Of a stretch of 64,000 bases of DNA, positions 1-64,000 are shown piece by piece. The position numbers were made by a program, and so were the translations under genes. The stretch spans positions 4,154,001-4,218,000 of the forward strand of contig JAZGTN010000059.1 of the NCBI GenBank assembly GCA_037783415.1, written 5' to 3'. Below the pieces are notes generated by a model. It ran no database searches, was not told where the DNA came from, and saw only the letters and a list, made by a program, of their open reading frames with translations. Positions within the stretch are counted from its first letter, which is position 1; every line of letters begins with the position of its first letter. The stretch is from Leptasterias polaris. Its lineage: Eukaryota; Echinodermata; Asteroidea; Forcipulatida; Asteriidae.

Positions 1-3000
1 GATGAGCTGGACAGGAGGAAAGAAGAAGCAAGCGCACTTCGGAGAGGACAAGACGAGGAGGATGAGGAACGTGTAAGTCTTCAGGACGAACTTCTTGAAA
101 CGAGTACAATCAAGAACGAACTGGAAGGTACTAACATGGAGCTTGTGCTGCTGGCAAATGAGAGTAAAGCAAACGTTGAAAGTCTTGAGAAGGAATTGCA
201 GCAGTTGAAAGAGCAGAGTGCGAGTATGGTCAGTCTGGCTCTTAAAGAGCAGCTTGAAAGTAGCGTGGCAGACCTAACAGACCAGCTAGATTTAGCTCTT
301 TCGTCCGTCCAGGGGAAGGACACTGAAATGAGCCGGTTAAAGGAACAGATTCATGGACTAGAAGTCACTCTTGGTGATGTGACTTCCGAGAAAGAGAGAC
401 TGGATTTGGCTTACACAGAAACAAAAGAAAAGTTGGAAGGGCAGCGACATCATGCTGAGGAAGAGTCAAAGCTCCTAAGAAATTATGAGCATCAGATAGA
501 GAGCCTTAAGAGAGACAAAGACGGTCTTCATCAGGAACGTCAGCAAAATATGCAGCAATATGAAAAGACAATACAAGAGCTCTCAAAATCGAGGGATTTG
601 GACACAAGCACCTTGCAGGAAGAACATAAAAAACTCATCCGTTTGAAGAATACCAAGGAGACAGAGGTGATGAGACTACAGAGCGAATACGAGGAGCTCC
701 AAGCTGACTTGTCGGGAACAAAAGACATGCTGAACTCTACTTTAGATAACCATCAACAGCTTGCAGAAATACTCAAGAACAAGGACGAGGATATCAATAA
801 CCTGGTGGAAGAGAACTCCTACTTCTTCAAGGCCATTGAGGAAAGTAAGACAAAGGTCAAACAGTTTGAAGATCTGCAGGAGAAGCGTCAGGGGAGTGAG
901 ATCCAACTTGAAGAAGCTACAGCCAAGAATGCTTCACTCTCAAGAGAGCTTGAGAAACTTAAACAGGATTTTAAGGAGCAACTGGAACGTAGCGACGTGG
1001 AGACTAAGACGCTTGAGGTTATCACTGAGCTAGAAGGTGAAGTTCATGACCTACAGGAGATGTTGGAGAACAAAGAGGAGGAGGCTTCATCCTTGCAGGG
1101 AATTGTTGCAGAGAAGCAAGATGCCCTAGCCAGACTTGAAGAAAAATCCACCCGTCAAGAGACGGAAGTAGAAGCATCCCTCGTGAAGATTTCAAATCTG
1201 GAGTCGGAGGTAATTGCTCTGAAAAGTGAACTCAAAGATAAAACTGCCAATCTCGAGGGTGTTAGTGGAAACCTTGAAGAGTCGCAACATCAGATTGCCC
1301 TCAGCGAGGCAGAAGTGGAAAGAACGGTGGAAACTCGGGGTGCGTTGCTCAGGGAAAAAGATGCCCAGATTCTTGATCTTGGCAAAAAGCTCTCTGATGT
1401 TGAAAATCTTAGGAATCATCAAGAAGGGGAATTCACTAAAGAGCTGAATGAGAAAAACACAGAATTAACTTTGCTCAGTGACAAAGTGGAGAAGATCAGA
1501 CAGGAACTGGACTCAAGGCAGAGGAACATGGGTGAAATGAAGGCAGAGCACAACTTTGTAGTAAAACAGAAGGACACCCAGATCGCCAAGCTGATTGAAA
1601 ATCTCGAGCAGTTGAAAAGAGCAACAAACCCCCAGGAAAACAGGACACCATCTCAGGACAGAGAGAATGGGGTCATCGAAGAGAATGTCATGGTCCAAAA
1701 AGTGCCTGAACTCCTGAGTGCCAATATTGAACCCATGCAGTCCAAGCATAACCAAATGCTGGACACAATCGCACAGTCTTCCCTTAGTGACAATGAGAAG
1801 CACCTTGAGTACGTTTTACAGGAGAAGGAGAAGGAGATCAAACTTTTGAAGGAGAGCAACCAGTCCCTGACGAAGTTTCTTGGGGATAAATCTCATGCTG
1901 TGATGGGAAATACAATGCTCGTTGATCTACACAAGCTTCAGATGCAGGTTCGTACCTATGAGGCTGAGCGCAGTCAAATGATGTCAGTCTTGAACGAGAA
2001 GACAAGGGAGTGCAGCAACCAGAAGAATGAGGTCCACCGCTTGGTGAATGTCATCTCTGCTCAGAAGCTCGCCCTCGACAAGGTCCAGGAAGACAACAAG
2101 GCGATCAAGCGTCACAGCGAAGAGCCTCAGAATGACATGCAGAAACAGGCCCTTCAGAAGTTGTCACGCCTCATCCAAGATAAGGACCTGGAAATCGAGG
2201 CACTCAAACAGAAGAGCGATTCACTGTTGCAAGTTCTGCAGTCAACTGCTCCGAATGACAGTTCTGACATCTCCAGGGTGCTGTCGGAGAAGGAAGAAAT
2301 GCAAAAAGAGAACAAGATGCTGAAGGAAGAGCGCGACCAACTCGTCGTCAGCATCCACCAGAAGCATCATGAGAGCCTCACTTATTATGAGGAGGTGCAG
2401 AGGCTGGTTGGAGTGGTCAACGGAGAGACGCATAAGCAGGCAGAGCTTCAGCAGAAGTACAACAATATCTACGCTGACCTGGACGACAAGGAGAGGTCCT
2501 TAAGCCAACTTACGGTAGAGGTTGAACACAGAGACTCGTCGATCGCCAAGTTCCAGAAGCAGCTGGAGGATAGGAACCAGTCCGTGCTAGATCTAGAGAA
2601 CCAATTGTTAGACTTGAATGAAAGCTTAAATAAATTTGATAAACAGAATCAAGAAGGTGCGAGCACATCTTTTGGGCACCAAGAGAATGAACAGTTAAAT
2701 GCCATGCTGAGAACTAAAGAGGAGGAAATCACTGCCTTAAAATCACAAATTGATGCACTTCAGAAAACTTCCCAAGCTTCATCCAAACCAGCGGATATTG
2801 AAGGAATGGTTAAAGCAGAAGTAGCCTTTGTCCAAACAGCACCGCCACAAAGGGAAGACAATTTTCCTGTTGAAGAAACTGAGATTGCTCAGCTGAAAGA
2901 GCAGCTCGACATCCAAGCCAAATCCTTGTCGAAAAAAGACAGCGCCATAAAATCAAAAGAGGAGGAACTGTATCACAGAATGGAAGAGCTTGCCTCTCTC

Positions 3001-3504
3001 CGGCAGCAGGTGGACCTCCAAAACCAGTCTCTCCTCCAACGAGATGCCGCCCTACAGCTGAAGAACCATCAACTGCAAACACTCACCAACGACACAAAGG
3101 CCAAAGATGTCGAGCTTCACAGTCTCAAGTCTCAAAATCAGACATTGCACGTACAGCTGCAGGGCTTCCAGACAGAGATGCAGACACTGAAGTCTGATAA
3201 TCAAGGACTGCAGCATGCGGTGCACAACAAGGACGGCGAGAACAGGACGCTGCAGGACATGAGCAACCGACTTGCGACCCAGGTTCGGGAGAAGGAGTTT
3301 GAGATCGGCGCTCTGAAGGAGAAGAACTCCACCCTGACCAGGCTGGTGCAGGACAGGGAAGTGGGTACTGCTGGTGAGCTTCAGCGACTGCTTGGCGAGA
3401 CAGAAGCGATGCAGAAACAGGCGTTGATGTTTCAACAGGAGAGAGATCAAGCCCTCCTGGCATTGCAGCGCCACCAGGCCGACTTACAGGCTCAACAAAT
3501 GGAG
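1..3504 (+). CDS. TRIP11: TRIP11 long coiled-coil exon (partial at window edge)
   Basis: The frame is open from base 1 and continues past the first ATG at 136, so the window edge cuts inside the exon. It encodes about 1168 aa of coiled coil. Several related blocks recur (for example LEIEALKQKSDSLLQ, EEITALKSQIDALQ and EFEIGALKEKNSTL), suggesting internal duplication. The exon ends in MEG-less phase 0 at GAG|GTTAGT; reading on would append about 44 unrelated residues before a stop at 3634. Confidence 0.9.
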
Positions 3505-6500
3505 GTTAGTAACTCTGCACAGTATATACCTCTGGATGGGATTTCACTTTTTCATCTATATGAAATTATTTGTTGTACCCACTGCTCATTATGCAGGATT
3601 TTGAAATGTCCTCTTGTCACTTGGCAAGCCTTCTAGTTGTAAGACAACTACTCTAGAAAGGCAGATGTCTTGGGTTCAAATCTCACCATAGTAGAATGCT
3701 TGTGGATTTCTTTTGCCGCAGGACTCCTGGAAATCACAGCAGCTACAGTGCTAAACCCAGGGTAATAAAAACAAATACAATTTGTTCATTCCGATGCGAT
3801 TATTATGTCTATCTAACAGGGATTTTACTTGTCAATTTATTGTGTCAGTTCTATAAGGTCAGAATCCCTCTGTGATGTCAAATTCTCTAATTGAACTATA
3901 TTTGAATTCAGGTGCACGGCATTCAGGAGCGAGAGCAGCGGCTTGGGAGAGAGGTGGAGCGTCTTCGTGGTCATCTCATACAGGTGGAGGAAGGCTACAC
4001 CCGGGAAGCCCTCCAGGCTGAGGAGAGAGAGAAGGAGCTGAGGAACAGGCTGGTCCAGGCTGAGGATGCTGCTAGGACCAGCTCATCGGCAGTACATAGC
4101 GCAAGGTATTGAATAAGTACCTGAAGACAACTTCCATTTACCCTCCTACTGTCTGACCATTCAAAATCATCCGCTGTTGTTTTGAATGGTACATAAATTA
4201 GGCTAGCCTGCAAAGTGATATCATGTGGTGAATACATCTAACACAGTACACAGTCAACCCTCCTACTGTCTAACCACTCAATATCATCCGCTGTTGTTTT
4301 GAATGATACATAAATTAGGCTAGCCTGCAAAGTGATATCATGTGGTGAATACATCTAACACAGTACACAGTCAACCCTCCTACTGTCTAACCACTCAATA
4401 TCATCCACTGTGGTTTTGAATGATACATAAACTATGCCAGCCTGCAATATGATAACATGTGTTGAATGCATCCACACAGTACACACAGTCAACCCTCCTA
4501 CTGTATAAGTGCTTCCTACCACCCAGGAGTAAATGGGTACCTGCTAGGGTAGAGATTATTGAAGTGAGTTGTTGGCAACCGGTGTTGCCTACTCCTAAGG
4601 AGTTGAGACGGTTTCAGGAATGCTTAGGGCCAGATGAACAGTGTTAATAATAGTGTAAGGCTCTGTGAGGAGTCTACTCGGCTTGGGAAAAAGCAAATAC
4701 TAAATACACATTTATTGTTATTTGATTTATAGTAAGGAGGCAAGCAGTCAGATAGAAAGTCTCCTGGATCAGCTACACTCGGCCACTAACCAGAAAGACC
4801 AGGCTCTACTACAGCTGGGAGAGGCCCAGGAGCAGGTACAGCAGTACAGTACATCCCTCGCCAACCTCCAGCTGGTCCTAGAGCAATTCACACAAGGTAG
4901 GTCTGGAAAGAGAGGGTCTTGCTGTGGGATATTCAGTCAGGTTCTAATCATACTTTAAAAAGACAAACATGTGCTACCTTTGACGTTGTTGCACTGTGGA
5001 GAATAACCTGTGCATTTTTTATATGGCAGCGTTCTCCCGTAACAGTGGAATCCTAAGGATCAGTCGGAATTCTTACCAAGTTAGCATAAAGTATTTTTGT
5101 TTGAACCGAACAGAAAAAGAGGCCGAGATTGCGGCCGATGTGGAGAGGTACAAACAACGAGCTGATGAGAAGGACAAAGTGGCAGGACAACTCTTCAAAC
5201 AGAATGTGGAGTTAAAAGTAAAGTACAATTTATGAAAAACACATTTAGGAAAGGCATGATAAGACGGATTTGAAAACTTTGCATGGTGGGAGTCTAATCC
5301 AGTGAGGTTTGCGGCGACACCATGTGCAGAATGTTTAGTGAGTATTAATTATTTTGAGAAGAGCTGTTGGTTTGACAACTCGGTGTTTTGATCAGTATGC
5401 TCTGATCATACTCCTGAAGACGATCAGAGCATACTGAGCGAAACGTTGAGTTGTCAAACCACCGGTTCTTCTCAGAACTACCACTACTCACCAGATGTTC
5501 ATGCACATGGCGTCAACACAAACCTTACTTGAAAAGAATGATATTCTTCCTTCATCAATCTCATTTCTTGGTTTTTGTGTGTGTTTTTTTTGCACTCAGA
5601 AAAATCAACAAAAACCTTTACCATACAGGGCTCGAATTTGGGGAGAAAATCCACAAGACTACAGGGCTCTCAAAATCTTTACTGGACCAGACATTTTTTT
5701 ACAAGACCAGATTCAAAATGTGAATTTTTTTTTTTTTAATTGCTGCCGCAGTTTAACATGCATTTGACTGCTTTTATATGAACCCGAACAGAGACAAGTA
5801 AGGGAAGAGTATACTTGATTACTCCATGGAGGAAGAAATACATGTGTTTCTTCCTCCATGATTACTCATAGAATTGAAAGATAATTTATTAGACCCAAAG
5901 TCAACACTTGAACATAATGTGTTTCTGTTATTCAATTGAAAAACACAAGACCATCGGACTTGTTAGGTCATAAGTTTACTGGCCCAACACTAAAATTACT
6001 GGCCTCGGGCCTGTGGTCCAGTGTAAAATTCGAGCCCTGCCATATGTAGTAGGTCAGTCATTGTACTTTATATATATTTTTTTTGTACATTGAGCCAAAT
6101 ATCATGCCTGAAAAAGACACTTAATTGAAGATGCCTTATCTACAAGTGAAAGCAGAGGACATCAAGCGAACTCAAAGTGTTTGCTAGCTGCTTGGGGCTG
6201 TTAGATCCCTGTGGAGTTACAGAAAGTTCCCGCGAGTAATTACACAAAATTAATCAAGAGAGGGGGAAAAATAAGAAAGCCTGGGACTCCAGAGTGCGCT
6301 TTTCTAAGTTAAGTTGGAAAACACAAGGGTTGACGTCAAAGGCACGGTAAGAACTTTCTTTACCATCGGGTATGTAAATTCTTTGCAATCAGGGCCCATT
6401 TTCATGGCTCTGCTTACCGTAAGCAAAGAATCGGCGCTTACGGAAGCAGGGAATTCCACGCTTACGTCAAGCGTATTTCACGGGTTAGCAGGGAATTTTT

Positions 6501-9500
6501 TGCTTGTGCGTGTGCATAGTCCACGTTACTAGGCATTCTTCGCTTACACAGCTAGCGCAGAAATTTGGCGCTTGCCCTGTTAGCGGTGAATGGTGATCGT
6601 AAGCGCAGAATTCGGCGGTAAGCAGAGCTATGAAATTAGGCCAAGATCTATCAGATTTTTTTATTGATTATTTATATCGTTCCAGGAGCGTTTAGCAGCA
6701 ACGACGGAAGCTTTGGATGCCGCATCAAGACTCAGTGAGCAGCTAGACAGAAAGGAAGAAGTGGCTGTCAAACTCCGAGGAGAAAGTAAGAAAATGTTTG
6801 CTTCTTTATTAACAGCGCGGTCAGTTTGGCGGAGTGGTGTCCTTCTTCACCTTCCACCTCTAGGACCCCAGCTCGAATCGCCCAGGGGACACTATGTGCA
6901 TTGGGTTTTCAGGACCTACCTGATTGTGTGGGTTTCCCTCGGGAATAGTTCAATGGGGTTTTCAATTTAAAACTGAAACTTTCTTCACTCTCTTCGCTTG
7001 GCTAGTATAGTGATTTGGTTAGCTTTACTGAGAGCCCTTGGCATCACAACAAGAATTATTAAGTGAAATGAAATGAGATGAGATGAAATGAAATGGAATG
7101 AAATGAAATGAAATGGAATGAAATGAAATGAGGCAATAAAAGGACTTTCCAAAGAACCGGTTATGTAAATTCTTCAAACTTTGATTGATTAAGTCCATCA
7201 TTCCAGGAGGCGTTTATTGGGGCTCTTTTAAACATTGTAATCAAAGCACCTTACAATATCACTACCCCTGCTAAAACATTCCCTGTAACCATCTGAACTC
7301 CTCCAGAGTATGCAATGGTCACACTGGCTGCTAAAAATATTCCTGGCTTGATTTACTGCCTTCAGCGCATTACAACCATTGGAAAAATGCGCTTTATAAA
7401 TGCTAGTATTATTATTATTATTATTATCATTCGCATCAACAATCTCTACCCTCGCAGGTACCTTTTACTCCCGGGTGATGAGAAGAATTAATGTTTAAGT
7501 GTCATGCTCGATGTGTCATGACTAGGATTTTAATCCACACTCTGATGACTCGGCCACCAGAACTTCAGTTCGAAGCTCTAGACCACTCAGCCATGACCAC
7601 TATTTTGATAATAAATGTATTTAAATTTTGTTTGTATTTCAGTGTCCAAGAAGGAGGAGCTTCTTCATCAGTACGAGGCGAGGTTTGCAGAGTTTGGGAA
7701 CGCCAAGGATAGCAAAGTCGACAAGTAAGTGTCATTCTCACTAACAAATTGTGTGGTATGTAATGGCCGAGTGGTCTGGTTCACCCAACCCAAGCTCTGG
7801 TGTTGTCAGCAGCAGAATGTGGGTTTGAATCCCTTCCATGACACTTGTACCCTTGAGCAAGGCACTTAACCATAATTGCTTCGTTAAAAGTTGGGAAGGT
7901 ATTGCATTCTGCTCTACCAGTCAGGCTCCTAGTAGATGATACCCATGCCTACATCCTTACGGACTGTGAAGGGGGTAACCCTGTTTCACCCCCAGGAGTA
8001 GGTGGCAACGTGCCCCCTAGTGACAGTTGATTTAGGTCAAAAGCCCAAATCAGTTCAGTGTAGCCCTCACCTTAAAGTGGTATCGAGCCTTGTGATATTA
8101 GGCGATTTCTCATAAATAAAAATTAACAAAAATAGCGTTAGTAAAATGCTTGAGGGGATCATCTACAGCTGCCTTTATGTACAATAATAATATTAATAAT
8201 AAACGGTTCTTATATAGTGCTTTATTACATTCGACAGGCGTCTCAAAGTGCTCATGACTTTTTAAGACCAGCTCAGGTACATGTTTGCAGAGCTATGTTT
8301 AAGTTATGAGACCTATCTATGTGGTACTTTGTAAGGTTTTTCAAGGTGTTTAGTCACTGAGCAACGCCTGCGCTGCACTCGATTGGATGTCACCATGATA
8401 ATGATGTGTTGATGCAACCAACCGTGCCAGAAACACTGTGGCAACTCCCTTCTATTAATGATGTATTTGGTTCTTGTAAGGCACCTACGGCTTTACGTCC
8501 CGTCCAAAACACGAAGCAATAAGGGTTAAGTGTCTGGCTTAAGAACACAAGTGTCAAGACGGGGACTCTGTGTCAAGACTCAAACTCTGCTGGTCAGAAA
8601 CACAAGAGCTTGAATCTAGTGAATTAGACCTCAACACCTCAAGGCAGTGCATGGTATAATTTGTGTATGATCCCCCAATTCTTATTTTCTATTTTTTGAA
8701 ACGAGTTTAGTGCGAAGTCCTGGCATTCATCACTGCATGACGTTTTCTTTGCTACAGAATTATTTATAAAGATTTGCCAACATCCAAAACAAAAACCATG
8801 CCCACAATTTCCTTACAAGTTTCCTTTCAAGTCCAGTGTGTTTTACAACAAAACCAGTAAATTTGATGACATTTTCACCATGAATTCACCAGTTCTTATT
8901 TGTTTTACTCACCAGACCGCTAATGAAGAACTTGGTCCTCGGTTACTTCCACGCCCCCCAGAAGAAGCGCTCCGAGGTCCTCAAGCTCATCGGCAATGTG
9001 CTGAACTTCTCCTCAGAAGAGCTGGAGACAGTAAGTAGTTATTCCATCAAGTAATAAACCACGAGGGAAACTGACTGTATATATAAATCAATTTTTGGTG
9101 AACAAAAACAAGTTGTCTTGAGTGACATCACGGAGCTGGGTCGGGTGTTAAACTTTAGTCAATTTGCCGTTTAAATCATGCATGCGTGGTCTGTGTTACA
9201 CTCGAACGTGTTTAGTCGATTGGTTTGGCAAATGTGGCAACCAACATGACGATGACGTGATGAAGAGAGAAAAAATGTACTGTTCCAAAACACCATCTTG
9301 ACAAAGTGACAAAGTAACTTCATTAGTTGACTAGAGAAACAGTGCTCCGGAGCTAGTTTGGTCCAGTTGGACTAGCTGGTTTAACCATGCAGCGTTAGAG
9401 TGACAGCTAGATTGACTATGGTTAAGTCTAGTCGACTCCAGTCAGCCAACCGAACTTGCTCCAGATTTGTGTACCAATGGGGGACTTTTGGGACGCTAGG

Positions 9501-11171
9501 TGGCAGACTTACCAGGTAAATCCATTATTCTTGGTAAAGTGCGCATGCTCAGAACTTCGTAAACAATAGAAATCTACATGGTAAGTCTGCTGCCAGCTGG
9601 CATTCCAAAGTCTCCCATTAAACTATCTAGCCCCAGTTGGCGGTTTCCTTATTTTGTCAATATGTTTGTCCAAATCCCACCCAAGTCCATTTGTCTCTTT
9701 ATTTTTCATTGCTTTGTTCTTTTCTTTTGCATTTAAATGCATAATCAGTTCTCTAATACTTCTGCGCATGTAGCACAAACCCACTTATTCAGAGAGAAGC
9801 CAATTCTTTTGAACTGAATGACATTTTAAATATTGATCGATCGGCTGTTTCACTGGTATGTTTGTTACAGGTCGGTGTTGAAGAGAATCAAGGAGGCTGG
9901 TTATCAGGAATATGGGGAAGGGGAACGCCGTCAAGTACCCCTCCCTCGACTCCACGCAGATCAAAGATGGAAAATGTAAGTAACCAATTAGCCTTTCCCA
10001 AGAAATATGCTGATTATATTCACGCATGCGTACAGACACTATTGGTCGGCAAACACCATAGAGTTGTGCACACAGCTCTGTGTTGCAGTCACTCTGTGGA
10101 CATTCATTTGCTCTATACTTTTAAGGAAAAACCTATTCTTTAACACTGTAAAAAAAACACAGTGTGGACGTGTGTAAGTCCACATAGTGTTTCAAGTCCC
10201 TACTTTATGTGGACCTCTTTTGTTCACAGCTCCACACTTTATATGTAGCGTTAAAACACAAACGCATGTGTGTCACACCACCATTACCTCCTTAAAAAAG
10301 GTACAATGTTCCTTCATTATGCTCACCAGTAGCGTTAGTGCGTATGCGCGATGTGAAATTTACATATTTCATGGGATTGGTCCATTCAATGGCCTGTTGT
10401 TCCTGGTCTGCATAATAGCATTCATTAATACATTCAAACTCCAAAGGACAATAGAAAGACTGGCAACCAGTCTATGAAACTAAGTGTTAGAACAGTGGTA
10501 GTGTAGTGAATTTCATGCATCATGGCACTGCATCTGTACAAATGCTGGTCACCTTAAAAGGACACTTATTTCCAGAGGTTTCTTTTTTTCTGGAAGTTCA
10601 AAGTTTAAAACCCAACATTAGACAGTATTCTGACAGTATTTGACTGTACCTTTCTCTGTATGCCTGGCGACCACTGTACATTGACTACCAACTTAATGAA
10701 AACTATGGTTTCTAAGATCAGAATGTTGGGAGCTCTGCCGGAAATGATTGCAAACACAAAATACTTAGTTTAGCCAGATGAGGTGAAATAATTAGTTTTG
10801 ATTTTTCTGTTTCTGAAAAGCAGTCCTTCACGGAGCAGTTTGTCAAGTTCCTGGAACACGAGTCCACGCCAACCCCCAAGATGCGCCTGCCCCTGGAAGA
10901 GATGACCAGCGAGAAACCAAGGAGCCCCCGCGGTCATCAAGCGTTCAACCCGTTCTCAGCCCCCGTGCCCCAATACTCCCCCTTCATGCACCACCCAGAG
11001 CCCAGGAGTGGATCCGGTGAACCCCATCATCAGCTGATGAAGCCTATGCTAGCCCCTAAGTCCATCCTGCCGGCCGCTACGACCATTGCGCCTCTCGTCA
11101 TCGGTGAGGCAGCGTCGGGTAGAAACTCCCCAGGAAGTAGAGGCTCGGGGCTGTCGGATATTCTGCAATAA
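1..11171 (+). CDS. TRIP11: TRIP11 / GMAP-210 golgin, 5' partial, nine exons visible
   Basis: Join of 1-3504, 3912-4105, 4733-4896, 5114-5217, 6686-6785, 7643-7724, 8916-9030, 9871-9975 and 10821-11171. The sum is 4719 nt, exactly 1573 codons including the stop, so all phases agree. The product seen (about 1572 aa; the vertebrate protein is near 2000 aa) is almost entirely heptad coiled coil (Glu, Lys, Gln, Leu rich). It is followed by a GRAB-type segment (VLGYFHAP, KKRSEVLKLIG), a Gly/Trp-containing stretch (GGWLSGIWG) and a Pro/Ser-rich tail ending LSDILQ. This order matches GMAP-210, the cis-Golgi vesicle tether whose GRAB region binds Arf1-GTP and which also anchors IFT20 in vertebrates. 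The N-terminal membrane-curvature sensor would lie upstream of the window. The GRAB segment is the deciding evidence; generic coiled coil alone would not be enough. Confidence 0.9.
3505..3911 (+). other. TRIP11 intron, no recognised element
   Basis: Bounded by GTTAGT and TTCAG. Apart from a degenerate tRNA-like stretch near 3640-3700 (a GGGTTCAAATCTC B-box-like string) I see nothing in it. Confidence 0.6.
3912..4105 (+). CDS. TRIP11: TRIP11 exon
   Basis: Acceptor TTGAATTCAG before GTGCACGGC; donor GCAAG|GTATTG. Phase 0 in, two bases over out. It encodes VHGIQEREQRLGREVERLRG and further charged coiled coil. Confidence 0.88.
4140..4505 (+). repeat. ~118-bp tandem repeat, about 3.2 units
   Basis: The phrase CCCTCCTACTGT recurs near 4140, 4258, 4374 and 4492. 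Units are close copies and include TGCAAAGTGATATCATGTGG. Related single copies lie at 45115-45310 and, in reverse, at 39575-39800, so this is a dispersed family that expanded locally in a TRIP11 intron. Confidence 0.8.
4733..4896 (+). CDS. TRIP11: TRIP11 exon
   Basis: Acceptor TGATTTATAG, donor CACAAG|GTAGGT. The split AGT codon joins it in phase to the previous exon. Coiled coil containing ESLLDQLHSATNQKDQALL. Confidence 0.87.
5114..5217 (+). CDS. TRIP11: TRIP11 exon
   Basis: Acceptor TTTGAACCGAACAG, donor TTAAAA|GTAAAG. It restores a GAA codon across the junction and encodes KEAEIAADVERYKQRADEK and onward. Confidence 0.85.
5354..5476. mobile_element. Small fold-back MITE
   Basis: Two arms (one with GGTTTGACAACTC, the other with GAGTTGTCAAACC) surround a second palindrome, AGTATGCTCTGATC...GATCAGAGCATACT. 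Almost the whole 120 bp can fold into one hairpin. Confidence 0.75.
5626..6039. mobile_element. CAGGG-ended MITE with 5-bp target duplication
   Basis: Termini CAGGGCTCGAATTT and AAATTCGAGCCCTG are inverted copies. CCATA flanks both ends (5621-5625 and 6040-6044). It has no coding capacity. A relative is at 48340-48712. Ends and 5-bp duplication fit a hAT-like element of a short-TSD group. Confidence 0.78.
5818..5866. repeat. Short perfect hairpin
   Basis: Arms containing CATGGAGGAAGAAA and TTTCTTCCTCCATG enclose a short loop. It lies inside the MITE at 5626-6039. Confidence 0.7.
6388..6645. mobile_element. MITE with GGCCyAwTTTCATrGCTC ends
   Basis: The left end GGGCCCATTTTCATGGCTC and right end GAGCTATGAAATTAGGCC are inverted. 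The interior has repeated GCTTACG/CGTAAGC palindromic words. No target duplication was clear to me. Confidence 0.6.
6686..6785 (+). CDS. TRIP11: TRIP11 exon
   Basis: Acceptor ATCGTTCCAG, donor GAGAAA|GTAAG, phase 0 in and one base over out. It encodes ERLAATTEALDAASRLSEQL and a short further helix. Confidence 0.86.
7064..7130 (+). repeat. (GAAAT)n microsatellite
   Basis: About 13 pentamers of TGAAA with GAGAT and GGAAT variants. Confidence 0.85.
7409..7600 (-). mobile_element. tRNA-derived SINE fragment
   Basis: Starts with an (ATT)n tail and ends at CACTCAGCCATGAC, the reverse complement of the A-box region of the SINE at 37281. The middle is shortened. Confidence 0.6.
7643..7724 (+). CDS. 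TRIP11: TRIP11 exon
   Basis: Acceptor TTTGTATTTCAG, donor GACAA|GTAAGT. It encodes KKEELLHQYEARFAEFGNAK, the last helix before the GRAB segment. Confidence 0.87.
7757..8110 (+). mobile_element. tRNA-derived SINE, diverged
   Basis: ATGGCCGAGTGG (A box) and GGGTTTGAATCCC (B box) are spaced as in a tRNA with a long variable arm. The body has the family phrases GCAAGGCACTTAACC and CCCCCAGGAGTAGGTGG. Confidence 0.65.
8195..8612 (-). mobile_element. tRNA-derived SINE, reverse orientation
   Basis: Begins with AATAATATTAATAATAAA and TTCTTATATAGTGCTT, the reversed 3' tail of the family. It runs back through the CTTTACGTCCCGTCC phrase to the reversed B-box region. Confidence 0.6.
8916..9030 (+). CDS. 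TRIP11: TRIP11 exon with GRAB (Arf-binding) segment
   Basis: Acceptor TTTTACTCACCAG, donor GAGACA|GTAAGT. It encodes PLMKNLVLGYFHAP, then KKRSEVLKLIGNVLNFSSEE. This is the GRIP-related Arf-binding signature of GMAP-210 and yeast Rud3p and is the strongest identifier of the gene. Confidence 0.93.
9140..9465. mobile_element. Harbinger-like MITE, older copy
   Basis: Parallel to the element at 51629-51956 over most of its length (TCAATTTGCCGTTTAAATC, CATGCAGCGTTAGAGTGACA, CCAACCGAACTTGCTC). Its left end is degraded. Confidence 0.65.
9871..9975 (+). CDS. TRIP11: TRIP11 exon after GRAB
   Basis: Acceptor TTTGTTACAG, donor GAAAAT|GTAAGT, exactly 35 codons. It encodes a Gly/Trp motif (NQGGWLSGIWGRG), then a Ser/Thr/Pro run. 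The vertebrate protein has a similar Trp/Gly block at this place. Confidence 0.9.
10821..11171 (+). CDS. TRIP11: TRIP11 terminal exon
   Basis: Acceptor TTCTGAAAAG (a second in-frame AG three bases later would drop one Gln). It encodes SFTEQFVKFLEHES, a Pro/Ser/His-rich tail and a TAA stop at 11169-11171. Confidence 0.9.
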   Translation, partial: QSFTEQFVKFLEHESTPTPKMRLPLEEMTSEKPRSPRGHQAFNPFSAPVPQYSPFMHHPEPRSGSGEPHHQLMKPMLAPKSILPAATTIAPLVIGEAASGRNSPGSRGSGLSDILQ

Positions 11172-13831
11172 CGATCCCACAAACCTATGGTAAAACAGAG
11201 TCTTAGTTCAATTAAACTCGGAACACTTTTTCTTAATATTAGGCAATTACAAAAGATTGACTGTTTCATAATAAAAACATTTAAAAATTTACAGCTGGAG
11301 CAATACCTTAAAAACACAATTTAAAAAGAAGAATACATAGATAATACATATTTGCATACGAAACATCACATACACAATTGAATATGATAAGAAAAAGGAA
11401 ATGGAATGTACAAATGTGGAGCTGACCAAAGGACGATGGTCGCCCTCACGCTAAATTGTTGTACCAGTGCAAAAATGTTGTATTCACAAAAGTAGTTTAA
11501 ACGTAAGTCCGAGCATTCAAGGCAAGTGCTGAAATTAGCAGTGGTTATCGCCAACAATTTTTATCAGGGATAAAGAAATATAATTCTTTATGCAACTATC
11601 AAACCCATGTTTGGTTGGCATTCCAAGGGTCTTTTGCTATGTTTTATCGAGGTACACCCTTCCATACCGGGTTTCTCTGGTCATTTTTGTGTCAAATTGA
11701 CCGACAGTATGTATTCAGCTTGCCACTCCAGAAAGTTGGAGATGGGCTTTAGGTCTGCCAATATCGCTACATTCCATCTATTATACCAAATATTGAAATG
11801 TGCTAATGCAACTTAAGACTACCGTCTTACGACGCTAGTCGACCGTGAGAGAAAACGGGCTTTTTCTCATGTGAATTTTTGAAGGAATTCGCAATCTAGT
11901 GTATTTCTTCAGATGCTTATTTAGTGTGTGCTAACTCTCTTCTTATACTGTGCCACCGTGTTTGCACAAAGTGTGTACACTCCAGGGCATTTCCTGGCAG
12001 GCAAGATAACACACTTATGATATAAGAAATGTTACTTTTTGTATCATAATTGTCACACACAAAAAACCAAGAATAGATTAATACGTTTTTAGATGCATTC
12101 CTTCCCTTCTTCATTTCAATAGTTTGTGAAAATCATACAGTACAATTTTCATAAAACAATATTTTATGGGTTTTTTCTGTTGAGATGTGTACAAATCAAG
12201 CCTGCAGGAAGTCCAGGCTCTGTGGCTCTTTTGTAAACATATGATGCCACAGGTCACATAGTCTATAGTCATGCTGGTGTCATGATGAACTTTGCAAAAA
12301 AAAAAGGTTTTTCTTTATCTTCAAATGTAATTATTTAATTTATCAATTTTTCAATTAAATTGGAGAAACAAAGTTTGAGAACGCAGCTGTTTTATTTGTT
12401 TAAAAACAATGTTGGGTTTTGAAGGGGAAAAATGCGATACTGGATCTCATTTGCCAAAATCCAATGTTATTTTCCACTTTGTCAATAAATTGTCCACAAT
12501 TGAAGAATTCAAGTCGCTTATACTGCCATATCTGATGCTTGTTTTATTTTAGGATTTAATTTTAGGCAATAAACCACAAGGGCAACTGACTGGGTAACCC
12601 CAAACAAAGATATTGACAAAATAGGGAAATCGCCAACATTAGGGCTAAATTGTTCAGTTGGTAGAGCGCCGGCATGTTGATTCGGAGGTTGCAGAATCAA
12701 GTCCCGCTCTACTAAATATTTCTTTGTTCAACCCAAATTACGATAACATTTTCATTGAATTCTACATCTTAGAAATAGAGAACTGATCAGGAGATGTTTC
12801 AATGATGGGCATTCAGGCTGGCTCAGTGGCTCCCTCTTTGCCTTTCACCTCGTCGGACCCTCGTTCATAAAACAAGCCTCTCAAAATGACGGCTGGAAAG
12901 GGGAAAAAGGGGCTAAAAGAAGAGGAAATCAAAAAAGTAGAAAGATGGATTTGTGGATTGGGTTTTCAATCCCTAAATGATTGGGTGTGATTTCTCTATT
13001 GGGTTTTCCTCCAACATCTAAAACTGACATTTCTTCATCATCTTCTCTACATGGGTATTTTTAGTCCTACAGGTCACAGTGCTAGTCACTTGGTTTCATT
13101 TCCAGAATGATATAACAATAATAACAATATTTGCATAAAAAACAGAAACAGAAAATTTGGGCGAGTTAAATTGAACAGTAGATGTGTGCTAGATACTAGT
13201 AAATAAATGTTAACATATTAAATTGGAAATTTGAACTGCACCTTGAGTGTTCCACATTTGCCTTTGAATATTTGATCTACTGGCCTGGTTTTTTGTTTCA
13301 TGTAATGGCAAGTGGTGTGACCTTGTTCAAGAGAATGTTTTCCAGAAGCACCAAGGCAATGATCAGGGGGCATGGAGGCGATTGCCTCCGCTGCCTCCCT
13401 GAAGAATCATGCCTGAATCTATTATAGCGCAGTATACAAATTGTTTTTCCTTGTGTTGTTTCTTTTATAAAATTATCAAACAGACATTTATTTATAGGTA
13501 CTTTAAATGTAGGAACCCCCAAGAATTCAGCTTATTTTATAAGGTTAACAATGAGTTTCACTTCTTAATTTTCTTTTTGTTTATTGAGACGATAAACTAG
13601 TTTTAATTAATTGGTGTCCTTAAAATATTGATGTTTTGTTGCAGGTGGGTTAAAATTTTGGTTTTATATGTAACTTATTATGAGATATGTTTTACTTCAG
13701 TAATTTCAAAGAAAATTGAAACAGAAATTTGTGACTGAAATCTTTGTCAAAATTGCCAGACATAAAAAAAATATTGAATTAGTAAAGATTAGTCACTTTG
13801 ATGTTGTTTTAGGGTTACTCAAGTTCTTTAA

Positions 13832-14173
13832 AGCATGTACAACATTGGTAATTGCCAAAGACCTGTATCCACACTTGATGTGACCCAGCATATACATGAA
13901 ATAACAAACCTGTGAAAGTTTCAGCTAAATCGGTCTTCGGAGTCATGAGAAAACACTGAAAAACACCATTATATGTTTTCACTGTTTTCAAACATCAAAT
14001 TTTATCACCAGTGATAAAGACTAATTGTTTTACTCATTTCCTAAAGATTATAGCATTTCAAGCAAAACTATTTCAAGGGAAGTTTTCCACCATGACCATC
14101 TTTATACCATGTAAGTTATGTGCAAATCTGTGAACATTTATATTTTCAATCTTACCAATGTTGTACACACCCT
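13832..14173. mobile_element. TTAA-flanked MITE (GTGTACAACATTGG family)
   Basis: TTAA flanks both sides (13828-13831 and 14174-14177). Ends are AGCATGTACAACATTGG and CCAATGTTGTACACACCCT. Relatives at 47216-47500 and 60404-60740. TTAA duplication suggests a piggyBac-type transposase mobilised it. Confidence 0.75.
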
Positions 14174-14184
14174 TTAAACCATGT

Positions 14185-14350
14185 CTTTGGCTTGGAGTAT
14201 GGCTTAGGCTTGAGGTATGGCTTAGGCTTGGAGTATGGCTTAGGCTTGGAGTATGGCTTAGGCTTGGGGTATGGCTTAGGCTTGGGGTATGGCTTAGGCT
14301 TGGGGTATGGCTTAGGCTTGAGGTATGGCTTAGGCTGGGGCTTAGGCTCG
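14185..14350 (+). repeat. 18-bp minisatellite
   Basis: About nine units of GGCTTAGGCTTGGRGTAT-type sequence with A/G variants. Because 18 is a multiple of three, several frames stay open by chance; no gene is implied. Confidence 0.9.
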
Positions 14351-15350
14351 GTTCACCTGTTTGAAGTCCTGTGCCAAAAGCACACACTTTTCAAAGTAAC
14401 TGACAGAGCCTAAAGCAGGGTGGAAGCTGAAGGTGTGTCTTTGGAGTGTTAAGATTATTATTTGTTCCTTGTCAAATACTGTCCCAGGCCTATTGCTTGG
14501 TTTTTGAAATGACAAGGGCACTGAGGCATTTTGTCCTTGGTAAAGGCAAGGGCACTTTGAAGACATTGTAAATGTCTGCCCTCTTGAAGTGTTTCAGTAG
14601 TATTGGAACATTTCGAGGGGCACTAGGGCAAAGACCAGAGGCAATGGGGCTCTGAAGTGTCAGGCCTTCTATTTAAAAATATCCATTAAGTATTTCTCTG
14701 TAAAAGGCAAACTAAGAAATGTGTCTGTATTTGGGATTGAGTAGCGTATGAATAAGACAAGGTGAAGGAACATTTTTTATCCTTTTTTTTCTAGGTTTTT
14801 ATTTCTTTGTTTCTTTTTCAAATCTTGTTTTAAAATGCAACTTTAATAATATAATATTTCCAAAATTGTATCATAAACTGTATATTATAAAGGATAATGT
14901 ATATATTGAATTAAAGAAAGTCTAACTTTGGTCTCGAAGCTTTAGAATAAAAGAAAACTATAATAAAAAAAATGTTACACAAGAACTCAAATAACATGGT
15001 TTCTGTTGGGTTGTTTGTTTGTTTGTTTGTTTGCAAACATTTTGTTTGTTTGTTTGCAAACATTTTGTTAAATTTTGTTCACCTCATTGAACCCTGGTTC
15101 AAATCCCACAGGCGGGTTGGTTTTTCAGTCTCTCCCTGAACTGAACTGTTTTCCATTTTAGATTGAAAGTTGAACATTTTCCCTGTTAATTACCAACTCT
15201 TTACTTTGTTTTTATGGAAGTTCGGCAAACAAAAAAACTAAAACCAAAGCATTTTAAAAACTACAATAATACCAAATACACACTGCTAACGTAAGAGGGC
15301 GCTATACGCAGCTCTGAAAGTGGGGAATGGGAAAAACCGACGGCTGTTCA

Positions 15351-15358
15351 TGACGTCA
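15351..15358. promoter_or_regulatory. CRE palindrome just upstream of HNRNPL start
   Basis: TGACGTCA lies 24 bp before the chosen ATG at 15382, in a GC-richer stretch (about 15290-15460). A full CRE near a start site is a known CREB/ATF promoter element; its use here is inferred. Confidence 0.5.
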
Positions 15359-15381
15359 TGTATCAAGCCCAAGCGAAAAAC

Positions 15382-15459
15382 ATGGCTACTTTCGAGGGAC
15401 ACGCGACTAAACGTCAGCGAACTGAGGTTGGCGGGCGCGGTGTGCAGTCTGGAACGAGG
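15382..15459 (+). CDS. HNRNPL: HNRNPL exon 1 (start and basic motif)
   Basis: ATG in good context (AAACATGG), 26 codons, donor AGG|GTAAAT, phase 0. It joins the next exon without a stop. KRQRTE resembles the KRLKT nuclear-localisation-like N-terminus of vertebrate hnRNP L. An in-frame ATG at 15358 is in poor context. The assignment across a 24-kb intron is inferred from phase and motif. Confidence 0.68.
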
Positions 15460-18400
15460 GTAAATATACTATTTCAAAGTTTTAATGTTGTAGACTTGTT
15501 TGAGCTCAATTTGGAGGATGCAAAATTGTCACGTTATAGGTATTTCTTCCTTGTAAAATTGGCGTGACTATTTTTTTCGTCAGTGACAACAATGACATTG
15601 GCTTGCATGCACCGGGCGGTGGAAATCTTGGTCTGAACGTGACGGTAGAGGGCGTTTTATTGTATTGCATTTCAATTTGTACCCTCAAAAGTACATCACA
15701 ATCACATGAATTGACTACTAATGCCAAACCATCAATTAATAGCCACAAAGGAAGGAAATTTCTCAGGATGAACCTCAAGAAATAAGCTGCATTTTCTTAG
15801 CGGTGTGAAGTTACTTACTTATTACTCATTGGATATTCGTGCACAAATACATACAACTGCCACTGTGAATGTGGATACACACAAGTACGTTCCCTAATTT
15901 GTACACTCATGACGTCCATTCGTTGGCTATCCGCACCCTGCTAATCGTGCGCACTGTGCAGACGGGTATAACTAGACTTGTTTAGTAGTCCCGAGAACGT
16001 TTTGTGGTAAAATAATAATGATGGCTTGGACGGACAGCGCCGGGCCGGAAGGTGGGGGGGGGGGGGGGGGGGGGGGTCTGACCTTCATAAACTATCATGC
16101 TGAGCCCGGTCATGGGGGTTCAAGTATTTTTAAACTAATTGTAAATAATTATATTAAGATCGTATTACAATGCACTATATAAAAATAAACACAATTATGT
16201 TACTGCCCCTTTAAATTGTGTTTGACGCTTTGGACCGGGCACCACTAGGTCAGAAGATGTTAAGGGGGCTCCAGAATTTACAAAATTAATATGCTTAGCC
16301 CGGTCATGGGGGTTCCAGTATTTGTTTATCAAATGTTATGTAATTATCATACGTGCGCATTGAAATGCGCTTTTAAACACATTCATTTACTGCCCCTTTA
16401 AATGTTGTTTGACGCCTTGGACCGGGCACCACTATGTCCGAAGATATTGAGGGGGATCCAGAATTTACAAAATTAATCAGCTTAGCCCGGTCATGGGGGT
16501 TCCAGTATTTGTTTATCAATTTTTATTTAATTAACCTAAACGTGCGCATTGATATGCGCTTTATTAAAAACAATGATGTACTGCCCCTTTAAATTGTGTT
16601 TGACGCCTTGGACCGGGCACCACTATGTCAGAAGATGTTAAGGGGCTCCATAATTTACAAAATTAGTATGCTTAGCCCGATCATGGGGGTTCCAGTATTT
16701 TTTTATCAATTTCATTTAATTAACCTATGTGCGCCTTGAAATGCGCTTTATTAAACCCAATAATGTACTGCCCCTTTAAATTGTGTTTGACGCCTTGGAC
16801 CGGGCACCACTAGGTCAGAAGATATTGAGGGGGCTCCATAATTTACAAAATTAGTATGCTTAGCCCGGTCATGGGGGTTCCAGTGTTTTTTAACAAATTT
16901 TATTTTAATATCATAAGTGCGCATTGATATGCGCTTTATTACACACAATAATGTACTGCCCCTTTAAATTGTGTTTGACGCCTTGGACCGGGCACCACTA
17001 TGTCAGAAGATATTGAGGGGGCTCCATAATTTACAAAATTAGTATGCTTAGCCCGATCATGGGGGTTCCAGTATTTTTTTATCAATTTCATTTAATTAAC
17101 CTATGTGCGCCTCGAAATGCGCTTTATTAAACCCAATAATGTACTGCCCCTTTAAATTGTGTTTGACGCCTTGGACCGGGCACCACTATGTCAGAAGATA
17201 TTGAGGGGGCTCCATAATTTACAAAATTAGTATGCTTAGCCCGATCATGGGGGTTCCAGTATTTTTTTATCAATTTCATTTAATTAACCTATGTGCGCCT
17301 TGAAATGCGCTTTATTAAACCCAATAATGTACTGCCCCTTTAAATTGTGTTTGACGCCTTGGACCGGGCACCACTATGTCAGAAGATATTGAGGGGGCTC
17401 CATAATTTACAAAATTAGTATGCTTAGCCCGGTCATGGGGGTTCCAGTGTTTTTTTATCAATTTCATTTAATTAACCTATGTGCGCCTCGAAATGCGCTT
17501 TATTAAACCCAATAATGTACTGCCCCTTTAAATTGTGTTTGACGCCTTGGACCGGGCACCACTATGTCAGAAGATATTGAGGGGGCTCCATAATTTACAA
17601 AATTAGTATGCTTAGCCCGGTCATGGGGGTTCCAGTGTTTTTTAACAAATTTTATTTTAATATCATAAGTGCGCATTGAAATGCGCTTTATTAAACCCAA
17701 TAATGTACTGCCCCTTTAAATTGTGTTTGACGCCTTGGACCGGGCACCACTATGTCAGAAGATATTGAGGGGGCTCCATAATTTACAAAATTAGTATGCT
17801 TAGCCCGATCATGGGGGTTCCAGTATTTTTTTATCAATTTCATTTAATTAACCTATGTGCGCCTTGAAATGCGCTTTATTAAACCCAATAATGTACTGCC
17901 CCTTTAAATTGTGTTTGACGCCTTGGACCGGGCACCACTATGTCAGAAGATATTGAGGGGGCTCCATAATTTACAAAATTAGTATGCTTAGCCCGATCAT
18001 GGGGGTTCCAGTATTTTTTTATCAATTTCATTTAATTAACCTATGTGCGCCTTGAAATGCGCTTTATTAAACCCAATAATGTACTGCCCCTTTAAATTGT
18101 GTTTGACGCCTTGGACCGGGCACCACTATGTCAGAAGATATTGAGGGGGCTCCATAATTTACAAAATTAGTATGCTTAGCCCGATCATGGGGGTTCCAGT
18201 ATTTTTTTATCAATTTCATTTAATTAACCTATGTGCGCATTGAAATGCGCTTTATTAAACCCAATAATGTACTGCCCCTTTAAATTGTGTTTGACGCCTT
18301 GGACCGGGCACCACTATGTCAGAAGATATTGAGGGGGCTCCATAATTTACAAAATTAGTATGCTTAGCCCGATCATGGGGGTTCCAGTATTTTTTTATCA

Positions 18401-21400
18401 ATTTCATTTAATTAACCTATGTGCGCCTTGAAATGCGCTTTATTAAACCCAATAATGTACTGCCCCTTTAAATTGTGTTTGACGCCTTGGACCGGGCACC
18501 ACTATGTCAGAAGATGTTGAGGGGGCCCAGAATTTACAAAATTAGTATGCTTAGCCCGATCATGGGGGTTCCAGTATTTTTTTATCAATTTCATTTAATT
18601 AACCTATGTGCGCCTTGAAATGCGCTTTATTAAACCCAATAATGTACTGCCCCTTTAAATTGTGTTTGACGCCTTGGACCGGGCACCACTATGTCAGAAG
18701 ATATTGAGGGGGCTCCATAATTTACAAAATTAGTATGCTTAGCCCGGTCATGGGGGTTCCAGTGTTTTTTAACAAATTTTATTTTAATATCATAAGTGCG
18801 CATTGATATGCGCTTTATTACACACAATAATGTACTGCCCCTTTAAATTGTGTTTGACGCCTTGGACCGGGCACCACTATGTCAGAAGATATTGAGGGGG
18901 CTCCATAATTTACAAAATTAGTATGCTTAGCCCGATCATGGGGGTTCCAGTATTTTTTTATCAATTTCATTTAATTAACCTATGTGCGCCTTGAAATGCG
19001 CTTTATTAAACCCAATAATGTACTGCCCCTTTAAATTGTGTTTGACGCCTTGGACCGGGCACCACTATGTCAGAAGATATTGAGGGGGCTCCATAATTTA
19101 CAAAATTAGTATGCTTAGCCCGATCATGGGGGTTCCAGTATTTTTTTATCAATTTCATTTAATTAACCTATGTGCGCCTTGAAATGCGCTTTATTAAACC
19201 CAATAATGTACTGCCCCTTTAAATTGTGTTTGACGCCTTGGACCGGGCACCACTATGTCAGAAGATATTGAGGGGGCTCCATAATTTACAAAATTAGTAT
19301 GCTTAGCCCGGTCATGGGGGTTCCAGTGTTTTTTATCAATTTCATTTAATTAACCTATGTGCGCCTCGAAATGCGCTTTATTAAACCCAATAATGTACTG
19401 CCCCTTTAAATTGTGTTTGACGCCTTGGACCGGGCACCACTATGTCAGAAGATATTGAGGGGGCTCCATAATTTACAAAATTAGTATGCTTAGCCCGATC
19501 ATGGGGGTTCCAGTATTTTTTTATCAATTTCATTTAATTAACCTATGTGCGCCTTGAAATGCGCTTTATTAAACCCAATAATGTACTGCCCCTTTAAATT
19601 GTGTTTGACGCCTTGGACCGGGCACCACTATGTCAGAAGATATTGAGGGGGCTCCATAATTTACAAAATTAGTATGCTTAGCCCGATCATGGGGGTTCCA
19701 GTATATAAACAATCCACAAATATACCTCGAAATTGTGTGGTCTTCCACTTTTCGTGAAGTAACACGGTCCGCCATTTTGTATAACAACATTTTGACTCCA
19801 AAAAAATTGCGGTCCGTGTGAATTCACAACTTAAGGAAGACCACATAATTTAAAGGGTTGTTTTACATGAATCATTACATTCTACCTTCAAGAAATATTA
19901 CTCCAATCAAATTATTTTCTTTACAAATGCTTGTGTATACAGCAAATATTTCAAATCGCCCCATCCGAAGGCAGGGTGTCCCTTTAACACATTTAATGCA
20001 CAGTTCGGTTTCTCTAAAAACATGCTTATACAAAAATGGTAAGGTTGCTTTTGTTTGACAATAACTTTGATAACAAAATAAATTTGTAAATTTTCAAAAA
20101 ATGTCTGAAGTCAATGGAAACATTAAAATAAAACCTTTTATATACCGTTGTTTTACGATTTCTGGCAGGTTCCCGCCTAAATCTAAAAGACGCACAACTC
20201 TTTAGTAAACATCGTTTACCGTAACTTAATACCCTATAGTTAGCTTTCAATATCACACTTAATAACATATATGAAATGGATTTGTTAGTTTCTCTCAAAC
20301 TCACCTTTTCATTTGAAAATAAAGTAATACTCGTTTCAAGTTTTAAAATAGTTCCTAAATGATATAAGTAAGTATTTTCTCACAAAAGGTCGGAGGTGAA
20401 CAGAAGCACTATAATATAACCGTCTCCTAGCAGGTTCACACCTAAACAATAAGGCATCTCTTTGTAAATATCGTTTATCGTAACAGTAAGTCACTCTCTT
20501 TCCAATATCACATCGAACACATTAGCATTGTTTCTCTAAAACCCGGAGTTGAAATTAACCATTTTAATATCACATCGAACACATTAGCATTGTTTCTCTA
20601 AAACCTGGAGTTGAAATTAACCATTTTAATTGTTTAACAATTTCTGATCAATAAGGGGTTTTTCCTGCCAATTTCAGCAAAAACAAATTCAGTTTCATTA
20701 ACACGAATTCTAATTCACGCATGTTTGGCTTGTATTGTTCGAAATTGAATGATCTTTACAATTACTCCTTTTGACTTTTGCATCCTGATGCAAAGGAGCA
20801 TTCTTTTTCAAACGAATTTTATTGATCCGGATGTTAAATTGATTGGTTTTTTTTTATAAATTGGCCAGGAAATCCTATACAGTTGACAAGTTTTTACAAA
20901 ATGTCGTAAGTGAGTAGCAACATTGAAACCTAAAAATCAACGAGAAGCGTCCAATGAATTGTAAACGAGGTGACACAAAACTGATTCATGGGGACAGAAT
21001 CTCCGGGGGACAAATTTCCCAAGGACACCGCCACTTACATGAAAACATTAACAACACTATGAAACATGGGTATTAAGATGCGGTTTTTGATTTTGTCTGC
21101 CTCAACACTAGCTTTTGATTGTATCCTTTTTCCCAGTAGGCAAATGTTTCGCTTGTCTAAACCAAAAACATGAGGTAAAAACCCTTGAAGGGGTGGGGGG
21201 GGGGGGGGGGGAGGGGGTGTTGAAATGACATTTTCATACATTGGAGTCGGTGACTGTGAGTGACTCGCGAATGTATATTAGGTAACCGATCGACTCGCCT
21301 GGGCGGATTGTTGGAGATAAAGCACGGTCGAACAGCTGGCGCTCTAGGGCATCATAGCACACCCAGTTGGAGTCATCTTTGAAGCAACAGGTGAAGTGTT

Positions 21401-24400
21401 CACCTCCATAGAGCGTCATAGCATGTAGCACATATCTGCATTGAAATAATAATAAATTGCATTTTCAAGCACAACATTTTAGTTTAACACATTAATGTTT
21501 TAATGAGAGCTGTTACAAAACACGATGCATGCGCTTATCAAAAGACAAACACTTTTTAGTTTCTCCGTGACGTCAGGGCACATCGTTAAACGGTTAATAA
21601 AATTTGCTTCATTCAATTCTGCACTCAATACTTCATTTCATGAAACGGAACAGTACAAATAAAGTTACCTCGAGTCGTAGTTTATAATAGTTCTTCCATT
21701 ACAAATAGAGTCTACAATAACACTAACAGTTGCTTACCTCTCCCCGTATATCTTGATTGTATGCTGGTACATTAAAGTGACATTCCTTTGATGCTTGACA
21801 GAAAAAACTGTTGGGCTGATAAACAACAGTGGTGGTTTACCACCGAAGTTTATGAAATTCCGAGGACTCCAATGCTTCCGTCCATGACATAACCTATAAG
21901 GAAAGACAGTTATGGAAATGTTTTGATAATTACCTCAAGCTTTGTTCTTATTTCGTTTATTTTTAAAAGTTAAATGCTATTACTATTTTGTTTAAATAAC
22001 GTTTGTTTCATGGACTTTAAGTTGCGAGAAAAGGCAAAAAAACCAGAAAACCCCCAATAAACAAACAAACAAACAAACAAACAAACAAACAACCCAACAA
22101 CCCAACAAACAAACAAACAAACACACCAACAAACGTTGTTAAGATGTTCAAGGGGGAGGGTATGCAATTTCACCGATGCTATACGCCTACCTTTCACCAA
22201 TGGGTAGTCCACACCTGCGGCTAATGAAGGGGGCAAGCCAATACTGCACAGCATCTTGAACGGTTCCTATGTTCATGTTTGGTGGAGCACTGCAAAATAA
22301 CAGTCGGAAAACATTTTAGAATTAAGAAAATTCAAGGATTGGCATGGGATAGGCAATTATGCCGAATCCTGCACCGACTGCCAATCAAAGATGTAGTTGA
22401 TTGAGTGCTGTAATAATGCAGAGCAATACATTTCGTACAGAATCGGTGGAAAACTTGTAGTTTTAAGTAAAAATTATAATGTACTTTTCATAATCACCAT
22501 AGGTCGATGTCTGCATTTGTAGCAGTGTGAATTTTCACAGCACACTCTTCATTGGAACATGCGGCTGTTCTCTTGTTACCTTGGAAGACTTCCATGTACT
22601 TCACAAACATGTTAAATTCAGACCCGTAAGCGTTCCAAGACTGTCGATGATGAACTTGCAATTCCATTTTACAAATTGTGTGCAGCCACAAAACCTTTGC
22701 CATGATCCACTCACCACGGGAACAGTGATCACAGATTGACAATATCTGTCTGCATGTGTCATGGCAACTCTCATCCAACGCCTTCCTTAACTGTGGAAAG
22801 TGGTCGATCATATGCGACAATATCAGTAACATGTTATCAATAGTACATGTGTTCTGCAGATGAATAGTTTTGCCCCTGTATAAGACCTTCCCTCCCCAAG
22901 GGGGAAGGTTACATGATCTTTCTCTGTTTAGGGGAATGTCTCTTTCAGCTGATACATCTGCTTCAGACATGTTGTGTGATGCTGCATGATCTTGTTTGTC
23001 TGAGTCATTTGCCTTTGGTTGCTTTCTTTTTTGTTTTCCTTGTTTCTTTGAAGTTTCTTTCTCATTATTTGACATACCTTTAGCAGTAGAGCTTTGCACC
23101 GTTTTTCTTGTACATTTTCTTTTGGGGAGGTTAGAGTCCTTTGCTTGTGTTGGGGTTTGCTTCTTTGACACATAAGGCCGCTTTTTGTGTGGTTTTGGTG
23201 CTGGCATCTTCAAAGGGCTTCTGAAATATTTCGATTGCTTCCTCCGCGGTCTCTTCCAGACTTCCTCTGGATTATCGACGTCTTTTTGTTTCCGTTTGCG
23301 CATCGGTCTCAGCTCAGTTTCGCCAAGTCTGCCAGATATATATATAGGTGAATGATTTGCGTATGAAGTGACCAGCTGTGAGACGAATCCGACCCCCGGG
23401 AATGAAGTCTTTTTTTATTACTCCAAACCAGTTTTCAGCTACACTATTAGTTGCTCTGTTGATGCTCGGGGGTTTGGTCAAGGAATTTGTATTGCAATAC
23501 CGATTGAGATCTCCAAACAGCAGAGCACTCCATAGTGGAAATACGTGTAGAAACCCTCCCGTAATCAGTTCTATGACACCTGGTGTATAGTACTCGTTTT
23601 GTGAATCTCCATCAGAGCCTGTCATGGAATCTTCCTCCTCTCCATCTTGATCCACTAATTGATGAGCCCTTTTTTCAACAAGTGTAAACTCTTTCCGCCA
23701 TGGTGAGCTTTCTTTTATTGTTGATGAACGTGACAAAAAGCATGATTCTTCATGAACAAGGCGGTAGTTGTCTTTAGCAGCGTCCATAAGACCTAGATCA
23801 TCAACGTCAGCACCCACGTTCCTCGTAAGTATCATCTCTTCCAGTATCTGCTGAGACGACGTCACTGTGGTTCTGGAAAGGGGTGTTGAAAATAATACAC
23901 ACATGTGATGGAAGATTTCTTTGGCCTGGATGAAACTGTGCTGGGTTTGTAGTAGGGCGAATGTGTAGAGTATGAACTGTTTCTTCCCTTTATCTGCGGT
24001 GACCTCCTTCAACCTTTGCGACACATCTTTTAATATGTGGGCAGCACAGATATGTGGGTAGGTATACCCAGTCACCTCCTTTAAATTACATTCACCTTGA
24101 ACAATGCGATAAGTCCTTCGAAGATACGATTTACAATCTTCTGCATTAAACGCATATAGCACGGATTGGATCATTGCCCATGAGAAGTCAATTTCAACTC
24201 TTCTGGGAACGACTGCTGTGAGGCATTTAGTCTTCGTCAATGCATTCACAAACCTGCCAAGGAAATGTTTTATCTCCGATGCATGCTGATCGTTGGAAAG
24301 CATCTCACTCACAGGAATACCAGCTCTCCCAACTACTGGATTCTGGGCTACAAGAGCGTAGTAAAAGATTCTTTTCTTTTGGCCGGGAATCTTTTTGATC

Positions 24401-27400
24401 AGTGAGCCTGTCGCATCAAAATACAAAATCATGGGTCCTTTCTTCAGTTGACTTAGGTAAAAATCGACTTGATCATCTAACAGTAAGTGTACCTTAAACG
24501 GTCGTACAGAGAAATACTGTATGAAGCCACCATCAGTGTAACGACAACCTGGATGGAGTTCAGCATAAACCTCTTGCAGTAAATTCACTTCTTGAAGAAC
24601 CTCAGTGTGGAGGTTTGACTGCCCCTTCTTTTCAGACACGATCTTGCGCAACACATCCAAAGATGAGCAGGCAGTGAGATTCCCTGCTGTTTTTTCTTCT
24701 TTACACATTTTGGAAACTGTCCTGTAATACCAGTTTGTCACACCTTCTTTTTCCAACTCTTCTGCAATATCCTTCCTCCTGTGACCTGTAATATGCCGTT
24801 TCTGTCCCGTGCTTCCTTTATGATTGATATCCCCTTCACGCACAACTTTGATCTTGACTTGTCGTTTGCTTACTTTAGGTTTTTTATGAATTGTGAACAC
24901 ATACCTGCAGCAAGAGCTAAATTTGCATTGTCCAATGAACTTTATGTACGGACTCTGGCGTTTTCTGCTGTTTGGCAGCTTGCAACGATTGTAGATGAAC
25001 GTTAACACACACGTTTTATTGCAGGCTTTGAACTGTTTTGCTATTATCTCTGTCCAATTATTTCGGAGTCGATTCGCTTGAGCAATTGGTTTTATTGATG
25101 ACCATTCATCCATATTCACGAAAATTGTGAATTTATTGTTACTGCTGGTTTGTGGAATCATGTCATCACCAGCTATCAACTGAACCCTGCCAGATGCAAT
25201 ATCTCTGTAGTCAGTCTCCGTCTCATCACCTGAGCTTCCCTCAACCTCTCTTAGAAAATCTTCGTTGAGATAGGTTTGCGGATGATGATGTGAAAAGTCT
25301 CCTATGTGTTCACATAAAGGGCAGTAGAATGATTCGTCTTCCTTTCCGCTAGAAGTACCTTGAACAAAGCCAACACAATCAAAATGGTACCAATCCTGGC
25401 AGTTATCACACTGAACATATGGTCTACCATCATTTGGTTGTTTGCAAATACAAAATCTTTTGGTGCAGCCGCTGTTCATTTCTCCTTTGGATAAAGAAAT
25501 TGGGTTTCGATCCTTCACTTGTCTTTGATCGGAGTTCTTTGCCGGTTCATCAGTTGAGTTTGATGTCTCATCATCATCTTCTTCACTTTCATCCTCCTCT
25601 GTTGATGGGAGATTGTTGTCCGTAGATAGGCCTTGTTTAGCAAAAGAACTTGGGTTTCGATCTTTCTCTTGTCTTTGATCGGAGTTCTTTGCCGGTTCAT
25701 CAGTTGAGTTTGATGTCTCATCATCATCTTCTTCACTTTCATCCTCCTCTGTTGATGGGAGATTGTTGTCCGTAGATAGGCCTTGTTTAGCAAAAGAACT
25801 TGGGTTTCGATCTTTCTCTTGTCTTTGATCGGAGTTCTTTGCCGGTTCATCAGTTGAGTTTGATGTCTCATCATCATCTTCTTCACTTTCATCCTCCTCT
25901 GTTGATGGGAGATTGTTGTCCGTAGATAGGCCTTGTTTAGCAAAAGAACTTGGGTTTCGATCTTTCTCTTGTCTTTGATCGGAGTTCTTTGCCGGTTCAT
26001 CAGTTGAGTTTGATGTCTCATCATCATCTTCTTCACTTTCATCCTCCTCTGTTGATGGGAGATTGTTGTCCGTAGATAGGCCTTGTTTAGCAAAAGAACT
26101 TGGGTTTCGATCTTTCTCTTGTCTTTGATCGGAGTTCTTTGCCGGTTCATCAGTTGAGTTTGATGTCTCATCATCATCTTCTTCACTTTCATCCTCCTCT
26201 GTTGATGGGAGATTGTTGTCCGTAGATAGGCCTTGTTTAGCAAAAGAACTTGGGTTTCGATCTTTCTCTTGTCTTTGATCGGAGTTCTTTGCCGGTTCAT
26301 CAGTTGAGTTTGATGTCTCATCATCATCTTCTTCACTTTCATCCTCCTCTGTTGTTGGGAGATCTTTGTCCGAAAGAGAACTTGGGTTTCGTACTTTCTC
26401 TTTTATTCCGTCTGTTGTTGTTCTTGTTGTCATTGGATTTGTCATTAGGAGGACCCTGTCTCTTAGTCCGTCCCTGTTTCTATTCCATTGGTTGTATAAC
26501 CATTTCCTGTTTTTCACATTATTCTTAATGTTCATGGAAACTGCCACCTGACCCCATATACATGTTGAGAGTCTATATCCAGCCTTGTCCAGTTGCCTTT
26601 GTTCTTGGACGTTCACCAATTTCTCAAACAGTGCTTCAGTGCTCCTTGAAGCCATCTTTGTTGTCAACGTCTGATGGGTAAAATATTGTGAGATTTTTAT
26701 TTGCTTGTGGTAAACTCTGATTATTGTTGGTCGTGTGTATCCAATTGTAAATTATTGGATTACAATATAATGTTTCAGATCACGCATTAGGAACTAGTTC
26801 GCAAATCTTGATGCAACATATAAAGCAGTTTTATAAGCTTGAATAAAAACAAACAACAGTAGTGGTGGCACTATAATTATACACTGTGTGTACAAATAAG
26901 TGAATGAGCTCCTTGGTGGCTCCTTAATGCGACAATGAACACTAGGGATAGTGGTTTCTTGCTGTTTCTTGTAGGGTTGGGGTAGACAATTAACAATTTT
27001 AAATATAATCATTCAGTCCAGAGGTTTTTATTTGTTATGAATCACGATGATAAAGTATGATAAAGTATTGTATAACGTTGACCCTCCTGCTCTTTGTAAC
27101 ATTTTCCACAAATAGAGAGCCTAGCTTAAAGCCATACAGTCGTGTTTGGGCCATTAAAAAAAATAAACATAAACAAGTAATCACAAAACATACCTTTAAA
27201 GTAACAGAATTGCACAGTGTTTAGAATAAAGGAACATTGTAACTTGAATTCAAGGACTTTATTCAGACGTATGAATGCGCAACAAAATTGCAATGCCCAA
27301 AATATGAATAAGCTGTGAACGTTAACGTTTTATTTTCGTCAATGTTACACTTTCTAAACTAATTACTTTCTTAGAATCACAATAATCTAAGTACTGTGCA

Positions 27401-30400
27401 AATCTGACTTTTGTGTCCTGTATTTCTTTGGGGGCAACATTAAATTAGTTGGCAATCTGTACCTAGAAGCTTTCAAGTCAGTTAGGCTGGTGCCCGCATA
27501 TTCTCCTGACTTTGTTAAGCATGTATATATGCCCTCTGATCCTCGGGACGCCGTATCCAAGTTATTATTGAACAGTTCGGCGGATCAGTTTAGTAGCGTT
27601 GACTACGCATTATAACTTACCTCGGCTGAGTTGTAAATGGAGTGACTGACTAACTGTGGCTGGGATGGGCCCTTATATGCACTTCAAGATGTCTACCGTG
27701 ACCATTAACTCAATTTACAGGTGAACATTATCCAATTAGAAACCCAGGAACAATTTTCAAAGAAATTCTTCCGCCAATCAGAATCGACTTGATAGGCGTC
27801 CCCAGCAGTAACGTGATTTCGTTTACTTTGTCATGAATAAGGATACAAGCTTAATAACAAGTTTTTTAATTAACATATTATCTGTGGCCAATAAGAAAGA
27901 TGTGCGCAGCGTCCCCAGCAACATTGTAAACTTCATCAAAAGTTGCTTAATTTGCATATTGTTATCCTTAAACCAATGAAAAACAAGTGGGACAGCGTCC
28001 CCGGTAACAATAATCCGAGCACAAACAAACGTTTTTAATTAACAACTTCAATCAGTGGCGAATAAGAAAGAAGTGGGACAGCGTCCCCCGCTAAAAAAGA
28101 TACAAGTTTAACCAATTGTTTTTTTAACAACCAATAATATTTTTAATTATCATGGTATCTGTGGGGTGGATATGCGCGTCGCCAGCAGCAGTATAAACTT
28201 TATCATAAGTTGCTTAAAGGGACACACCGGCTTCGTTGGGCTAAAAAATAGACTAAAACATGACTCCAAAGGTCTTCCAATATAAAGCATACTAAGAAGT
28301 CTATAACAGAAAATTAATAAAACAATACAGGAGCCCCCATGACCGGGCTAAGCATAATAACTTTGTAAATTCTGGGCCCCCTCAATATCTTCTGACATAC
28401 TGGTGCCCGGTCCAAGGCGTCAAACAACATTTAAAGGGGCAGTACATTATTGTGTGTAATAAAGCGCATATCAATGCGCACGTATGATATTAAAATAAAA
28501 TTGATAAAAAAATACTGGAACCCCCATGACCGGGCTAAGCATACTAATTTTGTAAATTATGGAGCCCCCTCAATATCTTCTGACATAGTGGTGCCCGGTC
28601 CAAGGCGTCAAACAACATTTAAAGGGGCAGTACATTATTGGGTTTAATAAAGCGCATATCAATGCGCACGTATGATATTAAAATAAAATTTGTTTAAAAA
28701 TACTGGAACCCCCATGACCGGGCTAAGCATACTAAGTTTGTAAATTCTGGATCCCCCTTAACATCTTCTGACCTAGTGGTCCCCGGTCCAAGGCGTCAAA
28801 CACAATTTAAAGGGGCAGTACATCATTGTTTTTAATAAAGCGCATTTCAAGGCGCACATAGGTTAATTAAATAAAATTGATAAAAAAATACTGGAACCCC
28901 CATGACCGGGCTAAGCATACTAATTTTGTAAATTATGGAGCCCCCTCAATATCTTCTGACATAGTGGTGCCCGGTCCAAGGCGTCAAACAACATTTAAAG
29001 GGGCAGTACATTATTGGGTTTAATAAAGCGCATATCAATGCGCACGTATGATATTAAAATAAAATTTGTTTAAAAATACTGGAACCCCCATGACCGGGCT
29101 AAGCATACTAAGTTTGTAAATTCTGGATCCCCCTTAACATCTTCTGACCTAGTGGTGCCCGGTCCAAGGCGTCAAACACAATTTAAAGGGGCAGTACATC
29201 ATTGTTTTTAATAAAGCGCATTTCAAGGCGCACATAGGTTAATTAAATAAAATTGATAAAAAAATACTGGAACCCCCATGACCGGGCTAAGCATACTAAT
29301 TTTGTAAATTATGGAGCCCCCTTAACATCTTCTGACCTAGTGGTGCCCGGTCCAAGGCGTCAAACACAATTTAAAGGGGCAGTACATCATTGTTTTTAAT
29401 AAAGCGCATTTCAAGGCGCACATAGGTTAATTAAATAAAATTGATAAAAAAATACTGGAACCCCCATGACCGGGCTAAGCATACTAATTTTGTAAATTAT
29501 GGAGCCCCCTCAATATCTTCTGACATAGTGGTGCCCGGTCCAAGGCGTCAAACAACATTTAAAGGGGCAGTACATTATTGGGTTTAATAAAGCGCATATC
29601 AATGCGCACGTATGATATTAAAATAAAATTTGTTTAAAAATACTGGAACCCCCATGACCGGGCTAAGCATACTAAGTTTGTAAATTCTGGATCCCCCTTA
29701 ACATCTTCTGACCTAGTGGTGCCCGGTCCAAGGCGTCAAACACAATTTAAAGGGGCAGTACATCATTGTTTTTAATAAAGCGCATTTCAAGGCGCACATA
29801 GGTTAATTAAATAAAATTGATAAAAAAATACTGGAACCCCCATGACCGGGCTAAGCATACTAATTTTGTAAATTATGGAGCCCCCTTAACATCTTCTGAC
29901 CTAGTGGTGCCCGGTCCAAGGCGTCAAACACAATTTAAAGGGGCAGTACATCATTGTTTTTAATAAAGCGCATTTCAAGGCGCACATAGGTTAATTAAAT
30001 AAAATTGATAAAAAAATACTGGAACCCCCATGACCGGGCTAAGCATACTAATTTTGTAAATTATGGAGCCCCCTCAATATCTTCTGACATAGTGGTGCCC
30101 GGTCCAAGGCGTCAAACAACATTTAAAGGGGCAGTACATTATTGGGTTTAATAAAGCGCATATCAATGCGCACGTATGATATTAAAATAAAATTTGTTTA
30201 AAAATACTGGAACCCCCATGACCGGGCTAAGCATACTAAGTTTGTAAATTCTGGATCCCCCTTAACATCTTCTGACCTAGTGGTGCCCGGTCCAAGGCGT
30301 CAAACACAATTTAAAGGGGCAGTACATCATTGTTTTTAATAAAGCGCATTTCAAGGCGCACATAGGTTAATTAAATAAAATTGATAAAAAAATACTGGAA

Positions 30401-33400
30401 CCCCCATGACCGGGCTAAGCATACTAATTTTGTAAATTATGGAGCCCCCTCAATATCTTCTGACATAGTGGTGCCCGGTCCAAGGCGTCAAACAACATTT
30501 AAAGGGGCAGTACATTATTGGGTTTAATAAAGCGCATATCAATGCGCACGTATGATATTAAAATAAAATTTGTTTAAAAATACTGGAACCCCCATGACCG
30601 GGCTAAGCATACTAAGTTTGTAAATTCTGGATCCCCCTTAACATCTTCTGACCTAGTGGTGCCCGGTCCAAGGCGTCAAACACAATTTAAAGGGGCAGTA
30701 CATCATTGTTTTTAATAAAGCGCATTTCAAGGCGCACATAGGTTAATTAAATAAAATTGATAAAAAAATACTGGAACCCCCATGACCGGGCTAAGCATAC
30801 TAATTTTGTAAATTATGGAGCCCCCTTAACATCTTCTGACCTAGTGGTGCCCGGTCCAAGGCGTCAAACACAATTTAAAGGGGCAGTACATCATTGTTTT
30901 TAATAAAGCGCATTTCAAGGCGCACATAGGTTAATTAAATAAAATTGATAAAAAAATACTGGAACCCCCATGACCGGGCTAAGCATACTAATTTTGTAAA
31001 TTATGGAGCCCCCTCAATATCTTCTGACATAGTGGTGCCCGGTCCAAGGCGTCAAACAACATTTAAAGGGGCAGTACATTATTGGGTTTAATAAAGCGCA
31101 TATAAATGCGCACGTTTAGGTTAATTAAATAAAAATTGATAAACAAATACTGGAACCCCCATGACCGGGCTAAGCATTATAATTTTTTCAATTTTGAAGC
31201 CCCCTCAACATCTTCTGATGAAATGCTGCCTGGTCCAAGGCATCAAACATCATTTACTATCTAATTTATAGTATAATTTATATATTTTATTTATTAATAG
31301 CGCATTGTACGTGTAGTATCACGTAATGTTAATCAAATAAAATCAATTTAAAAATACTGGAACCCCATGACCGGCCTAAGCATAATACTTTTTTTGAATT
31401 TTGGAGCCCTCTGTACATCTTTTGACCTTATGGAGCCTCCGGTCCGAGGTAGACTTGGCCGAAGACGTCAGTGATCGATAGTGGATACTGTGCATACTAC
31501 GCTCGGTTACAACTCGTTACAGCGCACCCTCTTTCGACTTGATTTACCCAACTTGACTAGCTGTACGTGAGAGCATAGACTGGTCCGCTAAGGATAAGGA
31601 CAGGCTCCGGTCTAGGAATCCGGTGCTTCTAAAGTTCTATTGGACAGACATGCAGTGACCTAAGCTTTCCATATCAGATATCAAGTGTTATGATTGGTCC
31701 GAAGAAATGTGGTTGTCGGCTGAATTGGATGCGAGGTCAAAGGTGCGTTTGTCCGGTTCAAATTTCCTCGAAACGCTCGAAGCCGGTGTCACGTCCTCGA
31801 CGTTCCGGCGTACTGAGCGTTTCAGGTGAGGTACGCATGCGCAGCCGTACTGTTGTCTCCTTCTCGTGCTCTTAAATTGTCAGACAATCCGCGTCGTAAG
31901 AATATTTCTTAGATTGGGCACGTACACCCCCTCTTTTCCCCCTCTGTCAGGCCTTCCACATACCTCCCGCTGGTAAGGTAATGAGTTATTATTGATGTCT
32001 TCACACCTAGAGTTACGAAACGACTTGACATGCTTGTGCTTCATACTAGTAGTAGTACTACAGCTCATGAGCGACGCCATGACATCTAGAGACTAGAGGA
32101 ACACTCAGTGCGACACAAAAATTGACTACTTTCGCTTGCTGTGCGCAGGCATGACATGACGTAATGTATTATATTTAGTCATCTGGAACGTTTAGTACGC
32201 CGGAATGCTCAGTGCGCGACACCGGTCTCTGGCGTAAAACACGAGCCTCGAAGTGTGACGTCATATGTAATGTTCGGGCTAGTGATCGGAGCTAGTCAAG
32301 TTGGGTAATTCAAGCCACAAGAGGGCGCGCTATAACGAGTTGTAAATGAGCGCAGTACAGTATATCCACTATCGATTACTGACGTCTTGGGCCAAGACTA
32401 GTTCCGAGGCGTCAAATACCATACTTGGCAGTAAATTAATGTATTTAGGCTAATTATGGCACATTATTAGGCAATTTTTGTATTTCATTTTTAATTCAAA
32501 TAAAAAATGGACCCCTATCGAGCAGGAGAAATTTGAGAAAAAGGTGGAGAAAAGACCATTCAATGCATGGTCTAAAATGGCGGTGCCTTGCCAGGAGGTA
32601 AAAGCATTATTATTGTTCTATAGGGAATATCGCAAGGACTAGCAAACAAGTCTAATGTTTGTCCGGACGCACACTGTGCACGTAGAGGTGTGGATAGCTT
32701 GCGTGTGTACATGTTTTGTATACACACACGTTATGCTCGAATATCCAATAGGGAATAAGTAAGTAACTTCACACCATATTTCTTGACCATTCACTAAAAT
32801 TAGGCATTTTCAGTGACATCACAAATTTGTTCAGACAACTTGCGATTAAAGGCCGGCACTCCACATTATAAAAAAATATATAGTAAAAAAACCCGATAAA
32901 CAACATACAATTTATAACCCTGATATTTTTACTTGATTCCTGTGAAAGTTTCATCCAAATACAAGACGAAGTTACAGTAACAGTGTGAGAAAGAGCGAAC
33001 AAATGACAACATTTCGGGTTTCCACGGGCCGCGCCCAATGGCCCAGGTTTTTGCCAAGCTCTGCTCCGTGTCACTGTCATGTGCAATTTCATGACCGGGC
33101 GCACGGGTTGCGAAGGTCGTACCATTGTGAAAATACATGGTATGCAGTGTTCTCCACAGACTTTTTCTTTGGGAGGGCGGCATGACGTAATCAAAATGGC
33201 GCCCGTCGATATGACGACATCAAAATGGCGCCCGTTGGTTTATGACGTCATCGCACGTGAAAGGAAAAAACACCCGAGATAGTCCTTTTCTTAAAAATAA
33301 TCTTATTAACCCCCGGGCCCCGACACTATAATAAGGAGAATGATTGACATCCATTTCATTCTGTCGAAACAACCTTGTTGTAAAACTAATTCAAAACCTA

Positions 33401-36400
33401 CAATTTGTTATACATTTTGCTTTGTGCGCCGCGCCAAAAACATCAGAGGGATATACCGCTCAGTGTTGGATTTTAGAAAGCTGGATTTCTATGCGTTGGT
33501 GGTGGTGATCGGATAGCCCACACACGTGCAATTTTCGAAACGGAAAAAAAAAAAATTATAATATATATATAAATTTTTTGGACGATCTTATCCCCTAATT
33601 TCTGCCCTCAATAATACCTTTTTCATCAACAATCATTTTCATGGATTTGTGATTAGAGGTTCCGTTGTTTAGAACTTCGTTTTCAATAAAATCGTCGAGA
33701 TTCAACGATCGGTAAACAACGCACGGTACGCACATTGAGAACAAATTCAATTAACTTTGCCCCACAACGCCCTCTATCGGCAAAAGTTGTCAATGTTTGA
33801 ATATCCTTCAAGGCTGTACATTGTACCAATCTGCAGGCGTGCGGCACAGTGTGTTGCAATTCTTTATCGGCTCGTGAACGTGTACTGTGTTGGAGTCTAG
33901 CAAGCTCTCTTATGAATATGGTAATCAACGGCCAATCACAGCGTGCGGAATGTTGGTTAGCTTGGACTTTGGACTGTGTGTGTTGTGTATGCGCTATGCA
34001 TGGACTACCGATCGAACGTTGTTGGGCCGATGCACGTGCAGCGGTGGATACTCAGCAGTCAGAACCATGTGATTGTGTGTGCATCGTGTTTTAACGTTTG
34101 TATACTACTAAAATGAACGATCGCAATTCCAATGCTGCCGCTTAGAAGTCGGGATTGGCTCGTCGGCTACTCGTTTGATCGTATTAAGTGCAGGCTAAAA
34201 ATAGTCTGTTTGTCATTTTTTTGGCAGGGCGGCCAATTATTTTAGCAGGGCGGCCAATTCTTTGGCAGGGCGGCCTTAAACTTTGGGAGGGCGGCCCGCC
34301 CTCCCAAAATACGTGTGTGGAGAACACTGGTATGAGAGGGGGTTAATTGGCTATGAAGTATGAGGGGCTGAACAAAAAAAATCAGCCAAGAATTACAAAA
34401 AGACAACTTGTATTGTATTGTTACATGTTACCAAATCAAAAATAAAAATTGTAAAAAATTGGGTTTTAAGAGTTGCCGAGCTGCCTTTTTGCACATAACA
34501 AAAATTACTATAAATCAAACTGTGCAAATGATTTGGAACAATCTTCCTACTGTCATTAGGGAATCTGTTACTTTATCTACATTTCGTAAAGTTCTAAAGA
34601 CTCACCTTTTTGCATGTTAATTGCTTTTATGTGCGCTATGATCTTGATGGAATAGCACCTTATACATTTTAATTGTTATGTTATGTTATAAATGTTATGC
34701 AACTTCCTTGAATTTTAAGATGTATGACTCTTTTTTATACTTATATCAAAATGAGTTACAATGTACATGGTCTCCCCTGCCCACAAGGATTGCCCCCTCA
34801 AGTTTTGAAAACCGGAGATGTCTACATGTACATGTATGTTCCACACCTCAAGGAGTGGTGGGAAACTGATTTCTAAAACTCACAGAGGACCTAGCAACTT
34901 TTCACCTGATCAGCTGATTTTCTGCTGTGCCATTGAAATTGAAAAACACAGTTTTACAAAGTCTTGCCTGTGCCTGGAGCTTTCCTCATTTTTGACAAGC
35001 TGTTGTTGCATGCCTTAAATTGAGCTTTAGTTTTGATGCTGACCAAACAATGCAACCAGTGGACAGGGTTTAATTGCCCTTAATCTTTTCAGTGACTGGC
35101 CAGTGGGTCCAGTTAATTTTATATATTTGTTATATACCGAGCCTGATATGGAGCAGGGGGTTCCCCTTAATGTTCCCATAATTTCACACTATTCTCCTCT
35201 TGTACCAGTGTTCTCCACAGACTTTTTCTTTGGGAGGGCGGCATGACGTAATCAAAATGGCGCCCGTCGATATGACGTCATCAAAATGGCGCCCGTTGGT
35301 TTATGACGTCATCGCACGTGAAAGGAAAAAACACCCAAGATAATCCTTTTCTTAAAAATAATCTTATTAACCCCCGGGCCCAGACACTATAATAAGGAGA
35401 ATGATTGACATCCATTTCATTCTGTCGAAACAACCTTGTTGTAAAACTAATTCAAAACCTACAATTTGTTATACATTTTGCTTTGTGCGCCGCGCCAAAA
35501 ACATCAGAGGGATATGCCGCTCAGTGTTGGATTTTAGAAAGCTGGATTTCTATGCCTTGGTGGTGATCGGATAGCCCACACACGTGCAATTTTCGAAACG
35601 GATTTTTTTTTTTTTTAATTACAAAAAAAACATTTTTTGGACGATCTTATCCCCTAATTTCTGCCCTCAATAATACCTTTTTCATCAACAACCATTTTCA
35701 TGGATTTGTGATTAGAGGTTCCGTTGTTTAGAACTTAGTTTTCAATAAAATCGTCGAGATTCAACGATCGGTAAACAACGCACGGTACGCACATTGAGAA
35801 CAAATTCAATGAACTTTGCCCCGCAACGCCCTCTATCGGCAAAAGTTGCCAATGTTTGAATATCCTTCAAGGCTGTACATTGTACCAATCTGCAGGCGTG
35901 CAGCACAGTGTGTTGCAATTCTTTATCGGCCCGTGAACGTGTAATGCGTTGGAGTCTAGCAAGCTCTCTTATGAATGGTAATCAACGGCCAATCACAGCG
36001 TGCGGAATGTTGGTTAGCTTGGACTTTGGACCGTGTGTGTTGTGTATGCGCTATGCATGGACTACCGACCGAACGTTGTTGGGCCGATGCACGTGCAGCG
36101 GTGGATACTCAGCAGTCAGAACCATGTGATTGTGTGTGCATCGTGTTTTAACGTTTGTATACTACTAAAATGAACGATCGCAATTCCAATGCTGCTGCTT
36201 AGAAGTCGGGATTGGCTCGTCGGCTACTCGTTTGATCGTATTAAGTGCAGGCTAAAAATAGTCTGTTTGTCATTTTTTTGGCAGGGCGGCCAATTATTTT
36301 AGCAGGGCGGCCAATTCTTTGGCAGGGCGGCCTTAAACTTTGGGAGGGCGGCCCGCCCTCCCAAAATACGTGTGTGGAGAACACTGTGTACTGAAGTATC

Positions 36401-39400
36401 CCCCTAAAATCCTTTGAAGAATTCCTGAGATTCCAATCGCACAATAAAAACACAATAGCAGGTGTACACCATAATAATAATAATAACTAGTTCTTATATA
36501 GCGCATTTCACAATAACGGTCTCAATGCGCTTTACATTAGTGCCCTGGTCATTGGGCCAATAACATTCCTTTAATCTTTCTCAGCTCCCTGGTGAGTATA
36601 CAGCCCGGGCTGCCGTGATGGCGCTCCGAAGGCTTTTTTCAAACACAATATCAACCTCTACCCTTGCAGGTACCCATTTATACCCCTGGGTGAAGAGAAG
36701 CAATTATAGCAAAGTGTCTTGCTCAAGGACACAAGCGTCATGACCGGGACTCTAACCCACACCCCGATGACTAAACCACCAGAACTTGAATCCGATGCTC
36801 TTAACCACTCGGCCATGACACCCTGCCATCAGCACCATTTTTCAAAATTCCATTATTCATACTAAGTAGGGATGCTTTTTGACACCTACATGACTAACCC
36901 CACTTCAAGATAATTTAGACTACTCTGGTGTTTGAAAGGGTGAAAAACATGTAACATGGGTAAGAGTAAAAACATGTAACATGGGTAAGAGTAAAAATAT
37001 AAATGTTCACAGATTTGCTCACAATAAACATGGTGTTTAAAAATATGGCCATGGTGGGAAACTCCCTTTGAAATACTGTTGCTTGAAATGCAATAGTTTT
37101 GTTTATAGAAATGAGTAAAAGGATTAGTTTTGATCTTGCAAGTCCAAAACTCATTGTTTAAAAGTAGTGAAAACATTTTCAAGTTTCTTTCCCTTTTTTC
37201 ATGTGACTCCAGTGAAGGATTGAGCTTAAACTTTCACATGTTTGTTATTTCATGTATGTTGGGTCACATCAAGTGTGGAATGTCGTGGCCGAGTGGTTAA
37301 GAGCACCGAACTCAAGCTCTGGTGTTTCTGATCAGCAGAGTGTGGGTTCGAGTCCCAGTCGTGACATTTGTGTCCTTAAGCAAGACACTTAACCACATGC
37401 TTCGTCCTTCGGATGGGACGTAAAGCCGTTGGTCCCGTGCGTTGTGAATGCACGTAAAAGAACCCAGTGCACTTATCGAAAAGAGAAGGGGTTCGCCCCG
37501 GTGTTCCTGGTTGTGGCTGCTTAATGCGCCGTAGCACCTTGTAAACCCTTATAAGGTGCTAAATAATTGGGTCTCAGATTTTCATCACTGCAATAACCTA
37601 TCTTTCTGAAAGTATGTATATACTCAGCGCCTTGAGTACCTTGTTTGGTAGATACGTGCGCTATATAAGACTTCGATATTATTATTATACTGGTCTTTGA
37701 CAATAATGACCATGTGCTTTAACCAGCAGATTGGCCTAGATGTTACAATCCACTTATTTGCAATTGTGTTCAGATCTGTACATTCTTTGTGCGGTCTTTT
37801 AAATAATTTGAGACATTCCTGCATTTTTTGTTATTGTCCAAAAAGAGATTGCAAAGCAAGTGCTTCTTGTTTGTGATGCAGTTATTGGCATTAAACCCTT
37901 ACAGTCCCAAATCCTTCTGTTTAATTGCCACAGTGAATGATTTGAAAAAATGGGAACCAGCAGTAGGCTCAAATAAGTGCTTATCACAGGATCAGGCATT
38001 TCCACTCTTATCTTAAGCATGGAGTGGCATAGGAGAAGAGGATATGGGATGTTGGAGGCCACACTGCCTTGTCTGTAAAAAGTCATATATATTGAGAGTT
38101 GGATTTGAGTGTCTCTGGTGGTACAATGACTTGCTTGTACAATGACTTGCTTGGTCACAAGGGAATGCTCATTGCTCAATTAAAATTCCTCAGACTGAAT
38201 CTAGTGTTGCTTTGTTACATGGTTAATAGGAGCAAGCATTTACATAGAGAAGGCAAACACCCATACACAAATTCCCAATGGAATGTGTGGTGCAATGATA
38301 CCAGTCTCTGCTGATAAAGCTATGCATTAGAAGAAAGCATGCATTGTACACTCATACACTGTAGTGCAGGGAACATTGTGCTTGATATGTGCCACTAGTT
38401 CAAAATACATGTAGAAGTGCAGAGTTTACAACACAAAATGACCTCTGTATGGGACTCAAAATGTGAACAGAGTGAAGTCTCCCATTGTACACGTACATGT
38501 AGATCAGTACGTGCACAAACAATTACATGGAGCAATGAGTGCAAAGTGCACATGTATGACCAGTCCCATACACTTGTAAGTATCCATAGAAAACTGAGAA
38601 TGAGATGCTTGTCATGTGTGGTATCAGTGCCACCTCCTCCAATGCACAGGTCCACAGACTGACACAAAGTACTGTACCTTCTAGGCAAGCATTGAGTGCA
38701 TTAGTTTATTAGGGAAACTATTTGAGCCTTCCAGGTAAGCGCTAGAGGTTATAACATGTGCTCTGAAATGCAAAATTGAAAACTCTTATTGGTGCACTCT
38801 CCTGTCCAGCTGGCTTGTACCACAAAATACCACAGTAGACTGTGGAGACTAAATCCACAGTACACAAGCCACTAGTGGTGTACTCTCTTGCCAAACTGGC
38901 TCTTTCTTCAAAATACCACAGGAGACTGTGGAGACTATTAGTCCACAGTACATACATTAGGCAATAGATGGATTGCAATACGCGTCATTGACCGCCATCT
39001 TTGATGTAAAACAAAGGAAAAGTGTACGCTCTACGCACGACTCTCAGCCAATGATAGCTCTTCACGCGTGCACAATTCGTCAAAGATGGCGGCCAATGAT
39101 GCGTATTGCAATCCATCTATAGGGTTCCACGTAATACCAGCTGAACAAATAGAAGAAACCCGTGCACCCAATGCTAGCCTGGAAGGTATGTACATACATG
39201 TAATATGGTACTTTGTTGCAGTCTGTGATGCCAAGGTGGGTTGTGGGATCCAATCCAACTAGAGCTGCCTGTGGATTTGTGTTACTTCCCCAGGACCCTG
39301 GAAAGTTCCAATCACATGCTTTACCATATATCGTTGTAGAGGAAATAGTTATTTTGTGTTTTCTGATTGATGTTTGTTTGACCAGGATCGATTTGAAGAT

Positions 39401-42400
39401 GACCATAAACTCATGGCGTCCAAGGTGGTCCATGTCAGGGGACTAAGTGACAGGGTGACTGACGCTGACCTTGTGGAAGCACTACAGTTCTTTGGACCCA
39501 TCAGGTAAAATGAATAAATGCTTATTTAGCTTTTGAAGAAAACTGTACTTTGTGTAGTAGCATTCACCACCTGATATCGTTTTGCAGATATAGTTTATCT
39601 ATCACTCAAAACCACAGCGGATGATATTAAATGGTCAGACAGTGGGAGGGTTGACTGTGTACTGAATAGACGTTTTCACCACATATCATATTGCAGGCTC
39701 TACTGATCTATTTATCATTCAAAACTTCAGCAGATGATATTACATGTAGATGGGCTGACAGTGTCTACCACTCAAAACCACACCGGATGATAACGTGTGA
39801 TCAGGCAAAAAGTTAATCTGTTAAAATTGTGAAGAAAGTTGCCACTTGGCTACCTTTATTTCTAACTTGCCTTTATCGCGCATTCATGGAAGACCCTTTG
39901 TGATGCTGTTGAATGTAGCCTGGTTTTGTTGTTTGATTGCAGCTTTGTGTACACCATGGCGGGCAAAGGACAGGCCCTTGTGGAGTTTGAAGACATGGAG
40001 GCCTCTACCGGCTGCGTGGAATACACACAGGTAAAAACACGATTCAATTCTTAAATATCTTCAAGGGATGCTCAGCCCTGATATGCCATGTAGACAATAG
40101 AGGCAATTGTCTCCATGCCCCTGGTCATTGCCTTGGTGCCCTTTGAAACGTTCCATTACAACTTTAACCCTTGTCAATTGCCCCTTGTCATTGCCTTGGT
40201 GCCCTTAAAATGTTCTGGTGAGGATTGTACATTTCCCTCATTGGAAAAACTAGAAAATTTTAAAAAGCTCAAAATCTGCATTTTTTCTTGTGTGTTGAAG
40301 TTGTTTATTTCTTTATGTTGATTATGGATGATGTGCATTTCCAGGTTGTATTCTATTTTCATTGTTTATTTTACTGGTGTATTTGATTGTCTCCTTTCCC
40401 CCTTTTTATGGGTGAGGGTGTCTGTTTTTCTAAATTATTACGTGAAATTTCATATTGCATTTGTATACTTGTTGATATATTGTATGCATTTTTATTTTGT
40501 GTACATTGATAATTAATATGTGCATTGCCAGGTTGTATTTTGGCGCATTGATATAGTATTATAAAATGTGCTATATATGAGAACTAATTATTATTGTTGA
40601 TGTTATATTATTGAAATATTGTATATGATGTAATTTTGTGGGATTTTTATTGTCATTTGCTCCTTACATGTAGAACATCCTCGGATGGAGAGGGTGCACT
40701 ACAAATGTAACAAATTAAATGATTGTTATTCCTTGAATTTGCATGCAGGTATCTGACAGGGAGAACAATTATTTTCTGTCCTGAATAACAAAGAATCGTG
40801 AGGACGGTTTTGATCTGCTGGACCATAATTTTAAGGAAAGAGAACTGGGAAATCGTTTGGAGATTCCTTGTGATAGAAGATTCACTGGCTAAGGCAATAG
40901 ATCGATCCATTAAGCCCCGCCTCCTTACGAGTTGACCAATCACAGCCGCGAAACCCGATCACCATCAGTGCAAAGATCACCAAACGGCTCAAATGGTGAT
41001 CAGATTTCGCGGTTGTGATTGGTCAATGAGAAATGGGCGTGGCTTAATGGATCGGTGTATTGTACACATACAGAAATGTACCCTTACATGTATGCTCAGA
41101 ACTTTATATCAGTGTTTGCCCTCAGCTTTTTTAGTGACTGGCCAGCAGGACCAGTTCATTAAACACTTCATTAGTCATTGAGCTTTTTCACTAGTCCATA
41201 ATCCATATGAAATACGGATACTTTTCAAAACTGAACTAGCCGGCCGGACCACTTGGAGAGAATTTTGACTGGTCCTCGGGTGTTTTAACTGGCATTTGGC
41301 CAGCGGACCACTGTTAAGGGAGAATGCTGTGTAATATACAATCGAGTTGGAAATGAATGAACTATTGTGTAGTATAAATCCATGTCACTGATGCAAATAT
41401 AACTTCATTGAAATAACCGGTGATTGATGTTTGCTGCATTCTTGCCCTTTTCAAAAGTCTCCAGTAGACTGTGTTTTTGTCCTTTCTAAATGTTCAAAGT
41501 GTTTTCTTTCTGTACGCAGAATCATCCGGAGAATGTGATTAATGTAGCTGGTTCCCCGGCTATGATTAACTTCTCTACCAGTAAGAGGATCAAGAGACCA
41601 GGGTGAGGCATCCCTTTGTATTTTATGACTCGTTTTATTTTATGTAGCGATTTAAAGACGACTAGTGCTAGGTGATCTGCAACAGGAGAGCAAGTGTTAA
41701 ACTTAAACGTTCACGTCATTTTCTAGTGTCAAAGTCGTGACTATAGATTGCTATGTCTAGTCGCGACAACTGATTGTTATGTCTAGATGCGACTGCTGCT
41801 TTTCAACCACTTGGTTACTGCGCCGCCACGACTACTGACAAATTAGTCGTGACTAGTGTCGAAATCGCGACTAATCGAAATGCGACTAGCAAATTTCACT
41901 AGTTGCCCAGACCAAATCATCATTGTCTGCTCTGATGTGTTGTTGCATCAAAATAGTTGCTTATTGCAATGGCATATATTGCAATGCATACTTCACATTT
42001 CAGCCTGAATTTTACCATCTTGCGCCTATGGCAATTTACAGTTGAAAAATAGTCGTGACTTGTGTCGAAGGGTGAACTGAAGAGCGACATGTTGGGTAGT
42101 ACTAGACCTAGCCATGTCTGAATTGGCGACTACGGCTGCAGCTGGTTTACCAGTCATCATGCAGTGAAGTATAGGATGTCCTTATCAACACCCTTAGCTA
42201 CAGCCGTAGCCATAGCTGTTGTTGCCAATTCGTATACAGCCTAAGGCTGTGTCTGAAGTGTTGCAAAGACGAACGACTCGACAACATGTATTTGTCCAAA
42301 TTTTGATATTTTTGTGATTGTTAATTTGTCAGAGAGAATGCCCCAGATATGCCAGAGGAGACGCCCAATAGAGTCGTCTTGCTGACGGTGCATAATCCAT

Positions 42401-45400
42401 TCTACAGCATCAACACGGTCAGTACAATCTCACCCTAAAACTTTCTCAACTAAACCCGTTCAAATCTCCTGAAGAGTACACTCTTCAAATTGATTGTTTC
42501 CTTCAAACGGATCATGTCATATTACCCGCATCCCCGTAACCCTCCTGGATCCTCCAAAGTCTTCTTCATGAATTCAGGGTTTGCCCTTGGAACTTTTTGA
42601 GTGACTGGCTAGCTGGACCAGCCATTTCACTACATGTAGTCTGTCAGCTTTTTCACTGGTCCTTATTTAAAATGAAATAGTGATGCTTTTCAACGCTGAA
42701 CTAGCCAGCGGGACCACTTGGTGAATATTGACTGGTCCTCAAGTGTTTAAAGGCACTGAACACGTTTTGTAATTGTCAAAGACCAGTATTCTCACTTGGT
42801 GTATCCCAACATATGCATAAAATAACAAGCCTGTGAAAATTTGGGCTCAATTGGTCATTGAAGTTGCAAGAAAATTATGAAAGAAAAAACACCTTTGTTG
42901 TACAAATTAGTGTGCTTTCAGATAGGAATAAAAGGCTTCTGGCCAGAAGTCTTTTATTATTTTAGTGAGAAATTACCTCTTTCTCAAAAACTACGTTACT
43001 TCAGAGGGAGTCGTTTCTCACAATGTTTTATACTATCAACAGCTCTCCATTGCTCGTTACCAAGTAAGTTTTTATGCTAATGTATATTTTGAGTAATTAC
43101 CAAACGTGTTCAGTGCCTTTAAACTGGCATTTGGTCAGCAGAGCCTTGTTAAGGGAGAACACTGTGAATTAGAGCAGGGAATGATTTCGACCAGAATTTT
43201 TGCATAGCAAAATAGTTAGACTGAACAAGTTTTGTGCACACTGAATGCTAATAATGAATAGCAAATGATGTTTGAGTAGCAACTGATACATTTTGTGTAG
43301 CATTTTGCTCTGCTATACACTGTACATGGGAAATCGTTCACTGTAGAGGATTGCAGAGGATTGAGGGCTGTCTGCTTATCACTGGGTCAGGCATTCCAAT
43401 CTTATTCAAGTCCAAACTGTTTGGTGTGGAGTGACATCGGAGAGGGGGATACTGGAGGATTGAGGTCACATGTTGCCTAGGGAGCAACTACATTGGTTGA
43501 CAATTAAATTTCCATTCATTGTAAAATGTCACTGTTTGTTTTGAAATGAATACACTCTACAGCACCAGAGCCCAATTTCATAGAGCTGCTTAGAAAAAAT
43601 GAGCAGAATACCAGTCACAGATGGTACATGTGAAGTAGTATTTTGGCCGGTAACCTTATTCTGCTCCACATCATTTTGTTTGTGGTTTTTACGCCTCAAT
43701 TATTTGTAATCAAATTGAATGAACGTTTTTCTCTGTTTTTCTGTTTCCATCAGGATGTGATTCATACCATTTGTAAGGGGTACGGTGATGTCCTTCGCAT
43801 CGTCATCTTCAGAAAGAACGGAATCCAGTCCATGGTGGAATATCCTTTTCACTCTTTTGTCTAAAAAATTAATCGAGCTAGCAGTTATACCTTTTTTGTA
43901 TTATGGCGATTTTGGTACAACCTTTTTTGTATTATGGCGATTTTGGTACAACCTAACGCTGTCGCAAATCTTCACACTTGAAGATGTTCTGTTTTGATTC
44001 CAATCAACTGCAACCCATCAAACTCCATCAGCATGTTTTGTTTGAATTTGTTGGACTGAGGACTGCACTTGAAAAAACTGAGTCGCCATATGGTGTTGGA
44101 TTTTGTATTGCTACCCCTTTGTTGGGCTTTGAAGCATTCCTGAAACCAACTCAACTCATTTGGAGTATACAGCACCGGCAGCCAAACAGGTGCACCGGTT
44201 GCTAATCATTCACATTATCAATCTCTTCCCTCGAAGGTACCAATTTATTCCTTTGTGATGAGAAGCAGTTATAGTTCAATGTCTTGCTCAGGCACGTTGC
44301 CACCTACTCCTAGGGCTGAATCAGGGTTACTCCTAGGGCTGAATCAGGGTTACTCCTAGGGCTGAAACAGGGTTACTCCTAGGGCTGAAACAGGGTTACT
44401 CCTAGGGCTGAAACGGGGTTACCCCCCTTCACAGTCCGTAAGGATGTAGGCATGGGTATCATCCACTAGGAGCCTGGTTGAAAAAGAAGAAGAATGCACT
44501 ACTTTCCCAACTTACTATTTTGGCGTGTCGTGGCCGAGCGGATAAGAGCACCGGACTCAAGCTCTGGTGTTTCTGTTCAGCAGAGTGTGGGTTCGAGTCC
44601 CGGTCGTGACACTTGTGTCCTTATTAAGCAAGACACTTAACCATTATTGCTTCGTCCTTCGGATGGGACGTAAAGCCGTTGGTCCCGTGTGTTGTGTAAT
44701 GCACGTAAAAGAACCCAGTGCACTTATCGAAAAGAGAAGGGGTTTGCCCCGGTGTTCCTGGTTTGATTGGCTGCATATTGCGCCACAGCACCTTGTAAAC
44801 CATTACATGGTGCTATGTAAAGAAATAGGTCTCAAAATTCAAAAAGTAGCTCCTTGCAGGAAAATACTGACTGTTGAAGCGCCTTGAGCGTCACTGAGTG
44901 ACGGATATGAGCTCTATATAAGAAGCCACTATTATTATTATTATTATTATTATTATTTATTTATTTCTCCCTTAACTGATCTCTTTTTACGTTTGACACC
45001 ATCGAGTCGGCTACTAAAGCTAAGAAGGGACTGCAGGGATGTGATATCTACTCTGGCTGCTGTACTCTCAGGGTAGAGTTTGCTAGGGTAAGCGCATTAT
45101 TTGAATCTCATCCTTAACCCTTCTACTGTCTGACCATTCAATATCATCCACTGTGGTTTTGAATGGTAGATAAACTATGCCAGCCTGCAATGTAATATCA
45201 TGTGGTAAATGCATCTACACAGTACACACGTTATGTGCACAGTTGTGCCATCATACACAACCAGTGCAGTTGAATGGTTTCAAATGGTTGGTCAACTCAC
45301 TGGAAAATGTTACCAAGAGTAGGAGGGTTAAACATGGGCAGTTCTTATACTTATCTCATACCTGCCAACTAACTGTTCAGATTTAATTGTAATTGTCCAG

Positions 45401-48400
45401 ACTTTTGAGATTACAGGCCTCAAAAAATCAGAACATTCCTATTTCTGACAATGACAGCAATGAAAAAGATCAAAATGTTCTGGGAATAGAGGGTGCCATT
45501 TACTTGCGACGGTAGAGATTTTCTTACAGGATACAATGATTTTTGTACATTGTTTCAAATACATACATCATTTGTATGTCTACATGTAATACGCTTTACT
45601 CGCACGACTTCTTGCATCGCTATGTGTGCACTTGTAATACTGGTGTTCCTATCTCTGAGGTTTCAACTGCACAATTCGCACCGATAACAGGATGAATAAG
45701 AAGCAAAAAGAAATGTTGGGTGGGAGTGGCTGCAAGGCCTGCTGGTCCTGCATGTGGTTGGTACTCCCCCTGGTCCTGGTACCCGCCACCGCGACTGCCG
45801 CCTTAGATGCAACCTTTCTGATTTAAAATGGAAATCCAACTTTTTAAATCTTTAGCTCCAAAGTTTAAGGGTTTTGTTTCTTCGACCCCCCCCCAAAATC
45901 TGGGGTTTTTTTTTCCCCTGACTGCCCAGTGCCAAAACTGGTGATAAAACCAGTTTACTTCACGTTTGGATGCATTCAGCAGGGTTTTATTTCAACTGTG
46001 TTGCAATATGATGCATTTATCAGGGTGCCTAGAAACACACCTGATGGTGGTTGGGGTCAGAGTGTAGATGCTCAGTAGTTATTAATGTCAAATTTTATTT
46101 CTTCAGACTCAGACCCTCACAGTTTACAAGAACGACCACGAGACCTACGACTACACCAACGCTAGTCTGGCGCCCCCAAGTAAGTGCTTAAGAATTTACT
46201 CGTTTCTCTTCCCCATTGTATCGAAAGTCTCACAAAAGAGTTTGCCCCTAAAATCAAATTTTTATGAATATCTGCCCTCAATAAAAAAAAAATCGCTGAA
46301 AGGCAAAATATTGTTGGCTTTACCAGAACAACATTTGTGAACTTTATAGTCGATGGATGAAATTGTTTGAGCGATACACATGATTATTTAATTTTTTTGT
46401 TGCATTTTTTTGGAGGGGGGAGGGCTGAAAAGAACCAGAAAATTTGGAAAGTGTTATTAATTTTTTTAATGAAAATATGAATTGGCTGTTTGAGTGTGAT
46501 TTATGTTTTGGGGATTTTTCTTTTGGAAAACTTAAACGCTATGATATCTGGTTAGTGCACTGAATTTTGTTCTTTCTGTTATCCTTTGGTTCAATTCAAC
46601 TCAACTCACCTCTAATGACAGTGAAAGATGACCAATTACTTGTTACACATCACATGACCCTAGGCTGTGGCTATTGGCTCAGGGCTTCAGAAACGGCTCA
46701 CAGAGCCAGAGGCGAAGCCACAGTTAAAAGAAATAAAACAAAAACTCTGACAAATATGAAATGTTTCCTTTCTTCATGAATACATTGAATACAATAAAAT
46801 ACTTTGCAAAGTCTGTGCATTTAAAGATTTACAAAAAAACAATGCATCCATATGTGTACATCATGATGCTTGAAATCATATTCATAGATAAAATTTATTT
46901 TATTTTTTGAACAACTGTTTTGCATTTGTGTCACTCGTATCATTGTAAACCTATTGGCTACAGCTAATGCATAGCAACAATGTACAATGATGAAAACCTT
47001 CCAAGAAACACACGCTAATTTGAGTGGGCAATGAGGTTCAAAGTTCATGTCAAAGTTCAAAGGTTATTCTACCATCTCTCATACTTATGAACAGGGTTCT
47101 CCCCATGCACAAGCTAGCAGGGCAATACGTGCAACATTTTTTGGTCATAATTTCAAAACAATTATCAAGAGATAACCATAATAGAATGCTCCGGATTGCA
47201 CAGTAGGGCTTTTAAAGGGTGTGTACAACATTGGTAAGATTGAAAATATAAATGTTCACAGATTTGCACATAACTTACATGATATAAAGATGGTCATGGT
47301 GGAAAACTTCCCTTGGAATAGTTCTGCTTGAAATGCCATACTTTTTAGTAAAACAATCATCTTTATCCTGCAGGATAAAATCCGATGTTTGAAAAAAAGT
47401 TAAAACATTTAATGGGGTTATTCACTGTTTTCTCATGACTCCGAAGACGGATTGAGCTTAAACTTTCACAGGTTTGTTATTTCAATGTTGAACACATCCT
47501 TTAAAACCAAGATAATTACAAAGTAGAAATTATTTCAAAGACCTCGTTTCAATTCAGCGTGCTTTGGCCAAACATTGCAAAAAATTTGGTGCCAGAATGC
47601 CCCACCTTATTGTACAGTATAGAATTAAAAATTTTACATTGCAAATTGTATCAGAGATTAATATATCAAATAATATAGCAACAAGTGTGTAAGTTTGCTT
47701 GATGATACAGAAAGACATAATGTGCTTCTTTTGAAGTCTATAACATTCTTATAACATGGGGGTTTTGCTTGATGTTACACTACCTGTATCTAATACCTAA
47801 AAACTGTGGGAATACACATGTTACATGTCAGCACTGTATACCCAGCACTTCCCTGTGTCCTGTGGGAACATTAGTGTGGTGAGACACCTGCTCTAGAATG
47901 GTGGGGTCGTGGGTTCGAATCCCACTCGGGAAATATGCCTTTTTCATTGGGACTCAGGAAAGTATACAGTGCATTTCACACTTCAGTGTGAAGATAAAAC
48001 AAAAAACAAATATAATATTCTTTTTCCCCGGTGCAATACACTTGTTTAAAATGTTACAGCTTGTGTAGTACATTGTTTTTATTTGGTGTAATGGTCGCTT
48101 TTAAATTGAATTCTTGACGCTTTGTTTTCCTATGCCTTGTGGTGGGTGACTTCCATACACAAATTTAAAACATTTAAAAAAAAATTACTTGCTCACTACA
48201 CAACTGTTTACATGTTTGGTACGAAAGAAATTGGAATAATATTCTTTGTATATATCTGTAAATATATATATATTTTTTTACACGTAACATTCACAAGAGT
48301 TTTAAAACTGTTTCCACATAAAAAGGTACATTTTGTACCCAGGGCTCGAATTTAATTAAGTGCGAGACCAGTAGATTCACGACCAAAGTTCAGCATTCTT

Positions 48401-51400
48401 GCGTTTTTCAGTTGAATGCATTTACCTCAGTCACTGTGGATAATTTAAAAAAAATTAAATAGACAAATGATGTTTAAATGTTGACTTTGAGTCTGATAAA
48501 TGTCTTTCATTTCTGTTGAGTTTTGAAGTAAACTTACCAAAAAGACAAATGAGATCAATCTTCAGATACAAATAGTTGTAAATTGAGTCGAAAAGAATTT
48601 ATTATTGTGATTCTGGTCTTGTTGTGAATACAATTCCGGTACAGTAGGCCTAAAGGTTTTGAGCTACAAGCCCTGCGGTCTGTTGGATTTCCCCTATAAA
48701 ATTTGAGTCCTGGTAACAAATTAGGAATTAAATTGAGGGATCAACACCTGCAGTTTGTAACACACAGAAGGGTGTAAACAAAAAATAAATAAACATTTCT
48801 TTCAAGTACAGGTAAAATGTTAAACACTCCATTGTGAAATATCAAATGTTTTGGAGTAAACACATTGTCAACATTTGTAATATTTGTAACATTTGCTGTA
48901 GAAATGTCTTACCACTATTACATTTGTGCTAGTTAAACGATGGACATACATGTATAAATATATTTCCACAATTGTTACACATTTTGTATTTAATTGCCTG
49001 TGCAATTCTGAACATTTTCCACTTTTACAAGTGATCAAGGAAGAAAGCTGTTATTTCTTCTGACATGTCTGTAGGCAGACTGAAACGTTCGTACTTTGTA
49101 GCATCACATACGATGCCGTTTCAATACTTTTGCTGCATTTTTCAGTGATTGGGGGAACAAAAAGTTGTGATTACAATTTAAAAAAAGGAAAGTTGTGAGC
49201 TGTCTTGAGTTTGTCGCTTGAAGAGAACTCAACTGCAAAATACACAGTCATTAAAACTGTCATTAGGCCCACTTCCCACTTACCCACAGCAGGCATGTGA
49301 TTTCTAAAGATTTTTTTCCAGATTTCAAGATTGTCTCAAAACCTACTTGAGCCTTTAGATGTTCCTAAAAAATAAATGAAAACCTACTTGAACCTTTAGA
49401 TGTTAAAAAAGAAATGAAGCAATCATCAAAGGGAGAAAGAAAAAAATAACATTTTGTCTAAACCTATTGTATTTCTGGTGATGCAATGTTGGTAGTTTTG
49501 CAATTTCAAAGTTGCATGCCTTGGTTCAAGGTTGTAAGTGTAGCAGTGCCACAGACAATAATTGTTCTGACAGAACATGGTGGGTTTACAGTACATTTGA
49601 AAAGAAAGGACAACGTTTGCAGAGATGCCACAACCTTGATAAAAACCAATGCCTTTATTTACTGCATTTTCAAGTACATTTAATACACAAGTCTCACAAA
49701 TAATACTGCTCAAGACAAGCTTACAGTTTTTCAAAGCATTCAGTGATAAAATAAACAAAATGTTTAAAGACAAAATACAAAGTTGGTAATTAAATTTTTT
49801 TAAAGAGAGAGAAATATTTTCATGTAAAATACTGTCAGTAACCAGGAAATAACATTCTGAATACACAAACAGATATTTGTGGCTTATTTCAATAAGCCAT
49901 ACATGTATACTGTGTTTATTATTACAAACCTGTTATTGTTTTATAATTTGTTCTATGCAGCAAACTACATGTACCAACAGCTGTATTATATTCATAGTAT
50001 TGTTACAAGTTCATCACAACTGATGTTTTCCAATTGTTACTACTTTATGTGGGCATATGAAACTTTTATTGTACACATGTATACAACTGAATGACATCAT
50101 TTGATCACAATCATTTGATTACAAATATTTTTTTGAGATTGACTGCCATGTTGATCATTCATTTCACACATACAGATCCTTGTAATATGGTTGATGGAAC
50201 ACGCATCACGTGTCATCCATTATTCTGTCGTTCGTAAAATACTCATTCCTTGCCCATTTATCGAGGCATATGTGCTTGTCACGCCGGACAAGGTTGTTTT
50301 TATAGAAAGTTCGAAGTTGGGGATGAGGCCCTTTGTCTATTTTGTCTTACTGTGGAAACATTTCAAATGACAAGGATCGGAGTCAAACACGTTGTTTCAA
50401 AGAAGTTTTTAGAAAATTCGAAGTTGGGGACGAGGCCCTTTGTCTATTTTGTCTTACTGTGGAAACATTTCAAATGACAAGGATCTATATGTGAGTTATA
50501 TTTATAAAACAAATATAATAATACATGTATAATAACAATACATATTCAGGAAAACTACATGTATAAAATGTCCAGCCATTGTACGCTTATATACAAATAG
50601 GTTTCAAGGTTTCAAACTCAACTAGCAGTCAGTTTTTGAAATACAATGTATGTAAATCCAGTGTTTAACAATTGTGCATGTTTTGGGTTTTTCTTTTTTC
50701 AGTATTTTCATTATGAAAACAACACACATTGGCTACCCATTTCTTGAAATTGCTCTTCCAGTCTGAAGTGGTCTATACTATATTTAGAAATGATACAAAT
50801 CCAATCCACAGAGTCGCCAACAAAATCTACACCAAAAATGGTTGAATCTATCCCATCAAGTCGGTGACTCATTTGAAGTCGTCCGAAATGTACTTTCAAT
50901 GGTGCAATACAGTAGTGTCATAACATTGACAGTGTTTAATAATCAAATATCATAATTATACCACGCCTGCTATGTGGCAGAGAGTGTGCCCCCTCCATCT
51001 ATTATGTTCCTATACTCGAACACACTCATCCCCTCTTGTACAGGAACACGCATTCCAGTGGCGTTTCGTGCCGAGCGGTTAAGAGCACCGAACTCGAGCT
51101 CTGGTGTTTCTGATCAACAGAGTGTGGGTTCGAGTCCCGGTCTTGACACTTATAACCTTAAGCAAGACACTTTTTAACCATTATTGCTTTGTCCTTCGGA
51201 TGGGATGTAAAGCGGTGGGTCTCTTGTGTTATAAAAATCATCAGTGCATGTAAAAGACCCCAGTACACTTATCGCTAAGAGAAGGGGTTTGCCCCGGTGT
51301 GTCTGGCAGTGCATACATCTTCAATCATAAGAAGGCTGCACTCAAAAGGAAGAAGGAAAATTCCTCTCAAGAATTCCCCGACATTTCCTGAACACAATGA

Positions 51401-54400
51401 AGACACAATGGAAGGGGTACACCATGCCCACATAACCAGCACCACATGATCATAATTAAATGTCATTTAATTAAGACAATCACCATTTTAACACCGGGCG
51501 AATGTAAGAACACAATCTTTATCCAATGTGTGTATTGCCCCAATTCACCTGACGCCATCACACAGTCACACACTAAGTTTTGCTCACACCATTTTGGGAG
51601 TCAGTGTTACTATGCAGTGTGCATTTTAGAGCAAGTTCGGGTATTAACCTTCAGTCAATTTGCCGTTTAAATCATGCATGCGTGGTGTGTGTTTCACTTG
51701 AACGCATTTAGTTGATTGATTTGGCAAATACGCGAATAATATGGCGGCGACGTAACGAAGAGAGAAAAAAATGTATTGTTCCAAAACGCCATCTTGACAA
51801 AATGATGTAACTTCGTTAGTTGACTAGAGAAACAGTGCTCCGAGCTAGGTTGGTCCAGTTGGACTAGCTGGTTCAACCATGCAGCGTTCGAGTGACAGCT
51901 AGATTGACTATGGTTAAAAGTCTAGTCGACTCTAGTCAGCCAACCGAACTTGCTCTTAGGCGTGTGATATATTTATGTGAATTTTGACTCCCAAAATGGC
52001 GGACCCTGGGCAGACAGTGGCCGCATGTGACGTTAGTGCAAGGGGTAAATATAAGCTTGAGGTTTAGTTTTAAGGGTAAAATACAAATCAATTTGTGAGG
52101 ACAACATCAGAGGGGCTTCAAGGAAAACCTGGCCTGCAGAGGTAACACCAACAGCAAGATTGTACCATTCAGAAGTACATGTAACACTACATTGTTTACC
52201 AAGCACACCAAAGGATACCCACCTTCTTAACATTGAACACTGACTTTATAAAACACCTTATTAGTCTAACCACGGATCAAGATCCTGGTAACTTTCTACA
52301 GAACCCTGCAAACCACTGAAACAAATAACTACTCCATGGTACACTTTTGCTGAAACACAATGACAGGATTTGAAAACAAAATTGTTGTTTGAAGCTCGGT
52401 ATTCAACAAATTCACATCAATACTTTTCTTTACAACTTATTAACTACATACTTGCAATTTTATTTTGTGTCTCAACGAAAAGTATGTTGATCAATCTTTT
52501 ACTAAATATAAATTTGCCAAAATATGTACCATAACTATCAAGCGTTTACCAAATTTATGGACGACTGCAAACATAAACAAAGCAAAGAACTGTTGAAGTA
52601 TGTGACAGCTCACTAGTCACAACTCAATTGTTACAACTGAAAATGTTTCACAGTGGGACAAACTACACAGTGCAAGCAGATGATTCTGAAACACACTGAC
52701 ACTGAGAAGGACACGACAACAAGCATATAACCAGCCACCACGTAGACCGTGCCAACATGCCTCTCAATCATGATCCATCTACACGTCTTGACACCATCTA
52801 CACTATAATGCCCCTGCTTTCTCCTTCTGGTGCATTCCATGCTATATAAACCTGATTGTCCCCCAACGATTGTGCAGGGAAGCAGTCTGAACATCTCAAC
52901 AGCAGCGGGAAACACCAGCAATGCACGACTAGCAGCGGCAGTTTTTTACTCTGTGAGATGGCAGCAGCACGATTGTTTGATCGGTGGATGTTGCCGCAGT
53001 TCGTAAAATCAGTGAGACCAATGTAGTGTGGTGTGGTCATGTCTGCCTTCTAGGAACTTAACTGGTACCAGAGGTAACATGTTGTCAAATGCGGGTATCT
53101 AGTCCCAAATGCCTTGTTTAAATTTGTATTCTAAAACAAAATTGTTCAAAATCATGTCTCTCAAACCTTACTGGTAATAAATTCTGAATAAAAAATTGAG
53201 TTCAACAATTTGTTTAATATGTAGTTTCGAATCTATAATTGTATCTTAGATTTTGTTCTGCAGTGTATTCATAGGTTTTGTAATTAAAATGTTCATGAAT
53301 TATTGTTTTTCACTTAAAATCATTGAAGGAATGGCAGCTCTTTTTTGGTATAAATGTTTGCTTAGCTCTTTCAAAAAGTCTTTTTCTTTTTAAGCTGTGA
53401 CTCTTAAAAAATGAGGTTGCCATTTGTGAAAAATATGTTTGTTACGATATCAAAAGAATATCTAACCCTAACCCATTTGAGGGTTGAGGTGTGGCAATCT
53501 CCTAGATGGGCAGTCCTTTGTGGGTTTTAGGTAACTGCAAGGAAGTTTGACTCATGTTTCTTTTCTACTTTGATCAGCTCGGGGAGCAGCCCTTCTGGAT
53601 GACCCACCGCCGTCCACCTACAATGGACCGACAAAAGCCAACATCAGGAGAGGTGGCGGAGGCAACCCTCGCTTTGGTAAGAAAAAAATGTACCCTATAA
53701 TTGGTATTAATAATAACAAAAGTGGTTTCTTATATAGCGCTCATATCTGTCACTCAAGGCGTTTCAACATTCAGTATTTTCCTGCAATGTATGTGGAGCT
53801 ATGTTTTTGAAGTATGAGACCTACTCCTTTACATAGCACCATGTAATGGTTTACAAGGTGCTTTGGCGCAATATGCAGCCAATCAAACCAGGAACACCGG
53901 GGCACTTGTTTCTTTTCGATAAGTGCATTGTGTTCTTTTTCGTGCATTAGACAACACACGGTACCGACGGCTTTACGTCCCATCCGAAGGACGCAGCAAT
54001 AGTGGTTAAGTGTCTTGCTTATGGACACAAATGTCTCGACCGGGACTCGAACCCACACTCTGCTGATTGGAAACACCAGAGCTTGAGTCCAGTGTTCTTA
54101 TCCGCTCTGCCACGACACTCCACAGGAAGTTTGTAGCAGCAGGCCTTCATTTTAATAAATCTGAGGAGAGCTGTAAATTGCTCTCCTTAAATCAAGAAAG
54201 TGAATTAAGGAGAGCGATTTGAATTTACTGCGCATGTGCATGAGAATAGGCGATAACAAAAAATCCGGAAAAATCTAAAAATTTTGTTCGGATTTTGGGC
54301 AAAGCCCGAATTTGTGGTGTCCGGAATTTGGGCAAGTTGACTCGTGCGTCAGCGCCGCACTCTGTGAAACCCTCGGCCGTTATTGGGACCATAGATGGGA

Positions 54401-57400
54401 CCGGGGACGAGTAAATAGGAGGAAAATACTTTTACAAAAGATGAAATCAGACGTATAGTGTCTTAAAAAAACAAAAAAATATAATCATAATGATCTTCCG
54501 AAATATCCACGAAAATATGAACGGAGCAGTCATGACGTTTTCGATGGTTTTTGTTAAAAGAAATTTTGATGTTTGGGGTCTTTACCTGTGTTAGTGAATC
54601 ATTGGGTTAAGTGTTGCCTTTTGGACATTGAAAATTGTTCTTGAAACACATCCTCGAAGATCACAAACCAAATCATTTTGGAAAAATAATGTAAGACGTC
54701 AACACAAACGTCGTCGACGAATCGAATCCCCTCACACGTGTGTGACGCACACTCATTGCATGAATTATCTCGAAGTTTCTTCCAGGTCATAGTTCAATGC
54801 GTAAAAATATCTCCAGCCGTAAAACACATTAAACGAATCGAAGAACTGGCGCTTTTGCCTATGAACGTGGATAGTGACGACTGGTGAAAAAAGTATAACG
54901 TTTCGCGGGTATCCACACAACACACCGTGTGTTGTTGTCAGTAGACTTTTCAATGTCTCCACACATGTTCCTTTGCTGCAGCAGTAAACATACATGTACA
55001 TGTACTACGGTCAAACTGTTCCGCGAATGAAGCGGGGAATGAGAGAAGTCTACACATATCAATATCTAGCTGCATACAATACACGACGCACATGGAAGAA
55101 ATAAATCACCGCATGGTGGTCCGGCCGCCGCCAGGCCGCAATTTATTTACGAACGGTGAAATAAAGGTAAAATTAACGGGGGGAAAAGAAAAAGCGTGCA
55201 ATCTTTAGATGTTGCACTGCCAACTCCGAGATTCAAGCGGCTTATTTTAATCAACAACTAGGGTTTTGAAAAAACATACTCTTGTTAAATTTGTAAGGAG
55301 CGCTTTTTTTTGCTCTCCTTGGAAAACATTAAGGAGCGCGGAGGAGCGCGATCGCGCTCCTTTAAAATTATGGCCTGTAGCAGTAGTCTCCGGATATTGT
55401 GTATCCTGGCAAGTCGTGCCTGAGCAGTCTAGCGCACCGGACTCAAGCTCTGGTGTTTCTGATCAGCAAAGTGTGGGTTTGAGTCCCGATGTTGACACTT
55501 GTGTCCTTGAACAAGAAACCATTATTGCCACCATTATTGCTTTGTGCTGTGGGCCCCAGTTTAAATCTTGGACCAGACCCTTGCATTATGTGGATAGGGT
55601 TTCTGTCCCTACTTGATTGCATGGGTTTTGCCCTTTATCGGTTTTTCCTCCCATATCTAAAAGTTTAGTTTATTTAATGCGCATTTCAACATGTTCCTAT
55701 GGATTTGTATGCAATATATATGAATAAATTTATTTGTTAATGTCCACAGATGCTCGTGGCGGACCTCACGGTGGTGGTGGTGGCCCTATGCGTGGCCCGC
55801 CTCCACCCCAGCACTACCAAGATCCCCAGCAGGGGGGCTACGGCCCACCCCATGGCGGCGGCGGTGGCCGTGGCGGCGGGGGCTACCAGGACCACGGGGA
55901 ATACCCCCAGCAGTACAACCACATGCAGGACCAGCAGGCCTTGCAGCCACTCCCACCTAATGCTCCCTCCCACAGTGGCATCGTCATGGTGTACAACATC
56001 AACCTTGAAAAAATGAACTGCGAGAAGCTCTTCAACCTGATGTGCCCCTTCGGAAATATCTTCAAGGTAAGGAGAAGTCAACATTGCATTTTACAGGGAG
56101 GAAGTTCTCCCGCTTCTGCAAGAATTCCTGCTTTTTGTATTTTTTCCCCCAAAGCTCCAGCCCCCTCTCTTTTATCAAGCCAGGATAAAATGCTTTTTAG
56201 ATCATACTCGGATGTGTAGTCTTGGTTATCAAGTCATTTATAACTTTTTCCCATGCAATTGTGCAATGCATTCATATATTTCACAGACTTGTTTAGAGAT
56301 ACATGCATATCTACTGGTGCAGAGTAGATTGAGAATCAGACTACCTAGTTCAAATAAGAACTTGTCCTACTGTCTAATATCTACTGCCATCAAGTAGATT
56401 TGAAATCAGGAGTCTATCAAATTCAAATAAGAACTTGTCCTACTGTCTAATATCTACTGCCATCAAGTAGATTTGAAATCAGGAGTCTATCAAATTCAAA
56501 TAAGAACTTGTCCTACTGTCTAATATCTACTGCCATCAAGTAGATTTGAAATCAGGAGTCTATCAAATTCAAATAAGAACTTGTCCTACTGTCTAATATC
56601 TACTGCCATCAAGTAGATTTGAAATCAGGAGTCTATCAAATTCAAATAAGAACTTGTCCTACTGTCTAATATCTACTGCCATCAAGTAGATTTGAAATCA
56701 GGAGTCTATCAAATTCAAATAAGAACTTGTCCTACTGTCTAATATCTACTGCCATCAAGTAGATTTGAAATCAGGAGTCTATCAAATTCAAATAAGAACT
56801 TGTCCTACTGTCTAATATCTACTGCCATCAAGTAGATTTGAAATCAGGAGTCTATCAAATTCAAATAAGAACTTGTCCTACTGTCTAATATCTACTGCCA
56901 TCAAGTAGATTTGAAATCAGGAGTCTATCAAATTCAAATAAGAACTTGTCCTACTGTCTAATATCTACTGCCATCAAGTAGATTTGAAATCAGGAGTCTA
57001 TCAAATTCAAATAAGAACTTGTCCTACTGTCTAATATCTACTGCCATCAAGTAGATTTGAAATCAGGAGTCTATCAAATTCAAATAAGAACTTGTCCTAC
57101 TGTCTAATATCTACTGCCATCAAGTAGATTTGAAATCAGGAGTCTATCAAATTCAAATAAGAACTTGTCCTACTGTCTAATATCTACTGCCATCAAGTAG
57201 ATTTGAAATCAGGAGTCTATCAAATTCAAATAAGAACTTGTCCTACTGTCTAATATCTACTGCCATCAAGTAGATTTGAAATCAGGAGTCTATCAAATTC
57301 AAATAAGAACTTGTCCTACTGTCTAATATCTACTGCCATCAAGTAGATTTGAAATCAGGAGTCTATCAAATTCAAATAAGAACTTGTCCTACTGTCTAAT

Positions 57401-60400
57401 ATCTACTGCCATCAAGTAGATTTGAAATCAGGAGTCTATCAAATTCAAATAAGAACTTGTCCTACTGTCTAATATCTACTGCCATCAAGTAGATTTGAAA
57501 TCAGGAGTCTATCAAATTCAAATAAGAACTTGTCCTACTGTCTAATATCTACTGCCATCAAGTAGATTTGAAATCAGGAGTCTATCAAATTCAAATAAGA
57601 ACTTGTCCTACTGTCTAATATCTACTGCCATCAAGTAGATTTGAAATCAGGAGTCTATCAAATTCAAATAAGAACTTGTCCTACTGTCTAATATCTACTG
57701 CCATCAAGTAGATTTGAAATCAGGAGTCTATCAAATTCAAATAAGAACTTGTCCTACTGTCTAATATCTACTGCCATCAAGTAGATTTGAAATCAGGAGT
57801 CTATCAAATTCAAATAAGAACTTGTCCTACTGTCTAATATCTACTGCCATCAAGTAGATTTGAAATCAGGAGTCTATCAAATTCAAATAAGAACTTGTCC
57901 TACTGTCTAATATCTACTGCCATCAAGTAGATTTGAAATCAGGAGTCTATCAAATTCAAATAAGAACTTGTCCTACTGTCTAATATCTACTGCCATCAAG
58001 TAGATTTGAAATCAGGAGTCTATCAAATTCAAATAAGAACTTGTCCTACTGTCTAATATCTACTGCCATCAAGTAGATTTGAAATCAGGAGTCTATCAAA
58101 TTCAAATAAGAACTTGTCCTACTGTCTAATATCTACTGCCATCAAGTAGATTTGAAATCAGGAGTCTATCAAATTCAAATAAGAACTTGTCCTACTGTCT
58201 AATATCTACTGCCATCAAGTAGATTTGAAATCAGGAGTCTATCAAATTCAAATAAGAACTTGTCCTACTGTCTAATATCTACTGCCATCAAGTAGATTTG
58301 AAATCAGGAGTCTATCAAATTCAAATAAGAACTTGTCCTACTGTCTAATATCTACTGCCATCAAGTAGATTTGAAATCAGGAGTCTATCAAATTCAAATA
58401 AGAACTTGTCCTACTGTCTAATATCTACTGCCATCAAGTAGATTTGAAATCAGGAGTCTATCAAATTCAAATAAGAACTTGTCCTACTGTCTAATATCTA
58501 CTGCCATCAAGTAGATTTGAAATCAGGAGTCTATCAAATTCAAATAAGAACTTGTCCTACTGTCTAATATCTACTGCCATCAAGTAGATTTGAAATCAGG
58601 AGTCTATCAAATTCAAATAAGAACTTGTCCTACTGTCTAATATCTACTGCCATCAAGTAGATTTGAAATCAGGAGTCTATCAAATTCAAATAAGAACTTG
58701 TCCTACTGTCTATCTTCCTCTGCAAAGAAGATTAAAGAATGAACGGGATACTACGTCCTGCTGTCTAACGCAGGAAATTACGGTACTCCTGGGTAATGAG
58801 AGGCACTTACTGCAGTGAAGTAGAATCGGGAACCGCAAGACTACTTAGATCTGATAAGTTTTGTTTCTTTGTCGTTTCCCAGGTGAAATTCATGAAGTCC
58901 AAACCAGGTACTGTGCTGGTTGACATGGGGGAACCATACGCCGTAAGTAGAGCCATCACCAACCTGAGCAACATTGAGTTCTTCAACATGACCATACAGC
59001 TTGGGTGAGTAGTTAGTAGCGGTCTCTTTTTGTTAAGATCTGCCAATTTCACTTTAATAATACATCAATTGAATTGAATGTAACGTCAAACAACAGATAT
59101 GCCCATGAACCAGTAGATTCAACAACATCTGTGTTCCTGAATTGAAGGGGCCGTGTTGTCATAATCATTGGAGGCCTGTGGTTGTACATGGAATTATGAA
59201 CTCTCACCCAGTTACTGCATGCGCACACCCTATGAAAAGCACGCGCACGCCCTATGGAAAGCATGCGCCAGCCCTATGGAAAGCACACGCATTATGTAGG
59301 GACTGGGGTAGAGTTCATAATTCCGTGTACAGCCACTGGTCTGCTTTGATCATGACGACACAGCTGTTTTGATTGTCAACTGAATGCTTTGTACTATCAT
59401 GGGCTACATAGTCTATTTGATATTGTACCTATATAATGCCAAGTTGTCTTCAATTTAAATTGCTTTTGCAAATGTGCATACATGTAATTGTTATTACCAA
59501 TAAGCATATGTAATTTTTATTGCCAATTTGCATATGTTATTTTTATTTCTACTATACATACATTTACAATGTATTTTATTGCCATTTTGCATTTTCTATT
59601 GCCAATATTAATTTGTGATTGTAATTGTCAATTTGCATATGTAATTGTTATTGCTTATATGCGTAAATGTCTTTTTGTTGCCATTATGCGTATATGTAAT
59701 TGTTATTGCCAATTTGCATATATGTACATTTTTATTTCCATTCTCCATATATGATGTATTTATTGCCAATATGCATTCTTGTTGTCTATTGTTTTTTGTT
59801 ATGCCTTTACCTGTATTTATTCTCCTTATACAAAGGGAAGACAAATTTCACGCTTTTTATCGTGACAACAAAATCTATTTGCATCATGTAGTTTTTATTG
59901 CAAATACGCATATTATGTGGTTTTATGTTGCCAATATGTAATTGTTATTGTCGACATAGAACAACTGTCAATTGAATTGATTATTATTATTTTTGTATAA
60001 ACCAGTGATCAAAAATAATTATTTCTTTGTTGAAATTATTATTATTACTATTCTTCTTCTTCTATTATTATTCTTCTTATTCGTCTTATTATTACTGTTT
60101 TGTAATCTTGATTTGTAGCTACTCTAACCAGACGTTCTTGAACCCACCCCCGGGTACCTGGAACCTTCCAGACAGCACCCCATCCTACATGGACTACTCC
60201 AAGAGCCGTAACAACAGATTCATAAGCAAAGAGGCCGCCGCCAAGAATCATATCCTTTGTATAGAGGGCGCTGTTCTAAGCACCTCTTATAGAAGTACCG
60301 TACCTAGGAAGGTGTTCCATTGATTTTACCTTGTTAGTTATTAAGTCACATACGCGCACATCTGCTGCAAGTGCAAAATCTTCAGTAAGTGGGCGATGCT

Positions 60401-63400
60401 TAAAGGGTGTGTACAACATTGGTATTTGCCGAAGACCTTTATTAACACTTGATGTGACCTAACATATACATGAAATAACAAACCTGTGAAAGTTTAAGCT
60501 CAATCGGTCTTCGGAGTCATGAGAAAACAGTGAAAAACCCCATTATATTTTGTTTTCAAACGTTGGATTTTATCCTGCAGGATAAAGACTATTGTTTTAC
60601 TCATTTCCTACAAACTATGGCATTTAAAGCAAAACTATTTCAAGGGAAGTTTTCCACCATGACCATATTTATACCCTGAAAGTTATGTGCAAATCTGTGA
60701 ACATTTATATTTTCAGTCTTACCAATGTTGTACACACCCTTTAAATAACATCACACTTACAAACAAAATAGGGTAAGAGGCCTATTTGATCTGCTATTTG
60801 TTCAAGTGAACAAGTTTCTGAAAATGGTGGAGCGTTGAGGCAGTCTGGCAAACTGGACTCAAGTTCTGGTGGCTGTGTCACTAAAATGCGAGTCCGAATT
60901 CCAGACTGGTCAAACGTGGCACTCTTGTCCTTGAACAAGATGCTTAATCATGATGAGATGCTTCTCTTCACCCAGGAGTATAAATGGGGACCTGCGAGGG
61001 CTGAGAGGGTATTGTGTGTGATTAACCCCTAAGTGCCTAATGGGCAGCTGAGGGTGTATACTCCCTAGGGAGTTTAGAATGCTCCAGGAATTATTTTAAG
61101 TATGCCAGATGACCAGGGATATTAGTTTTCTAGAGTCTTGAGAATCTTATGGTGGATATGTGCGCATCACACGTTATTATTTGTTGTTAATAAATTTATT
61201 AAACTTTAATTTTCTTTAACTGTTATGACACGTCTTCAGCGCCCATCCCATGTGTTGCATTTCTACAATGCGCATCCTGAGAGCACAGCTGAGACTATCA
61301 AGCAGGTAATTAAGATATTCTCGCTGAATTTTGTTTTCCCAAAACCATCACTAAACCCATCAAAATCCAACTGTATGTTTTTGTTATATTCTGTTAGACT
61401 GTTGGATAATAGTTTTGTAATACCCCCATGCCTTCACTATTTCAAACCAGTTTGTTAGAGAGCTAAGATTGATCTTAAGACAGGCCTGGAATTACATGGA
61501 GGCTTCTGTTGCCCTGGTCATGGCCTTGGTGCCCCTTCAAAATTTTCCCACAGACTTATAAGATTTTCAAATGGAAGTGCCCTTTGCAAAATCAAAATGG
61601 CCTTGCCCGCCCAGAGTTGAAAGTCCAGTTCTGTTAAGATGTGTTTCAATCTCAATAGGCTGTGCAAGTCTCGCGCGCATTCGAACTTCCGGGACCATAG
61701 TGGTCCCAACCATATGGAGTTTTACGTGGGCGAGATTTTGTTTCGCCAATTATTTTAGTTTAACGTAGGTTATGACCTAGAAAAGTATACATGTTGTTGA
61801 AATGTAATACTAAGTGATCACAAAATATGAAAGTAAAACCAATTCAACAATATAACGAAGAAAACCCAAGAATTAAACTTGACCTCAGCTTCCGGTTATT
61901 GCAAAAAATTTAGAATTTTGTGCTCGCCTCTGATCATAAAACTTACGTAAACGCTTGTTTTGGATGCGCAATTATAATCGCCAGATGCTGTAATTGCAAA
62001 GCAAACCCTTTTCATTGCAGTCTATGGTTGTTGAGGCGTCAGCATCCTCTTTAAACTGCGATACGGGTCCATTTAAGACCCGTTTGACCTTCACGAATCC
62101 GCGTAAGGGGTTTCTAAAAAGTTAACATCAAATAGGCATCCTTGTCCCAGAGTTTTAATTTGTTTTCAATAATAATATACACACTATTGTGATTTTTTTT
62201 TCAAAAGCTAAACCTTTTCATAAAATTGTAATGATTAATTTTTGTTGTTCAGATTTTGTCATGAGATATAATTTAAAACAAAGATTTAATTTCAGAAATA
62301 AAAATGTTCTTCGTTTGACGTGTTTTCTCGTTTGGATACGCGCGAGACTTGCACAGTCTATTGCCAAGCAAAGTGTGATGTCACAATACAAATCACAATG
62401 GCAATATATTGAGATGAATCTTTGTACTTTGTGCAATCGAGCCCTGGCTTTCAAAAGCTTCCCATAGACTTCAAGGTTTTCCAATGGAAGTGCCCTTTGT
62501 ATAATGAAAATGGCCTTGCCATCTCAAAGATCAAATTCCAGTCCTGCATGGCTTGGCAAGAGTAGAATGAACCCTAATTCTAATTTGCACGTCTGTTTTC
62601 ATTCGCGATCTTCATGTTGTTGTTGTTTTCTCATTTTTCCAGATCTTCGTCAATGCTGGTGCTCCTGAACCCATTGCAATCAAGATGTTTGAATCCAAAT
62701 GTAAGTGTATTCTATTTTTTTTTCTCCCCTGCAGTTCTGCCTCCAAGATGCATGTAGCTTACAACAATGTAGATTATGATAATAATCTAAAAAAATAGTT
62801 ATTGGCCTGATGCTTCAACCCTAGCAGAGTCTTTCTCGAAGGCTGAAAATGGCTATAATAGTGATCGTCACTTAAGTTGAATACTTATCCTAGTAGCTAG
62901 ATCAAGGTGCTCTATAAGGTGTCCGCGTGGCCTGGTGTGGCCGAGCGGTTTAGAGCACCAGACTTAAGCTCTGTTGTTTCTAATCAGCAGAGTGTAAGGT
63001 TGGAGTCCCAGTTGTGACACTTGTGTCCTTGGGCAAGATACTTTGCCATAATTGTTTTGTCCTTCAGATAGGATGTAAAGCCGTTGGTCCCATGTGTTGT
63101 GTAAATGCACGTAATTATTATTATTAAAACAACATTTATCTCCACACTTGCAGTTTCCCCATTTCTACACCTGGGTTAAGAGAAACAATTCATGGTTTAG
63201 TGTCTTGCTCAAGGATGCAAGTGTCATGACCGGGATTCGAACCCACTCTCTGACAACACCAGAACTGAAGTTCGGTGCACTTGACCAGTTGGCCATAGCA
63301 CTGCAATGGTAATGATGTTTTTTAGCTTGAAGCATATATGTATTTTTTTTATGTTTTTTTTTCTGCAGCTGACCGCAGCGTGACCGGTTTGTCCGAGTGG

Positions 63401-63464
63401 GATAACAGAGCCTCTGCTATGGAGTCCATGATTCTTGCGAATCACACCAACATGGAAAACCCAG
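15382..63464 (+). CDS. HNRNPL: HNRNPL (hnRNP L), four-RRM splicing regulator, 3' partial
   Basis: Fifteen exons: 15382-15459, 39386-39504, 39943-40030, 41520-41602, 42333-42417, 43754-43839, 44991-45087, 46107-46179, 53578-53676, 55750-56066, 58883-59004, 60119-60249, 61232-61305, 62643-62700, 63369-63464. About 535 aa are visible (human protein 589). Order: short basic N-terminus (TKRQRTE), RRM1 (about 36-115), RRM2 (about 134-215), Pro/Gly/Gln-rich linker (about 250-340), RRM3 (about 345-425), RRM4 (from about 461). Family-specific strings include VVHVRGL, RIVIFRKNGIQSMVE, DIYSGCCTL, VKFMKSKPG and YSKSRNNRF. hnRNP L binds CA-rich RNA and controls splicing and mRNA stability in the nucleus. 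The paralogue HNRNPLL is the main alternative. The last exon should encode about 20-25 residues and is past 64000. Confidence 0.93.
16054..16076 (+). repeat. 23-base G homopolymer
   Basis: Uninterrupted G run at the junction of the outer unique TIR segment and the left array. It may be an assembly-sensitive site or a G-quadruplex former. Confidence 0.9.
16079..19704 (+). repeat. Left TIR array, ~19 units of ~188 bp
   Basis: GGACCGGGCACCAC recurs every ~188 bp from about 16231 to 19616. Each unit also has GCCCGGTCATGGGGG, ACTGCCCCTTTAAAT and a short palindrome (GCGCATTGAAATGCGC). GACCGGGC and GCCCGGTC in one unit are inverted octamers. Outer units are more diverged than inner ones. Confidence 0.95.
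19705..21233. other. Element interior, 3' of transposase gene
   Basis: Contains a ~125-bp palindromic MITE-like segment (19728-19851; GTGTGGTCTTCC and GGAAGACCACA ends), a 68-bp tandem duplication (about 20503-20640), and a 17-base G run at 21195-21211 in the gene's 3' UTR. TTTATT at 20818-20823 is a possible poly(A) signal read on the minus strand. Confidence 0.6.
21234..21435 (-). CDS. Transposase gene terminal exon, His box
   Basis: Acceptor TTATTTCAATGCAG. It encodes YVLHAMTLYGGEHFTCCF (His codon 21396-21398), NWVCYDAL and a stop at 21234-21236. Y-x-L...GG-x-H-F...W-x2-Y-D is the spacing expected of the C-terminal USP box. Confidence 0.82.
21234..26655 (-). CDS. PHD-DDE transposase fused to USP-like peptidase, one frame break
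   Basis: Exons (minus): 26655-22498, 22289-22191, 21893-21738, 21435-21234 (TGA). Total 4615 nt; 2 nt more make 1539 codons, matching the break at 23336-23346. Start chosen at ATG 26655 (AAAGATGG). Order: N-terminal helical part (WGQVAVSMNIKNN), six acidic 50-aa repeats (about 80-385), PHD finger C4HC3 (about 396-450), Cys-rich patch, RNase H-like core with D747 (YFDATGS), D823 (EIDFSW), C870-x2-H873 (ICAAHI) and E1074 (SVAENWFG) as candidate catalytic or MULE-type residues, basic Lys/Arg/Pro linker, Cys box (LQNTCTIDN), later His box (GGEHF) and WVCYD. PHD fingers read histone tails; USP proteases remove ubiquitin. Transposase family within MULE/KDZ-like groups is uncertain. Residue numbers count from 26655. 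Confidence 0.78.
21738..21893 (-). CDS. Transposase gene exon, peptidase region
   Basis: Acceptor TTTCCTTATAG, donor GGAGAG|GTAAGC, 156 nt. It encodes KHWSPRNFINFGGKPPLLF and TVFSVKHQRNVTLMYQH, beta-rich as in USP palm regions. Confidence 0.8.
22191..22289 (-). CDS. Transposase gene exon, peptidase region
   Basis: Acceptor TGTTATTTTGCAG, donor GAAAG|GTAGGC, 99 nt. It encodes PPNMNIGTVQDAVQYWLAPF and ends in GLPIGE. A split TGT codon joins it to the main exon. Confidence 0.8.
22498..26655 (-). CDS. Transposase main exon
   Basis: A 3' splice site (TTTTACCCATCAG, intron end 26671) precedes the start codon. Long single exon holding acidic repeats, PHD, DDE core and the peptidase Cys box (codon 22845-22847). 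Reading frame changes once near 23340. Donor CCTATG|GTGATT is weak but gives correct phase. Confidence 0.8.
23336..23346 (-). other. (AT)n tract at the frame break
   Basis: The upstream frame reads through this tract to a TGA 14-16 codons later; the downstream frame opens just before it and continues in basic sequence. One extra AT unit would reconcile them, so replication slippage or an assembly error is the simplest cause. Confidence 0.8.
25501..26380 (-). repeat. 150-bp coding minisatellite (50-aa acidic repeats)
   Basis: TGGGTTTCGATC recurs at 25501, 25651, 25801, 25951, 26101 and 26251, exactly 150 bp apart and nearly identical. Each unit encodes EEDESEEDDDETSNSTDEP and a KNSDQRQ/KDRNPSS segment. 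A partial unit borders each side. Confidence 0.95.
26671..27620 (-). other. 5' UTR intron of the transposase gene
   Basis: Donor GCCGAG|GTAAGT at 27621/27620 and acceptor CCCATCAG at 26671 on the minus strand. No coding signal inside. The upstream exon is short (about 27647-27621) and noncoding. Confidence 0.65.
27647..27680 (-). promoter_or_regulatory. TATA box and initiator of the transposase gene
   Basis: Minus-strand GCATATAAGG (TATAA 27677-27673) lies 30 bp before the A of GTCAGTCACT, an Inr match. It is followed about 26 nt later by a consensus splice donor. Confidence 0.65.
27720..28316 (-). promoter_or_regulatory. Upstream degenerate repeats (GCGTCCCC motif)
   Basis: GCGTCCCCAGCA-like motifs recur near 27797, 27907, 27993, 28080 and 28170, about 86-110 bp apart, each near AACCAAT or CCAATAAG words. 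They lie between the promoter and the right array and could be transposase or host factor sites. Confidence 0.5.
28317..32515 (-). repeat. Right TIR array, ~18 units of ~188 bp, inverted
   Basis: The same unit in reverse (GGTGCCCGGTCC about every 188 bp from 28402 to 31036), then two diverged units. A last decayed unit at about 32399-32515 is separated by a nested 0.94-kb insertion. Inner units follow a mostly three-unit higher-order pattern (about 564 bp). Confidence 0.93.
31457..32398. mobile_element. ~0.94-kb MITE nested in the right TIR array
   Basis: About 110-bp inverted ends (left with CTTGGCCGAAGACGTCAGTG, right with CACTATCGATTACTGACGTC). TCCGAGGT on the left and TCCGAGGC on the right look like an 8-bp target duplication. 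It splits one diverged ~188-bp unit. No transposase inside. Confidence 0.8.
33145..34329. mobile_element. CAGTG-ended nonautonomous element, copy 1
   Basis: 1185 bp. Ends CAGTGTTCTCCACA and TGTGGAGAACACTG. Target duplication GTATG (33140-33144, 34330-34334). The right end has a long palindrome, GGGAGGGCGGCCCGCCCTCC. Contains GGCAGGGCGGCC repeats. Very similar to copy 2. Confidence 0.9.
34440..34760 (+). mobile_element. LINE 3' fragment (reverse transcriptase tail)
   Basis: A frame ending at 34620 encodes QMIWNNLPTVIRE and LSTFRKVLKTHLF, the conserved C-terminal tail of non-LTR reverse transcriptases. It is 5' truncated. The rest of 34335-35200 is A/T-rich with no other recognised element. 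Confidence 0.7.
35206..36386. mobile_element. CAGTG-ended nonautonomous element, copy 2
   Basis: 1181 bp, same ends and interior as copy 1 with few differences and small indels. Target duplication TGTAC (35201-35205, 36387-36391). A 5-bp duplication with CAGTG ends suggests a hAT group with short duplications; Transib is the alternative. Confidence 0.9.
36465..36826 (-). mobile_element. tRNA-derived SINE, reverse
   Basis: Reversed (ATT)n tail and TTCTTATATAGCGC at the left; reversed B box and CACTCGGCCATGACA (A box) at the right. Confidence 0.75.
36936..37276. mobile_element. Diverged MITE related to the TTAA family
   Basis: AAAATATAAATGTTCACAG and GAGCTTAAACTTTCACA are shared with the copies at 47216 and 60404. 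The ends are decayed; a 25-bp local duplication (ACATGTAACATGGGTAAGAG) is present. Confidence 0.6.
37281..37690 (+). mobile_element. tRNA-derived SINE, full length
   Basis: A box TGGCCGAGTGGTTAAGAG, long variable arm, B box GGTTCGAGTCCC, conserved body (GATGGGACGTAAAGCCGTTG), then a GCGCTATATAAG...ATTATTAT tail. The head is Ser/Leu-tRNA-like. Confidence 0.88.
38791..38957 (+). repeat. ~105-bp imperfect tandem duplication
   Basis: AAAATACCACAGTAGACTGT and AAAATACCACAGGAGACTGT head two parallel segments that both run into TCCACAGTACA. Confidence 0.7.
38967..39117. mobile_element. TA-flanked fold-back MITE with ATGGCGG arms
   Basis: Ends AGATGGATTGCAATACGC and GCGTATTGCAATCCATCT are inverted; TA adjoins each end. 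Inner parts of both arms carry AAAGATGGCGG, a YY1-like word, including an ATG at 39086 that opens a spurious frame. Confidence 0.65.
39386..39504 (+). CDS. HNRNPL: HNRNPL exon 2, RRM1 start
   Basis: Acceptor TTTGTTTGACCAG, donor ATCAG|GTAAAA. It encodes FEDDHKL, then VVHVRGL (RNP2) and DLVEALQFFGPI. If exon 1 were wrong, translation could start at ATG 39413. Confidence 0.93.
39943..40030 (+). CDS. HNRNPL: HNRNPL exon 3, RRM1 core
   Basis: Acceptor TGATTGCAG, donor ACACAG|GTAAAA. It encodes GKGQALVEFEDME, the degenerate RNP1 strand typical of PTB/hnRNP L RRMs. Confidence 0.93.
40893..41062. mobile_element. Fold-back MITE
   Basis: GATCGATCCATTAAGCCCCGCC on one side and GGGCGTGGCTTAATGGATCGG on the other, with TGACCAATCACA/TGTGATTGGTCA inside, form a near-perfect hairpin. 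Confidence 0.75.
41110..41329. mobile_element. CAGTG-ended MITE, uninterrupted copy
   Basis: Ends CAGTGTTTGCCCTCAG and GTTAAGGGAGAATGCTG. Body includes GACTGGCCAGCAGGACCAG. It keeps the empty TTTTAACTGGC site that is occupied in the copy at 42575. Confidence 0.7.
41520..41602 (+). CDS. HNRNPL: HNRNPL exon 4, RRM1 end
   Basis: Acceptor TGTACGCAG, donor CCAGG|GTGAGG. It encodes the last strand AMINFSTSKRIKRPG. Confidence 0.92.
42333..42417 (+). CDS. HNRNPL: HNRNPL exon 5, RRM2 start
   Basis: Acceptor AATTTGTCAG, donor AACACG|GTCAGT. It encodes an acidic linker and VVLLTVHNPFYSIN. Confidence 0.92.
42575..43164. mobile_element. CAGTG-ended MITE carrying a nested insertion
   Basis: Same family as 41110-41329 with a clear 6-bp duplication TGAATT (42569-42574, 43165-43170). 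Interrupted by the element at 42751-43118. Confidence 0.8.
42751..43118. mobile_element. TTAA MITE (AGGCACTGAACACG family), nested
   Basis: TTAA at 42747-42750 and 43119-43122. Ends AGGCACTGAACACGTTT and AAACGTGTTCAGTGCCT. 368 bp, noncoding. Confidence 0.88.
43754..43839 (+). CDS. HNRNPL: HNRNPL exon 6, RRM2 core, U12-type donor
   Basis: Acceptor TTTCCATCAG. It encodes DVIHTICKGYGDVLRIVIFR and more, ending in GTGGA with two bases over. The following intron begins ATATCCTTTT, so no GT donor is used; reading through gives a stop within eight codons. Confidence 0.92.
44306..44420 (+). repeat. 23-bp minisatellite
   Basis: Five units of TTACTCCTAGGGCTGAAACAG-type sequence. Confidence 0.85.
44524..44965 (+). 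mobile_element. tRNA-derived SINE next to a U12 branch site
   Basis: GTCGTGGCCGAGCGGATAAG and GGTTCGAGTCCCGG head, standard body, (ATT)n tail to about 44965. It ends within a few bases of the branch motif at 44968. Confidence 0.88.
44991..45087 (+). CDS. HNRNPL: HNRNPL exon 7, RRM2 end, AC acceptor
   Basis: The exon starts after TCTTTTTAC and supplies the G that completes a GAG codon. It encodes FDTIESATKAKKGLQG and DIYSGCCTLRVEFAR. Donor AGG|GTAAGC. Confidence 0.93.
45718..45803 (-). pseudogene. Antisense fragment of HNRNPL exon 10 in intron 7
   Basis: Its reverse complement parallels 55865-55965: about 41 nt ending CACTCCCACC are identical, with one ~11-nt gap (CCCCAGCAGTA region missing) and mismatches in the Gly-rich part. 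The gap shifts the frame. Neighbouring exon sequence is absent. Confidence 0.85.
46107..46179 (+). CDS. HNRNPL: HNRNPL exon 8
   Basis: Acceptor TTATTTCTTCAG, donor CCCCCAA|GTAAGT. It encodes TLTVYKNDHETYDYTN, the segment following RRM2 in hnRNP L. Confidence 0.92.
47216..47500. mobile_element. TTAA MITE
   Basis: TTAA at 47212-47215 and 47501-47504. Left end AGGGTGTGTACAACATTGG; central palindrome TTATCCTGCAGGATAA. Right end decayed. Confidence 0.75.
48340..48712. mobile_element. CAGGG-ended MITE
   Basis: CAGGGCTCGAATTT and AAATTTGAGTCCTG ends; flanks GTACC and GTAAC differ at one base. Same family as 5626-6039. Confidence 0.7.
50306..50487 (+). repeat. ~107-bp tandem duplication
   Basis: TTCGAAGTTGGGGATGAGGC and TTCGAAGTTGGGGACGAGGC start two near-identical segments, both through CATTTCAAATGACAAGGATC. 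Confidence 0.85.
51061..51312 (+). mobile_element. tRNA-derived SINE, truncated
   Basis: GTGCCGAGCGGTTAAGAG and GGTTCGAGTCCCGG boxes; body ends near GGGGTTTGCCCCGGTGT without the usual tail. Confidence 0.8.
51629..51956. mobile_element. Harbinger-like MITE with TTA duplication
   Basis: Ends GAGCAAGTTCGG and CCGAACTTGCTC, flanked by TTA on both sides, the PIF/Harbinger target type. A second copy is at 9140-9465. Confidence 0.78.
53578..53676 (+). CDS. HNRNPL: HNRNPL exon 9, linker
   Basis: Acceptor TACTTTGATCAG, donor CTTTG|GTAAG. It encodes a linker with LLDDPPPSTYNGP and an RRGGGG run. Confidence 0.85.
53706..54118 (-). mobile_element. tRNA-derived SINE, reverse
   Basis: Starts TTAATAATAACAAAAGTGG and TTATATAGCGCTC, ends at the reversed A box CGCTCTGCCACGACAC. 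Confidence 0.82.
54140..55377. mobile_element. 1.24-kb nonautonomous element, 6-bp duplication
   Basis: Ends CAGGCCTTCATTTTAA and TTAAAATTATGGCCTG are imperfect inverted copies. TAGCAG flanks both sides (54134-54139, 55378-55383). Contains GGAGCGCGATCGCGCTCC, a perfect 18-bp palindrome. No transposase. Confidence 0.82.
55409..55530 (+). mobile_element. tRNA-derived SINE head, truncated
   Basis: GTCGTGCCTGAGCAGTC and GGTTTGAGTCCCGA boxes, followed by an unrelated short-repeat tail. Confidence 0.65.
55750..56066 (+). CDS. HNRNPL: HNRNPL exon 10, Gly-rich linker and RRM3 start
   Basis: Acceptor AATGTCCACAG, donor TTCAAG|GTAAGG. It encodes Gly/Pro/Gln/Tyr-rich low complexity, then IVMVYNINLEKMNCEKLFN of RRM3. 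GC content is much higher than in the introns. A partial antisense copy of this exon lies at 45718-45803. Confidence 0.92.
56311..58711 (+). repeat. 73-bp satellite, about 32 near-identical units
   Basis: CAAGTAGATTTG starts at 56391 and recurs every 73 bp to 58654. Units appear identical except a diverged first partial unit (56311-56383). Each contains TCTACT...AGTAGA, a small hairpin. It fills most of HNRNPL intron 10. Confidence 0.97.
58883..59004 (+). CDS. HNRNPL: HNRNPL exon 11, RRM3
   Basis: Acceptor GTCGTTTCCCAG, donor CTTGG|GTGAGT. It encodes VKFMKSKPGTVLVDMG and AVSRAITNLSN. Confidence 0.93.
59480..59960 (+). repeat. Degenerate TTATTGCCAATTTGCATATG repeat
   Basis: About ten irregular units built of TTATTGCCA and ATTTGCAT-like words in intron 11. 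ATTTGCAT is the POU octamer; whether it matters here is unknown. Confidence 0.6.
60119..60249 (+). CDS. HNRNPL: HNRNPL exon 12, post-RRM3, U12-type donor
   Basis: Acceptor TTGATTTGTAG. It encodes NPPPGTWNLPDSTPSYMDYS and SRNNRF, ending AAGAATC with one base over. The next intron begins ATATCCTTTG. Confidence 0.92.
60250..61231 (+). other. HNRNPL: U12-type AT-AC intron (HNRNPL intron 12)
   Basis: Donor ATATCCTTTG, branch-like TTTCTTTAACTG at 61210-61221, terminal AC at 61230-61231. The branch adenosine is about 12 nt from the end. The split codon C|GT is restored. The intron contains a TTAA MITE and a diverged tRNA-SINE (about 60826-61130). Confidence 0.92.
60404..60740. mobile_element. TTAA MITE, best-preserved copy
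   Basis: TTAA at 60400-60403 and 60741-60744. Ends AGGGTGTGTACAACATTGG and CCAATGTTGTACACACCCT. Located inside the second U12 intron. Confidence 0.87.
61232..61305 (+). CDS. HNRNPL: HNRNPL exon 13, RRM4 start, AC acceptor
   Basis: The exon begins after TGTTATGACAC; its GT completes a CGT codon. It encodes PSHVLHFYNAHPESTAE. Donor AAGCAG|GTAATT. Confidence 0.9.
61654..62363. mobile_element. ~0.7-kb MITE with GTGCAAGTCTCGCGCG ends
   Basis: CTGTGCAAGTCTCGCGCG on the left and CGCGCGAGACTTGCACAG on the right. Sequence like AATGGAAGTGCCCTTTG appears on both outer sides (61570, 62484), so it may have entered, or lie between copies of, another repeat. Confidence 0.65.
62643..62700 (+). CDS. HNRNPL: HNRNPL exon 14, RRM4
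   Basis: Acceptor CATTTTTCCAG, donor CCAAAT|GTAAGT. It encodes IFVNAGAPEPIAIKMFESK. Confidence 0.9.
62935..63118 (+). mobile_element. tRNA-derived SINE, truncated
   Basis: TGTGGCCGAGCGGTTTAGAG and GGTTGGAGTCCCAG boxes, body to AAATGCACGTAATTATT. Confidence 0.78.
63119..63300 (-). mobile_element. tRNA-derived SINE fragment, reverse
   Basis: (ATT)n tail, then reversed body and CATGACCGGGATTCGAACCC (B box). It abuts the preceding SINE tail to tail. Confidence 0.75.
63369..63464 (+). CDS. HNRNPL: HNRNPL exon 15, RRM4
   Basis: Acceptor TTTTTTCTGCAG, donor AACCCAG|GTAATT. It encodes GLSEWDNRASAMESMILANH and NMENPG. The remaining bases to 64000 hold no final-exon candidate, so the gene continues outside. 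Confidence 0.9.
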
Positions 63465-64000
63465 GTAATTCAAATTCATTTCAATTCCATTGTTCTATAC
63501 GTCATTACCAACATGAAAACTCATTTTCCAGTTGTGCACCATAGCAACGATATAATTTGCATTTTTTAGGCGACTTTAACTTTGTATGGAAAACTTGAAT
63601 AAAATTGCATATATTATATCAGCCTCTATTTACATTATCTGTCAACTATGTTGTATGTATTTGTAATCATACATTTTTTATCTCTTGTCTTGCCTGTTGA
63701 ATTTTGCCATTTTACCATTTTGTAATTTACTATTTCAATTATATTCAATTTAGTGTTATGTAATTAACCTTTGGCAACAAGGTTGAAATTTGTTAACGGA
63801 CCATAAGTAACAGCCAAAAAATTATAATCAATAACTTGAAATGTGTTTTTAAAATGTATTTATATAAAGCATTTGTATTTGTTGAGAGTTCTGTTTCTTT
63901 GGGATTTCAATTATATACAATTTAGTGTTGTGTAATTAACCTTTGGCAACTAAGTTGAATTTTTTAACACACCAAAAGTAACTGCAAAAAATTGATTATC

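Follow-up and report, generated by a model that had tools for sequence, protein, structure and literature searches.

What kind of unit is the gene-bearing, array-flanked segment that lies within the 64,000-nucleotide stretch of Leptasterias polaris DNA analysed here (the window)? A reading of the sequence alone had put it forward as a candidate transposon of an undescribed type, combining a PHD finger, a DDE core and a protease-like domain in a single gene. Below we examine whether the segment is mobile, what its protein contains, to which transposon group it belongs and how it might work. The features discussed are collected in Table 1.

Table 1 Features of the element in the window
Feature	Position	Strand	Basis or remark
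Left target duplication, CATTTTCTT	15790..15798	+	right counterpart eroded
Whole mobile element, ~17 kb	15799..32775	.	C157 copy alignment, unrelated flanks; TIR ends
Element termini, AGC+GGTGTGAAG (left) to CACACC (right)	15799..32775		
Left terminal inverted repeat (TIR)	15802..15846	+	40/45 bp match to right end
Left array, 18.7 copies of 188-bp unit	16186..19704	+	tandem repeat analysis
C-terminal domain, predicted exon 4, His box GGEHFTCC..W..YD	21234..21435	-	
C-terminal domain, predicted exon 3, CHGRKH and PPLLFI (Leu-box-like)	21738..21893	-	
C-terminal domain, predicted exon 2, VQDAVQYW (QQD-box-like)	22191..22289	-	
C-terminal domain, predicted exon 1 part, Cys box NTCTIDN	22498..22910	-	
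Main open frame, 1145 aa stop to stop	23314..26751	-	ORF list; Met of the sequence-only reading at 26655
RNase H-type DDE core (predicted) with helical insertion	23362..24525	-	
DDE core residues	D779 (24415-24417), D855 (24187-24189), CxxH 902/905, E1106 (23434-23436)	-	
WRKY-like fold (predicted), conserved C..C..H, N-terminal to DDE core	24790..25161	-	
PHD finger, residues 434-480	25312..25452	-	Pfam
150-bp coding repeat x5.9, acidic/Ser-rich linker	25493..26372	-	
Right array, 15.7 copies of 188-bp unit, inverted	28310..31256	-	tandem repeat analysis
Right terminal inverted repeat	32731..32775	-	40/45 bp match to left end

A mobile element with 9-bp target site duplications

The segment had been proposed as a transposon at 15802..32775, and mobility is borne out by a copy on another contig (C157) with other flanks. 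The two align over exactly 15799-32775, with 99.7-99.9% identity between the arrays, and the sequence outside differs between the two sites. The left end is thereby moved to 15799, the AGC at 15799-15801 being three extra bases of the element's left end that lie beyond the terminal repeat. Outside the arrays the terminal repeat measures 45 bp in the window element (W), ~110 bp in its relative C73 and ~205 bp in C21; no sequence similarity was found between these terminal stretches and the array unit. The window element and its gene-bearing relatives are 15.5-22 kb in size, and a 2.3-kb derivative keeps both element ends and has no gene match.

In the window's wider family, insertions are flanked by 9-bp target site duplications (TSDs) that match at 9/9 positions in 10 of 18 cases and at 8/9 in four of the 18. 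The frame of the duplication was set on the first insertions; nine of the 12 tested afterwards fit it, and among 132 left-right pairs made of flanks from different insertions the match never exceeded 6/9. The window copy matches at 3/9 positions in this fixed frame and at 6/9 when the right end is taken without its last three bases, the right counterpart then being ATATTTCTT at 32776-32784. The ends of C21 and C73 rule out a duplication of 6 bp separated from the terminal repeat: they show the three terminal bases to be part of the element and hence the duplication to be 9 bp long.

Inverted arrays that travel with the gene

The gene is enclosed by inverted arrays of ~188-bp units, as the sequence-only reading had it. 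The 25 longest inverted pairs between the two arrays are 92-95% complementary, and CCGGGCACCACTA-type motifs (with at most two changes) number 19 in the left array, every one on the plus strand, and 15 in the right, every one on the minus strand. Where both sides of the gene were checked, in four families, inverted tandem arrays with units of ~190-220 bp (188 bp in the window) flank it every time, and the arrays reach 26.7 units each among the window element and its relatives. CCGGGC-bearing arrays are found in the four shorter C21-type copies examined (4/4). Across three families the array units are ~60-74% identical over 112-151 bp, from which it follows that arrays and gene share a line of descent. 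They are not independent repeats: the copies give no sign of independence, and the view that they form one unit holds.

It might still be imagined that a host gene lies by chance between two unrelated satellite arrays, given that the arrays resemble satellite DNA and that the gene has introns. This has next to no probability, however, as C157 holds the entire unit with other flanks, while TSDs and arrays also surround diverged relatives; an independent host gene plus satellites is ruled out by the element copies and their TSDs. The arrays are instead a possible source of satellite DNA. In C21, a 235-bp array lies beyond the bounds of the element.

The transposase gene and its PHD finger

In the window copy the transposase gene is frame-broken: the long frame stops at 23314, where an overlapping frame takes over. 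In C157 a single frame of 1267 aa covers this part. The copies also differ in the coding repeat (x5.9 in the window versus x2.9 in C157). The PHD finger noted from sequence is confirmed as PF00628 in a Pfam scan (33.4 bits, cut-off 24; E 4.7e-8), with BPTF as its best sequence match in the PDB (E 3.7e-10). Pfam scans place the finger also in P0004, P0005, P0007, P0009, P0010 and L036; it is absent from P0006, and none was found in P0008 or P0011, both of which are N-terminally cut pieces. A 5.8-billion-protein set yielded three homologues (P0004-P0006) when searched from P0003, the same three from alignment A1 and no homologues when searched with P0007; of 37 pattern-matching stretches in viral contigs, none was confirmed as a relative.

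The predicted DDE core

An RNase H fold had been placed around D747 and D823, which are D779 and D855 in the stop-to-stop numbering used here. The AF2 model indeed predicts such a fold, with both aspartates on, or just behind, strands of the RNase H-like sheet. D855 is invariant and D779 nearly so in an 11-row alignment, some rows of which are near-duplicates. L038 aligns with these DDE rows and is probably dead, since both the E and the first of the catalytic Ds are missing. By structure comparison the modelled fold is closest to ISCth4, which we take to be an IS256 element, and then to the P element, foamy virus integrase and Hermes; its helical insertion is as in IS256, hAT and P structures. 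The predicted RNase H core, this insertion and a CxxH motif, a signature of MULE transposases, are the MULE traits of the window protein. The IS256 group is itself described as resembling MULE transposases (PMC6446971). The MULE profile PF10551, a usual sign of the group but no part of its definition, is not among the Pfam matches of either the window protein or its relatives.

A USP-like C-terminal domain

Four predicted exon pieces, positioned by homology and GT-AG sites from the sequence alone, splice into a C-terminal domain of 289 aa. The Cys and His boxes noted from the sequence are both present, in different exons. The intron phases are identical in C73, with which the domain shares 46% identity and invariant Cys, His, Trp and Asp residues, and what we take to be the Cys, QQD-like, Leu and His boxes of ubiquitin-specific proteases (USPs) occur in USP order in both W and C73. 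The window domain has no Pfam match and no convincing PDB match, and hhalign relates it weakly to the relatives' USP (<1% probability). In the absence of a significant C19 profile match, it is called USP-like here and not filed as C19.

Relatives at a greater distance carry such domains behind the DDE core in recognisable form. A C49-type relative combines PHD, DDE and USP (PF00443, E 5.4e-28), and a C58-type relative has both a USP (PF00443, E 1.8e-22) and an Ulp1 domain (E 1.9e-10); on these profile matches a USP domain in the distant relatives is certain. Could the window's own domain nevertheless be a scaffold, or a DNA- or protein-binding module, whose likeness to a USP is accidental and which is no deubiquitinase? 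The lack of Pfam and convincing PDB matches and the hhalign result would suit such a module, which would be compatible with a transposon. We find it somewhat doubtful, however, in view of the four boxes standing in USP order, the Cys, His, Trp and Asp invariant between W and C73, the exon phases kept between the two and the certain USP behind the relatives' DDE core. A USP protease in the window's own protein is likely on this sequence evidence.

Classification

The element is probably a Mutator-type (MULE) DNA transposon resembling Rehavkus, with a multi-exon gene encoding PHD, WRKY-like, DDE and USP-like parts that would work as set out in the last section. Rehavkus is a Mutator relative tabulated with a 9-bp TSD, a PHD finger and a minisatellite (PMC6446971), and Rehavkus-1_TC of Tribolium is described with tandem 164-bp repeats in its inverted termini (PMC10218199). 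As far as the published descriptions of Rehavkus-1_TC and Rehavkus-1_HR go, the window family shares with them the 9-bp TSD, the PHD finger, a single gene, tandem repeats in inverted termini and a MULE-like core (PMC6446971, PMC10218199); the terminal repeats of W, C73 and C21 all lie within the Rehavkus range of 26-400 bp. The element is therefore not wholly undescribed. Transposases with Ulp1 or PHD are moreover in print among Ginger1 as well as Mutator elements (PMC2836005), so that the earlier claim of novelty is not supported. Differences there are: in the published table no protease domain is given for Rehavkus, and arthropods and annelids are its only hosts (PMC6446971), whereas the window family carries a USP-like domain, or USP plus Ulp1, and the window element resides in an echinoderm, a host to which mitochondrial codons also point. 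In this comparison of descriptions, the window family is also set apart by its size and by the number of units per array. Rehavkus was described in Repbase Reports; in the papers outside these that we searched, there is no report of Rehavkus with a fused USP/Ulp1 or an echinoderm host.

A canonical MULE lineage, either of the Phantom/NOF foldback type or akin to the hydra and lancelet Mutators with Ulp1, is an unlikely alternative to Rehavkus. TSDs of 8-11 bp, a range that takes in the 9 bp seen here, are common to MULEs (PMC6446971), which share long or repeat-bearing TIRs with the window family (PMC6446971, PMC4079207); zinc fingers such as FLYWCH occur in several groups, Phantom having fingers of the FLYWCH/SWIM type along with, in aphids, a minisatellite (PMC6446971). 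Tandem repeats of ~220 bp lie within the TIRs of the foldback element Tetris, whose TSDs measure 8-10 bp (PMC4079207), and Mutators with Ulp1 have already been published, as has, going by a figure legend, PHD in Mutators (PMC2836005). It is for Rehavkus, however, that the published MULE table lists a PHD finger (PMC6446971), and Rehavkus-1_TC that is described with tandem repeats in inverted termini (PMC10218199). Tetris has no known transposase (PMC4079207), the account of Mutators with Ulp1 makes no mention of the array-type termini that the window family has (PMC2836005), and the relevant passages on Mutator-like elements mention no USP (C19), which the window's relatives carry (PMC6446971, PMC4079207, PMC2836005).

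Compared with a Rehavkus-like element, a Ginger1 or KDZ element with PHD, ubiquitin-like protease or accessory domains is very improbable, the more so as the model shows a helical insertion as in IS256/hAT/P structures. KDZ transposases carry accessory domains, and a KDZ model is present in Pfam; KDZ is set aside because no such model is among the Pfam matches of the window protein or its relatives. Ginger1 has its DDE enzyme fused to an Ulp1 or OTU protease, with one family, Ginger1-9_HM, carrying Ulp1 and PHD, but it has a Gypsy-type integrase, TIRs of ~40-270 bp and a 4-bp CCGG/CCGT TSD (PMC2836005). It is excluded by this TSD, the duplications here being of 9 bp and of other sequence. A Trichomonas vaginalis protein with transposase_11 and Peptidase C19, cited in the same paper, is a transposase-C19 fusion such as is proposed here; it belongs to another transposase family, and PHD or arrays are not mentioned in that citation (PMC2836005).

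A possible mode of action

With its clear bounds and recent movement, the element exemplifies a transposon group that is poorly described, and the host range of the Rehavkus-like group is likely to extend to echinoderms. In the working that we propose, both the conserved CCGGGCAC/CCCG blocks of each ~190-bp array unit and the short terminal repeat would serve as recognition sites for DNA-binding parts of the protein. Concrete candidates for such sites are the blocks that the array units of three families have in common; being repeated, they might allow many transposase molecules to assemble at both of the element's ends. Excision by the DDE core would follow, with reinsertion at staggered sites, which would give rise to the 9-bp duplications. 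The PHD finger may bind histone H3 tails and so steer or stabilise the complex on chromatin, and the protease-like tail may remove ubiquitin or a ubiquitin-like protein from the transposase itself, with an effect on its stability; alternatively, its target could be proteins of chromatin or of DNA repair where the break is made. Histone reading with ubiquitin or SUMO editing, as the sequence-only reading had suggested for the window element, would find its place here.

We would go further only tentatively, and rather doubt that the whole of what follows will hold: a Mutator-type branch in which the transposase is histone reader, DNA cutter and deconjugase at once, with PHD, DDE and USP in the lineage of the window element and the same three plus Ulp1 in a sister lineage, may remove ubiquitin and SUMO from the nucleosomes of its own donor or target sites and use array units of about nucleosome length (188-220 bp) as loading platforms. 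A transposase with certain USP and Ulp1 in a single frame would make the older idea of ubiquitin/SUMO removal in transposition directly testable. Array-type termini, PHD finger and 9-bp TSDs stay together down to 24% protein identity.

Copies of the element and recent movement

The genome searched comprises 629.7 Mb in 334 contigs, with the window at C59:4154001-4218000. A near-identical copy on a second contig, C157, aligns in inverted orientation across the entire element, and both of its flanks differ from those of the window. Alignment of the inter-array region of the two copies shows 11 mismatches and three gap openings over 5,925 bp in one segment and three mismatches over 2,337 bp in another, and movement of the element is thus recent. 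Identity in the right arm, array included, is 96.8% across 4,473 bp. The copies are unequal in array length, in overall size (~17.0 kb in the window, ~21.9 kb on C157) and in their count of 150-bp coding repeats (5.9 versus 2.9). A 2.3-kb derivative on C144 retains both element ends.

Coordinates of the element and of other features
Feature	Sequence	Position	Strand	Description
Element	window	15799-32775		span aligned with C157 copy
Small repeat	window	32300-32402		~100 bp, in element right end
Tandem array	window	56349-58712		perfect, 73-bp unit, 32.4 copies, 100% matches
Open frame	window	1-3636	plus	1211 aa, long coiled coil, golgin-like by eye
Open frame	window	55728-56219	plus	resembles hnRNP L exon by eye
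Element right and left ends	C101	443913 and 2880411		2.44 Mb between
C58 relative	L036	2030-5260		DDE core, USP and Ulp1 in a single 1076-aa frame

On contig C101, both element ends point toward the intervening stretch, with the element bodies lying outward of it, and the genome search with the element protein listed no gene match there; the pair may have arisen by splitting of one element, by rearrangement or through an error in scaffolding. Within the right end of the window element lies a ~100-bp sequence that is multicopy genome-wide and frequently forms close inverted pairs (best 40 of 777 candidates). It is probably a small unrelated repeat that inserted there.

Termini and target site duplications

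The relatives on contigs C21 and C73 have the termini ACCGGTGTGAAG and ACCGGCGTGAAG and perfect 9-bp duplications on their flanks; that on C49, with terminus ACCAGGCTGAAG, has a likewise perfect 9-bp duplication. The C157 and C144 duplications each match at eight of nine positions, a level reached by 0.02-0.08% of random flank pairs. The position of the target site duplication (TSD) was set on these insertions (C21, C73, C49, C157 and C144) before 12 further ones were scored. The latter came from a search for C21-type ends (50 matches listed; 113 candidates, best 40 scored) in which neighbouring ends on opposite strands were paired and unpaired ends excluded. Seven of the 12 have a 9/9 duplication and two an 8/9 duplication (one of these, on C123, within an A/T run); no TSD was found in three (C209, C67 and C66). 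Left and right flanks taken from different insertions matched at six of nine positions at most (n = 132 pairs). Across all 18 insertions examined, ten have a perfect TSD, four a TSD with one mismatch and four none, the window copy (6/9 at best) being among the last; its right junction seems to have lost the final three bases.

At least 40 C21-type ends are present among the matches listed and, since paired ends lie 0.8 to 15.5 kb apart, the C21 family includes many shortened, probably non-autonomous copies.

Inverted arrays

In the window, a 188-bp unit is repeated 18.7 times in the left array and 15.7 times in the right. Inverted arrays also surround the C21, C73 and C49 elements (identity to the window protein 55, 54 and 24%, respectively); the units measure about 213-220 bp (in part a 475-bp compound) in C21, 193 bp in C73 and 201-211 bp in C49. 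Arrays bearing CCGGGC are present in the C144 derivative and in all four shorter C21-type copies examined (C66, C71, C58 at 4.89 Mb and C123); none was found in the pieces examined of C152 and of C58 (at 1.66 Mb and at 5.88 Mb), which may not reach both ends. Across 112-151 bp, array units from the window, C21 and C73 families share about 60-74% identity (E about 1e-26 for C21 against C73), and 60 of 137 columns are identical in a three-way alignment, including CCGGGCAC, CCCG and TATTTTTT blocks. Unit comparison revealed no comparable similarity of the C49 unit to any of these.

All units within one window array share one direction: motifs of the CCGGGCACCACTA type (two changes at most) number 19 plus and 0 minus in the left array and 0 plus and 15 minus in the right. 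Repeated transposase-binding sites would be expected to show this pattern, and the motifs are putative sites of that kind; in Galileo, internal repeats of the terminal inverted repeats (TIRs) are described in PMC4079207 as containing transposase-binding sites.

Protease domains

That the C49 and C58 relatives carry protease domains is certain. In Pfam searches, the C49 protein P0007 matches PHD (E 6.2e-7) and the USP-type profile UCH (E 5.4e-28), and a longer reading of the locus, P0008, scores 20.2 bits against the Ulp1-type profile C48, slightly under the 20.7 cut-off. The C58 protein P0011 matches both UCH (E 1.8e-22) and C48 (E 1.9e-10, over the cut-off), with a PHD finger upstream in a separate frame. 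Stretches 100% identical to the C49 protein (1497-aa query) occur on C65 and C213. In the homologue P0005, Pfam places the PHD finger C-terminally, and an Ulp1-like segment can be seen by eye ahead of it.

The C-terminal domain of the window protein is encoded by four exon pieces with GT-AG introns, in phases equal to those of C73; borders were set by homology rather than transcripts. The spliced domains (289 aa in the window, 295 aa in C73) are 46% identical and contain the motifs NTCTIDN, VQDA and PPLLFI/PPMLFI, together with a His box that includes HFTCC, W and D. A Pfam scan of the window domain gave no match, and a PDB profile search returned a single row, an unrelated viral protein (E 1.6). 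Using hhalign, the Leu and His boxes fall weakly in register with the relatives' sequences (probability 0.2%) and the QQD box aligns, again weakly, with their USP stretch alone (0.9%). The USP-stretch score of 20.0 lies above all of 120 shuffles (mean 14.4, maximum 19.5); that for the Ulp1 stretch, 10.95, lies below shuffles at 14.5. We consider it likely that the domain is a divergent USP.

Probable relationship to Rehavkus

PMC6446971 describes Rehavkus elements as single-ORF transposons with 9-bp TSDs, a PHD finger, a minisatellite and TIRs of 26-400 bp, with arthropod and annelid hosts and very few known members, Repbase being the sole source. Because the window element shares each of these structural marks, the 9-bp TSD being seen in its wider family, we classify it as a Rehavkus-like member of the Mutator assemblage rather than as a new superfamily, a placement set by structure and not by phylogeny. 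As far as the literature searched was available, we found no report of a USP or Ulp1 domain, or of an echinoderm host, for Rehavkus. The protease fusion is made less surprising by transposase fusions with Ulp1, OTU, PHD or C19 known from other groups, Ulp1-fused transposases having already been published for Mutator (PMC2836005).

Mitochondrial code

The COX1 sequence on C334 (also C318) resembles that of an echinoderm. It has AAA at several positions where other animals have Asn, AGA where Ser is expected and ATA where Ile is expected, a usage that corresponds to the echinoderm/flatworm code (table 9).
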